Part shown: positions 1 to 64,000 of the stretch, piece by piece
How positions within the stretch are numbered: position 1 is the first letter of the stretch
Layout of the letters: the number at the start of each line of letters is the position of its first letter
From: Agarophyton chilense
Taxonomy: Eukaryota > Rhodophyta > Florideophyceae > Gracilariales > Gracilariaceae
DNA length: 64,000 nt
Assembly (NCBI GenBank): GCA_030374765.1
Contig: JARGXX010000016.1
Coordinates: 1,674,001 to 1,738,000, forward strand
Direction: 5' to 3'
Notes under the pieces: generated by a model
Told to the model about the DNA's origin: nothing
Seen by the model: the letters and a program-made list of their open reading frames with translations, nothing else
Database searches by the model: none
Made by a program: the position numbers and the translations under genes

Positions 1-149
1 GGGGACGTGATCGATTAAAAGGGAAAGGCGAGGGAGAATGAAAACCAAAACGTAAAAAAAAACGCGGAAAACAGAGAGAAGACCGACATCAACATTGAAT
101 TGGATGAGGTGAAGGACTGAAGAGAGGGAGTAAAATTAGGCCTTGAACG

Positions 150-933
150 TGAAAGAAACTGAATAAGGTTACTCCCCCTACTGGAACTGTTTGAAACCAT
201 GTGGTTCGGACGGCTGGGTGCGAAAGAAGCAACTCAGCACTGCATAGACATGGCCTATTCATCAGCAACCGTACTGAGCGGGTCTAAAACCCCGTGAGTT
301 TGAAGTACAAGATGTGCAGATAATGCTCCGTGTAGGTGTGGTTGAACCCACAAATGCAGAATGGGCAAGCCTCGTGGTACTTTTGCAAAAACGAGGAAAA
401 CCGCGAATGCGGTTCTGTATCGGCAATCGCAAGTTGAATTTCGTTACGATAAGAGACTCGTATACGATACCAAGAATTGGGGAATGCATCTATTTGCTAT
501 GGAAAGCAAATATATTCACCACATTGGATGCCAACTGTGGGTATAGGCCAATGAAGATACCCGAGGAGGACATAGATGAGAACGCGTTCCCCTGTCACGC
601 TGTTCTCTACCGATTCTGGCGGATGCTTTTCGGTTTACGTAATGAGCCAGCGACGATTAACGGGCTTTCGGCACTATAATGTCGAAAGTAAGGTGGACAA
701 CCGCATTGGTGTAGATAGACAAAGTGGTGATCTACTCCAAAACCACGGTGGAGCGCTACGAACAAGTTCGGACCGTATTCGATCTTCTGAGAAAGACGAG
801 AGTAACTCTGAGGTTAAGAAAGTGTATGTTCTTAAAACAGAATGTATTGTATCTCGGGCATACAATCAGCCCAGAAAAATTCCAAGTAGCCCAACGAAAC
901 CTCAGAGCGATCCTAAAAGCGAAAATCCCTTAA
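150..933 (+). pseudogene. Reverse transcriptase fragment of element I
   Basis: Translated pieces at 314-679 and 724-933 show RT motifs in order: KRGKPRMRFCIGNRKLN, FTTLDANCGYRP and MLFGLRNEPATI, then, in a different frame, CMFLKQNVLYLGHTISPEKF. The region where the catalytic (Y/F)xDD motif should fall (about 690-745) reads VDKVVIYSKTTVE after a frameshift, so the two aspartates are not intact. No functional polymerase can be made. Neighbouring RNase H follows directly. Confidence 0.85.
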
Positions 934-981
934 ACCCAAACTTATATACGCTCCTTCATATGTTTGAGCAACGTCTAGCGC

Positions 982-1617
982 ATGTTTCTCAAAGGCTCTG
1001 CAAAGATAGCAGACCCTGTAGACCGACTTCTCCCAAAAGAACAACAAGAAAGTTTTGTATATATAGAACACGACGAACTGAACATCTTCCGTCTCTTGAA
1101 AGCGGCGCTGCCTTCACCTCTTATATTGGCATTGCTGAAGATGGGTAAGCCATACACATTTGATACTGATGCCTTGGACGCCCAGATTGGTTGCTGTATA
1201 ATGAAGGAGCAGGAGGATGAATCAAGGGTAAATGTAAGTTATTGAAGCCGAGCGCTCACACCGACAGAAAAAAACTACTCTGTCACGGAAAAAGAAAGCC
1301 TCGTTGTGGTGTGGAGCATGTTGATGCTGCAACACTATCTATATGGGGCCCGTTTTACTGTACGAACGAATCACGAATCTTTAGGGTGGATACTAGGTCT
1401 AGCAGACGCCTCCGGACGGTTAGCTCGATGGCGACTTCGACTGCCGGAGTTCGACTATGAAGTCCAATACCGTCCTGGTATAAAACATAACATCGCTGAT
1501 GCGATGTCCCGTTTCAGAACCGATGGACTGGACACCGAACCGGAAAAAGATGATATAACATGCTTCACGATTCAGCTGGCGCAACCGTACGATAAAGGCG
1601 AACAAAAAGGACTGTGA
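982..1617 (+). pseudogene. RNase H domain of element I
   Basis: Two open pieces, 982-1245 and 1306-1617, cover a Ty3-type RNase H. The first catalytic Asp is visible in the FDTDALDAQIGC segment near 1160. The Glu region is NYSVTEKESLVVVWSML near 1275-1320. The third Asp position reads TNHESL instead of TDHxSL, so a catalytic residue is replaced by Asn. The tail YRPGIKHNIADAMSR near 1470-1510 is the classic end of gypsy RNase H before integrase. A stop and a frame change separate the two pieces. Confidence 0.85.
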
Positions 1618-1799
1618 GATGATGAAGGAGAATGGGGGGTTGAATCAACTGAAATGGTAAAAGCCATCGAAGAAGGGGAGAACACTCCCATAGCTTGAGA
1701 GGAATTCTTGCGAGCGCGAACTACGGACACCTACTGCAGAACATTGAGCAACCAAATTGGGATCAAAGGATCGCAGTTCGATGTAGACCATGAAGGTTA

Positions 1800-2577
1800 C
1801 CTAGTGCGTCGTTCTACTTTGAACGGAGCACTCCAGATGTGGGAACCATAGTCTCTACGGCTGATGGTATTGTATTCAGAGCACTATTTAAGACTGGCGG
1901 GTCATTCAGGAGCCACACGATTAACATATACCTTGAGGAAACACTTCTACTGGTCCCACATGGCCAGTGATGTTAACACCTATGTGGCTCGCTTCGCCTT
2001 TTGCGTAAATACCCAAGGTTATTAACAAAAGCACAGGAAGCACCTGAAGCTTTTCGCCGCGGCTGGGTCCTTGGAATTTGTAGCTATCGACATCCTGGGC
2101 CCACTGCCAAAAATCTCGGAGGGTTAACGATTTGTGGTGGTCATCACCGATCTGTTTTCTAAACTCACAAGGCCCATACCCCGGAAATGCAAAACCTCGA
2201 CGGTCTTGACAATGGCCTTCCTGAACAATTGGGTACACCCGTACGGTGCCCCAATGTACCTACGCACCGAAAATAGTTCGAACTTAGCATCCAAGTTCTT
2301 TGAGGCAGTATATACCATGCTTGGGTTGAGGCATTACTTCACCACGGCGTAACATCCGCAGACGAACGGCCAAGTGAAACGCTTCAACAAAACTTTCGTG
2401 ACAAGACTATGGCATTATGTAGAAGAACACCAAACTCGATGGACTGATTATGCACAGCCCCTAACATATGCTTACCACCTTCAGGTACTCCGATCTACGC
2501 AGATAACTCCCTTCGATTTCGTCCTCTCACGTACACCTCGTGGTATTTTCTTTCAACCAGGACCAGAAAACTACTGA
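1800..2577 (+). pseudogene. Integrase of element I (catalytic residues lost)
   Basis: The HHCC zinc-binding region is readable near 1865-2010 (LAGHSGATRL, then FCVNT). The core follows with AIDILGPLP at about 2085. The second catalytic position, expected as TDNGS, reads TENSSN near 2268. The Glu-helix, expected as NGQVERFN, reads NGQVKRFN near 2370. So Asp-to-Glu and Glu-to-Lys changes hit two of the three D,D,E residues. Stops at 2023, 2127 and 2350 break the frame. The C-terminal part HYVEEHQTRWTDYAQPLTYA at about 2411-2470 is well kept and matches element IV. Confidence 0.85.
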
Positions 2578-3320
2578 GCAGCTGGTACAATTACCTCCGC
2601 TCATATCAAAAAGAATATGCTCGAAAAGCTCAGAACGACCATAAAGGAAGCAAATGCCAAATATGCAGTAGATTAAAAGCGGTATAAAGCTTACTACAAC
2701 CAAGGGGTGAAGAGGCCTGCGAAGGTAGAAACCCGAGACTATGTCTTCATTGGTATCCCTCTCAGTGGACGGAGACCGACACCATCCGAGAAAGGAGTCG
2801 ATATTTGTATTGAGGCTGGTAGCAAATCGAAGCTACTATCTAAGTCTACGGGACCATATGAGGAAATCTCAGCGAATGGGCACACCGTTACGGTTCGAAT
2901 GGATGAACTCGCAAACACCGTATCAGTAGACCGGGTCTCAATAGACCCTAAGAAAGGGGGGACTACAAGTGACGCCGCCGTTGGCCCGGCACCTCCAGAA
3001 CCGGTGTCGGATTCCCCAAGAGGAACCGGAAGCCTTCAATTGCAAGACCTTGAGAACATTCCAGACCCTACGACAATCCAAGGAGCCCAAGAGCAGGGCT
3101 CCGCACCTCAACTAGGCGGGCGCCCTGATGTCCTGGCCTCTTAGTACGCAATCGACACAATTATCGATCACAAGCGAATAACGGCGGGTCTTCGTTACTC
3201 CGTACGGTGATATGGCTATGGCTCTGGAGATGATACATGAAAATCTCCTCACCATATACCACGCAGTTTACGATTACGGTACGAGTGCAGACGCAACAAT
3301 CTCCGGTTAACCGATGGATA
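2578..3320 (+). pseudogene. Integrase C-terminal region and chromodomain remnant of element I
   Basis: The open piece 2707-3144 carries the integrase tail: a SKLLSKSTGPYEEISANGHT segment equivalent to SKLLPKSVGPYKVLNASDHT of element IV. From about 3144 the frame continues through stops as IDHKRITAGLRYSVR, then YGYGSGDDT, then IPRSLRLRYECRR. This aligns with the element IV chromodomain (LVGHKLTYNGLKYTVRWYGW). Chromodomains at the pol C-terminus are typical of chromovirus-type Ty3/gypsy elements, where they direct integration to chromatin marks. This copy cannot work because stops interrupt it. Confidence 0.75.
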
Positions 3321-3473
3321 TAGACTTGCACTGGTGCAGGCCTCTAAGGGGGGGAAGAAGATACATTAGTCGTGTAATCTATCGGTGCGAAGGAAAAGAA
3401 AAGGTGCCGTCAAGAAAGATCACGAGTTTATTGTCAGCTAAGGAACCCACAAATGTCACTCCAGAAAGGGGTC

Positions 3474-3478
3474 CACAC
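3474..3478 (+). repeat. Target-site duplication, left copy (CACAC)
   Basis: The five bases CACAC precede the left LTR of element II (LTR starts TGTGAAGG at 3479). The same five bases follow the right LTR at 14856-14860. A 5-bp duplication is usual for Ty3/gypsy integrases. It shows that 3479-14855 is one insertion into element I. Confidence 0.8.
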
Positions 3479-3925
3479 TGTGAAGGAGCAACGATAATTG
3501 TTGAGCCCTGTAAGCCGCCGGGGCCTGAGGTATCTTACAGACGCCACGTGGACCGACCGACCTCAGCTAGGCTTATTTAGATTATTACTTTATTTTAATT
3601 AGTGTAATAGATTAGCATTAAAGTGCCAGAGAGATCCCAGCGCCTCTCCCATTGTTATTTACTTGGCTCTAGTGACACTTCTCTCTTAGAGTAAGGTAGG
3701 CACCGTTAGGACACTAAATTACCCCCTCTGGTTTATTAGTTCCGTCCATTGGTCTTCAAGCCATTGTTTTCGTAGCTCCAACCTGTAGGACTACGCAGTA
3801 AATGGCAGCCCATCGCACTAAGTACTCTGGGAGTGCCGCCATCAAGGATTCAAACCCTAGGACTCGCTCTACCACGCTACCACCGGTCGAGACGAGTACG
3901 CTGACCCACCAGTCATTGCGTTACA
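3479..3925 (+). repeat. 5' LTR of element II
   Basis: A 447-bp repeat beginning TGTGAAGGAGC and ending GCGTTACA, with near copies at 14410-14855 and 57132-57575. It ends TG...CA and is followed 3 nt later by a primer-binding-site-like sequence. In the first 130 bases I count about 14 differences from the copy at 14410, so the insertion is old. The LTR carries, on the minus strand near 3831-3890, a tRNA-like stretch with a B-box-like sequence (minus strand of 3846-3856). It should hold promoter and polyadenylation signals, but I could not define a TATA box confidently. Confidence 0.9.
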
Positions 3926-3928
3926 TCT

Positions 3929-3950
3929 TGGTCTCCCGACTTAGAATCCC
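3929..3950 (+). other. Primer-binding site of element II
   Basis: TGGTCTCCCGACTTAGAA begins 3 nt after the LTR end. Its complement ends in CCA and splits as a tRNA 3' end should: 7 acceptor-stem bases, a discriminator A, 5 T-stem bases and 2 loop bases. The same 18 bases occur after the LTRs of element III (57579) and element IV (minus strand, 26737 downward). The tRNA used is not identified. Confidence 0.7.
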
Positions 3951-4050
3951 TTTGGAATAATTAAACAGACCACTGGAACGAAGAATTATCCGGATTCTAA
4001 CCTTTGATTTAATTCCCCAACGGACCAGAAGTACAGAAGCAACCACCATC

Positions 4051-6188
4051 ATGGATGCAGGAAACAAACCCAACCGACGAGACCATAGGACTCCTACGGC
4101 AGGACCAGTTCCCACTGCAACGCCGACAATATCGCCTGAAACACTGGCTGATAATGTTAGCGATCGAAGTAGCAAGAGAAGCCAGCCGCAAGGAGTACTG
4201 ACCCCCCTGGACGACCCTGAAAGAATTCGCCGAGAACCAACAGTAGCAGCACGTTTAGAAGAACCCCTCACCAGGGCCACCTCTAGGCCAGGAACACCCC
4301 AAAGAGAACTCCGTAGAACCGAAGGAATTAGAGATCATATTCCCACAGGGCTTGCCGACCTTCTCTGGCCCCGTCTCCGTGAGCTCTGCTCAGCCCATGT
4401 GGATTCCATTGTGAACATGCGACTCGCTACGGCGATCGCTGACCATACGGACTACCTCGTTACGCGAATCGTACCCAAGGTCATGGAATCTGAGCTATTC
4501 ATAGACTCCCTCCTTCAGGCCGTTAAAGGAGCAGTCAACAGCCAATCAGGCATTGCGGTCCCCAGGACCACTCAACACGTCAACCATCCGGCTTCCATAT
4601 GGAAAAACCCTACAGAACCCCACGAGTAGAGGTATTACCAGCCCCTCGCCGGGATCACCATCAAGGAAATCCAATGGAAGGAAAATCTAGGAGCAGAAGA
4701 AAGGCTACGCGTCTAGAAGAGAGACAGATTGCCCTACCCAAAGGACAATATGAGGTACAGCGACCTCAGGGCTCCTTCGGATCTGATAGAGAGATCGATT
4801 CTTTAGGTCGCTATTCCGCTGGAAAGAGAAGAAGTAACCCCAGGGGAAAAAATAACAGAAGAAACAAAAGAAGAGACCATTCAGACACAACTGATTCCGA
4901 ATCGGCCTTGACCGAAACGACCGACTCGGAAGTGGATGAGGCTGCCGTTCGAGGCCTAAAACCACTGAAAACACAACCAACGAACTTTTCCTCAAGGTTC
5001 TGGACCACCGGAATTCCCGGCTGGCAGGCAGGTCCCCGAAATATTCTGGTTCAATGGCTCGAAGAGTCGCCAAATGGGCCAAGGGGATGTAACTAACGAT
5101 TACGGACAAGTTCTCGGGTTCCGATCCCATTGATGTCATTAGGTTTCTCAGTTTGTTTCGTACGGTCTGTGATCAGAACGGTGTCCATGAGGGCGCCGCT
5201 CTGTACCTTTTCCTGTTCTTCCTCACAGGACAGGCGCGTGACCGAGTGGCTTCGAAGATATCTGGTACAACTGACCTCGTGGATGCTCAAGACCGTGAGC
5301 TCCTCAAGTCATACCCTCAGGTTGTTCCTTACCTCTTGGAAACGTACGCCAAGGATGACGTTAAAATGGGTGCTCATCGAGACGTAATATTTTTTAGGCA
5401 GAGCTCCAACATGACCGAATCTGCTTTCGCCGACGACCTATGGAAGAAGGCTTATTGATGTGGAAACGTGTTCACCGAAGGACGGCTTAAACAGCACTTC
5501 ATCACGGGTTTACTCCCTGCCATCCCAACGCATGTCCGCAATTACCACACAGAAAACCCACTTTACTCCTTCTGAAGGCTCGTTACATATGCGGAAGGAT
5601 ATGGCGAAACCTACAGGACTTCCAGGCAGAATGCTAACGCATCCAGGGAACACGCAACCCCATTGCGTAAACCCAACCAAGCCCATTCTGTTAGCTCCAC
5701 GGAATTGGGAATGGAAGCATCACTCCATTATACCGACTCGGGAGATATCCTTGCGGTTTATTTCAGTGCTCCTTCGTCCGGTCCCCCATCATATACATCC
5801 CAGGGAACTACAGCCACCACTGAACCACTCACATTCAAGTATTCTCCCTTTTCGCCCCGCAAGGACGGTTTTGTGTGCTCTCCAAGGGCCTGCTTCCTCC
5901 GCCTTTCAATGATCCAACCTCGTGACTGCACGAGGTATCTGCCTGAGGACGCACGCAAAACCCTCCTAGCCTTAAGGGAAGGGAATTACCGGGTGCGACG
6001 ATCCAAAAAAATGTTTACCAGGGCACAGAAACGAGCCACAGGGACCCCTGGAAGCTCATGCTAGTCCACGCCTCCGGATACTCCGATCAAAGCCCCACAG
6101 GCCCACGCCATTGTAAACCCTACGGAAGACCCCGAAGAGGAATCTTATTCTAAAGAAGAAATGGAAACCCCATCGGAAAACTATTAGA
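4051..6188 (+). pseudogene. gag of element II
   Basis: ATG at 4051, just after the primer site, opens a protein starting MDAGNKPNRRDHRTPTAGP. The reading then passes through several frames (4051-4629, 4599-5096, 5153-5458, 5460-5912, 5663-6064). Element III has the same protein in a single frame, which confirms that these are frameshifts. The middle is very basic and serine-rich (KRRSNPRGKNNRRNKRRDHS near 4825-4880). The capsid-like part covers about 5100-5600 (FRTVCDQNGVHEGAALYLF, helical). No intact CCHC zinc knuckle was found. The product would form the virus-like particle. Confidence 0.8.
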
Positions 6189-6237
6189 TGCTCGACGCGA
6201 GGCAAATCCTCCCTCTTTAAGCCCCTACTTCCACCAA

Positions 6238-7152
6238 TTGGACGGTCATGAGCCAAGGTGCTCCTCACCTCCCAATACAAAACACCCGCAATGGACCACT
6301 CAGGGTGAACCGGAACTGGAATACAGTAACGACCCTGTCTGTATCCTCGGGAAAGAGAATTACAAAGTTCGAGTAGCCGTGGGACTTCGTTCCAACAACT
6401 CTCGAGTGACCGCAGATGTATTGGACACAGGCGCTGGTCCCAACTTCGTCCATTCTAAGCTGCTCCCACTGGGTTGGCAAGATTTCATTCAGGCAAGGAA
6501 GACCCCGAGGACTACCGAGGCGTCTCGTAGACCAATGGACATTAAAGGGATAGTACCACTTTACCTCCAAGCAGGACAATTCAAAGTCGGCACGTGGTTC
6601 CTTGTATGTCCTAACTTGGGCGCTGAGGCAATCCCAGGGACCTCCTTTATCGATCGATACATTAAAGAAATTTACCCAGGCCTTAGCAAAGTCGCGTTCT
6701 ACCACGCACCTTCCGTCTCCGTATCCGGTTCCACCCCAGGGCCAGAAGCTAACCACAAACGAGCGGTTCTCTCCGAAAAAACGAAGTCCAATAAGGTTCG
6801 CCTTTCAAAGGCCATAACGATACCCCCGGTGACCCAAATCGCTTTATCGGTCCATTCCCGGTTCTCAGGTCTCGTAAAGATTCAGAACCACCCGAAAACG
6901 GTTCTGAAGCACCTTAGCTTGATGGCCAATAGAGTAATGGACATCCACCCTAACAGGCCCTTCTTGGTCACAATCAGCAATTTCAGAGATAAACCCGTAC
7001 GGTTACCTAAAGGTACAGTGATTGGCATCACTTTACCTGCGCCCTTGGCCAGCATGGAGGCCCAAATTTATAACCTTTCAACGCCAACTTCCGACGACGA
7101 CGTCGACTCTTGGGAGGGGACAGTCGCTATCGGCGCAGAATTCGAATCCTAG
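6238..7152 (+). pseudogene. Aspartic protease region of element II
   Basis: A 304-codon open frame with the retropepsin motif LDTGAGPNFV at about 6421-6450 and the second conserved block PGTSFIDRYIKEI near 6630-6670. The protease would cut Gag-Pol. The frame ends at a TAG at 7150 but continues into RT in the same frame, so a single stop separates the two domains. The piece after the protease (6700-7150) resembles the connecting region in element IV (TKSNKVRLSKAITIPPVTQI against TVSNKVRITKQVVIPPMHQI). Confidence 0.85.
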
Positions 7153-7191
7153 AAGCCCCAGATAATTCATCTCCTCAGGGAATACCAGGCC

Positions 7192-7983
7192 ATGTGGTCA
7201 GGTAGATTGGGAAAAATCAGAGCCACTACACACAGCATTGACCTTCAGGATGATGCTAGACCACAGTTCCAGCACCCATACCGTACAGGCCTGAAGGGTA
7301 GGGAAATTGTCGCCGACCAGATGGACAAGATGAGCCAACCTCATGTCATAGAGCCAGCGCCTCCAAACCAATCCGAATGGGCAAGTCACCTTTTCCTCGT
7401 GGCGAAGAAAGATGGCTCCGTCAGGTTCTGTGTCGACTACATGAAGCTGAACGCAGTACACTAGAGGGACTCATACCCGACGCCCCGCATGGATGACTGT
7501 CTGGATTCCTTAGGCGAAGGTGTCGTATTTAACACACTGAACGCTAACTCCGGATATTGGCAAATGCCTTTGGCCGAAGATGCGAGAACGCTGACAACCT
7601 TTACCACCCATGAAGGTCTTTTAAGATTTACTGGTATGCCCTTTAGTTTAAAGAATGCACCAGCAACTTTTCAACAGGTAATGGACATCAAACTGTCCAG
7701 AGTCAAATGAAAGTTCGCCCTGGTCTATTTGGATGACGTCACAATCTTCTCACAGACCGTAAAAGAACACCTTCGCCATGTGAGGAAGGTGCTAAAAATC
7801 CTACATGACGCTGGAGTAACACTGAAACTCCGCAAATGCGCCTTCTTCCAGGCCTCCGTGGAGTATCTCGGTCACGTCGTCCTCCCAAGAAAGCTAAAGG
7901 TAGCCAAATGGACCACAAATGAGATTCGCCAGTCTAACACTACCAGGACCCACACGGAACTACGATCTTTCGTGGGCTTGTGA
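7192..7983 (+). pseudogene. Reverse transcriptase of element II
   Basis: Frame-1 pieces 7192-7464, 7489-7710 and 7729-7983 are separated only by single stops (TAG 7462, TGA 7708, TGA 7981). Motifs in order: VAKKDGSVRFCVDYMKLNAV, LNANSGYWQMPLAEDA, GMPFSLKNAPATFQQVM and LVYLDDVTIFSQ. The YLDD catalytic pair is intact near 7725-7740. The first catalytic Asp, usually in TLDANSGY, is replaced by Asn (TLNANSGY). That would inactivate the enzyme even without the stops. Confidence 0.9.
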
Positions 7984-8007
7984 AACGTTTACCGACGGTT
8001 CGTCCAA

Positions 8008-8679
8008 GTGTTTGCTAAAATCTCGGCCCCTCTCACCGCGATGCTGAAGAAGGAAACATCTTCAGAGTTCGAAGCCCTTACCGACGACCAGTACGAGGCA
8101 TTTCAGACTCTAAAGGACAAATTGCTGAGCCCACCTGTATTGGCTTTACCAAAAACCAATGGGCCTTTTCCCCTGGACACCGATGCCTTTGATTTCCAAG
8201 TGGGTTGTGCCCTGCTACAGGAACAGGAGTCACCGAAGGACTATCGACCTATTGGATACTGGAGCAGAACGCTCACCAGCGCGAAGCGAAACTACAGTAC
8301 TACCGAAAAGGAGTGTCTAGCCATCGTATGGTCCGTATTGACACTCCGTCCGTACTTCGAAGGAACTAGGTTTACCACTTGGACAGACCACGATTCACTC
8401 CGCTGGATACTCAATATGACCGATGCATCAAGTTGCCTGGCTAGGTGGCGGCTCAGGCTGTCAGAATATGACTACGAGATAACCTATAAGCCAGGCATCA
8501 AGCACCAGGCAGTAGATGCCCTCTCGAGAATCATTACCGACGGAACTGATGTCACTCCATTGGACGATCTAGTTCCTATCCACTTTACAGATGAGGGACC
8601 TCAGGTTTATACGGAAACGGATGACCTTATGAGTAAAGTCCAATCGGATGATCCTGAGGTAAAGGAGAACGAATTATAA
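8008..8679 (+). pseudogene. RNase H of element II
   Basis: A 223-codon open frame with a complete Ty3-type RNase H: DTDAFDFQVGCALLQEQ, then TTEKECLAIVWSVL, then WTDHDSLRWI, then YKPGIKHQAVDALSR. The Asp, Glu and Asp catalytic positions are present. It removes RNA from the RNA-DNA hybrid during replication. It lies in the same frame as RT; only the TGA at 7981 and a short linker separate them. This is the best-kept enzyme domain of the element. Confidence 0.9.
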
Positions 8680-8826
8680 TTATTGGACTAAGAAACAGTA
8701 CCGCCCAATTCGGCACGACCTCAGGTTAATGCGATAGCCTCGGAGGAAAAAGAACTCCTCCCTATAACTATTGAAGAACTCCTACAGGCGCAGGTCGAGG
8801 ACGAGTACTGCAAGGCAACAGCCTAA

Positions 8827-9946
8827 TTGGTAGGAACCCCAGGATGCCTGTTCGACTATGACCGATTTAGACTACTATGTCGCCACTCACCGCTGGATGG
8901 CGCACTCCAACGCGTAATACCAACTTCGCTAAGGGCGCGATTCCTATACCTCGCCCATTTCCCCCGCTTGGCTGGCCATCCTGGAAGCATACGAATGTAC
9001 CAGACCCCAAGGAAGTTCTTCTACTGGCCACGAATGGCGCAAGACCTATGGCAAACCGCACGAAACTGTACATTTTGCGCACAAATCCGAGGTTCTCGCG
9101 CCAACCATCAGGCCAAATTGAAGCTCTTCCCCGCTGCAGGTCCGATGGAATTTGTCGCAATGGATATACTTCGGCCTTTGCCTAAGTCGTCCCATGAGAA
9201 ACGGTTTGCTTTGGTTATAACGGATAGGTTTAACGAACTTCCCCGAGCCCTACCCACTAGGGAAAGCAAAAGCCACGGATGTCGCCACGGCCTTCTCCTC
9301 TTACAATGTATATCCATATGGCATGACACTCTTCCTCCCCGCAGATAACGGCAGCCAGTTTGTATCCAAATTCTTCTCACACGTTTGTGCTACCTTAGGT
9401 ATCAAACATGTGACCACCACGGCGTAACACCCGCAAACCAATGGCCTAGCCGAATGCTTCACCCGCACTCTTCTGGACCGAATTGCACACTACGTATGGC
9501 AGCACCAATTGGACTGGGACGACCACGTCGAGCCACTGGTTTATGCCTACAACACGCAAGTGCAAGTTTCCACGGGGACAACCCCTTTCGATTTAACTCT
9601 AACGAGATCGCCACCGCCGATAGCTGTTGACCTTCAGGAATTTATCATATCCCAGGGCATAACGAAAGAGATAAATCGTACCATGGTGAAGCGCTACTCG
9701 CGCCGACGCATCGACCGCACTATCGAATCGGCCGGAGATGTGCTAACCAAAGCCCAAAGGCGCTACAAGGTCAATTTCGACAAAGCCGTTTGGAACACAC
9801 CGACCTTTGGGAAAGGAGAACTTGTTTACCGGGACCGGCCACCGAAGGAAAGTGAGGAACTCGAGTACACTACGCGGAAGCTCTTACCCCACTCTACGGG
9901 ACCATATAAAGTCCTTGAGGCCAATCACACACCATTACCTTACTAA
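8827..9946 (+). pseudogene. Integrase of element II
   Basis: The zinc-binding part is readable (HFPRLAGHPGS, then CTFCAQ near 9066-9083). The first catalytic Asp is in FVAMDILRPLPKS near 9160. A frameshift near 9260-9330 moves the second half into another frame (ADNGSQFVSKFF near 9340, then a stop TAA at 9425, then NGLAECFTRTL near 9440). The rest, 9509-9946, includes YAYNTQVQVSTGTTPFDLTL and the SH3-like tail KLLPHSTGPYKVLEANH. All three D,D,E residues can be found, but the frame is broken at least twice. Confidence 0.85.
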
Positions 9947-10212
9947 TTGACGGCCTACAGGACACCGTATCGATTGATCGGGTGACATGAGCCCCCAGCT
10001 CCCCAGAACCACCAAAGACTCAGTCTCCTGACCCAACGAAATCACTACGACCTCAGGTCGACGCTCAAGTCCCCACCCACCCTAAGGCAGCTACTGCGGA
10101 CCCGACTAGCACCATGGACCCGATGGTCAAAGCCAATGACGATGACCCATCTCCTCCAACCGACTCCGATGGATTCGCCTCTCTGCACCACACTCTCCTT
10201 CTGGAGAATGAA

Positions 10213-10386
10213 CACCAACCGGAATATATGCTTTAGCGCATCATCTCCGCCTGTCGGGGAGAAGATGGAACTATGCGCTATTGCGTCCGTTGGCTCGGAT
10301 ACAAACCTGAGAAAGAAACTTGGCAAGAGCCTCAAACCATTCCGGATAATTTTATCGCCCGCTATTGGCGCAGAATCGGCATGTAA
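10213..10386 (+). pseudogene. Chromodomain at pol C-terminus of element II
   Basis: Frame 1 reads RIISACRGEDGTMRYCVRWL, then GYKPEKETWQEPQTIP, then ARYWRRIG and a TAA. This is the chromodomain signature: aromatic cage residues within Y-V-R-W-x-G-Y and ETWQEP. A TAG at about 10234 interrupts it. It marks the true end of the pol gene. The next 1.5 kb is spacer before the antisense gene. Confidence 0.85.
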
Positions 10387-10639
10387 CGCAATGCGCTACT
10401 CGGGAGACCAGCTGCGGGCGGCGAGAGCTACACACAGGCAGAGCCTGGAAAGCCGGGGTCGGCTATCTGGCCTTAGAGTCAGCAACGACTCAAGAGGGAC
10501 GTCGTCGCCAGGCGAGGAGTGTCTACTAGGCACAGACTCCTATCGTTCCACAGGAGCCCTTGGCGTCCGGGAGACGTGCTCGGAGTGGTGTCGATCCGAC
10601 ACGAACCGAATTGATCGGCCTGGATATACGCCGCGTATG

Positions 10640-10945
10640 ACCAGTAGCCGGGGCGAGCCCCGGGATTGTACCAGAGCCCGGACGAGCGCCACGACCCTAA
10701 CGTCGGCAACGGCGCACCAACCACTTCACCCAACGGGTGGCGATAGCAAAGCAGGGCAAGCCCTGAGATTGTACCAGCGCTCAGTCGAGAGCGTCTGCTT
10801 GGCTATGCCAACTGGCGCCACAAAGTGGTAATCACTCACACCCAACGGGTGACGATAGCAAAGCAGGGCAAGCCCTGGGATTGAACCAGCGCCCAGACGA
10901 ATGCGCCTGCCTGGCTTTACCAGCTGCACCTGGAAGTGATACTCA
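10640..10945 (-). repeat. Three tandem tRNA-like units (SINE-like), period about 112 bp
   Basis: On the minus strand three successive units carry a B-box-like core: GGTTCAATCCC (10869-10885 region), GGTACAATCTC (about 10757-10773) and GGTACAATCCC (about 10655-10670). CACCCAACGGGTG starts at 10727 and recurs at 10839, giving a 112-bp period. The best unit (10840-10945) also has an upstream D-arm-like GTGCAGCTGGTAAAGC. They lie in the spacer between pol and the antisense gene of element II. They resemble RNA polymerase III promoter-bearing SINE heads; function is unproven. Confidence 0.6.
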
Positions 10946-11906
10946 CTTATTCGAGGCTCCCGATCCACACCTCGGTATCCAACGGATACGGGTCTACAAT
11001 CTGCTCGGGCAGTAGAACTGCCAGCGGTCCAATAGACCGAGCGAAAGTGCAATGGGCCACGCGGCGACCGATGGCCGTGAGTGCAAGGACTGGACGGGGA
11101 ATACTCGATAGGCTAAAACGCGAGAGATACCCCTGCAGCAGTTGATCAGACTGTTGCCTGTCTTGTCGGCGTCGACTGGGAACGAAGGTCCGATAACCAT
11201 ATAGTCTCAAGACACGAACTAGTAGTTCGGAGGGCCTCTCCCCTTCTTTCGGACTTTACTTCGGTATAGCCCCCGGCGACCCGGCGCTCAAGTACCGCCG
11301 GCCGCTTAGCAGTTAGCCATTACGATAGATTACAACTAATAAATACAATTAAAAATTACAAGGCAGCAGTGCAGAGCACTGTATGGTGCCAACCACACGA
11401 ACTAGCTGCCGGCCATTGCCACACGTATGACACCTAGCGCCATGCACGGTATTTCATCCTGGCAGTATGCCAGCTATTACGGCGTCGTCACTGCTTAGTG
11501 TAAGGAGGTCGGAGGAGGATGGCTTCTTGTCCTAAATAAAGGCCCGGCGCGTTGCGTCACACGGCAGCACGGAACGCACCCTTAAGGAGGGGGTAACCAT
11601 TGGCCCGAATAATACCAAAACGTCTCTCGAAATGCCTCTCGAAACGCCTCCCGACACGAAGGTTCGGCGGAGCGCAACGGTTTGCCGGAGCACCCGCATC
11701 AGGAAACAAAGCCAGTCCTCAAGTGACACCGGAGGAAGACCCGAGATGCTCTAAAGGTTGGACGCCGTCCCGGAGCACGCACATTTGAGATACAGGAGCG
11801 ACTTTGGGAAAGCACCACCATTACTCTATTGGACAAACTAACAGAAGCCTAGCAGCCCTCGGAATGACCTCAAGGTTCGCGGAAGCGCTCCCAACACCAA
11901 TAGGCC
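10946..11906. other. Spacer between tRNA-like units and antisense gene A
   Basis: No protein domain is recognised. An AT-rich core at 11335-11365 (AATAAATACAATTAAAAATT) is followed by GCAGCAGTGCAGAGCACTG. A similar AT-rich to GC-rich change occurs in the LTR of element IV (27175-27200) and near 16800. This may therefore be a degraded LTR-like fragment or the 3' untranslated region of copy A. Short open frames here are not supported. Confidence 0.35.
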
Positions 11907-14157
11907 TCACTCGGGCGGCGCAGGAGTAACTCCGTCGTCCTCATTAAAACCTGCAGGAGCGAAACCGGGACTACGGTCACCCGAGGAGCCTACTGTACGA
12001 CTAGGACCGTCCCCAGCGAGCCGAGCACGCTTCTTCGGCGGAGGTTCACCTAAAGAACTATTGTCACCATCAGAAGCCTCTTGGTCGCTCATACTTAGAC
12101 CACACCAGGCATCCAAGTCGGCAGTAGCCCTCTGGGACATCACTTGTGCATTCTGCGGCAGGATATTGACCATAGCGGTCTTCAGATCGTGACCCTGTTT
12201 GACAACTGCAGCGTAGCGCGCCGAGCGACGCTCCCAGGAGCAAGCTTCTCACAGGACTATGGCAATGTCCATCGAGGAAGTAATACCAAAGGTACGGCAC
12301 ACATGACGGAGATCCACGGCTGCAGCCCTGACCGAAGTGGGAAAATGCGGCAACGGAGAGGACTGAACGATGTAGATGCCCCCAGTGGACGTTTGAGCCA
12401 GCGCATCACCTACAAGACTTCCGGCCTCGACAGTAAACTCGCCAGGAGGGATGTCCATCTGGGCGACGGGCGGCTCATAAGAAAGTTCATCCTGAAGAGC
12501 AGCGCCCAGAGGAGCTGGAGGAGGGGAAGCGGTCGGCCACACAACAGCGGACTCGATCGTAGGACTGACGCCCTCCACGGGTAGGACGAAGGGATCTTCA
12601 CCGAAGGATTCTCCATCGGAAATCCCAGCAGGAACCATCGGTGTGGCTTCCACATCAGGCTCGAAGAACAGGGGATCGAAACCAATGGCCTTTGGATAAT
12701 AGTCCGTCACATGACGCCTCGGAATGTCCGATGGTTGAATCCTCAAAGGCTTGGCGGAGTAGTCACGAGCGTCGTCCCGACCCTGCGGATGTAGCGGAAT
12801 TGGCGTGAGCTAGTCGGTATCGTGGTAATACCAAAGGAACTCGGGAGTCTTGCCCCACTCGATCTGTTGGACATGATCCAAAAAGGCCTCGGCCTCTTTG
12901 ACGTCGAACCGGGTCCCATAAACAATATTCTGAAAGCCCAGGTTCCTTAGAAAACGGATCATAATGTCCGGGAGCGGAACTAAACGACCTCGAGGACCGG
13001 GTATGTTCTCGTCGTGCCATACCCTCCAATCCTCCGAACGGACATTACCACGAACGCTGTATTTAGCAGTATCCAGGAAGACCATAAGAGACATCACGCC
13101 GAACTGAAGGAATAGTACCCACCGAGACAACCAAGACCTTTGGTCATTATCGTCATTCATGAGTTGGGACGAATGGTACGCCACCACGGACGGCGTGGGA
13201 ACCAAAAGGAGCTGCGAGACACGCCAGTACATGGCCCATTGATTCTCATCCACACGGGGCAGCGAGAGATATAACGGAGGAAGTTTGTCGGCGCTCATGT
13301 CGTGAAACTCCACCTGGTGCCGGCAGAAGAAGAACTCCGGGGATTGACGCAAACGAACATCGTGATCGTGCATCTCGTCCCAATAGAGACTACTGGACAT
13401 CCAAAACAGGCGGTCATGCGGCGGACGGAAGCACATGATCGCCAAGAGGTTGTGACCAGCCGCAGGAAATCTCACACGAGGCGAGAGGAAGTCCGTGTAT
13501 AGGTCCGAAAGGAGTTTGTTCACTCTGAACTGGTACTCGGCTTCCTCCTAGCAGTAGACGCACGTCATGTCCGCTTGAATGAGGGTGCGACAGCGCGTCG
13601 CCGAACGCGGATGCACAGGACGATGAAACCATCGGCTATACCACGAGACGCTGCGCGCGTTCTTGCTGCCCCTCTGGAAACCGGTATCTTTTCGAACCTC
13701 TGGGCGTCGAGATACGTATGGCAGAACCTTTGGTATTCTTCCACAGAGGACAGAAGAATGGCATGACGCATTTGCCGCGGGTTCGTCCGATGGTATGGTC
13801 ATAGCGATCCCCGGGACGTTCATAAGCCACTTGGTATCACGAGGAGCTCCTCGCTTGGTCTTTCGAAGCCATGGTGCCGCTGCCCACAGGCTGGTTTGCC
13901 GGGAAATGGGTAGGAAAACCGACGGAAGCGATAAAGTCCAGGGGGAGAAAAACGTACCCGACGGGCTTATAAGGCGAGTTCGGCATTGCGCGCGACCACA
14001 ATGGGAAGACAAGATGACGGAATTGACCCGAATGGACTGACAGGCGTGATTCACGGTGGACGATGCGCAGAAGGTCTCCAAAGGAAGAGCGGAGACTAAG
14101 GAAGGCCCCTATGACTGGCAGAGGAGAAGAAGCCAGTGGACTATCTCGGCAACGCAA
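11907..14157 (-). pseudogene. Antisense accessory gene of Ty3/gypsy, copy A (unrecognised family)
   Basis: Transcribed against element II's pol. One frame covers 13523 down to 11907 with only two stops (TAG at 12810, and one at 12249); upstream parts at 13565-14157 need frameshifts. Regions shared with copies B and C: a PVGY-FLPLDFIAS segment near 13960; EAEYQFRVNKLLSDLYTDFL near 13480-13540; the motif GFQNIVYGTRFDV near 12900-12940; an acidic/proline-rich linker; and a helical part (SARYAAVVKQGHDLKTAM) near 12170-12230. The C-terminus holds a nuclear-localisation-like PPPKKRARL. I do not recognise the family. A structural or nucleic-acid-binding role is only a guess. Confidence 0.6.
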
Positions 14158-14396
14158 CGCGAGGAATACGCCGGCGATGCTTCTATGGCCAGCACTTACG
14201 GCGCGCTGGAGTTTCAGTCCTTAGGCAAATTAATTTCCGCTCCGGCGCCAATGGTCAGCTCACGCATCCTCGCATCCTTGCAGGTGATGACGACGGGTCG
14301 TCCCGTCAAGCCCAATGATACTTGGAGCAACGAAATGCTCACGTACCCTGGGTCAATCATGAGGCCATCTGGACGTCGCCGTGACAGCCGAATCCT

Positions 14397-14407
14397 AAGG
14401 AGGGAGG
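14397..14407 (+). other. Polypurine tract of element II
   Basis: AAGGAGGGAGG lies immediately before the 3' LTR start at 14410. That is where reverse transcription of a Ty3/gypsy element needs a purine primer for plus-strand synthesis. It shows that the LTR at 14410 is the 3' LTR of an element to its left and not a solo LTR. Hence copy A lies inside element II. Confidence 0.75.
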
Positions 14408-14409
14408 TA

Positions 14410-14855
14410 TTTGAAGGAGCAACGATAACGGTGGAGCCCTGTAAGCCGCCGGGGCCTGAGGTATCTCACAGACGCCACGTGGACTAGTCGAACTCAGCTG
14501 GGCTCATTTAGATTATTGTTTTATTTTAATTAGTTTAATAGATTGGCATTACAGTTCCAGGGAGCTCCCAGCGCCTCGCCATTGTTATTTACTTGGCTCG
14601 AGTGACGCTTCTCCCTTAGAGTAAGGTAGATAGCGTTAAGATACTAAATTAACCCCTCTGGTTTATTAGTTCCGCCCATTGGTCTTCAAGCCATCGTTTC
14701 CGTAGCTCCGACCTGTGGGACTACGCATTAAACGCCAGCCTATTGCACCGAGTACTCTGGGAGTGCCGCCGTCAAGGATACGAACCTTAGGACCCGCTCT
14801 ACCACGCTACCTCAGGTTGAGACCAGTACGCTGCCCTACCAGTCATTGCGTTACA
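14410..14855 (+). repeat. 3' LTR of element II
   Basis: A near copy of 3479-3925 with the same end GCGTTACA, followed by CACAC. Its first bases read TTTGAAGG where the 5' LTR has TGTGAAGG, so the terminal TG has mutated. It holds the minus-strand tRNA-like stretch (B-box region 14776-14786). The preceding purine tract and the shared flank show it belongs with the LTR at 3479. Confidence 0.88.
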
Positions 14856-14860
14856 CACAC
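14856..14860 (+). repeat. Target-site duplication, right copy (CACAC)
   Basis: CACAC follows the 3' LTR and repeats the five bases before the 5' LTR (3474-3478). Element I sequence resumes from here. Confidence 0.8.
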
Positions 14861-16601
14861 CAGGAGTGGTAGAAGGTCCTACAGAAGACCCGGAACCAGT
14901 ATTAGGAAGGTTTGGAGTGTGGTACTGTGAGCCCGCAATAGATCAATGGGGAGCAGAACCCTGAAGAGTCGGAGACAACGGTGGAAAACCTAAAAAGATA
15001 CCCGAAGCGAAAAAAGGAGCAGAAAAGGGCGAAGAGCCAGGTATGGGCATCGGCACATTACACAAGGGGTAATTGCTGGCGGAAGCCAAGAAAGAACCAC
15101 CAGTTCTGCCCATGAGTGGATCGCTCGAAGTATCCGCTTGCTCCACAGTGGTGGTAAGATCCGGGACGTGGTGCGTGACCGCCTGGTACATCCCGGTTTG
15201 AAACAGATTTCGGAAGGCAACCGCCTGGTTGATAGAGGCTATATAGTCTTCGTGACGAGGAATGAGCTGCTCGAGGAGCGCGAGAGCTTTCTGGAGGAAG
15301 CCCGGACCGGAACTGTTGAGAAGAGATACACACACGAGTTGGATCCTCAGGAACGCACCTCTAATGCCAGGATAGGTAACAGATTCACCAGCTCCAGCTG
15401 TGGTGGGAGCCACAAAGAGGGATTGTGCAGGCCCAGCAGAAGGACCAGGAGCCAAACGGAGGACATGGAAACGCGGATAGAAAAAAACCCAGCGGAACCA
15501 CCATGTGCGGGGGTCGTAATGACGGGGGTATTACATTCCAGAGTCTCTACTTCATGGGTAAAGGGCTGAGGGGATCTTCCAGTAGGATCATCGCCTGGTA
15601 ATACCCGATTCGCCTCACTGGCTAACTTCTCGAAGTCCCAGACCTCCCATCATTAGTCATTCTTCCACGGATGCGACAGGGACACATCCAGGTAAGTCTC
15701 CAGCTAGGCAACTGTGTATTTCGTACCGAAAGGAATATCATCTATACCAATCTGGCGGATGAGATCCACTGTGGAGCAAGGAAGTCGGAAGATACGACCA
15801 ACAGGTGAGAAACCATAATTGGTGATCCGAGGGTCGGAACAACGGCTGTCCCAGATAATTCTGTCGTGGGATGCAACTCTTCGGTACACCGCAGATATGA
15901 TAGGTCGCTCGAAATGGTGTTAGGAATGAAAAACCGAAACTGTGACTGACGCTTCTGAAAGTAGGCCTGTCTTCCTGGACGGAAACCATTCTCACTGGAC
16001 CGCATCGGTGGAGCCGATGGCGCGGCGCCAATACGGTGGCTGCCCCAACGATTCCATGATACAAAACCAAGAAGGATGGGATGCTTAAACTGCGAACCCC
16101 ATCCAACGATGTTGATGAGGACAGGCCAAGAAATGGCCTTCAAGTGCAGCGCATTGTGCTTCTTCGGGAGAAGATCGCAAGAGTTGGGGGTTGCAGGCGG
16201 GGCGCTGAACAAGTACGGATCGTACTTCCCGGATCCAGGAGGGAAACCAAATGCCCCACCAGGGATGGGGGATGACGAAAAAACCAGAGTGGTAACGGAC
16301 TGGCCACGACCAAGACCACGACCCCGAGAGCGGTAGCCGGTCAAAGGCTTCGAGACACCACGGCTGCGGTTCGCACCTCGAGTACCCTTACCAGGTTTGG
16401 TGGCCAACCATGATAAGTAGGACGACCGACGCCGTATTGACTCGGAGCCGAGGTCTTTATAGCCATCGACGGTAGGCTCTCGAACCCGCTGCAAACCATG
16501 ACGGTCGTGCAAGGTGTCATCGGATATGATCGAATTCTCCGTTGATTGAACGGGAAGGAACCGAAGGGACACCACCGATAAATTGAAGGGCTCGAAGCCA
16601 A
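14856..16601 (-). pseudogene. Antisense accessory gene of element I, copy B (split by element II)
   Basis: Same family as copies A and C. Minus-strand order: basic segment with SRGRGLGRG near 16310-16340; DLLPKKHNALHLKAISWPVL near 16100-16170, matching DLLKHDWPVA of copy C; VGRIFRLP then GIDDIPFGTKYTV near 15719-15800; a proline linker; LLEQLIPRHEDYIASIN and FRNLFQTGMYQAVTHHV near 15160-15300. Compared with C, about 300 residues of the middle are missing. Near 14883 it reads GSGSS then GTAGGA, the place where copy C has its GTAAGT donor. The matching acceptor and stop lie beyond element II at 3438 and 3420. Stops at about 15718 and 15670, plus frameshifts, make it a pseudogene. Confidence 0.6.
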
Positions 16602-17392
16602 AGGAAAATATTGTTTTAGGGTGTCAATTGTTGGTTGAAGTCGTCGGAGAGAGAACTCGGAGACATCAGAGTCCTTTTGTTAGAAATCTAGAACTTCCAA
16701 TACGGAGCTGAAACGTATTACTACTCGATGGTTACTAATATGTGCTTCTAGGATACTCTAATCGCTGCTAGCAGCGTTCAAAGCAGCACATTAACCAAGA
16801 AAAATATAATAACTATATTATTTCTCTTAATGCGCCATTATGGCTTTCGACGCCAGCAGTGAAATACAGAGTGCAGATCCTGCTGGCACTCCATAAACTT
16901 GCGTTCCATCAATGCTGGAACACTGTACCCATTACGGGACCCACACCCATTCCAATATTCAATGCCACTTTTGCGTGTGATATATGGCATTAAAGCATGG
17001 AAAAGTCTCTTGTCTTTTTTATGGTGACCTGGAATCCCTTGTTCACGGCCTTATCACATCGTTGGAAAAATTGTGTCGAGCTAGCAGGCACCTAGCGCGC
17101 TCGCGGACACCGTTTCGGTAGTGGCCCTGCGTGCTGGCGATTCTGCTTCTGCATAGCCCCTTTGTCTAACCAAGTTGGTGTCTCACCTTTTCCCGGTTAC
17201 TCAAACTTCGGTTCCCTCCTAGGTCCCTTCGCAGCGCCGTCCAACCTGGTCGTTCCCACTGCTCGACAACCCTTCAGGTAGTGCTGCCCATAATTGGCGG
17301 CGTCGCGACCGTAAACGTTTGTCCTGCGTTTCCCTGAAGGTTTCCTGGCTTCTCGACCTTTCAGGTTTCGTCTACCTCGTAAGAATTGACTC
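16602..17392. other. Junction region expected to hold 3' ends of elements I and IV
   Basis: No gene seen. By element logic this stretch should contain the 3' LTR side of element I (plus) and of element IV (minus), which meet tail to tail. An AT-rich block at 16801-16830 (AAAATATAATAACTATATTA) followed by GCAGTGAAATACAGAGTGCAG resembles the AT-rich to GC-rich layout of the element IV LTR. I could not find a clear copy of the LTR ends of 26741-27333, so truncation or heavy decay is likely. Confidence 0.35.
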
Positions 17393-17555
17393 TTGGCGCC
17401 GGTTGGGCCTGAGCCTGCGTCGATACAACCATTAAGGTGTTGGCCTGGGTCCGTGGTGGAAGCTTCCGGTTGTGAGACCTTATTGGTGTTGAGCGGCCCC
17501 GACGGTAATTACGCGACCTTTTTCCGGTTTTGCATTCCAGTTTACCCTCAAGGCA

Positions 17556-20100
17556 ATGACACGATCGCGCCGCCTCCGCGCACGCGTTCGAACCCATTCG
17601 GTACCACGTCGGTGCACCTCGCGCCGCAGCGTGGATTCGTCACCTATACCTCGAAAGGGTGAGTCGTGCCCACAAGCAGCACCAGCGTTCGAGAGACTTG
17701 AGATGCCGGTTACCATTGAGGTTGAAGAAGTCGGAGATTCCGAGGGGATTGATACCCCTTCAGTTATGCCTTTAAGGTCGGATTGGTCCCGTTCCACGAT
17801 ACCTCAAAGGTCTCGACCCGCTCGCGACCGCACTCTGGCCACTGTTGTACCCGTAAGGTCAGTGTTGGCACTACCGGAAAGGTTGGATCCGCTGGCCGTC
17901 TCCTCAGAACGGACCGAGGAGGCTCTACTTCAGAAGGATGAATACCCGCTGGTGTTCACTGCGGCAGTGGAGGTCGATTCATCACCTCGTTCGTCGGTTC
18001 GAGCTACGGATTTACCAACCATGTAAGGTAGCGGCCCATCTCGTGGCCGTGGACGCGGTGATATTACTAAAAGGGTGACTCGCTCGACTTTGCGAACGCC
18101 TACCAACATTGGGTTTCGCAGTATGCCTGTCCCTGCGACTCAGTTCTCCCCTGGGACTCCGGCTGGCCCGTACCAACGCAGTGGTGGACTTCCTTCGACG
18201 ATTCAAACCAATTGGGCTCACAATCTCGCGTTCGGTGCGGCGAACCGGACGACGAGTCAGTATGGACCTTTGGGTATTACCTTCGACCAGGTGACGAACA
18301 ATGACCTGTTGAAGCACGATTGGCCTGTGGCGGTGGGGCATTCGTCACTGCCGACAGCTCTTACCAGAGCACAATTGGATACCTACTTGGGTTTGTCCCG
18401 TTTGGACTGCAAACGCCTTCGCTCCTTTCCATTGCTTTGGAAGAAACGGGACCAAGAGTCTCAACCTCGTCAGTGTCAACTGGAATGTTACCAGAGTCGG
18501 CGGCGTCATACAACTTTGAGGTATTTCACCCCGCAGATATATCCGAGCGACTTGCCGTATGTGCGCATCGAACCGGAGCTGGATTATTACCGTCGATTGG
18601 TGGTGCAAGTGTGCCAGTACCCGTCCATTCCGGAGACTTACCTTCCGGTTTCACCTGACTTGGTTTCCTTGAATCGGCCCTTCACCACTATCAATTGGGC
18701 TGACCGTAGTAGGGGGGGCGAGGATGCAGCGACAGAGAGTCGCATTCGCACTCGCAACTCGTACACTCGCGTTATGCATATGTTTCATAACGTCGAGTAC
18801 TTCTCACAACCTACGAAGGACAGACGCGATTGGTACGTGCTTCGCACAGAGTGGTAGGAGTCCTATGAGGTTTCTTTACCACTGAGCGTGCCCAAACCGC
18901 CGGTCTTGGCGTACTTCGGGAGTCAGATTTCCCGGAACCTAGAGCGGTATTACCTCATTTGGTCGATTGTCCTCTCGGAGTGGACCGTATTGGTTGCCAT
19001 CCTGGCTCTGGAGGCCGCCCATTACGGTATCGATTGGGATTGTCGTAATCTCGACTCTGACATATACCGAGATGGTGTTCAACCTGTAGGTCGCATCTTC
19101 TTCATACCTCCGAGGGTTGCCCAGGATATTTCCCGATTTGGTTACGAGAACATTGTGGAGGGGACCAACTATACCGTGAAGGATTTGGACTCGTATCTCA
19201 AGAAGAGCAATAATTACAACTGGGATTCCCATCAAGGTTGGGAGGCTTTCGATCCCGCAACTTGGTAGATTGTGCCTCGCCACGCCCAATATTACCCCGG
19301 GGAGCCTCCTGTTCATGGAGCTCCCGCGAGCCCCGAACCTTATCAAGGTACTGTGGAGACACCGGTTGGTCGTTATGCTGGTCCCTTCCCGTCCGAGCCG
19401 TTACCTCAAGGTCGTAAGTCGCCTACCCCTACGGGTGTGACTCCTACTCAACCGAGTTCCTCGCGGGTTGCTGGTCCGGTTCGACCTGTGTTGGCGGGTT
19501 TTGCTCGTCCTCCGCCTCAACCTATGATGGATTCTCCGGCCGTGGTCGATTTGCTGGCTCGAATTCGCCAGGCTTGCGTCACCCACTATCAGAGAGCTGG
19601 TCCTACCTCCTTGGTTGCTGCATTAACGCTCCTTGAAGGTTTGCTGCCGCGCCATGCGCAATACATGAAGGCGCTGAACCAACTTGGTGCGTTCCGGAAT
19701 AAGTTCCAGTTGGACATGTACCAAATGGCCACGCGTCAGGTTGCCAATCTTACAAGCGTATCTGCTGCTGCGCCATCTGATCCTTTGACGGATCCCCTTC
19801 TAGATACAAACTTGAACCCTGTGGTTTTGCCTTTTGCTCCGGCGGTTCCTTTCGTTCATCCTCTTTTGGTTTCGACTCCTCTCCCCGGTGGCGGGGCTAC
19901 CGCTCCTTTACTACCTCTTAGGTCGATGGCCCCTAGCATTTCCCCAGGTTTTCCTCTGGGGGTAGTCACTAACACGGGTCCTCCTGATTCCATTGCTCCT
20001 AACCCGACAGGTTCTTCTGTAAGTAAATCGTTGTCTCTTGTTGTGTCCTCTATTGTTATATTTGGTTGTTTTTTCGTGTCCTCCCTTGTAGGTAATCTGA
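17556..20100 (+). pseudogene. Antisense accessory gene of element IV, copy C, with 3' intron
   Basis: Runs against the pol of element IV. One single frame spans 17556-20018 with three stops (TAA 18024, TAG 18855, TAG 19266). Order: basic and acidic N-terminal part; SRGRGRGDITKR near 18040; TFDQVTNNDLLKHDWPVAVG near 18270-18330; PELDYYRRLVVQVCQYPSIP near 18575-18630; the LERYYLIWSIVLSEWTVL helix near 18940; GYENIVEGTNYTV near 19140-19180; a long proline-rich linker; LLEGLLPRHAQYMKALN and FRNKFQLDMYQMATRQV near 19630-19740; a proline-rich tail. An intron (20019-20091, GTAAGT to TTGTAG after a pyrimidine tract) splices after GSS, followed by Val-Ile-stop at 20100. The family is unrecognised. A spliced gene inside a retroelement is unusual. 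Confidence 0.65.
20019..20091 (+). other. Predicted 73-bp spliceosomal intron in copy C
   Basis: Donor TCT|GTAAGT and acceptor CCTCCCTTGTAG|GTAATC, with a T-rich stretch between. It is phase 0. Splicing gives a stop two codons later, whereas reading through adds a hydrophobic tail ending at 20156. Copy B has the same exon end (TCTTCT) with a mutated donor. Confidence 0.6.
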
Positions 20101-20181
20101 CACACATATGCGTCCACCTTCTGCGGAAAACGACGTCTTTTCTCCCCCTTCCTTAGGCCTGAGTACCACGAAGGTTTAAGG

Positions 20182-20541
20182 TTAGCCGTCTGCAGGCATC
20201 GGCTCCTTGCAACGGCGCCAATACCTGATACGGAAGTGTGGGGGAATTGCGGCTGGGGGTTCGAGGGTGTCCCCTTCTGGGCCCCAGCCGTACCACCTGA
20301 CGGTGTACTTTAGACCATTGTAGGTTAGCTTGTGGCCCACCAGACGGTCAACGGGAAATTTCTCTGAGGTTTGGTCCTGATCTTTCCGGGGAACGCCACC
20401 TCGACGGTTCATATGTTCCGAGTTGGGAGCTTCGTTTGTAAGAGCCGGGTCAGGAGCTCCGGCTGTTACCGTGTGCGGTTCCATTTCCGTCTTTTTTAGA
20501 GGGTTGTAATCCGAATCATCCCGTTTTAGTTCATCATTCAC
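20182..20541 (-). pseudogene. Chromodomain region of element IV
   Basis: A 119-codon open frame ending with LVGHKLTYNGLKYTVRWYGW, then GPEGDTLEPPAAIP, then FRIRYWRR. Cage-type aromatic residues are present, so the chromodomain itself appears whole. The N-terminal 60 residues are an acidic/proline linker from integrase. It is frameshifted from integrase (20543-21307) with abutting ends. The stop at 20182 is only about 80 bp from the stop of antisense gene C, so the two genes converge. Confidence 0.85.
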
Positions 20542-20542
20542 C

Positions 20543-21904
20543 TCAATTGGGGGTGGGGTCCTCCGAGGGGCGAGTGCGCAGAGCTACCGGTCTCGGCTCT
20601 CGGGCTGAGGTGCCCGCCTCCATGCGATGTTGAACCGTTTCAGGTGCTACCGTAATACGGTCAATTGATATCGTATTCGGTATTCCATCTTGGTCAACCG
20701 TAACGGTGTGGTCTGATGCGTTCAATACCTTATACGGTCCCACTGATTTGGGTAGAAGCTTCGAATTGATATCTCCGTCAATAGCTTCATCGTCTGCTTC
20801 ATCACCCGGTCGTGGTATTTTACCTGAAGGTGGGTTGTCTATGTAGACATATTGTCCCGAAGATACAGAGACCACTTTGGTTACCGTACGATCGTATTCG
20901 GCCTTGTACCGCTTCTGGGCTGCAGTGAGCCGGCTCTTTGCATGTTTGAGAGCCCTCCTCAACCTCACAAGGGTATTCCGCTTGACCTGGGCAGGGGTCA
21001 GTGCGCCAGCTGCAGTGCTGGTGGTATGATATCCCTGCACTACAATACCTGGGGGGTGTCGCGAAAGAACCAAATCAAAGGGAGTGGTCTGCGTTGACCG
21101 GTGTACCTGGAGGTTATAGGAGTAGGTGAGCGGTAGCACCAGCTCATCCCACCCAGTTTGGTGCTCTTCCGTATAGTGTCGTAGCCTTGATACCAAGGTG
21201 TGGTTAAAGCCCTCGACCTGTCCGTTCATCTGCGGGTGGTAGGCAGTAGTGTAATAGTGCTTGATACCCAAGTGGTTACAGACTGCTTCGAAGAAATTCG
21301 ATGCCAAGTTTGAACCATTATCGGTAAGTAGGTACAGTGGTGCACCATACGGGTAGACCCAACGCGATCGCCAGCGTGGTTTACTTCGTCTCCTTTAAAG
21401 GTATCGCTCTCGTGAGCTTCGAGAACCTGTCGGTGGTTACTAGAATGTGCTGATACCCGTTCTTGGTCTTGGGAAGTGGTCCTGGAAGGTCTATCGCAAC
21501 AAACTCCAGCGGACTCGCTGCTGGAAACAGCTTGAGGTACTTTCGATGCTTTCGAATACCACCGCGGGTACGAACACAAGATTCGAATTGACCTACAAAG
21601 GTATAGACATCATGGGCCATATGGGGCCAATAGAACTGTTGCCTCAAGGTGAAATACATCCTGGTGGCACCGGGGTGTCCCGATAGACGTGGGTGTGCGC
21701 GGGATACAAGACTCTCGGGCGCAGTGCCTTCGGAACCACCTTTTGAAGGCTACCATCCAAGGTTGACCTTCTCACGATGTACCGATTGTGCTCCACATCG
21801 AATGGTGATCCTTTGAAACCAATATAGTCAGCCAGGGTTCTGTAGTACGCATCCTGGGCCTGCTCTCGTAGAAATTCCTCTCGGGTTACGGGCATGACGT
21901 TCAT
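20543..21904 (-). pseudogene. Integrase of element IV
   Basis: Pieces 21904-21644, 21659-21381 and 21307-20543 in three frames. Visible: FYWPHMAHDVYTFVGQFESC (end of the HHCC region), FVAIDLPGPLPKTKNG (first Asp), TDNGSNLASNFFE (second Asp, near 21320) and NGQVEGFNHTLVSRL (Glu, near 21235). The D,D,E set is complete, unlike element I. The C-terminal tail includes KLLPKSVGPYKVLNASDHTV. Frameshifts near 21640 and 21350 make it non-functional as it stands. Confidence 0.87.
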
Positions 21905-22370
21905 TTACTCTAGGGTCAGTATCTGCGTTGCCATGTCGGTGTTCCGCAAGGCACCTTCTTCAGGTAAGTCCCAACATCCTTCTAGGTGTTCGCCGGTACC
22001 ACTTTGGTTCGATGACACCAAAAAGCAAGGGATATCATCGTCCACCGGTTCGGTCTCTAACCCTGAGGTGTTTAAGCGTGACATAGCGTCAGCTATGTTG
22101 GGCTTGATACCTGGACGGTACTGTACGTCGTATTCAAACTCCGACAGTCTCAACCTCCAACGGGAAAGTCTACCAGACGCATCTGCGAGTCCGATGATCT
22201 ACCTTAAGGCGTCGCGGTCCGTGCGCAACGTAAAGCGCTCATCATACAGGTATGGACGGAGCATCAACATGCTCCACACTACTGATAGACATTCCTTCTC
22301 GGTTACCGTGTAGTTCTACTCCGCCTCATTCATAGCGCGGCTCTGTACCCAGCGTGTACGGTAGACATGT
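21905..22370 (-). pseudogene. RNase H of element IV, internally deleted
   Basis: After the RT end (ILALP, stop at 22371) the sequence goes almost at once to SRAMNEAE, then NYTVTEKECLSVVWSMLML, then LRTDRDAL, then LSRWRLRLSEFEYDVQYRPG and IADAMSRLNTSGLETEP. The segment holding the first catalytic Asp (DTDAxDxQVGC in elements I and II) is missing, a loss of some 30 codons. The enzyme would be inactive. Confidence 0.8.
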
Positions 22371-23474
22371 TTACGGTAACGCTAAGATTGGTGTCGACAA
22401 CAGCGCTCGTTTCAATTCCTCAAAGGTATCCATTTCGTCGTTCGATAGATTCTCAAACCGTTCAGGTTCACCTTTCTGGAGCTTCTTGTTCAGGGGAGCC
22501 GCTATTTTCGCGAATTCCTTCACGAAGCGACGATAGACGTTACACAAACCTAAAAAGGATCGTACGTCTGTCTGGGATGGTGGCAAATCGACCTCCTGTA
22601 CGGCTCTAATGTTGCTCGGCGCAACCTCTAGGGTACCAGGGCCTATGATGTGGCCCAGGTATTCAACCATTCTGGTAAAGAAGACGCATTCGCGTAGCTT
22701 CAGCGTCACCCCCGCCTCAGCTAGGAGGGTTAGTACGGTGCGTACGTGAGCAAAATGCTCTTCTACCGATCTGGAGTAGATGATTACATCATCGATGTAT
22801 ACCAAGGCGGTTGTCCATTTAACCTTCGAAAGGATGATGTCCAGCGCCCTTTGAAAGGTGGCTGGAGCATTGCGCAACCCGAAAGGCATCCGCGTGACGC
22901 GAAACAAACCTGCATGGCACGTGAAGGTCGTTTTGTTTCGTTCTTCCTCACATACGGGTACCTGCCAATAACCACAATTGGCATCCAACGTGGTAAATAT
23001 CTGCGCATCTCCCAAGGAGTCGATCCACTCATCCATTCTAGGTATCAGGTACGAATCCCTGATGGTTACGCTATTGAGCCTCCTGTAGTCCACACAGAAC
23101 CTCATATGGTTATCCCCTTTCTTCTGAACCAGAACCACGGGACTAGCCCAATCTGAGTTGGCTGGTTCAATTACACCTTATTGGAGCATTCGCTCCACAT
23201 CTTTGAGTTCTACCTCTCTCGCCTTCGGACCTGCACGGTGTGGTTGTTGATAAATCGGCTTCGAGTGATAGAGGAGCTCAATGAGATGCTGTGAGGCCTT
23301 AATTTGGCCCAGATGGCCTGAACTCATGGTTTCGAACTCCTCCAGAAGGTCGATAATACGGTACCGCAGTTGGCCGTTTACATCACCGATCTGGACTGTA
23401 TCTTGCCATTGCCTCTCAGGGTCCGGTTCTTCTTCTTTTTCTACCGATGCCTTATCGGTTACCTTCGCTTCCAA
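22371..23474 (-). pseudogene. Reverse transcriptase of element IV
   Basis: One frame over 23474-22371 with a single TAA at 23178 between DVERMLQ and GVIEPANSDWASP. Motifs: VQKKGDNHMRFCVDYRRLNS, FTTLDANCGYWQVPV, RMPFGLRNAPATFQRALD, LVYIDDVIIYSRS and VEYLGHIIGPG. The catalytic Asp in TLDAN and the YIDD pair are intact. Converting one stop would restore the domain, so this RT decayed recently compared with element I. Confidence 0.9.
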
Positions 23475-23595
23475 GTTGGTATTTATCGATACCTTTGTGG
23501 TTGTGGACGCATTTGTGCACCCCCTTCCTTACCAAAGGCGACCTCGCCGAGATCAGCGTGAGCTACGGTGAATACCCTTTGTGGTGCCGGTAGTG

Positions 23596-24360
23596 CTATG
23601 CCAACATTGGTATTTTCGGCAACTTCACGTCATGACTGCTGAAGTTGCTGAGACACACCTTAAAGGGTTGATTTGGGATGTTGTCGACAATCCCGTTGGC
23701 CGTCAAGGTGAGGTGTCGATGTGCTAACCTCGGATGGTTTTGTAGTATTACTAGCCCGGGGGTCGCACACGACACCGGTACCAATATTTGGTGCATTGGC
23801 GGGATAACAACCTGTTTGGTAATGCGCACTTTGTTGGAGACCGTTTCGGTGGATATCTTCTTCTTCGGTTTGAAGAAACATCCCCGTTTGGTTTCCGTAT
23901 TACCTAAAATGGCGATTCGTCCCCCCTGATGTAGGGCGACGGTAGGGGAACCAGGAAGGATTGCTTTGACATGTCTGTCAATGAAGTTCGTACCTAGTAG
24001 GCAGTCTGTCGGTAAACGGTCGACAACAAAGAATTGCAGTATTACCTTGAGGTGTCCAAGCTGCACCACAGTGGTGAGCATACCTCGAAGGTTTAATGGG
24101 CGCTCATTTGCATCCACCAGCCGGTTGTTGTCGGGAGGTCGGCTCAAGTTCCGAAATACCGCCTCACGTATGACGCGGGAGTTCAGGACGTTCGGGCCAG
24201 CCCCCGTATCCAACAAGCAGGTGACCGGAACCGCAAGGCGATCGGAGAAACACATTGAATCACGTACTTTATAGTTGTTGTACTTCATATGACAAACCGG
24301 AACTGGTTGTGACGTATTCTCTTCCACCTTCACGGTTCTGGGCATCGATTTGCCTTCCAA
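23596..24360 (-). pseudogene. Aspartic protease region of element IV
   Basis: A 254-codon open frame. The retropepsin motif LLDTGAGPNVLNSRV is near 24170-24215 and the second block LGTNFIDRHVKAILPG near 23960-24005. The start and end do not define the mature protease, which would be released from Gag-Pol. The downstream linker KVRITKQVVIPPMHQILVPV matches element II. It is frame-shifted from RT (different frame, about 120 bp gap). Confidence 0.85.
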
Positions 24361-24399
24361 TTACAGGTTGGGTTCGGCCATTACGCCAACCATTCGGCG

Positions 24400-26295
24400 T
24401 TTTCCTCCTGTAAGGGAGGGGTTGAGTCCAAGTTTGGTGTTTCCTCGATGGTATTGACCTGTACTGATGTACGGGGTTGGAACCTATTTGGTGCTTGCGT
24501 TGAAGACCCGTAGAGGCGTTAGTGATTCTGCATGCGAGCCTGAATCAACTGGTCTCTCATCCCTGGAGATAAGTTAGCGCAATTGTTTGCCAAATGGTCT
24601 GTCGCGAGACAGAACCAGCGAACGAGGCCTCCAGTTTGGGGGTCTCGCGTTAACATTTAGGGGGGCTTCGAAACCTGGTTGGTAGGAGCAGTGGCGTAGG
24701 ATGTGGGTGGCGAGTTATAGGAGCTCGCCCCCTGCATCCTCTGCGAGCTCATCGCACTTGGCGGCGATAATACCGTGTTAGGTGTACGCGTTGACGAACG
24801 ATTTCCTACCGTCGACGGTTTTGAGAACCGCTCCTGGGTCGCTACCAAGTGGATAGCGGTTCCTGTAGGTACTTCGAGGTGCGAGCTACCCTCTGAGGTT
24901 ATGGTATCTTTAATTTCCAAGACCGACCTTTTCGGTTTATCCTTCGAGGTTGGAGGCATGACTGGTCTCTTTCCCAGCCGAAGGGTATCTCCAAGTCCCT
25001 GGGAGTACCAAGCCAGCCCATTGTAGTCTACCTTTCGGTTAGTGGCCAGGTAATTTCGTACCTGGGAACGGATCGCTTTGTCGACATTGTCGGCAAATAG
25101 CGACTTTAACCTAGAGGTAGTGAACACATTACCAAAACGGGTTGCCAGATTCCAAAGCGCGAGCGAAAAATCCGGTTCGGTTTTCCCAGACCTTTGATGG
25201 TAAGCGAGGACTTCCGAGTAAGCCTCTTGGATAACCTCATCGGTGGCGTATGTTTCCAAAAGGAAATTGACCATCTCTGGGTATGACTACAACATCTCTG
25301 TGCCATCCTCATCCATCGCTAAGGTATTGCCGCGGAGCCTACCCTGCAGCAAGTAGTATGCCTGTCCTTTAAGGTAAAACTGAAATAGCCACATAGCAGC
25401 GCCCTCGGGAAAACCATTTTGGTCACATGTAATCTTGAACTTCTGTAGAAACTCAATCACCGCAATAGGATCCGTACCTGTGAAGGTTGTGTCACCCATT
25501 TCGAAGCTGAGCTTCTTGTGGTGCTTAGTAATCTTCTGAGCGACCTCTTTGGTGTAATTCAGAAGACTTGTTGATCAACCGATAAGTCCTGTAATCAACC
25601 GCTTTGGTGAACATATAGTTCAACGGTTGGTGCACCTCCAGGTCTATTTCGGTGTCCGACACAGAGTCGGGCGACTCATTGTATCGCTTTTTACCCTTAC
25701 GGGTCTTTTTCGATGACTTTTTAGTCGACCTGTTTGGTTTCTTCTTCTTCTTACCTTTAAGGTCATCATCCGACGATGAACTAGTATCGGAACTGGAGTC
25801 TGACGAGTCGGGGTCTGTATCATCCTCTCGATTCTTTCCCCTCGTCGTCCTACGCTTCTTCCCTTTTCGGTTTCTTCGGCGCTCATCCAACGAGTCAGAC
25901 GAATCGTCCTTGGGACCACTTCCATGGGTGTCCTTTTGAACGAAACCAGTAATTGGTGGCAGATAGATGTCTTGAGGATCTACCTTCCCCGGGACCTCTT
26001 GACTCTGCCTTGGACCTTGTAGGTACTCACTATCAGTAGATAAGTGTTTGGAATGGGTGGAATGACCGATTTGGAACCCTTGTGGTATGCGCTTTGCGAT
26101 GTTCACCTGTGTAGGTCGGGATTCTGTGAATCCCTCGGAAACCCAAAGGTCCTGCACAGCACGGTAAACATGCTCCCTAGCATCTGTTAAGAGACACTGT
26201 TTCACCATTTCAGGTATCCTGTCTGCTAGCTCTTGAGCTGATCGGTCAACCGCAATACGGGTAGATGCATGGACGTCCATTGAGGGCGGAACCAT
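24400..26295 (-). pseudogene. gag of element IV
   Basis: Three pieces: 26295-25525, 25499-25287 and 25274-24657, with a degraded tail to about 24400. The N-terminal piece holds a long Lys/Ser/Asp-rich stretch (DSSDSSSDTSSSSDDD then KGKKKKKPNRS) near 25690-25830. The capsid-like part is helical (IAVIEFLQKFKITCDQNGFP; VNFLLETYATDEVIQEAY), aligned with gag of elements II and III. A knuckle-like WFCLATDHLANNC near 24580-24620 keeps C-x4-H-x4-C but has Arg where the first Cys should be. Confidence 0.8.
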
Positions 26296-26719
26296 CCGGG
26301 TATCCGACTTCTCCTTTAAGGTTAATGCATCCTCGACCGCGAGGGAGACGAGCGCTTTCGCTCGCTCTTCGAGCTGAGACTATAGCTCATCCGCTGCAAC
26401 CTCAAATGGTAATTCCCCTTTGAGGTTCCGTTGCCATAGGCGGCGGACCATGTACCTTTACGGTTTTGTCTCGAGGGTGCCGGAGCAGCTCCTCGGGGTT
26501 TTCCAGAATCGGCTGAGACGATGAGGATCCTTTAGGACCTTAATGGCTTTTCGGGGCGCTCGCACCACGCGTATTCCTTTTAGGTCGTTCCATTTGTGAC
26601 CAATAGTGGTATCCTGTATTGATTTGCGGGATTTCCTGAAACGAAATAGGTATAAGAGTGTCCAATCCTTCTCGGAACCTCGTGTGAACCGTGAAGGTAC
26701 GACGAAACCTAAAAATAAT

Positions 26720-26737
26720 TTCTAAGTCGGGAGACCA
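26720..26737 (-). other. Primer-binding site of element IV
   Basis: On the minus strand TGGTCTCCCGACTTAGAA starts 3 nt inside the LTR end. The bases and spacing match the sites at 3929 and 57579, although the LTRs of the two lineages are unrelated. Confidence 0.7.
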
Positions 26738-26740
26738 AAA

Positions 26741-27333
26741 TGTCGTACAATGACCTCTGGGGTATTCTACTGTCTTTTCTCGGGAGCGTGGTGATGCTCA
26801 ACCGTAGGGAGTGTGGTGACGCATAATCTGAGAAGGTAGACGTAATAAAACTCGATGTTAACAAGGCACCGTGAAAACCCGCAGGGGAAAACGTCGGGGA
26901 AACTAGCCTTAACCGTGTAGGTGAACGATGGTAGTCGTCAACGCGCGGTAAAGCCTATGTGGTAGTTGAGAAACAATGAACCAAAAGGTATAGTTGTGAC
27001 CCAAGTGGTGCCTGTCTTTATCTAGCTAGGGTGCAGGAGGTGCAGTTCCCTATATGCAGTGGACTGCACTCTCCAGATCACCCGGGAGGTGCCAGCAAGG
27101 CTCGGTCTCCGACCTAGTGTCAGAAACCTGGCCAGCACTGGCTACAGTGCCAGGTGGCCACTCCACTACTGTACTAAAATAAATATAATTACAAGTACAA
27201 GTACTAACAATTACTCAACCAGAAGGTACATGTCAACACTACACGTGGCTGACAACACCTAGATGGTAGCTCGCCCGGAGCTGCGTGGCCGATGATCCCT
27301 CGCATCCATCACCTGCAGGGTCTGTGTAGTACA
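26741..27333 (-). repeat. 5' LTR of element IV
   Basis: A 593-bp stretch bounded by TGTCGTACAA at 26741 and TGTAGTACA at 27333 on the plus strand, i.e. short inverted TGT...ACA ends. Its inner end is next to the primer site. An AT-rich block at 27175-27215 (TAAAATAAATATAATTAC) may be promoter or poly(A) region. No second copy was located, so the outer boundary rests on the end bases alone. Confidence 0.65.
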
Positions 27334-28237
27334 TTGACAACCTCAAAGGTCAGACTTTCTGCCACTTTACGACAAACATGATACATTACACCTTAACATC
27401 GTGAGTTATTACTAAAAATAACGTCTATGTAAGAAAATTGTTAGTCGTATAAATTTGTTTACATTTCTTGGCTGTCGGCCGTCTTTTTTACTTGCAGATA
27501 TAGCCGTATTGATACGTTACACATGCTTTGTGAATCAGTTACTAACGAAGCTCATCGCTCTGGTTTTTAAAACATCGAAAACATCTGTTCCGAACAAGAT
27601 GGTGGGTGCTGGAAATGAAGCAAATCTCCCGATTGTAGGAAAGATGAAAGAAGAGCTGGCGTATATGAAACAATCTTGACCCCCAAGAAAGTCAGCAAAT
27701 AAAACCAACAATGCTCATAAGTGTGATACAGCGGGTAATAAGGAAAACTGTGGAGTTGTGCGATATGAGCAAAGCACTGAGCGATACAAGTCCGTCATTG
27801 AAAATGAACTAGATGATCCGGCCATTGCTCAATGAGCACGCTTCCGCAGACGAGACGGAAAGGCGCGGAATGTTTCACGTACCTTTGACGGCAGTCACAA
27901 CGCCGCCGAAGCATTGGTTGCGCTTCCTGAGATCGGCAATTGCCGAAACTCGAGGTGACCAATGCGTTTCAAATTGAGGCTTGCCGTGTAAATGAATACG
28001 TGCAATAGCTCTGGTTTTGATTAGATATCGTTGATTTTAGCCTCGTAAATGAAGACTTCTTTTGTGCCGTTCGGTGTTTCAAATTGCGCCGACGATAAGG
28101 TTACCTTAATAGAAAGAGTCGAGAACACATCGAGCCCATACGCGTCGACACATTGCAACCTCTTCTGCAAACAATCGTCACATTAGTACTATACACACTT
28201 GCAAACGGCTCTCCAAAGCTACCTGCCCAGGCACAAC
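27334..28237. other. Intergenic region upstream of HIBCH-like gene
   Basis: About 0.9 kb with no recognisable gene. A short open frame at 27455-27679 (74 codons) has no family features. The sequence just before the ATG at 28238 should contain the promoter; I saw no clear core element. Confidence 0.4.
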
Positions 28238-29284
28238 ATGAAGCTAGATCCCACTTTGCTCAGTAACGGCGGTTTAAATTACGTTCTCCGGACAATTGCG
28301 AGTGGGGAGAAGCTTCATCATATAACGCTCACTCGTGACAAGTCTCTCAACGCGCTGCGTCCGGCCACTTTCATTGCCTTGAATGCCATCATAGATTGTG
28401 TTAAACCATCGAGCTACGTTCTTCTGTCCGCCTCCGGTCGAGCCTTCTCGGCTGGCGGCGATGTGCGCATGCTTCGCGAAAAAGTTTTGAACGCCGGCCC
28501 TGTCCAATCGCTCCAAAGACGCGCGGCTGCGTGGGACACCTTAAACAAAGAATACCGCTTCATGGAGCGAATGGCAATGCTCCACAGATCGGGCATTGTA
28601 ACTGTCGCCATTGCTGATGGCTATGCGTTTGGGGCTGGCCAAGGGCTCTTCCAGTCCTGTTTTGTGCGCCTGGTCACACCGAAAGCCTTGTTCTCCATGC
28701 CGGAGGTGGCCATCGGCTTGGTGCCAGACTGTGGTGCAACTTACTTCTATGCCAACATGCCAGGGTGTATGGGTATGTACGCCTCACTCACAGGTGCCCG
28801 TATTGGAGCAGCGGATGCCATCGCCCTTGGTTTAGCAGATGGCGCCGTTGATGCGCACTGGACAGGTGAGGATCTCGTTGGTGTGAGCAAACAAGCTGTT
28901 CTAAGCAACGCGAGCCACACTTTGCATACGCACACAGACCTTTCAAATCCCGAATCTGAAATGCGTCGCGCAATTGACCAAGTGTTTTCCCGCGGAACTG
29001 TGCAAGAAATTGGACGCCAATTGGAGACAAGGGATGAGCAATGGGCAACTCAAGCACTCACGGCCATTAAGAACGCTTCACCGCGCGCATTGCACGAATG
29101 CTTTCGAGTTATGAAAGAAGGTTACAAGGAACGCTGTTTGATCAAAGCCCTTGAACGAGAATTGCAGGCTGATGCCGATCTTGCGGCACGGAATGATTTT
29201 GTAGAAGGTGTTCGTGCGTTGCTTGTTGACAAAACTGGAAATCCAGAATGGGAGCTCTTTGATCCCGTTGAGATACCTGCATAG
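28238..29284 (+). CDS. 3-hydroxyisobutyryl-CoA hydrolase-like protein (enoyl-CoA hydratase/isomerase family)
   Basis: A 348-residue intronless protein from the first ATG; the open frame extends upstream without a Met. Crotonase-fold signature: HITLTRDKSLNAL, then GRAFSAGGDVRMLRE (residues about 67-81), then GYAFGAGQGLF (128-138), then MPEVAIGLVPDCGATYF (154-170). The MPExxIGLxPDxG block, with conserved Glu and Asp, is characteristic of HIBCH rather than ordinary enoyl-CoA hydratases, and the length fits (HIBCH about 350-390). The likely role is hydrolysis of 3-hydroxyisobutyryl-CoA in valine catabolism. No clear mitochondrial or peroxisomal signal is visible from this start; the C-terminus FDPVEIPA is not a PTS1. 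Confidence 0.85.
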   Translation: MKLDPTLLSNGGLNYVLRTIASGEKLHHITLTRDKSLNALRPATFIALNAIIDCVKPSSYVLLSASGRAFSAGGDVRMLREKVLNAGPVQSLQRRAAAWDTLNKEYRFMERMAMLHRSGIVTVAIADGYAFGAGQGLFQSCFVRLVTPKALFSMPEVAIGLVPDCGATYFYANMPGCMGMYASLTGARIGAADAIALGLADGAVDAHWTGEDLVGVSKQAVLSNASHTLHTHTDLSNPESEMRRAIDQVFSRGTVQEIGRQLETRDEQWATQALTAIKNASPRALHECFRVMKEGYKERCLIKALERELQADADLAARNDFVEGVRALLVDKTGNPEWELFDPVEIPA

Positions 29285-30686
29285 GAAAGGAAAGCTGATC
29301 AGCGGAACAACCAAACTGCATTCGACTAAACCTAATAGTCTTTGTACGAATTCGTACGCCGACGTGCGCGATAACGTTCGAATCTCACAGTTTTTGCTCC
29401 AATACCAACCTGGCACAGACACGCTCAGATTGGACAACACAGACGGAAAATGGATGCTCGCGATATAGATCAGAGGAATAAACGGGAGACTCGATGCAAT
29501 TCAGAAACAAAATAATACACTGAGGTGTTTTCAACAGTATACTAATCGGTTTGGTCGCAGTTTGGGTCTTTCTTGAACAATTCTTCTATCACGAATTTCT
29601 CAGTCCATGTGGCGGTCGAGAAGAAGGAAAGACTAGAGAATTTTTCACCCGTCTAGAATCATAAAATATGGTCCTTTTATCATCAGCTCACCAGGATGGG
29701 CGTCTTCGGAAGGTATTGTCTCTTTAGAGACAACTGGGATACGAAGTCTCAGACTAGACTCGATAATAACTGTGACTTGACTGGTGACGTGAGTTCTCAT
29801 AGTCTGGTCGTCATTGAACTTCAGGGGGAGCTAATTGGCCACGAAAGTCAGTATCCTATCATGGAAGCCCTATTTTGGGAATGGGGCTCAGGCGCATCCC
29901 CAACAAGATCGGCATGCACGATTGACCTGAAAAGAATTGCTTATTTTCCTGTCTTAAAAATGAGTTCTTGTGCATCGTTTTATCCTTTGGTTGTCTTTAA
30001 AGAAGAGGATTGGAGTTCTTCCTTGCGTTGAGCCAACCATAGTCAATAGTACCCTCTCAGAACAGTTCGTGTTTCAGATGTGTGCCAGAATTTCTCCGGT
30101 TGATGCATCAGTGAGTTACGAGCTTCTGAAACTGCTCTGTACACCGCTTTCTGAAGGCAACCATGGACTCGATCGCTTGGTATGGCATTGTTTACACTGT
30201 CCGGAAGCAATCTTTCCATGTGAGGTGTATCCAAGAATTTCAGCTGGTACTTTTGAAATCCGTAAGGGGAACATTTTTCACTCAAGAGACTTGCGCAGCT
30301 TAGAATGTAAGCTACTGTCGTTGTTATTGATCAGACGGTAGGCCACCAAATTGAAAAAAAGGTTTAAAAGCTAGTCAATGGATTACTTTGTTTGTCACAC
30401 GTATGATGGATATGTGGTAATGGGATAGATGCTTTCAAGACCTCAAGCACGGTAACATATCCCAACCTCTACTCTAAAAGGTGACGTTGACGTGAGATGT
30501 AGACAACAACCGCGGGGCATTCACCACAAACTTGACTTAATCGACTCCTTGACTCGGGCATTGATAAGTTTCGAAACTGGATGTGGTTGGCGTGATACTC
30601 TGTCCGTTCCTTTAGAATGAGTCATTCGACTGCGGTTCTTGAAAGGGACAACGCAGATGTAGGCGACGTGATGATGTATTCTTCCC
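29285..30686. other. Intergenic region, 1.4 kb
   Basis: Lies between the HIBCH-like gene and the convergent RING-protein gene. Open frames at 29696-30031 and 29970-30341 (111 and 123 codons) have no recognisable motif and are not called as genes. Confidence 0.4.
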
Positions 30687-31604
30687 TCAGAGCCTGTTCT
30701 CTAAACTTGGGTGTACCAATGACCTTAGCCTCATCTTGACGGGCTGCGACTCATTACATACATAAGGAGGGACATTCGTTCTATCGGGTGCATGGGTTGG
30801 GGCATACGAAAATCGATGCGATGCTTCGGATAAAAAATCCTGGTGAACGACAGGAGGACTCTGCAATCGCGGCGGAAAGTCTCTCTCGAGATGTTCACGA
30901 AGCCTTTCAAGTAACGCGACCATCCGCTCCCAAACTTCATCTCTCAGCTCTTCAAAGCGACCAGGGAGAATACCAAGGAGAGCATCCTGATGGGCCGGAG
31001 TTGCACAGCGGCGAGGGCAAGTTATTCCACATGTACCCCACCTTTCTCCACAAGAGTAGCAGAACTCACCGCCACAAATGCACACCATGTGAGGACAACC
31101 AGCACTTCGCTCTATTCCAGTGCCGCAGTCCGGACATCGGCGCCAGCCGTTGTTGCACATGAGGTCCTGTAGTGCCACCTCCGCGTCGCGCTCAACCTGA
31201 AGCGCAGATACTGGTGGCAAACTCTTGACAGGCTCGCGCATGAGCTCGCATTGGAACCGGGAAAGCTTGGAAATTTGATCAGAAGTCAGTAGATCAGTGA
31301 GAGCCGAGAGCGGAAGCGGTGCGCGACAGTCTTGTTCGGCACATCTGAGTGGAAGCAGCTGGCGGTCGGCAACTGCCGAGGAGGCATATTGAGTGAGACA
31401 GGTCGGACACAGAGCACCACAACAGCTATTGCACAAGAAGACGGAACCTTCCAGTGAGACAGGATCCCAGCAGGCGGCACAGGTTTGTGGGGCGATAAGT
31501 AAAGATGAAATAGAAAGGCGGCGTCGGGAACGAGGCTGTTCGGGAGGTTCGTGTACGTCTCGGATGAGATCACGAACGGCATCATAGAACCTCTTTCTTC
31601 CCAT
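30687..31604 (-). CDS. RBR-like RING/IBR E3 ubiquitin ligase-type protein
   Basis: 305 residues, ATG at 31604, no intron. The N-terminal cluster (residues 42-93) has RING spacing: C42xxC45, C58, C61/C62, C66xxC69, C88, C93. The second cluster (157-200) reads RRCPDCGTGIERSAGCPHMV then CGGEFCYSCGERWGTC, the IBR/RING2 pattern. Cys170 in AGCPHM sits where RBR ligases have the catalytic cysteine that accepts ubiquitin. Between them is only a helical linker, so a separate central IBR domain seems absent; typical RBR proteins have three clusters. A second helical stretch follows (about 208-245). Transcribed divergently from eL19 across 1.2 kb. E3 activity is inferred. Confidence 0.75.
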   Translation of the reverse strand: MGRKRFYDAVRDLIRDVHEPPEQPRSRRRLSISSLLIAPQTCAACWDPVSLEGSVFLCNSCCGALCPTCLTQYASSAVADRQLLPLRCAEQDCRAPLPLSALTDLLTSDQISKLSRFQCELMREPVKSLPPVSALQVERDAEVALQDLMCNNGWRRCPDCGTGIERSAGCPHMVCICGGEFCYSCGERWGTCGITCPRRCATPAHQDALLGILPGRFEELRDEVWERMVALLERLREHLERDFPPRLQSPPVVHQDFLSEASHRFSYAPTHAPDRTNVPPYVCNESQPVKMRLRSLVHPSLENRL

Positions 31605-32822
31605 TTTGTGACGAAGTAGAGAACGGATTGGGCGGGGAGGTTGCAGGCACTACCGACGAAGGAGGCTAATAAAACGGACGGAAGACGGAGGTGGCATTCC
31701 TGCGGGGCAACACACAGAAAAGGGTGACGGCGGAGAAGGACGAGAAGGAGCTTGAGGTTGGGCAGGAAGAGTGAGGCGGGGATTACCGCAAAGGAGCCAA
31801 TTGGGGGGGGGGGGAATGACTTGAGGATTGGACTAAAGAGCAGTGCGGGAGGGGGTGAAAAAGAGAAACGAGTACGTCGTCGCGGGTGGCGATGAAGATG
31901 AGGAGGGGCGGTAGCGTGGCAGAGCTGATATGTGAAAGGAAGACGGCAGCGGCGTGGCGGCGCCGAGTGAAGTGGGCGTTGGCATGTACCGTCGTGGGGC
32001 GCTGAGAGTGAAAAGCGAGCGATTTGAAAGGAAACAGCAGAGCAAGTGTGCGCACAGGTGCAACAAGTCGGGACACGAAGTGGGGGCTTCGGGCGATGTC
32101 GTGGCGATTGCGGGCGGATGGCACAATCGGCCAGCACCGACCGATGTGACGCGCACAAGCCAAAGCGAAGGCGCGCTAATGGAACGACGTACACAAGAGC
32201 TGCCCGCAGAGCTTCCACCGCCTTCCACGGCTCGCAGCTGCGTTGCATGCGTGGAACGAATCTGCCTTCTGCAACGTGGCGACCTCTTACTGGCCGTGCG
32301 CCAAGCTATGCAGCGAGTGTTCCACCGGGCGGCATGGCCGACGTTGTGGACTGGCTGCTGACTGGTTGCGTACTTGGCGCCGGTGCTTTTGGCGCATGGG
32401 TGCCCGATGCTCGCGATGGCTTCGAGCTGTTTCACACGTGCCGATTCGGGCGCCGTCAGAGCCGAACACAAGCCCTCTGCAAGTGTGCCCAATCATCGCG
32501 TCGCACGCGTCCATCTCCATCTCCAATCCGAGCGCTGTCCAGCGCACCCAGTTTCAGCTGTAATCACGGCACCGGCGCCAATGCTTCGCTATGTCGTTTC
32601 GCTTTCGACTGCAACCGTGGAACAGCCAGCTTTTTTAACACGTGTTCATGTGCACATAATCGTACAACTGTCCACGCATACCGTTCGGCACAGAGCGCCA
32701 GCCACCTGCGGCGCGGCCGGCGTTCGTCGTCGAAGGTCATGTGTGCACCATCGTCGTGCTGTTTTGCGCCCTAGCACAGCTTACTCGTACGCCAATCACC
32801 ACCGCGGGGATTCTTCCGCACT
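31605..32822. other. Divergent intergenic region with 12-bp G tract
   Basis: Separates the start of the RBR-like gene (minus) and eL19 (plus), so it must hold both promoters and 5' untranslated regions. Several long open frames overlap on both strands (for example 31286-32248 minus and 32046-32774 plus), but they have Ser/Arg/His-biased content and no domains. A run of 12 G lies at 31803-31814. No TATA box could be assigned. Confidence 0.45.
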
Positions 32823-33577
32823 ATGGTCTCGCTCAAACTTCAGAAGAGGCTTGCCGCCTCCGTGTTGGGATGCGGTAAGAACAAAGTATGGCTTGACCCC
32901 AACGAAATTCAGGAGATCTCCATCGCCAACTCCAGTAAGTTGTCTCCATCAAAGTCCCGCTCATCGCACCCAGATCCTTTGTCTTTCCGCCATGTGCTCT
33001 CCGGGAAAACCTGTCTGCGTTCAAAAGATCTCGCCCTCGTGCACAATCGAATCCATCTAACCATTTGTTTGCGCATCACGCTACGTCGCCTGGCCCATCC
33101 CTCTCCATAGGACAAAATATCCGAAAGTTGGTGTCTGATGGACTCGTCATCAAGAAGCCCGTCACCGTCCACTCGCGTGCCCGCGTGCGCAAGCTCCACG
33201 CTGCTAAGAGCAAGGGTCGCCACTGCGGCTACGGTAAGCGCCTGGGAACGCGCGATGCCCGTCTTCCGCAGAAGGTATTGTGGATGAGGCGTCAACGTGT
33301 GCTTCGTAATCTTCTCCGCAAGTATCGTGAGGCAAAAAAGATTGACAGGTATCTCTACCATGAGTTGTATCTCAGATGCAAGGGTAATGTCTTCAAGAAC
33401 AGAAGGGTGCTCATGGAATCTATCCATAAGGCCAAGGCTGAGAAGGCTCGTTCTAAGGCTATCGCTGAGCAGTTTGAGGCACGTCGTCTCAAGAATCGTG
33501 CTGCTAGGGAGCGCAAGGCTGCCCGATTGGAAGAGCGCCGTAAGAAAGAGGGTGTAGCCCGTGTTACTGCTTCGTAA
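32823..33577 (+). CDS. RPL19: 60S ribosomal protein eL19 (L19e), two exons
   Basis: Exon 1 is 32823-32934, intron 32935-33110 (176 bp; GTAAGT donor, CTCTCCATAG acceptor) and exon 2 33111-33577; together 192 residues. The join makes [20 protein letters not shown], the eL19 signature, followed by [49 protein letters not shown] and [20 protein letters not shown]. The C-terminus is a long basic helix ([20 protein letters not shown]), as in the family. Length is close to the usual 190-200. It is part of the large ribosomal subunit. The intron shortly after the start is common for ribosomal protein genes. Confidence 0.97.
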
Positions 33578-36301
33578 AAATTCCCAACGCTCCAGTGAGT
33601 TGTTGTATTTCTCCAAAACTCGTTTTTGAAGCCTTGGCTTGTTCTTAGACCGATATGCACCATCATACAAAATCACAAAACTTGGTGAGTCCGTACCAGA
33701 CCTTTTATCGACACCATACCGACAAGCACTGAAAAGAGCACACCCAATGCTCTAGTCCTTCTCGGCTTGCGCTTCCTCGCCACACAGGGAGAACGACAAT
33801 GGCCCTTGCGCTGGTTATTCTCACTCGCTCCTGGTTCTGGTTATTTAAAAAGAATTCTACGCCAACAAATCAACAAGGTATTCTTGTGCGATTGTCGAAC
33901 TAGACATTGCCATCGTTTCTCAAGTGCAACGGGTAAGTAGCAGGTGCAGTCAGTGCAAAAACTTGGGAAACAAGTGAGAAAGAGTTAAGGCACCCTCCTG
34001 TGATTTGTTTGATGTCGCTTTCGTTCGCCTGTTCTTGAAACAGGATACACATCATTAAATATTTGACGACTTCCAGCGCTCTTCTTAGTCCCGGAGGTGA
34101 TCATGAGATCCCTACAAATTAAGACAGTGCATGGTTGTTGCCTCTCTCCCTCTAGCTCGTTTGAACTCCTAAATTATGAGTGCACTACTAGCTTAATGAC
34201 AACGTAATGCACCAAGTTTCCGTGTTTCTTCACAGGAAATGCATCTTGAATTGAAGGCAACGGCTCCTGCCGTACATTACTCGGAGGCTTGGATCCGAGG
34301 CGTACTAGTGTCGTTATCCTGTTTAGGACAGGGGCTCAACATGACCTTGACTAATAAAGTAGTACTCTGATCGTACTGCTGGTGCGACCATGGCCGATGA
34401 GGCAGCCTAGACGCATCGTGATAGTCTCGTTTGTACGACGAGAATACCGTCAGTTCCATGTGAGCTCGTGTGCCGCCTCGCAGATGAAAGAAAATTTTGT
34501 TCCTCCTTCGTTTCGGTCAATACGTGTGATCCCTAAACGAAATGACATCTAACAACGAAGATATTTCGCGAAGGCGGAGAAGAACTGCCGCTGGATACTC
34601 ACTTTTAGATATTTTTTTATCTGCTCTGCATCGCGGTAATGGACGCTTGTCTCGGCTAGCTGTGGTTGTAAGTGATAATCAAAACAGGGGACGATAGGCA
34701 TCTTCTTCCTTCTTGGGGAATAAGAAATGTTTTAATGTGTGTCTCATTTGAGTTGAGGATTAGAACTCAAATAAGAAAGCCTTACGAGTTCAAGAAATTA
34801 CTGACTCAACGACAGGCAGAAGTTGCGCTTTTACAACTTTATGTAGGACACGCGTTATCATTACACTCATTTGGGTCAGTGAGAACTGGGAAGCGGTTGA
34901 TATATAATTGTAGATCGAATGTTATCAATTCTGTATACCACTATGTGTTAAGGGGCCCAAAGCGGGCACTGTCGAGAAGGTTCTGTTTTCCTCCTCTTCA
35001 CGAGCGTCAAGGTCTTTGGTATTGAAGAAATTGTCATCAAGTGGCCTGATAGAGTGTTGACCTTTTTAGTGAGAGAACGTTTCTTCCAACAGTAACGTTC
35101 TTTGCTACGTATGAATAGAACGTAGCATACCCGTAAGAGAGAGAGAGAGAGAGAGAGAAAAGCAATATCCGCCTTTAAGAAAAAGAGGAAGACGCCTTTC
35201 TTGGCTTCTGGGGGTCGACAGATAGCGAATAGTCGCACTCAGAAATGCTTAAAACAGTTTCTCGTGCAGGGAGTGACTTGGCTCAAGAAAGCCATCAGTT
35301 TCCCATATTGGCTTGACTGGACCGTTGATAATACCGCGGTTGATTGATCCCTTGACTTTAAACAGATCTGTTCCGAGTAGGGTCTGTTTTGCGATTCGGT
35401 AGTAGCAAAATGGGCGATATCTACTTCAACATTCGTCTTGAGACTATTTTGTGTTTAAATCTTTAACTCAATGAGAAGTTGACTGACCCTTACTTTAGCA
35501 AATCGAGAGGAAGTGTTGAAGCACACGGCTTCGGCCCGGACGTTAACACCATGGCTTCCAAGAAGAGGTTCTGGGTTGCCTCGGTCAAACAAGAAGGCAA
35601 TCTTTATCTCAACGGCGAAGCAACATCCTCCAGCAGGGCCACTCCCGGGCGAATCACATTAGGTCTCGTTCTTCTCTAGAGAAGCTCACGTTCTGTGCTT
35701 GAAGCATGCGCCCATGCATCTCGCCCATACGGGAGAAGACGAGAGACCAACATGGGAGCGGGTAAAAAGACAACAACTGTCACACCAAAATCCGTTACAA
35801 GACAAGACAAACTTGCAGGAATCCGGCCCGCATCATACGCTCTTTCTAACTGAAAGCCGAGAAGGTGGTTCCACAACTCGTCAGAAAGTGAAATTAAGGC
35901 GCTTCTATTGCCGCTTACATATCATCTAGCACGACATATCTTGGATTTCGTTCGGTATGGCAGTTAACCCAATCATTTTATCTTTCGGTTGGACAATATT
36001 GTTCTCGGTGCGTTGAAAACATCGTGTCCTTGCGTCTCACGGCCACATGCCAGTTGCAATTCGAATCGTCGGGGCATACTGCACGACTTTGGACTGAAGA
36101 CTGTGTTTGACGTCAGCAATACATAAGCTAGAGCGTTCAGCGTACCTGCGTCATGAAGGAAAACACATTCCCATCTTCTTCTGAAAGGAGGAAGATAGGC
36201 ATCTCGTCTGGTAATCAAAAAGCACCAAGGATACGTCGTACGGCGCCTTGCACTGCCTTGTACTGAGTAGTTGTTGGTCATAAAAAGTACTACCGAACTG
36301 A
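33578..36301. other. Intergenic region, 2.7 kb
   Basis: No recognisable gene. Short open frames (34672-35025, 117 codons; 35479-35679; 35699-35929) show no motif. A (GA)n microsatellite occupies 35135-35158. A small inverted repeat TGCTACGT / ACGTAGCA lies near 35102-35126. Confidence 0.4.
35135..35158 (+). repeat. (GA)12 microsatellite
   Basis: Uninterrupted GA dinucleotide run of about 24 bases in intergenic DNA. Confidence 0.95.
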
Positions 36302-36841
36302 ATGGGTGGCGGGCGACGCAAGCTTCGACACTGCCGTTTGGGCAGCTCGTTTGATGATGCAGAGAATTGGCTTGGACTGGAAAAAAGTGTTCATTCTTCT
36401 ATAGAAAACATCTTTAAGGTTCTCCGTAAAAACTTTGCTGAACAACAGTTGGAACTTTGCGTCGCCCGCACACAGACTTTGAAACGTGAGATTGAAGAAA
36501 CGGAACAAGAAGAGATTCAATCAGATGGAGTAACAGATTCAGACAATTTTTTCGTGAATGATCCGTTGCTACCGAGATGTCGTCACAATCCATTGCATGC
36601 GATGCCACTTCGAAACCTGAGGAAACATGAGGTAAGCTGGATTGTACAAAGTATTGAAGCTTCGCCGTGCCCATAAACACGTATTAGTGTTTTGAATATT
36701 AACCGTTTTCAAATTGATGAAAGCTTTCTTGTCCGTCGAATCCAGACAAACGCAGGCGTGAAAAACAAAAGGAATATAACAGTTCGTACATGGCGCCTGC
36801 TGCTTAGTTACTATCTGCGAAGAAGAGATGACTGGAAATGA
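36302..36841 (+). CDS. Hypothetical small protein, probably two exons
   Basis: ATG at 36302 opens 110 codons with a likely coiled coil (FKVLRKNFAEQQLELCVART; LKREIEETEQEEIQ). It then meets a strong donor, CATGAG|GTAAGC (intron from 36632). A phase-0 acceptor, CGAATCCAG|ACA, at 36745 joins to a 31-residue basic end, ITVRTWRLLLSYYLRRRDDW, and a TGA at 36841. The predicted protein is 141 residues. Without splicing the frame would stop at 36676. The reading frame upstream of the acceptor is also open, so the exact acceptor is uncertain. I recognise no family; the pattern suggests a small coiled-coil nuclear or complex-subunit protein, which is a guess. Confidence 0.4.
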
Positions 36842-37185
36842 CATATGGCAAGAGTTAAGTGTTCCCTTGGTGATTGGTGCTCCACATGATGTAAGACCAC
36901 TTTGGATTTGGTAAGATGAAATGGGCTAGTTTAAGAGCACCTAGGACTGGTAAATGAAATTATTAATTGGGGAGGGCCACCCTCTCGCGTTTCCATACAA
37001 ATAATGTCCAATACCGTCATCCCTTTGAGATATTCCCCAAAGGATAGCGAGTTGCAAGATGATTATAGATCGCTTCTGTACAATGTGGTGGCCACGTTCC
37101 AATAATAAATGTGACATAGTAGATGGCGATAAAAGAGCAAGGCACTACACTCAAAAGAACTGGGTGTGCTCTGGTGGCGCGTTTG
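36842..37185. other. Short intergenic region
   Basis: 344 bp between the small two-exon gene and the end of the convergent PQ-loop gene. Nothing recognisable is seen. Confidence 0.5.
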
Positions 37186-38031
37186 TCACACTTGGTCCGG
37201 TAGATCAACAGCTCTACCGTCTGATAAAAGCGGCTGCGATTCATGCGATGCTGAAGCACGAGCAAAATACTTTGAGTCGCTCATGGGATTACCATAGTCA
37301 TCGACGCCAGCAACATCATCAAGGTATTCCAAGCGTAATATGAGAACAAGAAGGATACTAGTTTGTATAGCATCCGGGACATTATTCGCCCAAACAGTCC
37401 AGTGCTCGCCCATGAGTGCAAGATAAATAGAATAAACCACGTCCATGAGCACAGATGATAACACCCACCACACACTGACATCACCTTTGTGTCCGTACGA
37501 AGCGGTGACGTATATTTGAGGAATCCACATAATAGCATTCAAGGCGGCTGAAATCAAACCACACCACTGCGCATACGCTATTAACGCTGGACTGGCGCGA
37601 CCGAAAATATGAAGGAGGGAGAAGCCGACTGCCGTAAACGCAGTAGCGAGCACCACAAACGCGTTGAAAAAGAGATGGGGGTGGATTTGGGGCGTGAGAT
37701 GGGGAGGAGGCTTGTAACCATCATGATCATGGTCGACATTGTGATACTTTAAAAACCAATACCACATGGAAGCGCAGAGAAAAGCGCTCCCAATCATTTG
37801 GATGAGGGGTTGGGAATTCATGAAGCAGCGATAGGGCGAAACTTTGCAAGCCAAATTGTCGAGCAGAAGCAGCTCAAGCGCAACGAGATAGGTGTACAAA
37901 CTGTTGAAAAACAACAACCAAGGAGAAACACCCACAGCGGACTTCTTGTGTGCCATTTCATAGTGCTGCGGAAGAAACTGTCCTAGTTGCAGCACAGTGA
38001 TAGCCAACGAAGCAACATCGTAAAGCGTCAT
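37186..38031 (-). CDS. PQ-loop repeat membrane protein
   Basis: 280 residues from the ATG at 38031 (MTLYDVASLAITV). The frame stays open upstream to 38205, adding 58 Arg/Cys-rich residues that I take as untranslated or a possible leader. Two PQ-loop motifs are visible: LQLGQFLPQHYEMAHKKSAV near the N-terminus and MWIPQIYVTASYGHKGDVS near residue 200. About seven hydrophobic segments fit the seven-helix SWEET/cystinosin/PQ-loop fold. A His/Asp-rich loop (KYHNVDHDHDGYKPPPHL) connects the halves and the tail is hydrophilic. Likely a small-solute transporter of an internal membrane; the substrate cannot be told. It lies 461 bp downstream of OGG1 on the same strand. Confidence 0.8.
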   Translation of the reverse strand: MTLYDVASLAITVLQLGQFLPQHYEMAHKKSAVGVSPWLLFFNSLYTYLVALELLLLDNLACKVSPYRCFMNSQPLIQMIGSAFLCASMWYWFLKYHNVDHDHDGYKPPPHLTPQIHPHLFFNAFVVLATAFTAVGFSLLHIFGRASPALIAYAQWCGLISAALNAIMWIPQIYVTASYGHKGDVSVWWVLSSVLMDVVYSIYLALMGEHWTVWANNVPDAIQTSILLVLILRLEYLDDVAGVDDYGNPMSDSKYFARASASHESQPLLSDGRAVDLPDQV

Positions 38032-38492
38032 GGTGAGAACGACAGCGCCAAGGCGACAAGACGAGCAAGCACGGGCGCGAAACAGCCATAAACGCCCAAC
38101 CGGCGCGCCTGCGCATGGAGTAGCGAAGAGAGCAGTGGCACAAAAGCGGGCCGAGCGTGGCAGATAGCGCCGCACGAGGACCGATACGCTCTTACCGGTA
38201 CGCATACGCAGGGCGCAAAAAGCGCGTTGATAGGTAGGCGCGGGGCAAGCGGGCGTGACGAGGTCGCAGCGCGCAGCTCGGTGTGACGCGCCCCAGTTGC
38301 AATTAATTGCTCCACTCGGCCAAGTTCACAGCCACAATTGCTGGCCCTGTCCAATCACAGCGCTACACGCCGCCACGGCTCGTCTGGACCAACGCGTCTC
38401 CTACGTGTCCGAGTCACGCGGAACGCGTGCTATCGCGTCACACACCACCCCCCGGCGTGACTGTGACGAGCTCCGCTTTCAGGGTGCCGACC

Positions 38493-39830
38493 TCACTTCG
38501 TGTCCTTTGGAACAAGTTCTTTGTTCTTCTTCCGCACCCCATTTTGACCGTGTGTGTTTCGAATACTTCGTTCCGCCTTCTCACCGCTCTTCTCACTGCT
38601 CTTCTTCTTCGTGATTCGTTTCACTTTCTTCACACCACCCACATTCAACACCCCATTTTCGGACCTCACAATGCCCTTCCCGCTGCTCTTCCCGCTGCTT
38701 TTCCCGCTCCCCATCTCGCCGTCCGACGGTACCAGATTCTTGAAGTCAGAAAGTTCCGCAATGAACAGCACATTGTGCGCCAGTCCAGCCACCTCCTCCC
38801 CAAATCGCATCCTGAAAAACTCGCCAATGCGGTCGTAAACTCTATCCGTCAATGATCTGCCTTCCAGGTCAGGCATGTATCGTTTCGAAATTTGCCAAAC
38901 ATGTGTATCCACTGGAATCTCCCCATGCTGGTTCAACGACATCAACGCGATACAACCCGCAACTTTCCGCCCTATGCCAGCGAACCTCACAAGTTTATCC
39001 GACACTTCTTTGCGCGGTAGATTGCGCCATGACAGCAGCAATTGTTGCACGCGCATGTGGTTCTCCGCGGCTAACTTTGATAGCTCACGTGCCGTTGCTG
39101 GAATGAACTTGGCCCGGTATCCAAACCCTGCCTCGCGAAGATCTTCTTCGTTTGCTTCCGTCGCGAGTGTCTCTGTCGATGGGAACGCGTGGAAAGTGTA
39201 GTCACCGTGCGTGGCCAACCTTTGACCATACGTTCTCGCCAGATGTGTTACCAGCGTCGTGATACGCTTAATGTTATTGTTCGAAGAGCAAATGAACGCG
39301 AACAAGCACTCCTCTGGATGCACCCGCAGCGTACGTAAACCCTTGTAGTATGGAAAGATACTGCTGAATACAGTATCGGCCTCGCAAAATGATTGCATCA
39401 TCTTTGTGTGGTCCATGTTAGCACGAAAGTAGTCATTGAGAAGTTTCTGTGAATCATCTGCATCAACGTGCGTGCATTCAGAATGCACGCGATACCACAC
39501 AGGATCATCAGCACAATCTGGCGGCTGGGGGTCGGTTTGTCGGAGCACGAAAAGAAAGTCACCAATTGGACCAGCCCATTCACGGGCGATACCCGTTTGC
39601 GAACGGGGGAAAGGGAATGTACCTATTTCTCTCCACATAAATGACTGCCCGCTCTTCAGCGTGAGGCTGAGACGTAGATAGCGATCTGGTACAGTCAATG
39701 TTTTCCATTCTGATTCTGCTATGATGGAGCTCGACAGCCGACTTACAGCCCCTCTTGTGATCCGTCGTATACAGGCTCCTGTCGTAGGCGGGACAATGAA
39801 GGAAGTTGTAGAAACAACGTGGCGAGTCAT
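38493..39830 (-). CDS. OGG1: 8-oxoguanine DNA glycosylase/AP lyase
   Basis: 445 residues from the ATG at 39830 (open upstream without Met). Domains in order: N-terminal OGG domain with TLKSGQSFMWREIG; CSSNNNIKRITTLV holding the Asn triplet (residues 184-186) seen in OGG1; and the helix-hairpin-helix FAGIGRKVAGCIALMSLNQ with the catalytic Lys at about 289, followed by EIPVDTHVWQISKRY with the conserved Asp at about 308. It excises 8-oxoguanine opposite C and nicks the strand, in nuclear and possibly mitochondrial base excision repair. The C-terminal 75 residues are a Lys/Ser-rich tail (SGKSSGKSSGKG, KKVKRITKKK) likely to act as nuclear signal or DNA contact. Divergent from the gene at 40356. 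Confidence 0.95.
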   Translation of the reverse strand: MTRHVVSTTSFIVPPTTGACIRRITRGAVSRLSSSIIAESEWKTLTVPDRYLRLSLTLKSGQSFMWREIGTFPFPRSQTGIAREWAGPIGDFLFVLRQTDPQPPDCADDPVWYRVHSECTHVDADDSQKLLNDYFRANMDHTKMMQSFCEADTVFSSIFPYYKGLRTLRVHPEECLFAFICSSNNNIKRITTLVTHLARTYGQRLATHGDYTFHAFPSTETLATEANEEDLREAGFGYRAKFIPATARELSKLAAENHMRVQQLLLSWRNLPRKEVSDKLVRFAGIGRKVAGCIALMSLNQHGEIPVDTHVWQISKRYMPDLEGRSLTDRVYDRIGEFFRMRFGEEVAGLAHNVLFIAELSDFKNLVPSDGEMGSGKSSGKSSGKGIVRSENGVLNVGGVKKVKRITKKKSSEKSGEKAERSIRNTHGQNGVRKKNKELVPKDTK

Positions 39831-40355
39831 TTCGCGTTCCCGTGTCGTTGAATCCAGCCTTCTATTCAAAATGAGTTCTCATTGGGAGTTCCTCTTGCTA
39901 ATCCTTCGCACGTGATAGAGAGAGAGTAAAACGGTCCGTGATACTAGCTAGAGATGATGTCGTTTGCTGAAGAACGTCCGTCGCTACAACAGACAAGCCT
40001 TGCACATCCGTTCTGCACCACGGTCCTAGCGAGAATAATATATGCTGTCCACGTGTTACACTATTTGGTTTCTCAAGCTTGACATTGTTTTCTGCCTCGT
40101 TCTGATCTCTCTACACCACGGTATTGATTTCAAATCTCCGCGAGAAATCGACTTTTCGTGACTGCGGTGTGACCTCTACGTCTCAAGTAAGGCCTTTGGT
40201 GTGCGCTCCCCACCTCCATCAATTTGCGACGAATACCAGTCTACCCAAGGGGTTGTAGCCAATCAAGGCTCAAATTGCAAGCTTCCATCGATTGCAATAG
40301 GAAGCCCTTTGCTCTACTTCCAGATTCCCATAATCTGCCCATATCTTTTCTATCC
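39831..40355. other. Divergent promoter region OGG1 / plastid protein
   Basis: 525 bp between the OGG1 start (minus) and the ATG of the DUF3727-like gene (plus). It must hold both promoters. No classic TATA box is assigned; ATAATATATG at about 40034 is the only TATA-like string noticed. Confidence 0.4.
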
Positions 40356-41132
40356 ATGAGCGCGTTTATTCCACCGTACCTCTCCGCGAAGCGCTCTGCC
40401 GTGCTTTCAACACGGACCACATGCAACAACTCTTTTACAAAACGTCTGATTCTCTTGAGGAATCACAGACGTGCTCAACATCAGCGACCTGAGACTCATA
40501 CACGCCGTATACCTCCGTTCGCACCAATTTGTTTTAATGACGGACCCGGAGGTGACGATGACGAGGATGAAGAGGATGATCTGCAAGTGACCCTTCGCGA
40601 TCCAGCCACACGACGTTCCATCACAGTTGGCATTGAAGAGGAATTTGACTTTGATGGGAAATCTCATATTTTGTGCTACCCCATCGATGACCCCGTCGCG
40701 TTAGTAGAGAATAATCATGATGGGAAGCTTCATCCTATTCTAGACGACGATAAAATCGCCGATCTCTATCCCAGTGCGAAAGCAGTTTGTGCTGAACGCC
40801 ATATCGAGCTCAAGAATACAGCCTATATCATGACTTTGGAGGACGAAAGAGAATTCGCGGACGAAGACGAAAGTGAATTCGTGGATGAAGACGATCTCGA
40901 AGAAGAAAAAGAAGAGGATGACGAGGATGACGAGGATGACGACCATTCTGTGGAAGTAATTGCCGAGTTTTCGCACAAAGAGAAAGAGTACATGGTTATC
41001 CGTCCTTTTCAAACGATCTGGCTGGTAGCAAGCGAGAATAATGGTACGTATATGCCTATTAGAGATGAGCAGCTCGAAATCGTGCGACCCACTATCGAAA
41101 AGATCCTCGCCGAACGTGATCTTAGCCAATGA
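40356..41132 (+). CDS. DUF3727/DUF1292-like plastid-targeted acidic protein
   Basis: 258 residues from the ATG at 40356; the upstream open frame has no earlier Met. The N-terminus MSAFIPPYLSAKRSAVLST is rich in Ser/Arg with an early Phe, as in transit peptides of red-lineage plastids. Then an acidic stretch (GGDDDEDEEDDLQ) and two similar domains: VTLRDPATRRSITVGIEEEF then YPIDDPVAL, and, after a second acid run (EEEKEEDDEDDEDDD), VEVIAEFSHKEKEYMVIRPF then WLVASENNGTY. This layout resembles the cyanobacterial/plastid DUF3727 family with DUF1292-like strands. Function is unknown in the family. It converges with the TB2/DP1 gene 109 bp downstream. Confidence 0.65.
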   Translation: MSAFIPPYLSAKRSAVLSTRTTCNNSFTKRLILLRNHRRAQHQRPETHTRRIPPFAPICFNDGPGGDDDEDEEDDLQVTLRDPATRRSITVGIEEEFDFDGKSHILCYPIDDPVALVENNHDGKLHPILDDDKIADLYPSAKAVCAERHIELKNTAYIMTLEDEREFADEDESEFVDEDDLEEEKEEDDEDDEDDDHSVEVIAEFSHKEKEYMVIRPFQTIWLVASENNGTYMPIRDEQLEIVRPTIEKILAERDLSQ

Positions 41133-41241
41133 CAAAAGCACCCACGCTTTTCTTTTTGCTACAGTCCTCAAGTTGAAAAGAAAAGGTCGTAGAATCGGTA
41201 CCCTGCAAGGTGCTCCTTTCCGTAGGTCATTTTTGCAAAAC

Positions 41242-42870
41242 TCATGCCCTTTTTCTCTTTCGCGGCGTCACTACTTGCCGCTGAACAGACGACATTGTCT
41301 TACCCAAAAATTCCATTACGCGATCGAGTACAGTCGCGGCCCCTCGGAAATACGGAAGTTGTAACCACAACACAACGGCCAGCTTGGCATGATACCACAA
41401 CGGGAGCCACGCCAAAGAGTGTGCCGTCGCTGTGTATACAATCTCAATCAAATATAACATACTCCAATACGATAACCAGTTATGTCGGTAGAGTACTTTC
41501 GCTTCGCGTGATTCTATAACTCCCTGCGAAAGGTAGCTAGGCAAAATAAATCCAACTGCTATGGTTCCTACAAACGTAACCATTCGTGGAGTTATGAGGA
41601 AGATTCCTCCTAATAATGCCAATCCTGATTCTGCCACAACAGTGGACAGATCTCCGGCCCGATCTTCGCTCACAACGCCAGTTGCAACTAAAACTCTCAG
41701 CACGACATTGAACTTTTCTAATCTGTTTTGAGCGCGCCTCTGTCCACTACCCCTCACGGTTCTAGAAATTAGCGAGTAAATTGTTTCCGATCCTCTGGTG
41801 ATATCAAGTTCCGTCCACAACAAGAAGTACAAAAGAAAGTTGTCCAGGTTGACAAGCATTGACTTGAATAGTGCAGGGCAGAAATACCAAGAAAATGATC
41901 GGACAGCCCAAGCAAGCGCAAAAACAACCCAAAAGCGCAAGGTTGCAAGTTCTAACGCCTCTTGTTCCTTTTCACAATCAGGCATCTCGAAAAGCGCCAA
42001 CACCGAAGAATACTGTTGAGGAGTATCATTCGATTCAGACTCAGACAAATATCGGTTACCACTGTTGCGCGGAAGCGACGTATCTCTATTTTTCACGCGA
42101 GTTGTTGCTGGCGAAACCGGCATTATTGCATGGCCAGTACTCCAACGACGCCTACGAGTCACAGCGCCGAAAGACCGGTTTTGTGATGAGTTAAGTATGT
42201 GAGCAAAGTCGCTGTTAGTGGGGGCCGTTTCCGATGCTGTTTCCGGTACTGTTTCGACCTCAACAGTGTACAGAAGCATGGCAGAGCGCACTGCCGGTCG
42301 AATACATGCCAATACAAGCAGGCGAGCACCTTGTAAGAAATAGGATACTCGCTTTCCAATAATGGAGTGAAAGAGACAAGCAAGACAAATGAAAATTATA
42401 TGTGGGGTTGCCAGCGCTGCCAACTTAGACTTTGCGCGAATTTCAGCAAGGCACAGTTGATAATTCCTTTTCACGCGGGAGGAAGTTCGCACGCAAAACA
42501 AGCGTAAACGAGGCAAAAACCGAAACCGTCTTTCTAGATAGGAGACGAAGACCAAAGCGAGAGATATGGCAGCTTCCACTGCTAGAGCACGAGCTGGTTG
42601 TAGACAAAACGCACTCCACAGTTTCATTAACAAGATAGAGATAGCGGGAAACAAAACATTGTAAAGTTTTTGAAGAAGGGCGAGCAATGGGCGTGCGATA
42701 GCGTGCAGAAGACGGGTTATGAGGAAGAAAGTTGTAAACGAAGACTTGAGCGTTTCGCGGGCGAGTGGCAGTACCTCCTGTAAGTATAGTTGAGCTTCTT
42801 TTGTCAACAACCTGGCAGCACGCACATATTCCATGCTTAGCGATTGACAAAGCTCAGGTGACAGCAGCAT
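41242..42870 (-). CDS. TB2/DP1/HVA22 (REEP-like) domain protein with long N-terminal membrane region
   Basis: 542 residues from the ATG at 42870; a later Met lies at 42834. The C-terminal 90 residues match the TB2/DP1/HVA22 domain: VIESREAKVLYRHNWLSYWS, LYLIEIVYTATAHSLAWLP, YHAKLAVVLWLQLPYFRGAA, then VLDRVMEF. This domain shapes tubular ER in Yop1/REEP/HVA22 proteins, which are usually 150-250 residues. Here it follows about 430 residues with several more hydrophobic helices and a Ser/Thr/Asn-rich cytosolic loop near residues 215-320. The tail ends PRKRKRA. Likely an ER or endomembrane protein; the large N-terminal extension is unrecognised. Confidence 0.75.
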   Translation of the reverse strand: MLLSPELCQSLSMEYVRAARLLTKEAQLYLQEVLPLARETLKSSFTTFFLITRLLHAIARPLLALLQKLYNVLFPAISILLMKLWSAFCLQPARALAVEAAISLALVFVSYLERRFRFLPRLRLFCVRTSSRVKRNYQLCLAEIRAKSKLAALATPHIIFICLACLFHSIIGKRVSYFLQGARLLVLACIRPAVRSAMLLYTVEVETVPETASETAPTNSDFAHILNSSQNRSFGAVTRRRRWSTGHAIMPVSPATTRVKNRDTSLPRNSGNRYLSESESNDTPQQYSSVLALFEMPDCEKEQEALELATLRFWVVFALAWAVRSFSWYFCPALFKSMLVNLDNFLLYFLLWTELDITRGSETIYSLISRTVRGSGQRRAQNRLEKFNVVLRVLVATGVVSEDRAGDLSTVVAESGLALLGGIFLITPRMVTFVGTIAVGFILPSYLSQGVIESREAKVLYRHNWLSYWSMLYLIEIVYTATAHSLAWLPLWYHAKLAVVLWLQLPYFRGAATVLDRVMEFLGKTMSSVQRQVVTPRKRKRA

Positions 42871-43036
42871 CCACGGCCGTGGGCAACCGGGACACACCTT
42901 CAATCACGCAGTAGCGATGCAACATGGGAGTGTTCGCACTATGTGTTCGCGGTCATTTGAAATGCTATGGTAGACAATTTGCAAAAATACTGTCTCTACG
43001 AAGGGTATAGTGCATGTGGAGCTGCGAAACAGCGTA

Positions 43037-43071
43037 GAGGAAAGTTTCCTCCCTCTTGAGGAAATTTCCTC
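43037..43071. repeat. Two adjacent perfect palindromes
   Basis: GAGGAAAGTTTCCTC (43037-43051) and GAGGAAATTTCCTC (43058-43071), nearly identical to each other and 6 bp apart. Confidence 0.85.
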
Positions 43072-43115
43072 GTCGCCAGCCCGTTCTCCACGTGGCTCTC
43101 AAAAGCCAAGAAAAT

Positions 43116-43147
43116 TTGAATAGTAGTACACGAGTACTACTATTCAA
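43116..43147. repeat. Perfect hairpin, 14-bp stem, 4-nt loop
   Basis: TTGAATAGTAGTAC, loop ACGA, then GTACTACTATTCAA. A third small hairpin (TGAGGCCA / TGGCCTCA) lies at 43339-43357. Confidence 0.9.
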
Positions 43148-44331
43148 GATCAAAAACGCGACCTTAATCCTCGTGTCTGGTTTTAAAAGAAGAGTATTGA
43201 AGCTCTTTTTGACTCGTTTCGCGAGGCTTTTCCTCATCAATAAAGATGTATGGGGTTTTTCTTGCTTTCTGCTCAAAATTTGAAAACCATATCTTGATTG
43301 ATTTTCAGTTACTTTTTAAGGGAAATTTTGGCTTCATATGAGGCCAAACTGGCCTCAAAGGAGGCCAATTCTCCGGGCGTGTAGACACTAGTGTTGAAAG
43401 CTTGTGTGTCACCATTCATAGGTGAGCAGACCGACACGACTTAGGGCTGTTCTCCGATTTGCCACAAATGATAAGCGGAAACTGAAAATTCTGTAATAAA
43501 CAATAGAAAGAATCAAAGTTTCTGCTTATCGTTTCCCATTAATCATCTTGTAGGCAGCCCAAAAGTTTCCGCTTACAAGGTGATGACGACGATGACATTG
43601 AATGAGCTCTCTATTACTGAAATACCACCCTTCGTGTTCTTCCCTTTTCTTTTGGCTCAATAGAAGCACAAGCAACTTCCCGCCACGAGCTTGTCCTGTT
43701 ACAATGCACAGAGAACTATGAAAATGTTTCTACGCACAGCTGCGTTCATCCAAACACAGAATCATACCACGTTGACATTCAAATTGTACAAAACTCAACA
43801 AACCCCCCGTTGACTGTCACAAGCTATTAAAGTACTCACCGAATGTGCTTTTGATAAGCACCAGTGCAAACAGGCCTCAAAAGCACTAAAACTTATCGGA
43901 GCTCATAATGCAAGAGTTTAATCAAAATGTAGAGTCATCGCATAGATAATGGCTCAAAGAAAAGTATCACTTAACCAATTGGTACAATTGATAGCACCTG
44001 AATCCAAACAAATCAAAGAACTGAACTTTCTGTACCTTCTACAATTTACGACGGGTAAAATAAGCCGAGCTAAAGAAAAATCGAACGCAATACATTGGGT
44101 TCGTGATGATGTACCCGACACATAAAATGGTGAATTTGTCGTAAATAAGCCTTATCCAACTGAATTGGAACTCATAATGAGTGTCTCGGCAGACGCCCGT
44201 CGCCCAAACGTTGTAGTGGTTGAGTACCGTAGAATGCTGCATGTTTTGGATGATACGAGAATGACCAGTACCAGACAAAAGTTAATGGAATGCCTCGATG
44301 GAGAGCAACTTTATCAGAAAACTATTGACCC

Positions 44332-45017
44332 GTGGACGGAGAACATTGTACCGTTTTTAACGATTCCTATTTCAAGCCACAACCTGACACCTTTTTAGCC
44401 GTTGGGGTTCCGCTTAGCGACATTTCCATGATCAACCCCAAACTACGGCCACACGTAAGAGACGGTGGTGTGTTGGAAAGGAAATGGGCTGGATTTGAAA
44501 GCTTATATGGAACTTGTTTATCGCGTTTTGAGTCGTCAGGGCAAGGAGACCCGGACGCGTATGCGACATATGCGGACGGTAATTCTTATATTATGTACGC
44601 TTTTTTTTCCTTAAGTTACACCCGATTTTAAAACGGCTTGCGACATGTTCGCTAAAATCGGATGCGCCAAGAGAAGAAGGGGTTGGTAGTGGCGTTGGTT
44701 GTCATGGTTTTCGGGGAAGTGAATACCGAACGTCTGCAAAGAAGAGGAAGTCTAATCAGATGAAATCACGTTGCATGGGAAAGAAAGTCTTTTTTGCACT
44801 ACAGGCTCCTGACAGTTACATTTCAAAAGAGTTGCAGAAAGCAGAGAGAGACAAAACGAACTTCGAAGCTCGCGAAGCCGAAGCGCGTTCTGCGTGTTCT
44901 ACACTTAATGCAAATCCTAAAACAAAGGTGATGCTGCAGCAGGCGTTGAGTGATGAGGAGAAAACGGCTTTTCATAGAATGCTGAAGAACCTCATGAACA
45001 ATCTTGATTCAAGTTAA
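44332..45017 (+). pseudogene. Myb/SANT-like DNA-binding protein remnant (Harbinger partner)
   Basis: Pieces 44332-44631 and 44760-45017 in related frames. The first reads LSDISMINPKLRPHVRDGGV, then LERKWAGFESLYGTCLSRF, then SSGQGDPDAYATYADGNSYI. This recalls the Myb-like protein that accompanies PIF/Harbinger transposases (a Trp-containing RKW helix, then a SGQGDP-x-Y block). The second piece is a Lys/Glu/Ala-rich helix (LQKAERDKTNFEAREAEARS) typical of its C-terminus. It lies on the opposite strand and 2.3 kb from the transposase at 47284-48562. Stops separate the pieces. The assignment rests on pattern and context. Confidence 0.4.
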
Positions 45018-47283
45018 TTTGTTTGTGTATGCTTCTTTATTGTGCTACGCAGTACGATCAAAAGAAGAAGCAATTTGGGTTTTAAAAGGCGTGGGAAGAG
45101 TGCGAAGCCATCACCAACTGCCCGTCATACACGCAATGCCGTCGGTGTGCAGCAGCCTCCCCTTTGTGTGAATTTGAATATCGTACGCATACATGCCATC
45201 CGACACAACCATGTTTGTTTTTTGGCGTAGTCGCAGTACTTGTTGGAGCGGTCATCACTGGTCTTCTTATTTCTGACGTTTCGCGTTTGATTTAGGGTGC
45301 TCATCGAAGTCTTGGTATGAGCGTCACATTTTTGCGACACATCGAAAGTCACAAGCCACTTCAAAAGCTCTGGACTCACGTCCAAGCTGGAGCAAATTTC
45401 CAAGCGAGCCTTTACATGATACAGGTTGCTACTGGAGCTCCGCAAAGAATGAACTCTTCTTGAAGCTGCTTGAAACTGCGTTGGCGCCGCATACCTATAA
45501 CTCTATATCTCTACCTAGAAACTTCTCCTCCTCGCCGCCCCATATCGAGAGCGATACGCGACAGTATTTGCCGACGACAAAGATAGCGCAATAAACTCTA
45601 GTTCGGAACTTCCCGTGCTGAAGAAAAGAAGAGATGCTCGTAATCGAAATGTTCACATGAATCCGACCTCCATTGCAACTCTCCGGCTTTTGAATGCTGC
45701 TTCTTTTCAGGATTCTGGTGTTCCGACTACTAAACAACAGTTTGATGCAGTAGGATAGCCTGGACTGGTGACTCGCTTGTCACGATACAAGAAGCACACG
45801 CTTGGGATTCGACTTGGCTCGTTTGTGGTCATTTCATTTTACGACGTCATCGCCGAGTGGTCTGTAGATTTAATTTTTTTCTGCCCAAATGAAACTGACG
45901 AGCGTTCCAAGGCTCGTATAGGGACGTGTTATGAAGGCCTTACTGAGTCGTTCACTGCCGTTGAAAATCACGCCAGTAGAAGAAGCAAGGCATTGCCTTA
46001 TGTACTTGCAGCAGAAGCAGCATATGCAGCTATACGTCCAAAGTGTGCTGAGTTGCTTTACGTCAAGAGACACACCCGGCACCTAAAGACAACATGCTCC
46101 TCAACATAGGAAGAGAAAAACAAGCAGTTCCATCAGCCTTAGCATCATGTGATTCTGGGATTCTTTTTGAAGTGCTTGGATATACATTAGAAGCCAATAA
46201 TGTGATTGAAACCGCAAAAATGATTCGAAGCTTACAAACAAAAATAGGAACCAAGCAAACAGCCTTCTAGCCACACATTTGAACCAAATCGGGAGCTCTG
46301 GTGGGCTCAAAACTTTGTATTTACAAGTCGGTCGCTGGAAAGAAGCTACAATGGTCGATATCCATGATTCTAATCTATTTCTTGATCCACGGAAACGATT
46401 AGCCGATTTAGAGAAGGCGGAAATGAGTATTGAGAAAGGAACTTATCGGAGATCTTGTCGTTTTGAATTTCAGGCTTTGCAGCATGCAGCTGCAGAAGCA
46501 CCGAACGCTACAGAGCTGTAGAAAAGAGCTAAGCTGGAACCTGGATCTCTGCATTATGCAAACGATGACGAAATGCTTGCAAGAGAGATTCAAAACATTA
46601 CCTCCTTCTGGATGTGCATTAAATCTATGGCTGCTATCGGGGATTCAAAGCTATTCAAACTTGGTCGAACGGAGCTTGGTAAGGCAAAGGAGCGCCAATT
46701 GTATATTCCACATTCGTCGATATAATAATCAAGCATGGAAAAGGAGAACAAGCTGTAACATACGCAAGATGGATCGTGGATTTGAGAGAGCAAGGCTGAG
46801 GTCTTGGTTGCTGTGGTGAGGGCAGAGATGCAGCAACCATTGCCTCTCGCTTTAGAATTCAACAACTCGTTGAAGATGTCTAGGATCTAACCGCAAGGCC
46901 TCTAAACAAACTGACAGCATCACATTAAAGAGTTAATAACAGCCCGAAATTTGAAGCTGGTTGATGTATATGAGTCTCAACGAAAAAGGACTTCTATTAT
47001 CAGAAGACCCGGAGACGGTATGAATCACGACACTCCTGACGCGTTGGAATGAAAGACGTACGCCCCGTCGCACACGTAATGGGCGAAATCATTGTGAGAT
47101 TAGTAAATTCCTGTTTACTTACAATTCAGTTGCTTCGTGACAAGCGAGCCACTAGTCCACACCATCCTGGCGCATTGAACTGTCGGAGAATGGATCAACC
47201 AGTAGCAGTTAGCGGTGTAAAAGGAGATGTGGGAACCATAGTGGCACAAAGGCGTGCTACGGTTAAATTGTGGTGCTATATTG
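45018..47283. other. Interior of decayed Harbinger region
   Basis: Open frames such as 45768-46109, 46279-46521 and 46430-46819 have no domain I recognise. An Ala/Lys-rich helical stretch (VLAAEAAYAAIRPKCAELLY near 45990-46050) suggests former coding sequence. Terminal inverted repeats could not be identified by eye. Confidence 0.3.
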
Positions 47284-48562
47284 TTACACGTTTCGACGAT
47301 GTCTCTTGTGCAAATATCCGAACTGCTCAAGCTCTCCGGCGAGTTCATCTCGGATTTGCCAGTTCCCTTGCTTCCAATTTCTTGACCTTCTGTTCTCTCT
47401 TTCAGTATGTAGTATATCTTGAAAATGTACTACGGGATAGCCATGTGCATTCTTTCTGATATGAGGCGGAATCATATCAAACAAAGAGGAATCTTCATTG
47501 TCGATTATAAATTTGTGTAGCTTGGCTGCAACCATAATGATCAATGTTGACTTCGCAATGGGATACCGCACTGCCGACCATATAATACCGAAACGGGAAA
47601 CTAACATCCCGAATGCTTGCTCAGCACAAATTCTAACTAATGAGTGATAGTACTTGAAAGAATCCTGTTTCACGGATAAGTTTTTCCCTCAATACGGGGT
47701 TAAGATTCTGTGTCTATTCGAATAAGCGTCATCTCCAAACACTGTAGCCCAACGGGGAAGACGGTCACTAATCGATAAATCATATAGTTCAGTAGCTTCC
47801 AGCGCTGTTGCGTCATGAGTTCCCCCTGCATGGTGGGCTGATATAAACGAGAATTTGTAGTTCGCTGCAACTGCAACTCGCAAGACAATGGCAAAGAACC
47901 CTTTCCTATTGTAGTATTTACGTGGGTCGGCAACTTCTGGTAGAGAAGATTGGAATATTTCAATTGCAATTCCGTCCAGTGCTGCTATGACGCCATCAAA
48001 GGGACTCTTTCGTAGGGTCTGAAAATTTTCTTGGGCTCTCCAAACATTCTGTTTCTGTTGTAGGAAACAGTATAGTCGGTAACACCCCGTATAACGCGCA
48101 GAGCGTTTCTCCAAATACACGATATACCGTAGACACAGCCATGTTGTACGGCCAGTACAAGTCCAAATAACTGGCACCTGCCAAAAGCCGTAGTGTCACA
48201 AATAGCGTCACCGCAGGTGAAACCGCACTACTAACCACTGAATCTTGTCTTTTTATACGTTTCAGAGATACAAACCACACCAAATGCAGTAGAAAATATT
48301 GTGTCTTACTTAGCCGGTACATACGAGGAAACAAGGGGTCAGTTAATCCACATATGTGTCTACGATTAGAAAAAGGAGGGCTTGGAGAGATATGCTGTGA
48401 TTCACGCAGCGATTGTTTTTCTGTCGTACACTTCAGGAAAGTGTATATAATATGAAGAGCTACTCTGCAAAGCCATTGCTTGTGTTTTCCGCGAGAGGGC
48501 GGCTTTAGTAAACAAGAAAGCTGCAAGAGTTTGGTAGCACGTTCACGTTGACGATCATTCAT
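47284..48562 (-). pseudogene. PIF/Harbinger DDE transposase (broken)
   Basis: From the ATG at 48562 (MNDRQRERATKL). An N-terminal helical part with TLFVTLRLLAGASYLDLY and STVYRVFGETLCAL is followed by a frameshift near 48000-48170. The DDE core then reads GVIAALDGIAIEIF (first Asp), GGTHDATALEATELYD (second Asp), VFGDDAYSNRHRILTPY and EQAFGMLVSRFGI (Glu). A TGA at 47689 follows LTPY, where the family usually has Arg; CGA to TGA is the likely change. The last part (47284-47673) is open and ends in a basic tail, HKRHRRN. Harbinger elements cut and paste with a Myb-like helper protein. Confidence 0.85.
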
Positions 48563-50116
48563 GCTGGGCGTCACGCAGCTGCCAAACTCTCATTCATGCA
48601 TGTACGAACTCTCATGTCATGCATACGAATGATTATTAACAGAATTGTTTGGAGAACTGAGAGAACTTTTTTATTTTTTGGAAAGCGGTAATCAACAATT
48701 CACAAACTTTCCTGTTATCATCTGCGTCAACTCGTAGAACGGCCCTTGGGGCTGTTCTTAACAAGCGTGAACGAGAATGAACGAGAATGAGCTTGAACGA
48801 ATATTTTGACTTGTTTAAGAATTGCGTACAGTAAACTAATATCTGTAAGAAGCATTCAGAGCTAGATTACAGACTTCGGGCCACATTCCATTTCTCCTTA
48901 ATGTGCATCGTGTTTACATTGCAAGCTTTGAAATGGCTTCATTAAAAGCGATGTCGTAGTTTTGGGATGAGATTTTTTGTTTGGGCTTCTGCGTTTCTGC
49001 TGCGGTGGGGTACTGATCGTTCCGAAAACCGAACCGTGTCCTTTTCGGGACATCTTTGGTGTAAGGTGCGGAGGTTTTGCGACAAAACGCAATATGCAGT
49101 ACCCGGCTGGTTAAAGGTTGAGATGCAGTGCAAGGTTACGCCAAAAATTGATTGGCCTGGGCACCAAAGCAGGTTTCGATAATATGCACTGCATAGATGG
49201 TGGTTCACTTCGAAATATTGCGGGGATCTGATGCCTCCATAACTGCCCATTCCGATTACAGTCAGGGGAATATAAGAAAAGATACTACTCTTTCTGTCCA
49301 AACGTCAATAATTTTTTTTGACCAATTATATGGTTCCACCCGTCCTTCACGCGTGGATTCATGGTGAATCCACGCTTTTTAAAAACGGGCCTTACTCACA
49401 TTTATGTATCAAGTTTTAACGCATAACAAATACTCTGGGAGTGTATTGATGGGCTACGTGTAGTACCTCAACAACATCGCCGTGTAGATCCTGAATGGCA
49501 AAATCGTTCTTGGATAACTGTAGAATGCCTCACATGATCAATCTCCAGTGTATTTTTATCATCTTCAATCTACGTTACTTCAACCCTTCTTCATTCCAGC
49601 TGCACCACAAAAATACATGCAATACGTATTGCTACTTCAAATCTATAAGCCAACCTATAACTAACGTTTTCTTCCTGTTCTATGAAATTTTCATCGCTGT
49701 TGGAACCCAACTCCTCTAAAGATCCATTGGTAAGTATCTTAGAGAAAGAAACAGAAATATATAGATATGAGCTTCATTGTATCATAAATAATGTATTAGA
49801 TCTTTTTCTATGGGTGAATGCCCTTCCTCTGCATATCGAACATGTTGTTTATGAGGAATTTCTCGGAAAATCTCAGACATTTTCCCGTCGTTAACAGAAC
49901 ACAAACTCACAACATTGAAAATTTTTGCAGTGGGTGACGATTATCATCCAAATGTTTTATTACCGAGCGAATGCGTAGGTAATTTTATTTCCGAGTGAAA
50001 CAATCCAAGACGCCTCTACATGGTCGGTTTGAATCTTATCTCCACCTCCTCGCGGTGCCGGCCGGGCAGTATTAACTGGCGAACGGAGAAAGTCAAGGAG
50101 TGATCCTTGGTGAGTG
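48563..50116. other. Intergenic region with one hairpin
   Basis: 1.5 kb without a recognised gene. A minus-strand open frame at 48942-49301 (119 codons) has no clear family. The hairpin at 49351-49375 is listed separately. Confidence 0.35.
49351..49375. repeat. Perfect hairpin, 11-bp stem, followed by T run
   Basis: GCGTGGATTCA, loop TGG, TGAATCCACGC, then TTTTT. No gene ends here, so a terminator role is not supported. Confidence 0.85.
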
Positions 50117-50188
50117 TGAAATCAGATGCTATTAAGCAGATGTTTTCAGTTACTTTTTCTGACGCTAGTAAGCGAAAGAATTCAAATT
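50117..50188 (+). repeat. Direct repeat, left copy (72 bp)
   Basis: Starts TGAAATCAGATGCTATTAAG and ends GCGAAAGAATTCAAATT. Nearly identical to 50481-50552, 364 bp further on. It lies just upstream of the DIRS-type coding region and may be part of its terminal structure. Confidence 0.85.
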
Positions 50189-50480
50189 AGAGGGGAAGGT
50201 GGGACTGCAAGTGTGATGTGGGGAATACCCCACGAGCACGACCAACTTTAGAGACTACATTGATGACTAAATTATGAGAGACTGCGAGTGTGATGAGGAC
50301 GAAACTATATGCCTCGGGCACGACCGGAATTGATTGGGCGTCATGTGGAATCTACAATCTTAAATAATGTCACCTTTCTCACACTTCCGTCGCGGTGAGG
50401 CCCGAGAAGGTTTTTTTAGCTGTAAGGGTGAGTTGCCGAGGGGGATTACTTATTCAAGAAGATACGATTACCCGTATCAA

Positions 50481-50552
50481 TGAAATCAGATGCTATTAAG
50501 CAGATGTTTTTCAGTTACGATTTCTGACGCTAGTAAGCGAAAGAATTCAAAT
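50481..50552 (+). repeat. Direct repeat, right copy (72 bp)
   Basis: Same sequence as 50117-50188, with one extra T in TGTTTTTCAG and CGA for CTT before TTTCTGACG. Between the copies a second pair of related stretches starts with TGCAAGTGTGATG (50208) and TGCGAGTGTGATG (50282). Confidence 0.85.
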
Positions 50553-50810
50553 TTTGCAGTTCTGGTCAGGATTTTGGAATTTTCTGAATATTCTGGCTGG
50601 GCTGCGGAGAAGAATTTTATCTTCTCTGTGTGGGTGAGTCCTGAGAGAAGTAAAAGAAGTCGTTGGTGCTGTTTGTTGGTGTTTTGCTGTCTGTGTGTGT
50701 TGTTGCGGATTGATTGGAGAAATCTCTCAGGACTGTTTTTCTCCTTCAATCTACGTAGATATTACACGTGGACAAATGGACACGACGGACAGCTGTAAGA
50801 AGCTCGGCGT

Positions 50811-51121
50811 TTGACAAATCTCCGAAGCAAGCGAGAGGCAGCAAGTCTTGCTAAAATAGTAGACTGTATCATTGGATCGCTTGGGGTCATGAGAGCCCGG
50901 CGCGAATTGGCAGTTGAAGTCGCTCTACGGCGCTTGGCAGCCGTCATTATGGCGGAGAACTCAGGGAACTGGGATGCTGCTCGCGAGCTAGAGGAGGATG
51001 ACAACGAGTTAGTCCCGGAGAAATATTGACGAAGGCTGCATAAATCTGCAAAATTACGTCGTGAACTCGCGGGACGCTCCCGAAAAGATAAGTCTGCCCC
51101 GGGTGACGGGGAGACGAATTA
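50811..51121 (+). pseudogene. ORF1 (gag-like) of DIRS-type element
   Basis: The frame is open from 50811; the first ATG is at 50889 (MRARRELAVEVALRRLAAVI). It runs to a TGA at 51027. The same frame then continues RRLHKSAKLRRELAGRSRKD to a TAG at 51121. The basic end after the TGA looks like the natural C-terminus, with TGA from CGA (Arg). The content is helical then basic, as expected of a small nucleic-acid-binding gag-like protein. A (CAA)n run follows near 51139-51156. Confidence 0.5.
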
Positions 51122-51172
51122 GGGAGTTCATTTAATAAAACAACAACAACAACAACTCGGGAATTTGTTGTA

Positions 51173-53069
51173 ATGGACATGCGGGACATGGTTCCCCTAC
51201 AGTGGGCGATCCCAGGTGGATCTGGGTATGTGCAAGAACAAGCTATTATGAATAGTCGACTAAGGCAGCGTTACGCAAAACGGCGCATGCTGGACACGGT
51301 TACTCGAAGACTTGTAGCAGGGCTGAATGGCCTATATGCCGGGCATGTCGTCTCTCTAGAACTTCAAGGTGAGGAGAGAAACGCGGTTCAACGGGTAGCG
51401 ACCACCTTCTTGCGAGACATCGGGGAGGCAGCATGCCGCCGAAATTATTTCGATGAGGCGGCTGCCGTCGTTGAGGATGAAGGCATATTTTATTATGGTG
51501 AAAAGCACTCCTGGGAGCTTATCAACCCTGATCTGGTGTCACTGCCGGTCGAAGGATTGGCGGCGTCTGCGGACGTCTTGACATTGCTGCCAGAAGAAAT
51601 TCGGGTCGCTTATGAGTCGCGAGACTCACAAATGAAACCGAAACGGGAAAGGGAGGCCCTCCGGAAGCCCTTCTGTGGGGTTGAAGGAGGAGCATACAAA
51701 AGGCTTATTGAAAAGCTGGAGGAAGTGGGAATAATATCGTTACAAAGGGAACAAGCAGAAGTAACGAATGGAGTCTTTGCGGTCCCAAAGAAAGAAAAGG
51801 GCAGTCAACGCCTAATTATCGATGCGAGAAATGCTAGTAACGCATTTTTCGCAGCCCCAGATACACAGTTGCCCAACCCAGCAGACCTTGCTAGACTTTA
51901 TCTGCCTTCGGGCACTAAGCTCCTTGTAGGGAAAACTGATATGGACAACCAGTATCACAGAATGAAGATGCCTGAGTGGTCACGGACGTTATTTGGTCTG
52001 CCCAGTATCAGCTCTGGAGACTCGCATTTGTTCCCTGTTGTCTGTTCGATGCCGATGGGATGGTCTCATTCCGTCTACATAGCTCAGAACGTGCACAGGT
52101 TTCTGCTTGAGAGATCTGGGTTGAGACAAGAGGATTGGATACCGGATGTGATCGAGGTCTCGGCTTTCCGTTATGGGGCGTACGTCGATGATTATTTTTT
52201 CTTTGGGTACCAGTTGGGAGAAAAGCGTACAGAATCTGAGAGTGGTTGTCGAAGAGTCCAGGAAGAGTAATCTGCCCTCCAAACCACAAAAAATATCGTG
52301 GCCAGGAGAAAGTGAGTTTACGGAAGTCCTAGGCATTGAAGTACACCTCAATGGCCTGCTGATGCCCGACGCAGAAAAGTTGCGTAAACTAATAGGGTTA
52401 ATGGAAGCGGTCATAGGTAGGAGAAGATGGAATGTGAAAATGTTGCAGCGTCTGTTAGGCAAATGGGCGTGGTTTTTGTTGCTCCAACGTCCCCTGTTCT
52501 CAGTTTTATCCGCGGTATACAAGTTGAGCCGAGCAGAACACGAGTCCGTGGTGGCCTCAAAAGCCGCCAAGCAAGAATTATCTTTGCTCGTTGCTCTCTC
52601 ACCCTTAATACGCGTTGATTTAACTAGAGAATTTGCGGAGACGGTACTTTGCGTTGATGTCAGTTGCTGGGGAGGAGGCGTCGTTTACACGGCGACAGAA
52701 GACCCTCTCTGGCTGCTGAAAGCGTCCGCGGATGATAAAGTACAATGGATTAACGCACAACCATGGAAGCTGGCTATTAGACACAAATGGCATAAAAAAG
52801 TACCCATCCATATCCTCGAGGGGGAAGCGTGCACTTTAGGGCTTCGATGGGCACTTCGACAACGGAAACATTTTGGCAAGCGTCTGATAATCTTCATTGA
52901 AAACCAGGCTCTTATTGGAGCCTTGAAGAAAGGACGCAGCAGTGTGTGCAGATTTAACCGGATTTGTCGTAGAGTCACGGCTTTGCTCTTGGTTAGCAAC
53001 ATGAGACTGGAGGCATTTTACGTGCCGTCAGTAAATAATCCTGCTGATGAACCCTCCAGGCCTGTTTGA
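51173..53069 (+). pseudogene. RT-RNase H polyprotein of DIRS-type element (one frameshift)
   Basis: ATG at 51173. RT motifs: VPKKEKGSQRLIIDARNAS, LVGKTDMDNQYHRMKMP (first Asp), CSMPMGWSHSVYIAQNV and AYVDDYFFFG (catalytic pair near 52185). Between 52195 and 52230 the reading frame shifts by one, continuing as VVVEESRKSNLPSKPQ and EVLGIEVHLNGLLMP. RNase H follows: VLCVDVSCWGGGVV (Asp), ILEGEACTLGLRWALR (Glu) and IIFIENQALIGALKKG, where a Glu stands in place of the usual Asp, ending YVPSVNNPADEPSR. Apart from this shift, nearly 1.9 kb is open, so the copy is fairly young. Confidence 0.9.
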
Positions 53070-53900
53070 GCTAGCCAACAAAAGGTTAAAGCCAAGCACT
53101 CTCCAAAATTACCGTAAAAACTTGCAACGCTTTGTCGAATGGTTGAAAACACTGGATGATTCTGAAAGAAGGTACTCTAGGGCACAGGAAGTGGACAGGT
53201 TGTTCACGAGGCATTGTGTGGAGCGGCACAGGGCAAACCCAAACTTGCAGTGCAGCCAAGCGGCCCAAGCCAAAGCAGGGTTAGAATTCTTCTACCGGAA
53301 CTTAGTTGGAAAACTACCCTTGTCGGGACTAAGTATCCAGGGTGGGTAAAAGCTAGGCCGGTACAGCATCATGGGGTTTGCCCTGAACCGGTTGCTTATG
53401 CAATAGCACTCGACCTGGTTCGGCATGGACAACCGGACATAGGCATGAGAGTACTACTGCTGTTCGATGGATATCTCCGTCTGGGGGATCTGTTGGGACG
53501 TGGAATTGATGAAATTGTGCTATTGGATCTATCAAGGAAAAGGCCGCACTATGGAAGCATGAACATTTCTATTTCAAAGCGCGGCCGAAACGAGGCAGTA
53601 ACAATACGCCCATATTTTATGGCAGTATTGTTGTCTCGATTGATAGAAAAGAAAAGGGTATTAAGGGAACATAAGCTTTTTAAAATGCCTCCAGCACGAT
53701 TTAGGGAGCATCTTCGGCGTGCCGCTGTGCGACTTTCAATAACACAAAGTGTTACCCCTCACATGCTTCGTTTTGGCGGTGCCACAACCGATAATCTTTA
53801 TGGTCGCCTCACCGACCATGAAATAAAGAACAGAGGTCGTTGGGCGTCAGATAAGAATTTTAACTCTACATACAGCCCCACAAGTTGCATGAGATCATGA
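53047..53900 (+). pseudogene. Tyrosine recombinase of DIRS-type element (one frameshift)
   Basis: ATG at 53047 overlaps the RT-RH end by 23 bp. The N-terminal SAM-like domain (TLQNYRKNLQRFVEWLKTL) is in the first frame to about 53330. A one-base shift follows, and the catalytic domain is in the other frame: LLFDGYLRLGDLLGRG with the first Arg, SISKRGRNEAV with the beta-hairpin Lys, VTPHMLRFGGATTDN with His-x-x-Arg, NRGRWASDKNF with Trp, and the nucleophile Tyr in STYSPTS. The R-K-HxxR-W-Y set is complete. It would integrate the circular cDNA. Length about 284 residues if the shift is ignored. Confidence 0.9.
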
Positions 53901-54040
53901 ACACTTTGACAGACGCCCAGCGACTTCAGTTCGAGGCGGTTATTGCCAGAGCAGCAACGTTATTCAATGTTACGCCACCCGCTTGGGTTGGGGGTCGGGA
54001 GAACGTGCAAGCACTAGAGGAAGCTAGGAGTAGAAATTAA
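53897..54040 (+). CDS. Small ORF overlapping recombinase stop (ATGA)
   Basis: 47 codons, starting at the ATG that shares ATGA with the recombinase stop (53897-53900): MNTLTDAQRLQFEAVIARAA, then TLFNVTPPAWVGG, ending EEARSRN and a TAA at 54040. It is helical with an acidic end and resembles no known family. The overlap mimics the coupling between RT-RH and recombinase, hinting that it belongs to the element; a chance frame is not excluded. Confidence 0.35.
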   Translation: MNTLTDAQRLQFEAVIARAATLFNVTPPAWVGGRENVQALEEARSRN

Positions 54041-55598
54041 GGGAGGCTCCAGGACTTAGTGATTTCTCGGTGGGTCAATTTCAGTTTTGGACGGAAAATT
54101 GATCAGAATCAAAAAGCTCTGTTTAAAATCAATAATTTCTGAAAAACTCTGATTTTCGGACATCATCGGGACTTCTTGGGTCCTGGGGTAGTATGGCGTG
54201 GAGATGGGTTTGACGGAGGATGGGTTAATCCGGCTAGGGCTAGCTAGACTTAGGCGCTCGCATGGACTTCGCGTGGAATTACAATTAATGAAGGCTTTAC
54301 AATAAATCCTTAGAAATGTTGTTGTTTCAAATAGTATTCTTTTTGTTTAAGCGCGAGCGGTGAGCGAGTGTAGTTCTATTAGCATACGAACGTAGAGAGC
54401 TGGCTAGATTGTTGCAAGTAGGAAATATGTATTATAATATGATCAAGTACATTCGCCGCCTAACAATTAAATGGTCTACGCACTATATCATGATATATAT
54501 TCACTGCCTTTACCTATCCATTGAAAAAGTTGTTCTTAACCTCATACTTCATGTGAATCAATGTGAGAAATTTATTGTCTATCTTGGATCTCTAATGTTT
54601 TATGATGAGATAACATTTTTGGTGAACTAATGCTTTCTTTGGCTGAGGATTACATCTAAATCGATTTCATTGCATATATTTGTGGGAACTAATTTGTTTA
54701 CAATGACTTAATTCAATTTTTTGTTTTCTACACAATATTTTTAGGTACTGCTGTGGAGATGTATCAAAGATTACCAACTATCTTCTCCTGGGAAATCTTT
54801 CAATTACTACTTCAAATATTTATGGAGGACGTGTCCCTATGAATTTGCGCAAACTTTACTAGTTCGGTTTTCGGAACTTGAATCTCAAATCTCCAGAGAC
54901 CTGGGGCCGGTTTTACTTCACGCAAGGCTCTATTCTACATTCAGTAGGTTATCCGTTCATTTTCTTTTCAATTATGCCTCAATTCCTAATCTAATTACAA
55001 CACAGGTGACTTTGATAGATTTGCGATAGACTGGATGAGGACAACTGAGAGGTCACAATAGACTTAACTGTCGTTTACGCCATGGTAGACCTCCTCAATC
55101 ACTTCCGAAGCGAAAACCTTTGTTAGGGACGGTTTCATGGTTCTTTTCAGAGCTTTTATAGCTTGGCCTTTCGAGTCACACCACTCTGTGACAATCAGGC
55201 ACGTGGAATCAAGATTCCCAGACATTCACTCCGTGGCAGTTGCCAAATCCATTGGCTTCTTCACAATGTCAAAATAATTCGGCGCATCCTTCTTTTGAAC
55301 GGGTTGTCGGAAAGGAATAGAAATCTTCTCCCATTGAACCTTCTGCCAGACAGAATCACACTGAAGCATATGCTCATCATCAGTTTCTAACATCAGTCTT
55401 CCATCGATTCGATTGGGAGATTCTCAACGAAGACGTGTCTGTCTCGATTGGAGGATAACAATGTCGTCCCGTGTCGAATGCCCACGGGAACTTACACTCC
55501 TTTCCTGTTTTGCAATGGCTACCTCAGACGCGCCCTTCTACGCCCGCCGACGGCTTCGAATTCTTCTCTGCCTTTTACAATGCGTACCGGTGTGTCAC
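54041..55598. other. AT-rich intergenic region
   Basis: 1.6 kb without a recognised gene. The first 300 bases may include the right end of the DIRS-type element. Short frames at 54409-54630 and 55163-55390 have no motif. Confidence 0.35.
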
Positions 55599-56877
55599 TT
55601 ACACCATCTCCCGTTTTCTCCGCGAGGTTTCTAGTTTTGTACCATTCATCTTTCTTTTTCCTTTCTCGACGTCGTTTTGATCATCCTCAGTGCTTCGGGC
55701 TTGCTTACTTTGTTCCAGTTCCATTTCGTCGTCGGAGTCTGAATCCCCAAATACTGCAGCCATTTCCTCCTTTTCCAGCTCTTTGGTAGTTGAATCCCGC
55801 TTCGGTTTACTTTCTGGTTGTTGTTGTGATACTTTTTGGCCCTCTTCCTTGGCATCATTTCTCGACATGGATGATTTGTTGCCCTGCGCAGTTTCTACTT
55901 CCTCATTTACGAGAGTCTTGTCATGATCCGTTTCTTCAAGTGGACTGCACATGGTTTCGTCACCGCCGCGATCATTCGTGCTCTTTACAACATCTTTTCC
56001 ACGAATCTTCACCGATAAGCGTTTCTTCAACACACTTTTTCCCCAGATTCCTTCGCTTTTCTTTCCACTTCCTTTAGATTCTCATATGACGGTTTGTCTC
56101 CAGCTGCCATCAATCTAGCCGCAGAAATCCTTGCCACCTCAGAACCATTGATTTGCCCCTCAGTACAGACTTCTAGACCTGGTTTTGAATCTTTTCTAAT
56201 ACCAGAATTGTCTTCCGAACCATGAATATCGCTTTTCGAAATTGATGACAATTCATTTTGATCTGGTTTCCCCGTAGAACCGGCACCTGTTTCAATTTTA
56301 GAAGCACTCCTTTTTGAAACCGTCATAGTTTGCATTCCTTATTCGCTTTGTAGTTTCACATGGACTCTTCTAGTATTGTGCGATGCGTTCTTAGATGAAT
56401 CAGTATTCCCCTCCGAAGAAGCAATCGAACCGGAAGGCTTACGTATCGCTTCTGCATATGTCTGCTTCACAAAGCCTGTGAAAGGCTTTGACCCTCTCCA
56501 TTGATAACCGCTCTCTACATGTACTTCAGCTTCGTCTGCATTCCCAGAGACGAGAATAGCCTGGGCAATAGCGCTTTATCAGCACCAGTGTTCCACTCTC
56601 TTGCAATTTTTGCATGAGGTCTCTTTGCGTCGAATCTGTTGCGGTCTTTCCTTCTCGGTAATCGTGTGAACGGTCCTGGATTATCCTTTGGCTTAGATTC
56701 GCTGTCTTCTGTAACAGTAGTGGTTTGACCCTCGTTGGTTTGCTTACCAGAATCCACCGACCTCTTAGCTGAATGTCCTATGGTGTTGTCCGTTGTCGGG
56801 CTTCTCACAGTTGCTTCTTCTGGAGTCTCTGTAACCTTCGCAACGACCGATCTGGACCGTAAAGCTTCAGGTGGCAA
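55599..56877 (-). pseudogene. Broken gene for charged, disordered protein
   Basis: Three minus-strand pieces in three frames: 56877-56515, 56335-56027 and 56033-55599. All are rich in Lys, Glu, Ser, Asp and Thr with few hydrophobics (KSTNDRGGDETMCSPLEETD; FGDSDSDDEMELEQSKQA; TEDSESKPKDNPGPFTRLPR). The shared composition suggests one former protein of roughly 400 residues, now shifted twice. Introns at the joins are an alternative, but I found no good splice pair. The family is not recognised. It ends about 250 bp left of the element III LTR. Confidence 0.4.
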
Positions 56878-57131
56878 TGAATGGGCCTTGTCCGGTTCGT
56901 TCAGATCAGTGCCATCCCTTGTGGGGCTCTTCTTGGTTTGGATCTTCTGCAGCCTTCAGAACACATGACCTCAGCACCTGAATCTTGAGATTGTGGTGCA
57001 TTTTTTCCATTCTCGTTGCCTGCTACTAGTTTCTCTTCCTCTCTTTCACGACGTTGACGTTCCGAAAACTAAGCGAGAACATCAGAATCGGATAAGCTGA
57101 ATTATGGGCGTTGGTTTGCTTGCATTATTAG

Positions 57132-57575
57132 TGAAGGAGCAACAATAGCGGTTGAACCCTGTAAGCCGCCGGGCCCTGAGGGAACTGACAGATGCCACGT
57201 AGACTGGCAGACCTCAGCTGGACTGATTTAGATTATTAATTTATTTTAATTAGGTTAGTAGATTAACATTACAGTTCCAGGGAGATCCCAGCGCCTCTCC
57301 AGTACTATTTACTTGGCTCGAGTGACCCTTCTCCCGGAGAGTAAGGTAGGCACCGTTAGGATACTAAATAACCCCCTTTGGTATATTAGTTCCACCATTT
57401 GGTCTTCGAGGCATCGTTTCCGTAGCTCCGACCTGTAGGACTACACAGTAAACGCCAGCCCATTGCACCAAGTACTATGGGAGTGCCGCCGTCAAGGATT
57501 CGAACCTTAGGACCCACTTTACCACGCTATCACCGGTTGAGACCAGTACGCTGACCCACCAGTCATTGTGTTACA
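57132..57575 (+). repeat. 5' LTR of element III
   Basis: A 444-bp copy of the element II LTR, ending GTGTTACA and followed 3 nt later by the primer site. It lacks a purine tract on its left, as a 5' LTR should. The antisense tRNA-like stretch is best kept here: the minus strand of 57496-57506 is GGTTCGAATCC, a perfect B-box consensus. Confidence 0.9.
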
Positions 57576-57578
57576 TTT

Positions 57579-57600
57579 TGGTCTCCCGACTTAGAATCCC
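57579..57600 (+). other. Primer-binding site of element III
   Basis: TGGTCTCCCGACTTAGAA, the same bases and spacing as at 3929. Confidence 0.7.
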
Positions 57601-57610
57601 TTTGGAATAA

Positions 57611-59835
57611 TTGAAGAGACCACTGGAACAAAGAATTATCCGGATTCTAACGTTTGGTTTAATCCCTCAACGTACCAGAAGTACAAAAGCAACCGCCATT
57701 ATGGATGCAGGAATCACACCCAACCAACCAGACCATAGGACTCCTACTGCAGGTCCAGTTACCACTGCAACGCCGACAATATCGCCTGAAACACTGGCTG
57801 ATAATGTTAGCGACCGCAGGGGCACGAGGCGCCAGCCGCAAGGAGTACTGACTCCCATGGAAGACCCTGAAAAGATTCGCCGAGAACCCACGGTAGCAGG
57901 GCGTTTACGAGAACGCCTCACCAAGGCCACCTTTAGGCCAGGAACACCACAAGTAGAACCCAGTAAGACCGAAAAAATTAGAGAGAACATTCCCATCGGG
58001 CTTTCCGACCTTCTCTGGACCGGACTCTGTGAGCTCTGCTCAGCCCACGTGGATTCCATTTTGGACATGCGACTCGCTACGGCGAACGTAGACCATACGG
58101 ATTAACTCCTTACGCGAATCGTCCCCAAGTTCATAGAGTCTGAGCCATTCTTAGACTTCCTCATTCAGGCCGTCCAAGGAGCAGTCACCAGCCAGACGGG
58201 CAACACGGTCCCTAGGACCACTCCACATGTCAACCATCGGGCTTCCATATGGCAACCCCCTACTGAACCCCCAGGAGTTGTGGTATTAACCGCCTCTCGC
58301 CGGGAACACCATCGGAAGCATCCAATGGAAGAACAATTTAGGAGCAGAACAGAGGCTCCGCGTCTTGAAGAGAGACAGATTGCCCTATCCAAAGGACAAT
58401 ATGAGGTATAGCGACCTCAGGGCTCCATTGGATCTGATAGAGAGATAGATCCTTTAGGTCCCCATCCCGCTGGAAAGAAAAGATGTAAATGCAGGAGAAA
58501 GAAGAACAGAAGTAGCAAAAGAAGAGACCATTCGGACACGAGTGATTCCGAATCTGCCTCGACGGAAACGACCTACTGCGAAGTGGACGAGGCTGCCGTT
58601 CGAAGCCTCAGACAACTGATAACCACAAACGAACTTTTCCTTAAGGTTCTAGACTACCGGAATTATCGACTGGCAGACAGGTCTCCGAAATATTTCGGCT
58701 CGGTGGCTCACAGAGTCGCCGAATGGGCCGAACGGATGCCACTAACCATTACGGACAAGTTCTCAGTTTCTGATCCCATTTCTTTCCTTAGGTTTCTCAG
58801 TTTGTTCCGTACGGCTTGCGATCAGAACTTTGTCCACGAGGGCGCCGCTCTGTACCTTTTCCAATTCTTCCTTACAGTACAGGCGCGTGACCGAGTGGTT
58901 TCAAAGATATCTGGCACACCTGAGCTCGTGGATGCTCAAAACCGTGAGCTCCTCAGGTCATAACCTCAGGTTGATCATTACCTCTTGGAAACCTACGCCC
59001 CAGATGACGTTATTATGGATGCCCACCGGGAAGTGTTCTCATTTAGGCCGAACTCCAACATGATCGAGTCAGCTTTCGCAGACGACCTATTGAAAAGGGC
59101 TTACCGATGTGGAAATGTATTCTCCGAAGGTCGGCTCAAACGTCAATTCACCACGGGATTACTCCCTGCCATTCAGACACATGTCCGCCATTACCACACG
59201 GAAAACCCACAATACTCTTTCCGAAGGCTTGTTACTTACGCCGAGGGTTATGGCAAAACCTACAGGACTTCCAGGCGGAATGCTGACATATCTAGAGGAC
59301 ATGCAACTCCATTGCGTAAACCCAACCAAGCCCATTTGGTTAACTCCACAGAATCGGACACAGAATCATCACTACATTATGCCAATGCGGGAGATTTCCT
59401 CGCGGTCAATTTCAGTGCTCCCCCGTCTAGGCCCCCATCATATACCTCCCAGGGAACTACAGCGACCACTGGACCACCCACGCCCAAGTATCCTCCCTTT
59501 TCGCCTCGCAAGTATTTTTTTTTCGCGCCCCAAGGGCTTGCTTCCTCTGCCTTTCTATGGCCCTACCTTGTGATTGCACGAGGTATCTACCTGAAGACGC
59601 ACGAAAAAACCTCCTAGCCCTCAGTGAAGAGAATTACCGGGTGTGAAGATCCGAAGGAATGTTTATCAGGGCACAGCAGCGAACCACAGGGACCCCTGGA
59701 AGCTCACGCCATGCCACGCCTCTGGAAACTCCGATCAAAGCCCCACGGGTCCACGCCATTGTAGATCCTACGGAAGACCCCGTGGAAGAACCCTATCCTC
59801 AGGAAGAAACGGAAACCCCATCGGAAAACTCCTAG
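57611..59835 (+). pseudogene. gag of element III
   Basis: The likely start is the ATG at 57701 (MDAGITPNQPDHRTPTAGP); the frame is open from 57611. Frame 2 runs to 59617 with stops at 58103, near 58410 and at 58961. Parts: basic, Arg/Lys-rich stretch near 58470-58540; capsid-like helices RVAEWAERMPLTITDKFSV, FRTACDQNFVHEGAALYLF, YLLETYAPDDVIMDAHREV and RQFTTGLLPAIQTHVRHYH. The C-terminal part is Pro/Ser/Thr-rich (NFSAPPSRPPSYTSQGTTAT). It is the reference copy for reading element II's gag. Confidence 0.82.
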
Positions 59836-60053
59836 AGGGACGAGGCGAGGCAAATACTCCCTCTTAAAGCCCCTACCTCAACCAATTGGACGGTCATGAG
59901 GCAAACAGCTCCTCATCTCCCAATACGAACCACCCACAATGAACCATTCAGGATGAACCACAACTGGAACACAGTAACGATCCCGTATGTATCCTCAGGA
60001 AAGAGAACTATAAAGTTCGAGTAACCATATGATTTCGTTCCGACAACTCTCGA

Positions 60054-60848
60054 GTGACCACAGCTCTGTTGGACACAGGCGTTGTTCCCAACTTCGTCCA
60101 TCCTAAGATACTCCCACTGGGCTGGCAAGATATTCTTCAGGCAAGGAAGACCCTACGGATTACAGATGCATCACGTAGACCAATAGACATTAAAGGGATA
60201 GTACCACATTACCTCCAGGCAGGAAAACTCAAAGTCCGCACGTGGTTTCTTGTATGTCCTAACTTGGGCGCTGAGGCAATCGTAGGGACCTCCTTTATCG
60301 ATCCATACATCAAGGCCATTTATCCAGGCCTCAGGAAAGTCGCGTTCTACAGCGCACCTTCCATCTCCATAACTGGATCCTCCCCAGGGCCAGAAGCTAA
60401 CCGGAAACGAGCGTTTATCTCCGAAAAGACGAAGTCCAATGAGGTTCGCCTGTCAAAGGCCAGAACGATACCCCCGATGACGCAAATCGCTGTATCGGTC
60501 CCTTCCCAGTCCTCAGATTTCGTACCGATTCAGAACCACCCGAAAACGGTTCTGAAGCACCTTACCTTGATGGCCAATGGAGTAGTGGACATCCACCCCA
60601 ACAGGCCCTTCTTGGTCACAATCAGCAACTTCCAAGATGAACCCGTGCGGGGACCTAAGGGTAAAGTAATTTTTATCACTCTACCCTCGCCCGTGGCCAT
60701 TATGGAGGCCCAAATGGATAATCTTGAGACGCCAACTCCTGACGAGGACGTCGATTCTTGGAAGAGAACGGTCGCCAACGGCGAAGAATTCGAATCCTAT
60801 AGGCCCCAGGTACTTGATCTCCTCAGAGAATACCAGGCCATGTGGTGA
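60054..60848 (+). pseudogene. Aspartic protease region of element III
   Basis: A 264-codon frame. The active-site motif reads LLDTGVVPNFVHPKIL where element II has LDTGAGPNFV; the residues after DTG are changed. The second block AIVGTSFIDPYIKAIYPG is near 60270-60325. The linker KVIFITLPSPVAIMEAQMDN matches element II. It ends at a TGA at 60846, shortly before RT. Confidence 0.83.
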
Positions 60849-60968
60849 GGTAGATTATGCACAATCAGAGCCACTACACACCGCATTGCCCTTCAGGATG
60901 ATGCTAGACCACAGTTCCAGTACCCATACCGTACCGGCCTCAAGGGTAGATAAATTGTCGCCGACAAG

Positions 60969-61557
60969 ATGGAAAAGATGCGCAAATCTCTAGTCATAGG
61001 GCTTGCGCTTCCTAACCAATCCAAATGGGCAATTCCCCTTGTACTCGTGGGGAAGAAAGATGGCTCCGTCAGGTTCTGTGTCGACTTCAGGAAGCTGAAC
61101 GCAGTAACGAAGAGGGACTCGTACCCAATATCCCGCATGGATGACTCTCTGGATTCCTTAGGCGAAGCTTTCGTATTTACCACGCTGGACGCTAACTCGG
61201 GATATTGGCAAAATCTCTTTGGCCGAAGACGCGAGAGCGCTGAGAACCTTTACCACCCATGAAGGTCTGTTCAGATTTACACGTATGCTCTTTGGTTTAA
61301 AGAATGCACCAGCAACTTTCCCCATCACGAACGGATTTAGAGAATGGGAAATGCTTTCGCTCCAACAGGTAATGAACATGATATTGTCCAGAGTCAAATG
61401 GCAGATCGCCCTGGCCTATTTGGATGACGTTATAATCTCCTCACAGACCGTAAAGGAACACCTTCGCCACGTGAGGAAGGTGCTAAAAATCCTACAGGAC
61501 GCTGGAGTATCACTGAAACTCCGCAAATGCGCTTTCTTCCAGGCCTCAGTGGACCAT
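60969..61557 (+). pseudogene. Partial reverse transcriptase of element III with in-frame insertion
   Basis: Motifs: VGKKDGSVRFCVDFRKLNAV, TTLDANSGYWQ (first Asp kept), then a one-base insertion and a shift to EDARALRTFTTHEGLFRF, LFGLKNAPATF and LAYLDDVIISSQ. Between APATF and QQVM a 42-nt in-frame segment (14 codons, ITNGFREWEMLSLQ) is inserted at 61321-61362 that elements I, II and IV lack. The domain stops at about 61557, before the thumb region. Confidence 0.85.
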
Positions 61558-64000
61558 TTCTTTCTCCTGGAAGTTAATAAGTGTAAGCCCTCATCTCTGT
61601 TGCCACCTGAAACAGACGATCCAGTATTATCTCTTTCTGCCAAACCACAAAAAAACTCCCGTCGATTTGCTTTTGTACCGTCTCAAGCCGATTCGCCCAA
61701 CTCCTCGCAACCGCCTCCGTATTAAAGTAGAGCTCCCATGTCTCCAGCTTTGCATGATGTAGAATCCTGTCCTACAAATACCGTGAAACTCCATAGAAGC
61801 TCCCTTGCACTCTAATTTCATACTTGCGTCGCCTAATCATCTCCTCCGAAACCAGTCCTTACCCTCCCCGTTTAAGAGTGTTCAACAGTTCCCTCAAGTC
61901 GTCCAACAAAATTTTTTGTCCACTCTCCTATCCCCTGAAGCGATCTAACTCGTTCTGCGTCATCTTTTGACTCCCCATCACACTAATGCATTCCTCCTTC
62001 ACCATACTCAACTCTCCACTCAAAACATTTATCTCCTCAACCAGAGCACTACGCGGTAACATACTGACACCTTCTTCCACAGCCTCATCTCCCTCCTCTT
62101 TGAGTTCTGGGAGACATCCTCCCCTTACAGCTTCAATTGGCCCTTGTTCACACATAGCAGTCGTCGCTACCATTCCCGGAATTGTCCTCGTCTTTTCTCA
62201 CGCATGTTATCTGGGATCCGCGATCTAGTTCTAACGCCAGCTCTCTTTTATTCACCAGACTCACGTACCAACCACTCTTCCACAACACGATCTTCCTTTT
62301 CCATCACTACAACGGCTGGGCGTTTCAGTCCTCTTGTTTGCAGTGTTTCTCTTTTTCACGGGTTTTTCGTCTTTCCCAAGTATGTCTTCTTAGCCTTGCT
62401 TTTACGGCGGTTTTCCGTCGTTTCGAATTCTTTTGACCCCATTGGTCTCCCGACCAGTTCTCTCTCCTAAACGGACGTTCTTTCCATCTTGTTCAGCCTC
62501 CTTACGACCTGAAATTCCTCCGCCGTTTGCTGAGTGCCCGGTCCAAGATCCAGTACTCCTGTCAATGCCACCTGGTACCCTTCTTTCAATTCTTTTATAA
62601 TAATACAGTGAGGTGCATCATTCTTTCAACTACCCTCGGCGCTCTTCTACTTCTTCTGCAATTCTTTTCTCTTCAATTTACTCAGCCACTGCCTAGATTT
62701 CAATATTCCTATCTACACACTGCGCAACAGCCCTATTCTGGTTTTCGAACATGTTCGTAATCTTCTTAGGTCTTGCAAATCATTTTTGCGTGTTCAGGGA
62801 GTACTTAGGTCCCATCCACGTCCTCTTTCACGTCTTTTCCGAACAGAAGGCACGCTCATATCTTTTCCTTTTCCGCCCTGCGTTTCATGCACCTTCTTAC
62901 TCTTCACATTTCGTCTTCTTTTCGTTTTCCTCACGTTTTCGTTACTCAGTTTTGTGGGACTTCTGTCCCTTGCTGTGGGCTCCCACAACCGTCATCTCCG
63001 CGAACATTGGCATCCCTTTAACGCCTTAGATTGCTTCTCGGCGGCCCTTCTCTACCACTGTTTGCGAGACCATACCCCCTCCCGGCGCCACGGCGCTGGG
63101 ACTTGCAATTTTCGCGCATATACAGTGTACCTGACGTTCATTTCCTCTTTGCAACCGATCTATATTCTAAACGGTATCAAAGGAAGCACTTCCAGAGCTG
63201 ACTACGACGGACTACTAAAATATTACACCCATTTTCGCAAAAAAGTAGAAAACATGGGATTGGAAAATCGCAAACTGTTTCCCGCCGTTCACAAGATACC
63301 TGTCAGGTCGAGCATGGTTTGTGCAGGTGGCTTGAAAAAGATGAGGCGATCAATGAGGGCTGTAGACGTGTAGATACCACCAATCAAATCAAGCCTTTTA
63401 TTGCAAAAAACAGAAGTTCCTGTTTCTTCTAATGGTCGTGAGGGATGACATTGCATATTCAAGTTTTTAGGAGTCTATTTCGATCGATAGAAAAAAGCGT
63501 ATCCAGGTTGGCCATCCTAACTAATAGCGATGGACAACTCCTTACTTTACCATTCTATTTCAAGCTTTTTGACAAAAATTGCTTGGCAAGCAGCTTTTGT
63601 CATCCAGTTGCAGCTTTTTTGCAACGTAGCGTCTCTTTATTTACACTCTTTGAAGCACAAGAGATGGAACATATCAAGTCTTGATAACTCTCTTAAATCT
63701 CTTCTAAAATTCTTTTCGTGGAGCCGGAATGTAGAAAAATCGCTGAATAACAGATATCTTGGATCAAATTCTGAAGACCAAGTTCCAGGCGTTCCAAATC
63801 AATAATATCATCCCTCTGCAGTTTATCAGCGGGCGTCACCAACTATTGTCCCTCAGAAGTCGACTGCGGCACCGATCAAGGCGACTTGATGTGGATTGAG
63901 AAAATCCTAGGGAGTTAATGCCGTCTCCAAGGTCCAGAAAAAGTTTTGTCGTAGCATTGCGAGCCAAGCTCGCTCTAATCCTCGCTAATTTCAGACACAG
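61558..64000. other. Unrecognised region right of element III
   Basis: 2.4 kb, notably pyrimidine-rich on the plus strand from 61800 to 63000. Open frames: 61928-62173 minus (81 codons; VEEINVLSGELSMVKEECIS, possibly coiled coil) and 62786-63373 plus (195 codons; its last 80 residues, ISSLQPIYILNGIKGS then YDGLLKYYTHFRKKVENMG, look protein-like). Neither resembles a family I know. They may be remnants of another repeat. Confidence 0.3.

What the first reader, a model, noticed from the sequence alone, without database searches (positions are those of the whole stretch)
11907..20100. A gene on the antisense strand, between pol and the 3' LTR side, shared by three Ty3/gypsy elements
Copies A (11907-14157), B (14856-16601) and C (17556-20100) are one unrecognised protein family. 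Shared motifs: GFQNIVYGTRFDV / GIDDIPFGTKYTV / GYENIVEGTNYTV; LLEQLIPRHEDYIASIN against LLEGLLPRHAQYMKALN; FRNLFQTGMYQAVTHHV against FRNKFQLDMYQMATRQV. Each lies downstream of the chromodomain of a Ty3/gypsy element and runs against pol: A in element II (plus), C in element IV (minus), B in element I (plus, interrupted by II). Antisense ORFs 3' of pol are known in some plant gypsy elements and in certain retroviruses, but this family looks new to me. Its presence in two gypsy lineages argues that it is an old accessory function and not a chance capture.
Basis: partly seen in the sequence, partly recalled or inferred. Interest (0 to 1): 0.88.

Follow-up and report, generated by a model that had tools for sequence, protein, structure and literature searches.

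The report
Antisense accessory gene in algal retrotransposons
Three related families of jumping genes in what is probably a red seaweed carry the same unknown gene, written backwards behind their polymerase genes, and comparison of copies shows that natural selection preserved its protein, as is known (with other proteins) for some plant and fungal elements.

Summary
A, B and C are one protein family: a B-type core is 43% identical to C over 256 columns, A-C 24% (profile E 4.7e-9). In the host genome (80 Mb, probably the red alga Agarophyton chilense) three chromodomain Ty3/gypsy lineages carry it tail-to-tail with pol: of aORF-integrase pairs listed near each other, 66 of 69 (C), 41 of 48 (A) and 45 of 46 (B) are convergent, with tight lineage-specific spacing. 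Of six frames only the antisense one lacks majority stops. Changes shared by three or more copies are mostly silent (N/S 0.46 in C, 0.33 in A); private ones look neutral (2.66, 2.35). So it is a real protein gene, selected while the elements were active, now decaying in most copies read.

It has no significant Pfam or PDB relative; four A. chilense gene models were the only hits in three capped searches of 5.8 billion proteins. The place is that of known "aORF-3R" genes (Botrytis brtn, maize gene23, Retand TRP28), so it is a new member of a known kind. Function is not shown; I favour a nuclear regulator of the element. Structure prediction gave nothing usable.

The parts
11907..13989 (-). aORF A: antisense accessory gene of element II, broken by in-frame stops and a frame change near its start
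   Evidence: tblastn of intact copy L045: stretches 13989-13780, 13783-13646 and 13811-11916, the last 69% identical
12813..13547 (-). conserved core of aORF A, uninterrupted 245 codons
14943..16380 (-). aORF B: decayed antisense accessory gene of element I (start placed by the RGRG stretch, approximate)
   Evidence: tblastn of the C protein: 16131-15775, 15901-15542, 15437-14976; BLASTP E 1e-17; RGRG (L069)
18021..20018 (+). aORF C: antisense accessory gene of element IV, with in-frame stops
   Evidence: tblastn of intact copy L011, 85.5% over 664 codons, 18021-20012; end extended by two codons from L011's length
3479..14855 (+). element II, Ty3/gypsy chromodomain element; LTRs about 3479-3925 and 14410-14855; target duplication CACAC at 3474-3478 and 14856-14860
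   Evidence: LTR pair, ends and duplication, RNase H and integrase zinc domains, chromodomain-like end 10273-10374
9428..9946 (+). integrase C-terminal part of element II, convergent with aORF A
   Evidence: Pfam rve_3 below its cut-off
253..3318 (+). pol of element I (RT to chromodomain-like end), separated from aORF B by element II
20185..24360 (-). pol of element IV (protease, RT, integrase, chromodomain), convergent with aORF C
   Evidence: Pfam RVT_1 and gag-asp protease over cut-off; rve and Chromo (E 2.7e-4) below theirs
25528..26379 (-). ORF in the gag position of element IV; not similar to the aORF

Best explanation
The antisense ORF is a genuine accessory gene (about 670-680 codons) of red-algal chromodomain Ty3/gypsy elements. 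It sits tail-to-tail with pol, between pol and the 3' LTR, in three element lineages, and its protein is kept by purifying selection for the element's own propagation (shown; about 0.95). It was probably already present in their common ancestor (inferred; exchange by recombination is not excluded). It is most likely transcribed from an antisense promoter in or next to the 3' LTR and acts as a nuclear, nucleic-acid-associated regulator of the element, like the antisense protein HBZ of HTLV-1 or the nuclear gene23 product of maize Grande (inferred; about 0.35 for the nuclear regulatory role).
For: Homology of A, B, C. Convergent place with lineage-specific spacing: C 66 of 69 pairs, A 41 of 48, B 45 of 46; cross-lineage pairs are few and none convergent (C aORF with element II integrase 0 of 3, A aORF with element IV integrase 0 of 3). 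77 of 137 element IV integrases have a listed convergent C aORF within 5 kb, 1 has one in another arrangement. Of six frames only the antisense frame has no majority stop (666 and 683 codons); the other five have 8-33. Replacement/silent counts of changes shared by >=3 copies: 18/39 (C), 32/97 (A), 17/22 for integrase of the same C loci; private changes 524/197, 679/289, 215/70; Fisher, private against shared by >=2: p 5e-4, 1.6e-17, 6e-5. In 5 of 10 A-LTR pairs within 10 kb the LTR lies under 900 nt from the 5' side of the A piece. For the nuclear role: PPKKR in 15 of 17 A tails found by a loose pattern (30 loci scanned), RG-rich start in 19 of 30 C and RGRG in 6 of 10 B loci; analogy with gene23 (PMC7264820 section 7).
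Against: No transcript, promoter or protein has been seen. A stricter version of the codon test (biallelic columns only) was not significant for C (p 0.16), and C changes present in exactly two copies look neutral (87/34). Changes shared by >=3 copies are richer in transitions than private ones (39 to 18 against 351 to 370 in C), so some may be recurrent; the neutral N/S of transitions, about 1.9-2.0, is still well above 0.46 and 0.33. 7 of 48 A pairs and 3 of 69 C pairs are not convergent. A hydrophobic stretch is conserved in the core (mean hydropathy 1.4-2.5), which a membrane protein would also show. The NLS-like and RG-rich motifs lie at opposite ends in different lineages. The core model failed (pLDDT 37).
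Confidence: 0.6

Rival explanations
1. The antisense gene makes a membrane protein, an envelope-like or membrane-targeting factor, anchored by the conserved hydrophobic stretch in its core.
For: Hydrophobic stretches at matching positions in A and C (2.04 and 2.47 in two C copies, 1.82 and 1.36 in two A copies); by eye also in the B-type core of L071.
Against: The env-like ORFs described for plants are in sense orientation (PMC7264820 abstract). A single stretch with an acidic residue inside in most copies; no hydrophobic start among the top stretches, and the C start is basic.
Confidence: 0.15
2. The antisense transcript itself, as RNA, silences or tunes the element; the ORF is incidental.
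For: Antisense RNA roles are discussed for plant elements (PMC7264820, passage).
Against: Shared changes avoid amino-acid replacement in this frame, and the five other frames carry majority stops.
Confidence: 0.05
3. The gene is a passenger: a host gene or another mobile element captured once, not needed by the element.
For: Its origin is unknown; many listed aORF pieces have no listed integrase partner.
Against: Three lineages keep it at a fixed place, and its shared changes are at least as constrained as those of integrase.
Confidence: 0.07
4. It is a structural protein, for example a second capsid or a gag helper that packages or escorts the element.
For: Helical carboxy end (weak model, pLDDT 60); RG-rich start that could bind RNA.
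Against: Not similar to the ORFs in the gag position of elements IV and II; no significant Pfam or PDB match.
Confidence: 0.18

Closest known systems
brtn of Boty (Botrytis cinerea, also Sclerotinia sclerotiorum)
   Same: Antisense gene between pol and 3' LTR of a Ty3/gypsy element with a chromodomain (PMC4227169 passage; PMC7264820 section 5; the original Virology 2011 paper is not held).
   Different: Fungal host; no fungal protein appeared in the three capped homology searches, but the brtn sequence itself was not available to compare.
aORF-3R genes of plants: Retand with TRP28 domain (PF04195), RIRE2, Grande gene23, PvRetro13
   Same: [quoted passage not shown] gene23 product is nuclear with its own promoter (PMC11963269 abstract and passages; PMC7264820 sections 5, 7 and passages).
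   Different: Plant hosts; Retand is a non-chromovirus lineage. PF04195 did not match the proteins scanned nor the genome (whose controls were silent too).
HBZ / APH-2 antisense proteins of HTLV
   Same: Antisense gene at the 3' end of a retroelement; nuclear proteins (PMC11963269 background passage), antisense promoter in the 3' LTR (PMC7264820 passage).
   Different: Retroviral; no sequence comparison made.

Membership tests
aORF-3R antisense accessory genes | lies between pol and 3' LTR | tested here: met
   Directly for element II in the window; spacing to integrase in three lineages; LTR under 900 nt on the 5' side of A in 5 of 10 pairs within 10 kb. LTRs of elements I and IV were not identified.
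aORF-3R antisense accessory genes | antisense to gag-pol | tested here: met
   152 of 163 pairs within the search distance are convergent (66/69 and 41/48 within 10 kb; 45/46 within 13 kb).
aORF-3R antisense accessory genes | present in most copies and conserved like other element proteins | tested here: inconclusive
   Conservation met. Presence: 77 of 137 element IV, 40 of 62 element I and 40 of 150 element II integrases have a listed aORF; lower bounds, since only the best pieces were scored.
aORF-3R antisense accessory genes | antisense transcript, own promoter (shown for Grande gene23) | not testable with these tools
   No RNA data.
aORF-3R antisense accessory genes | nuclear product (shown for Grande gene23) | not testable with these tools
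   NLS-like and RG-rich motifs only.
TRP28 / PF04195 | match to PF04195 | tested here: not met
   No match in Pfam scans at E up to 1 and 5; genome search 0 matches, but its controls were silent too.
brtn | sequence homology to brtn | not tested
   Sequence not available; no fungal hit.
env-like proteins | sense orientation behind pol | tested here: not met
   Antisense.
env-like proteins | transmembrane segment and signal peptide | tested here: inconclusive
   One hydrophobic stretch, no hydrophobic start among the top stretches; simple hydropathy only, and the true start codons are not certain.

The most novel reading that the evidence does not exclude
A protein family not described before, confined to red-algal chromodomain retrotransposons, which the elements need, and which arose independently of the plant and fungal antisense genes; the place between pol and 3' LTR would then be a convergent niche for antisense regulators in Ty3/gypsy elements of plants, fungi and red algae, as in HTLV-type retroviruses.
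Probability: 0.4. Interest if true: 0.7.

Novelty: new member of a known kind. Interest (0 to 1): 0.58.

Why it matters
Antisense accessory genes of retrotransposons are known in plants and fungi, and their function is not settled (PMC7264820, PMC11963269). Here is a further eukaryotic group (red algae, if the host is right) with a protein not recognisably related, in the same place, in three lineages with some hundreds of listed copies. The copies give an internal test of selection (old shared changes against young private ones) that separates a working protein from an incidental frame. The question whether this place is a convergent regulatory niche becomes testable.

Tried and rejected
Chance ORF or reflection of a sense gene: rejected by the six-frame test. 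Host gene or other transposon class: not seen among paired copies, but unpartnered copies were not read. Second gag: no similarity. Viral source: 74 pattern matches in viral contigs, none confirmed. Weak Pfam matches, all below cut-off and taken as chance: TB2_DP1_HVA22 on the window A core (E 0.003, absent from intact copy L045), Phage_holin_2_3 on L011 (0.22), DUF5575 on one member of A1 (0.32). PDB: best E 0.46 and 0.85. Structure: AlphaFold2 of the A core from 7 rows gave pLDDT 37, of a C carboxy piece from 5 rows pLDDT 60, all helix; no fold search was run on them. A strict codon test was not significant for C; the test counting all single-step minor codons was. Selection upstream of C's ATG: unclear, 7 replacement and 8 silent changes shared by >=3 copies. 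PF04195 in the genome: nothing, but controls silent. Congruence of pol and aORF distances: integrase puts I nearer to IV than II (50% against 45%), as the aORFs do, but RT does not clearly (I 49 and 59% in two stretches, II 55%), so I do not claim a tree. Literature: listings of eight searches showed no title on an antisense ORF in red-algal LTR elements; passages of PMC10388701 and PMC12502185 mention none; most subscription papers are not held.
Full report
Setting. The window lies in an unnamed 79.8 Mb genome of 135 contigs. The only matches in a 5.8-billion-protein database are four gene models of the red alga Agarophyton chilense (P0001, P0002-P0004), 55-82% identical to the first genomic copy in alignments A4 and A5. 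Searches scored only the roughly 8000 candidates sharing most words, one search scored 1481. The published A. chilense (Gracilaria chilensis) assembly has 76 Mb in 138 contigs and 66% repeats (PMC10388701, passages). The host is therefore probably A. chilense or a close relative; this is inference.

The observation. ORF listing and tblastn with intact genomic copies place A on the minus strand at about 13989-11916, C on the plus strand at 18021-20012, and B on the minus strand in three stretches between 16131 and 14976. Intact copies elsewhere are 666 codons (C type, L011 and L014) and, in the parts I used, 683 and 656 codons (A type, L045 and L042). BLASTP of A against C gives E 1e-15, 24% over 289 columns; profile against profile E 4.7e-9 over 246 columns. 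The window B piece against C gives E 1e-17; a B-type core from L071 gives 43% over 256 columns to C, E 1e-64, and 21% to A, E 6e-6. The genome search with the window B piece found B-type copies and then C-type copies from 1.4e-16 down.

The elements. Element II runs from about 3479 to 14855, with LTRs 88% identical over 445 nt and a CACAC target duplication. RT, RNase H, integrase zinc domain and protease pass Pfam cut-offs in one element or another; rve, rve_3 and Chromo matches are below theirs; the chromodomain region of IV aligns with I and II. Integrase identity is 50% between IV and I and 45% between IV and II; RT is 49 and 59% (IV-I, two stretches) and 55% (IV-II), so the order of branching is open. 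Element II was inserted in element I between pol and B: the window pair of B and element I integrase is 11,805 nt apart, while 41 of 67 B loci have the integrase within 3.5 kb, 39 of them at 392-704 nt.

Architecture across the genome, from coordinates only. For C piece and element IV integrase, 69 pairs lie within 10 kb; 66 are convergent, 65 of these under 3.5 kb, mostly at 563-582 or 664-676 nt. For A and element II integrase, 48 pairs, 41 convergent, 40 under 3.5 kb, 39 of them at 1.56-1.78 kb. The 7 other A pairs and 3 other C pairs are on the same strand. Cross pairs (C with II, A with IV) number 3 each, none convergent. For B and element I integrase, 46 pairs within 13 kb, 45 convergent. 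With a second C piece, 77 of 137 element IV integrases have a convergent C aORF within 5 kb and 1 has one in another arrangement; the two C searches give 180 distinct C loci. Seen from the other side, 85 of 150 C pieces and 110 of 150 A pieces have no listed integrase partner, and 110 of 150 element II integrases have no listed A piece.

Selection. Of the 30 C loci and 30 A loci held, 17 and 13 (reference included) covered enough of the gene; the rest were dropped before counting. All are best-scoring copies, so biased to the window's own subfamilies. Pairwise dN/dS medians are 0.65 (C) and 0.41 (A). Sorting changes by sharing separates young decay from older history: private changes have N/S 2.66 (C) and 2.35 (A), against a neutral expectation of about 1.9-2.0 for transitions and 4.0-4.2 for transversions; changes in exactly two copies 2.56 and 1.26; changes in three or more copies 0.46 and 0.33. 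Integrase in the same C loci gives 3.07, 1.43 and 0.77. Fisher p for private against shared by two or more is 5e-4 (C), 1.6e-17 (A) and 6e-5 (integrase). The stricter biallelic version gave 0.16, 8e-7 and 0.014. The widely shared changes are richer in transitions, so some may be recurrent, but their N/S is well below the transition expectation. Of six frames only the antisense frame has no majority stop and its shared changes fall at third positions (C 12/5/40, A 15/17/97); the five others have 8 to 33 majority stops. In-frame stops per copy range from 0 to 5 (C) and 0 to 8 (A).

What the protein may do. No significant Pfam domain and no PDB relative by sequence. A-type tails carry PPKKRxRL, a nuclear-localisation-like motif (name recalled): a loose pattern found 17 tails among 30 loci, 15 with PPKKR; tails that diverged further would be missed by that pattern, two of the 17 look like duplicates of one another (L042, L046), and an eighteenth match in L049 is not the tail. 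C-type copies start with an RG-rich basic stretch (21 of 30 loci matched, those in L015 and L025 unrelated), and B-type copies carry RGRG near the start (8 of 10 matched, L073 and L077 unrelated). A hydrophobic stretch in the core is conserved in A and C and visible in B, so a membrane role is not excluded. The carboxy end is probably helical (weak). By analogy with maize gene23, whose product is nuclear and which has its own promoter, and with Retand TRP28 proteins predicted to bind DNA (PMC7264820 sections 5 and 7 and passages; PMC11963269 abstract and passages), I favour a nuclear regulator expressed from an antisense promoter near the 3' LTR. That step is inference.

Known relatives and novelty. 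The arrangement is known: brtn in Botrytis Boty (Zhao 2011, not held; seen through passages of PMC8365987, PMC7264820 and PMC4227169), and Grande, RIRE2, Retand and PvRetro13 in plants. [quoted passage not shown] The present protein is not recognisably any of the antisense gene products named; PF04195 does not match, brtn could not be compared. I saw no report of such a gene in red algae in the listings of eight literature searches, in a library without most subscription papers. Hence: a new member of a known kind.

Noticed in passing
51107-53069 (+): Two overlapping ORFs (387 and 305 aa) that read to me like a reverse transcriptase of an unusual retroelement, but match no Pfam family at E 0.01; the DIRS-like impression is recalled only.
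   Followed up: partly
57131-61553 (+): A second element of the element II family (85% identical over 4.4 kb, LTR at 57132-57575), seen only in its 5' part.
   Followed up: no
10727-10947: A duplicated stretch of about 110 nt (83-86%) in the spacer between pol and aORF A of element II; plant Retand elements also carry tandem repeats in this region (PMC11963269 passage).
   Followed up: no
28187-42903: Host-like genes between the elements: enoyl-CoA hydratase, IBR-domain protein, PQ-loop protein, OGG1-type glycosylase, DUF3727 protein, TB2/DP1/HVA22 protein.
   Followed up: no
genome contigs C3, C95, C120 (coordinates): Some hit pairs in opposite orientation about 6-12 kb apart with equal or near-equal scores (e.g. 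C95:131491 and 136933, C3:49547 and 61157, C120:136534 and 147112), suggesting inverted duplications in the genome or the assembly.
   Followed up: no
17493-18020 (+): The C frame is open upstream of the ATG in some intact copies (genome search reports open frames up to 876 codons), and the A. chilense gene model P0001 begins upstream; whether this is translated is unclear.
   Followed up: partly
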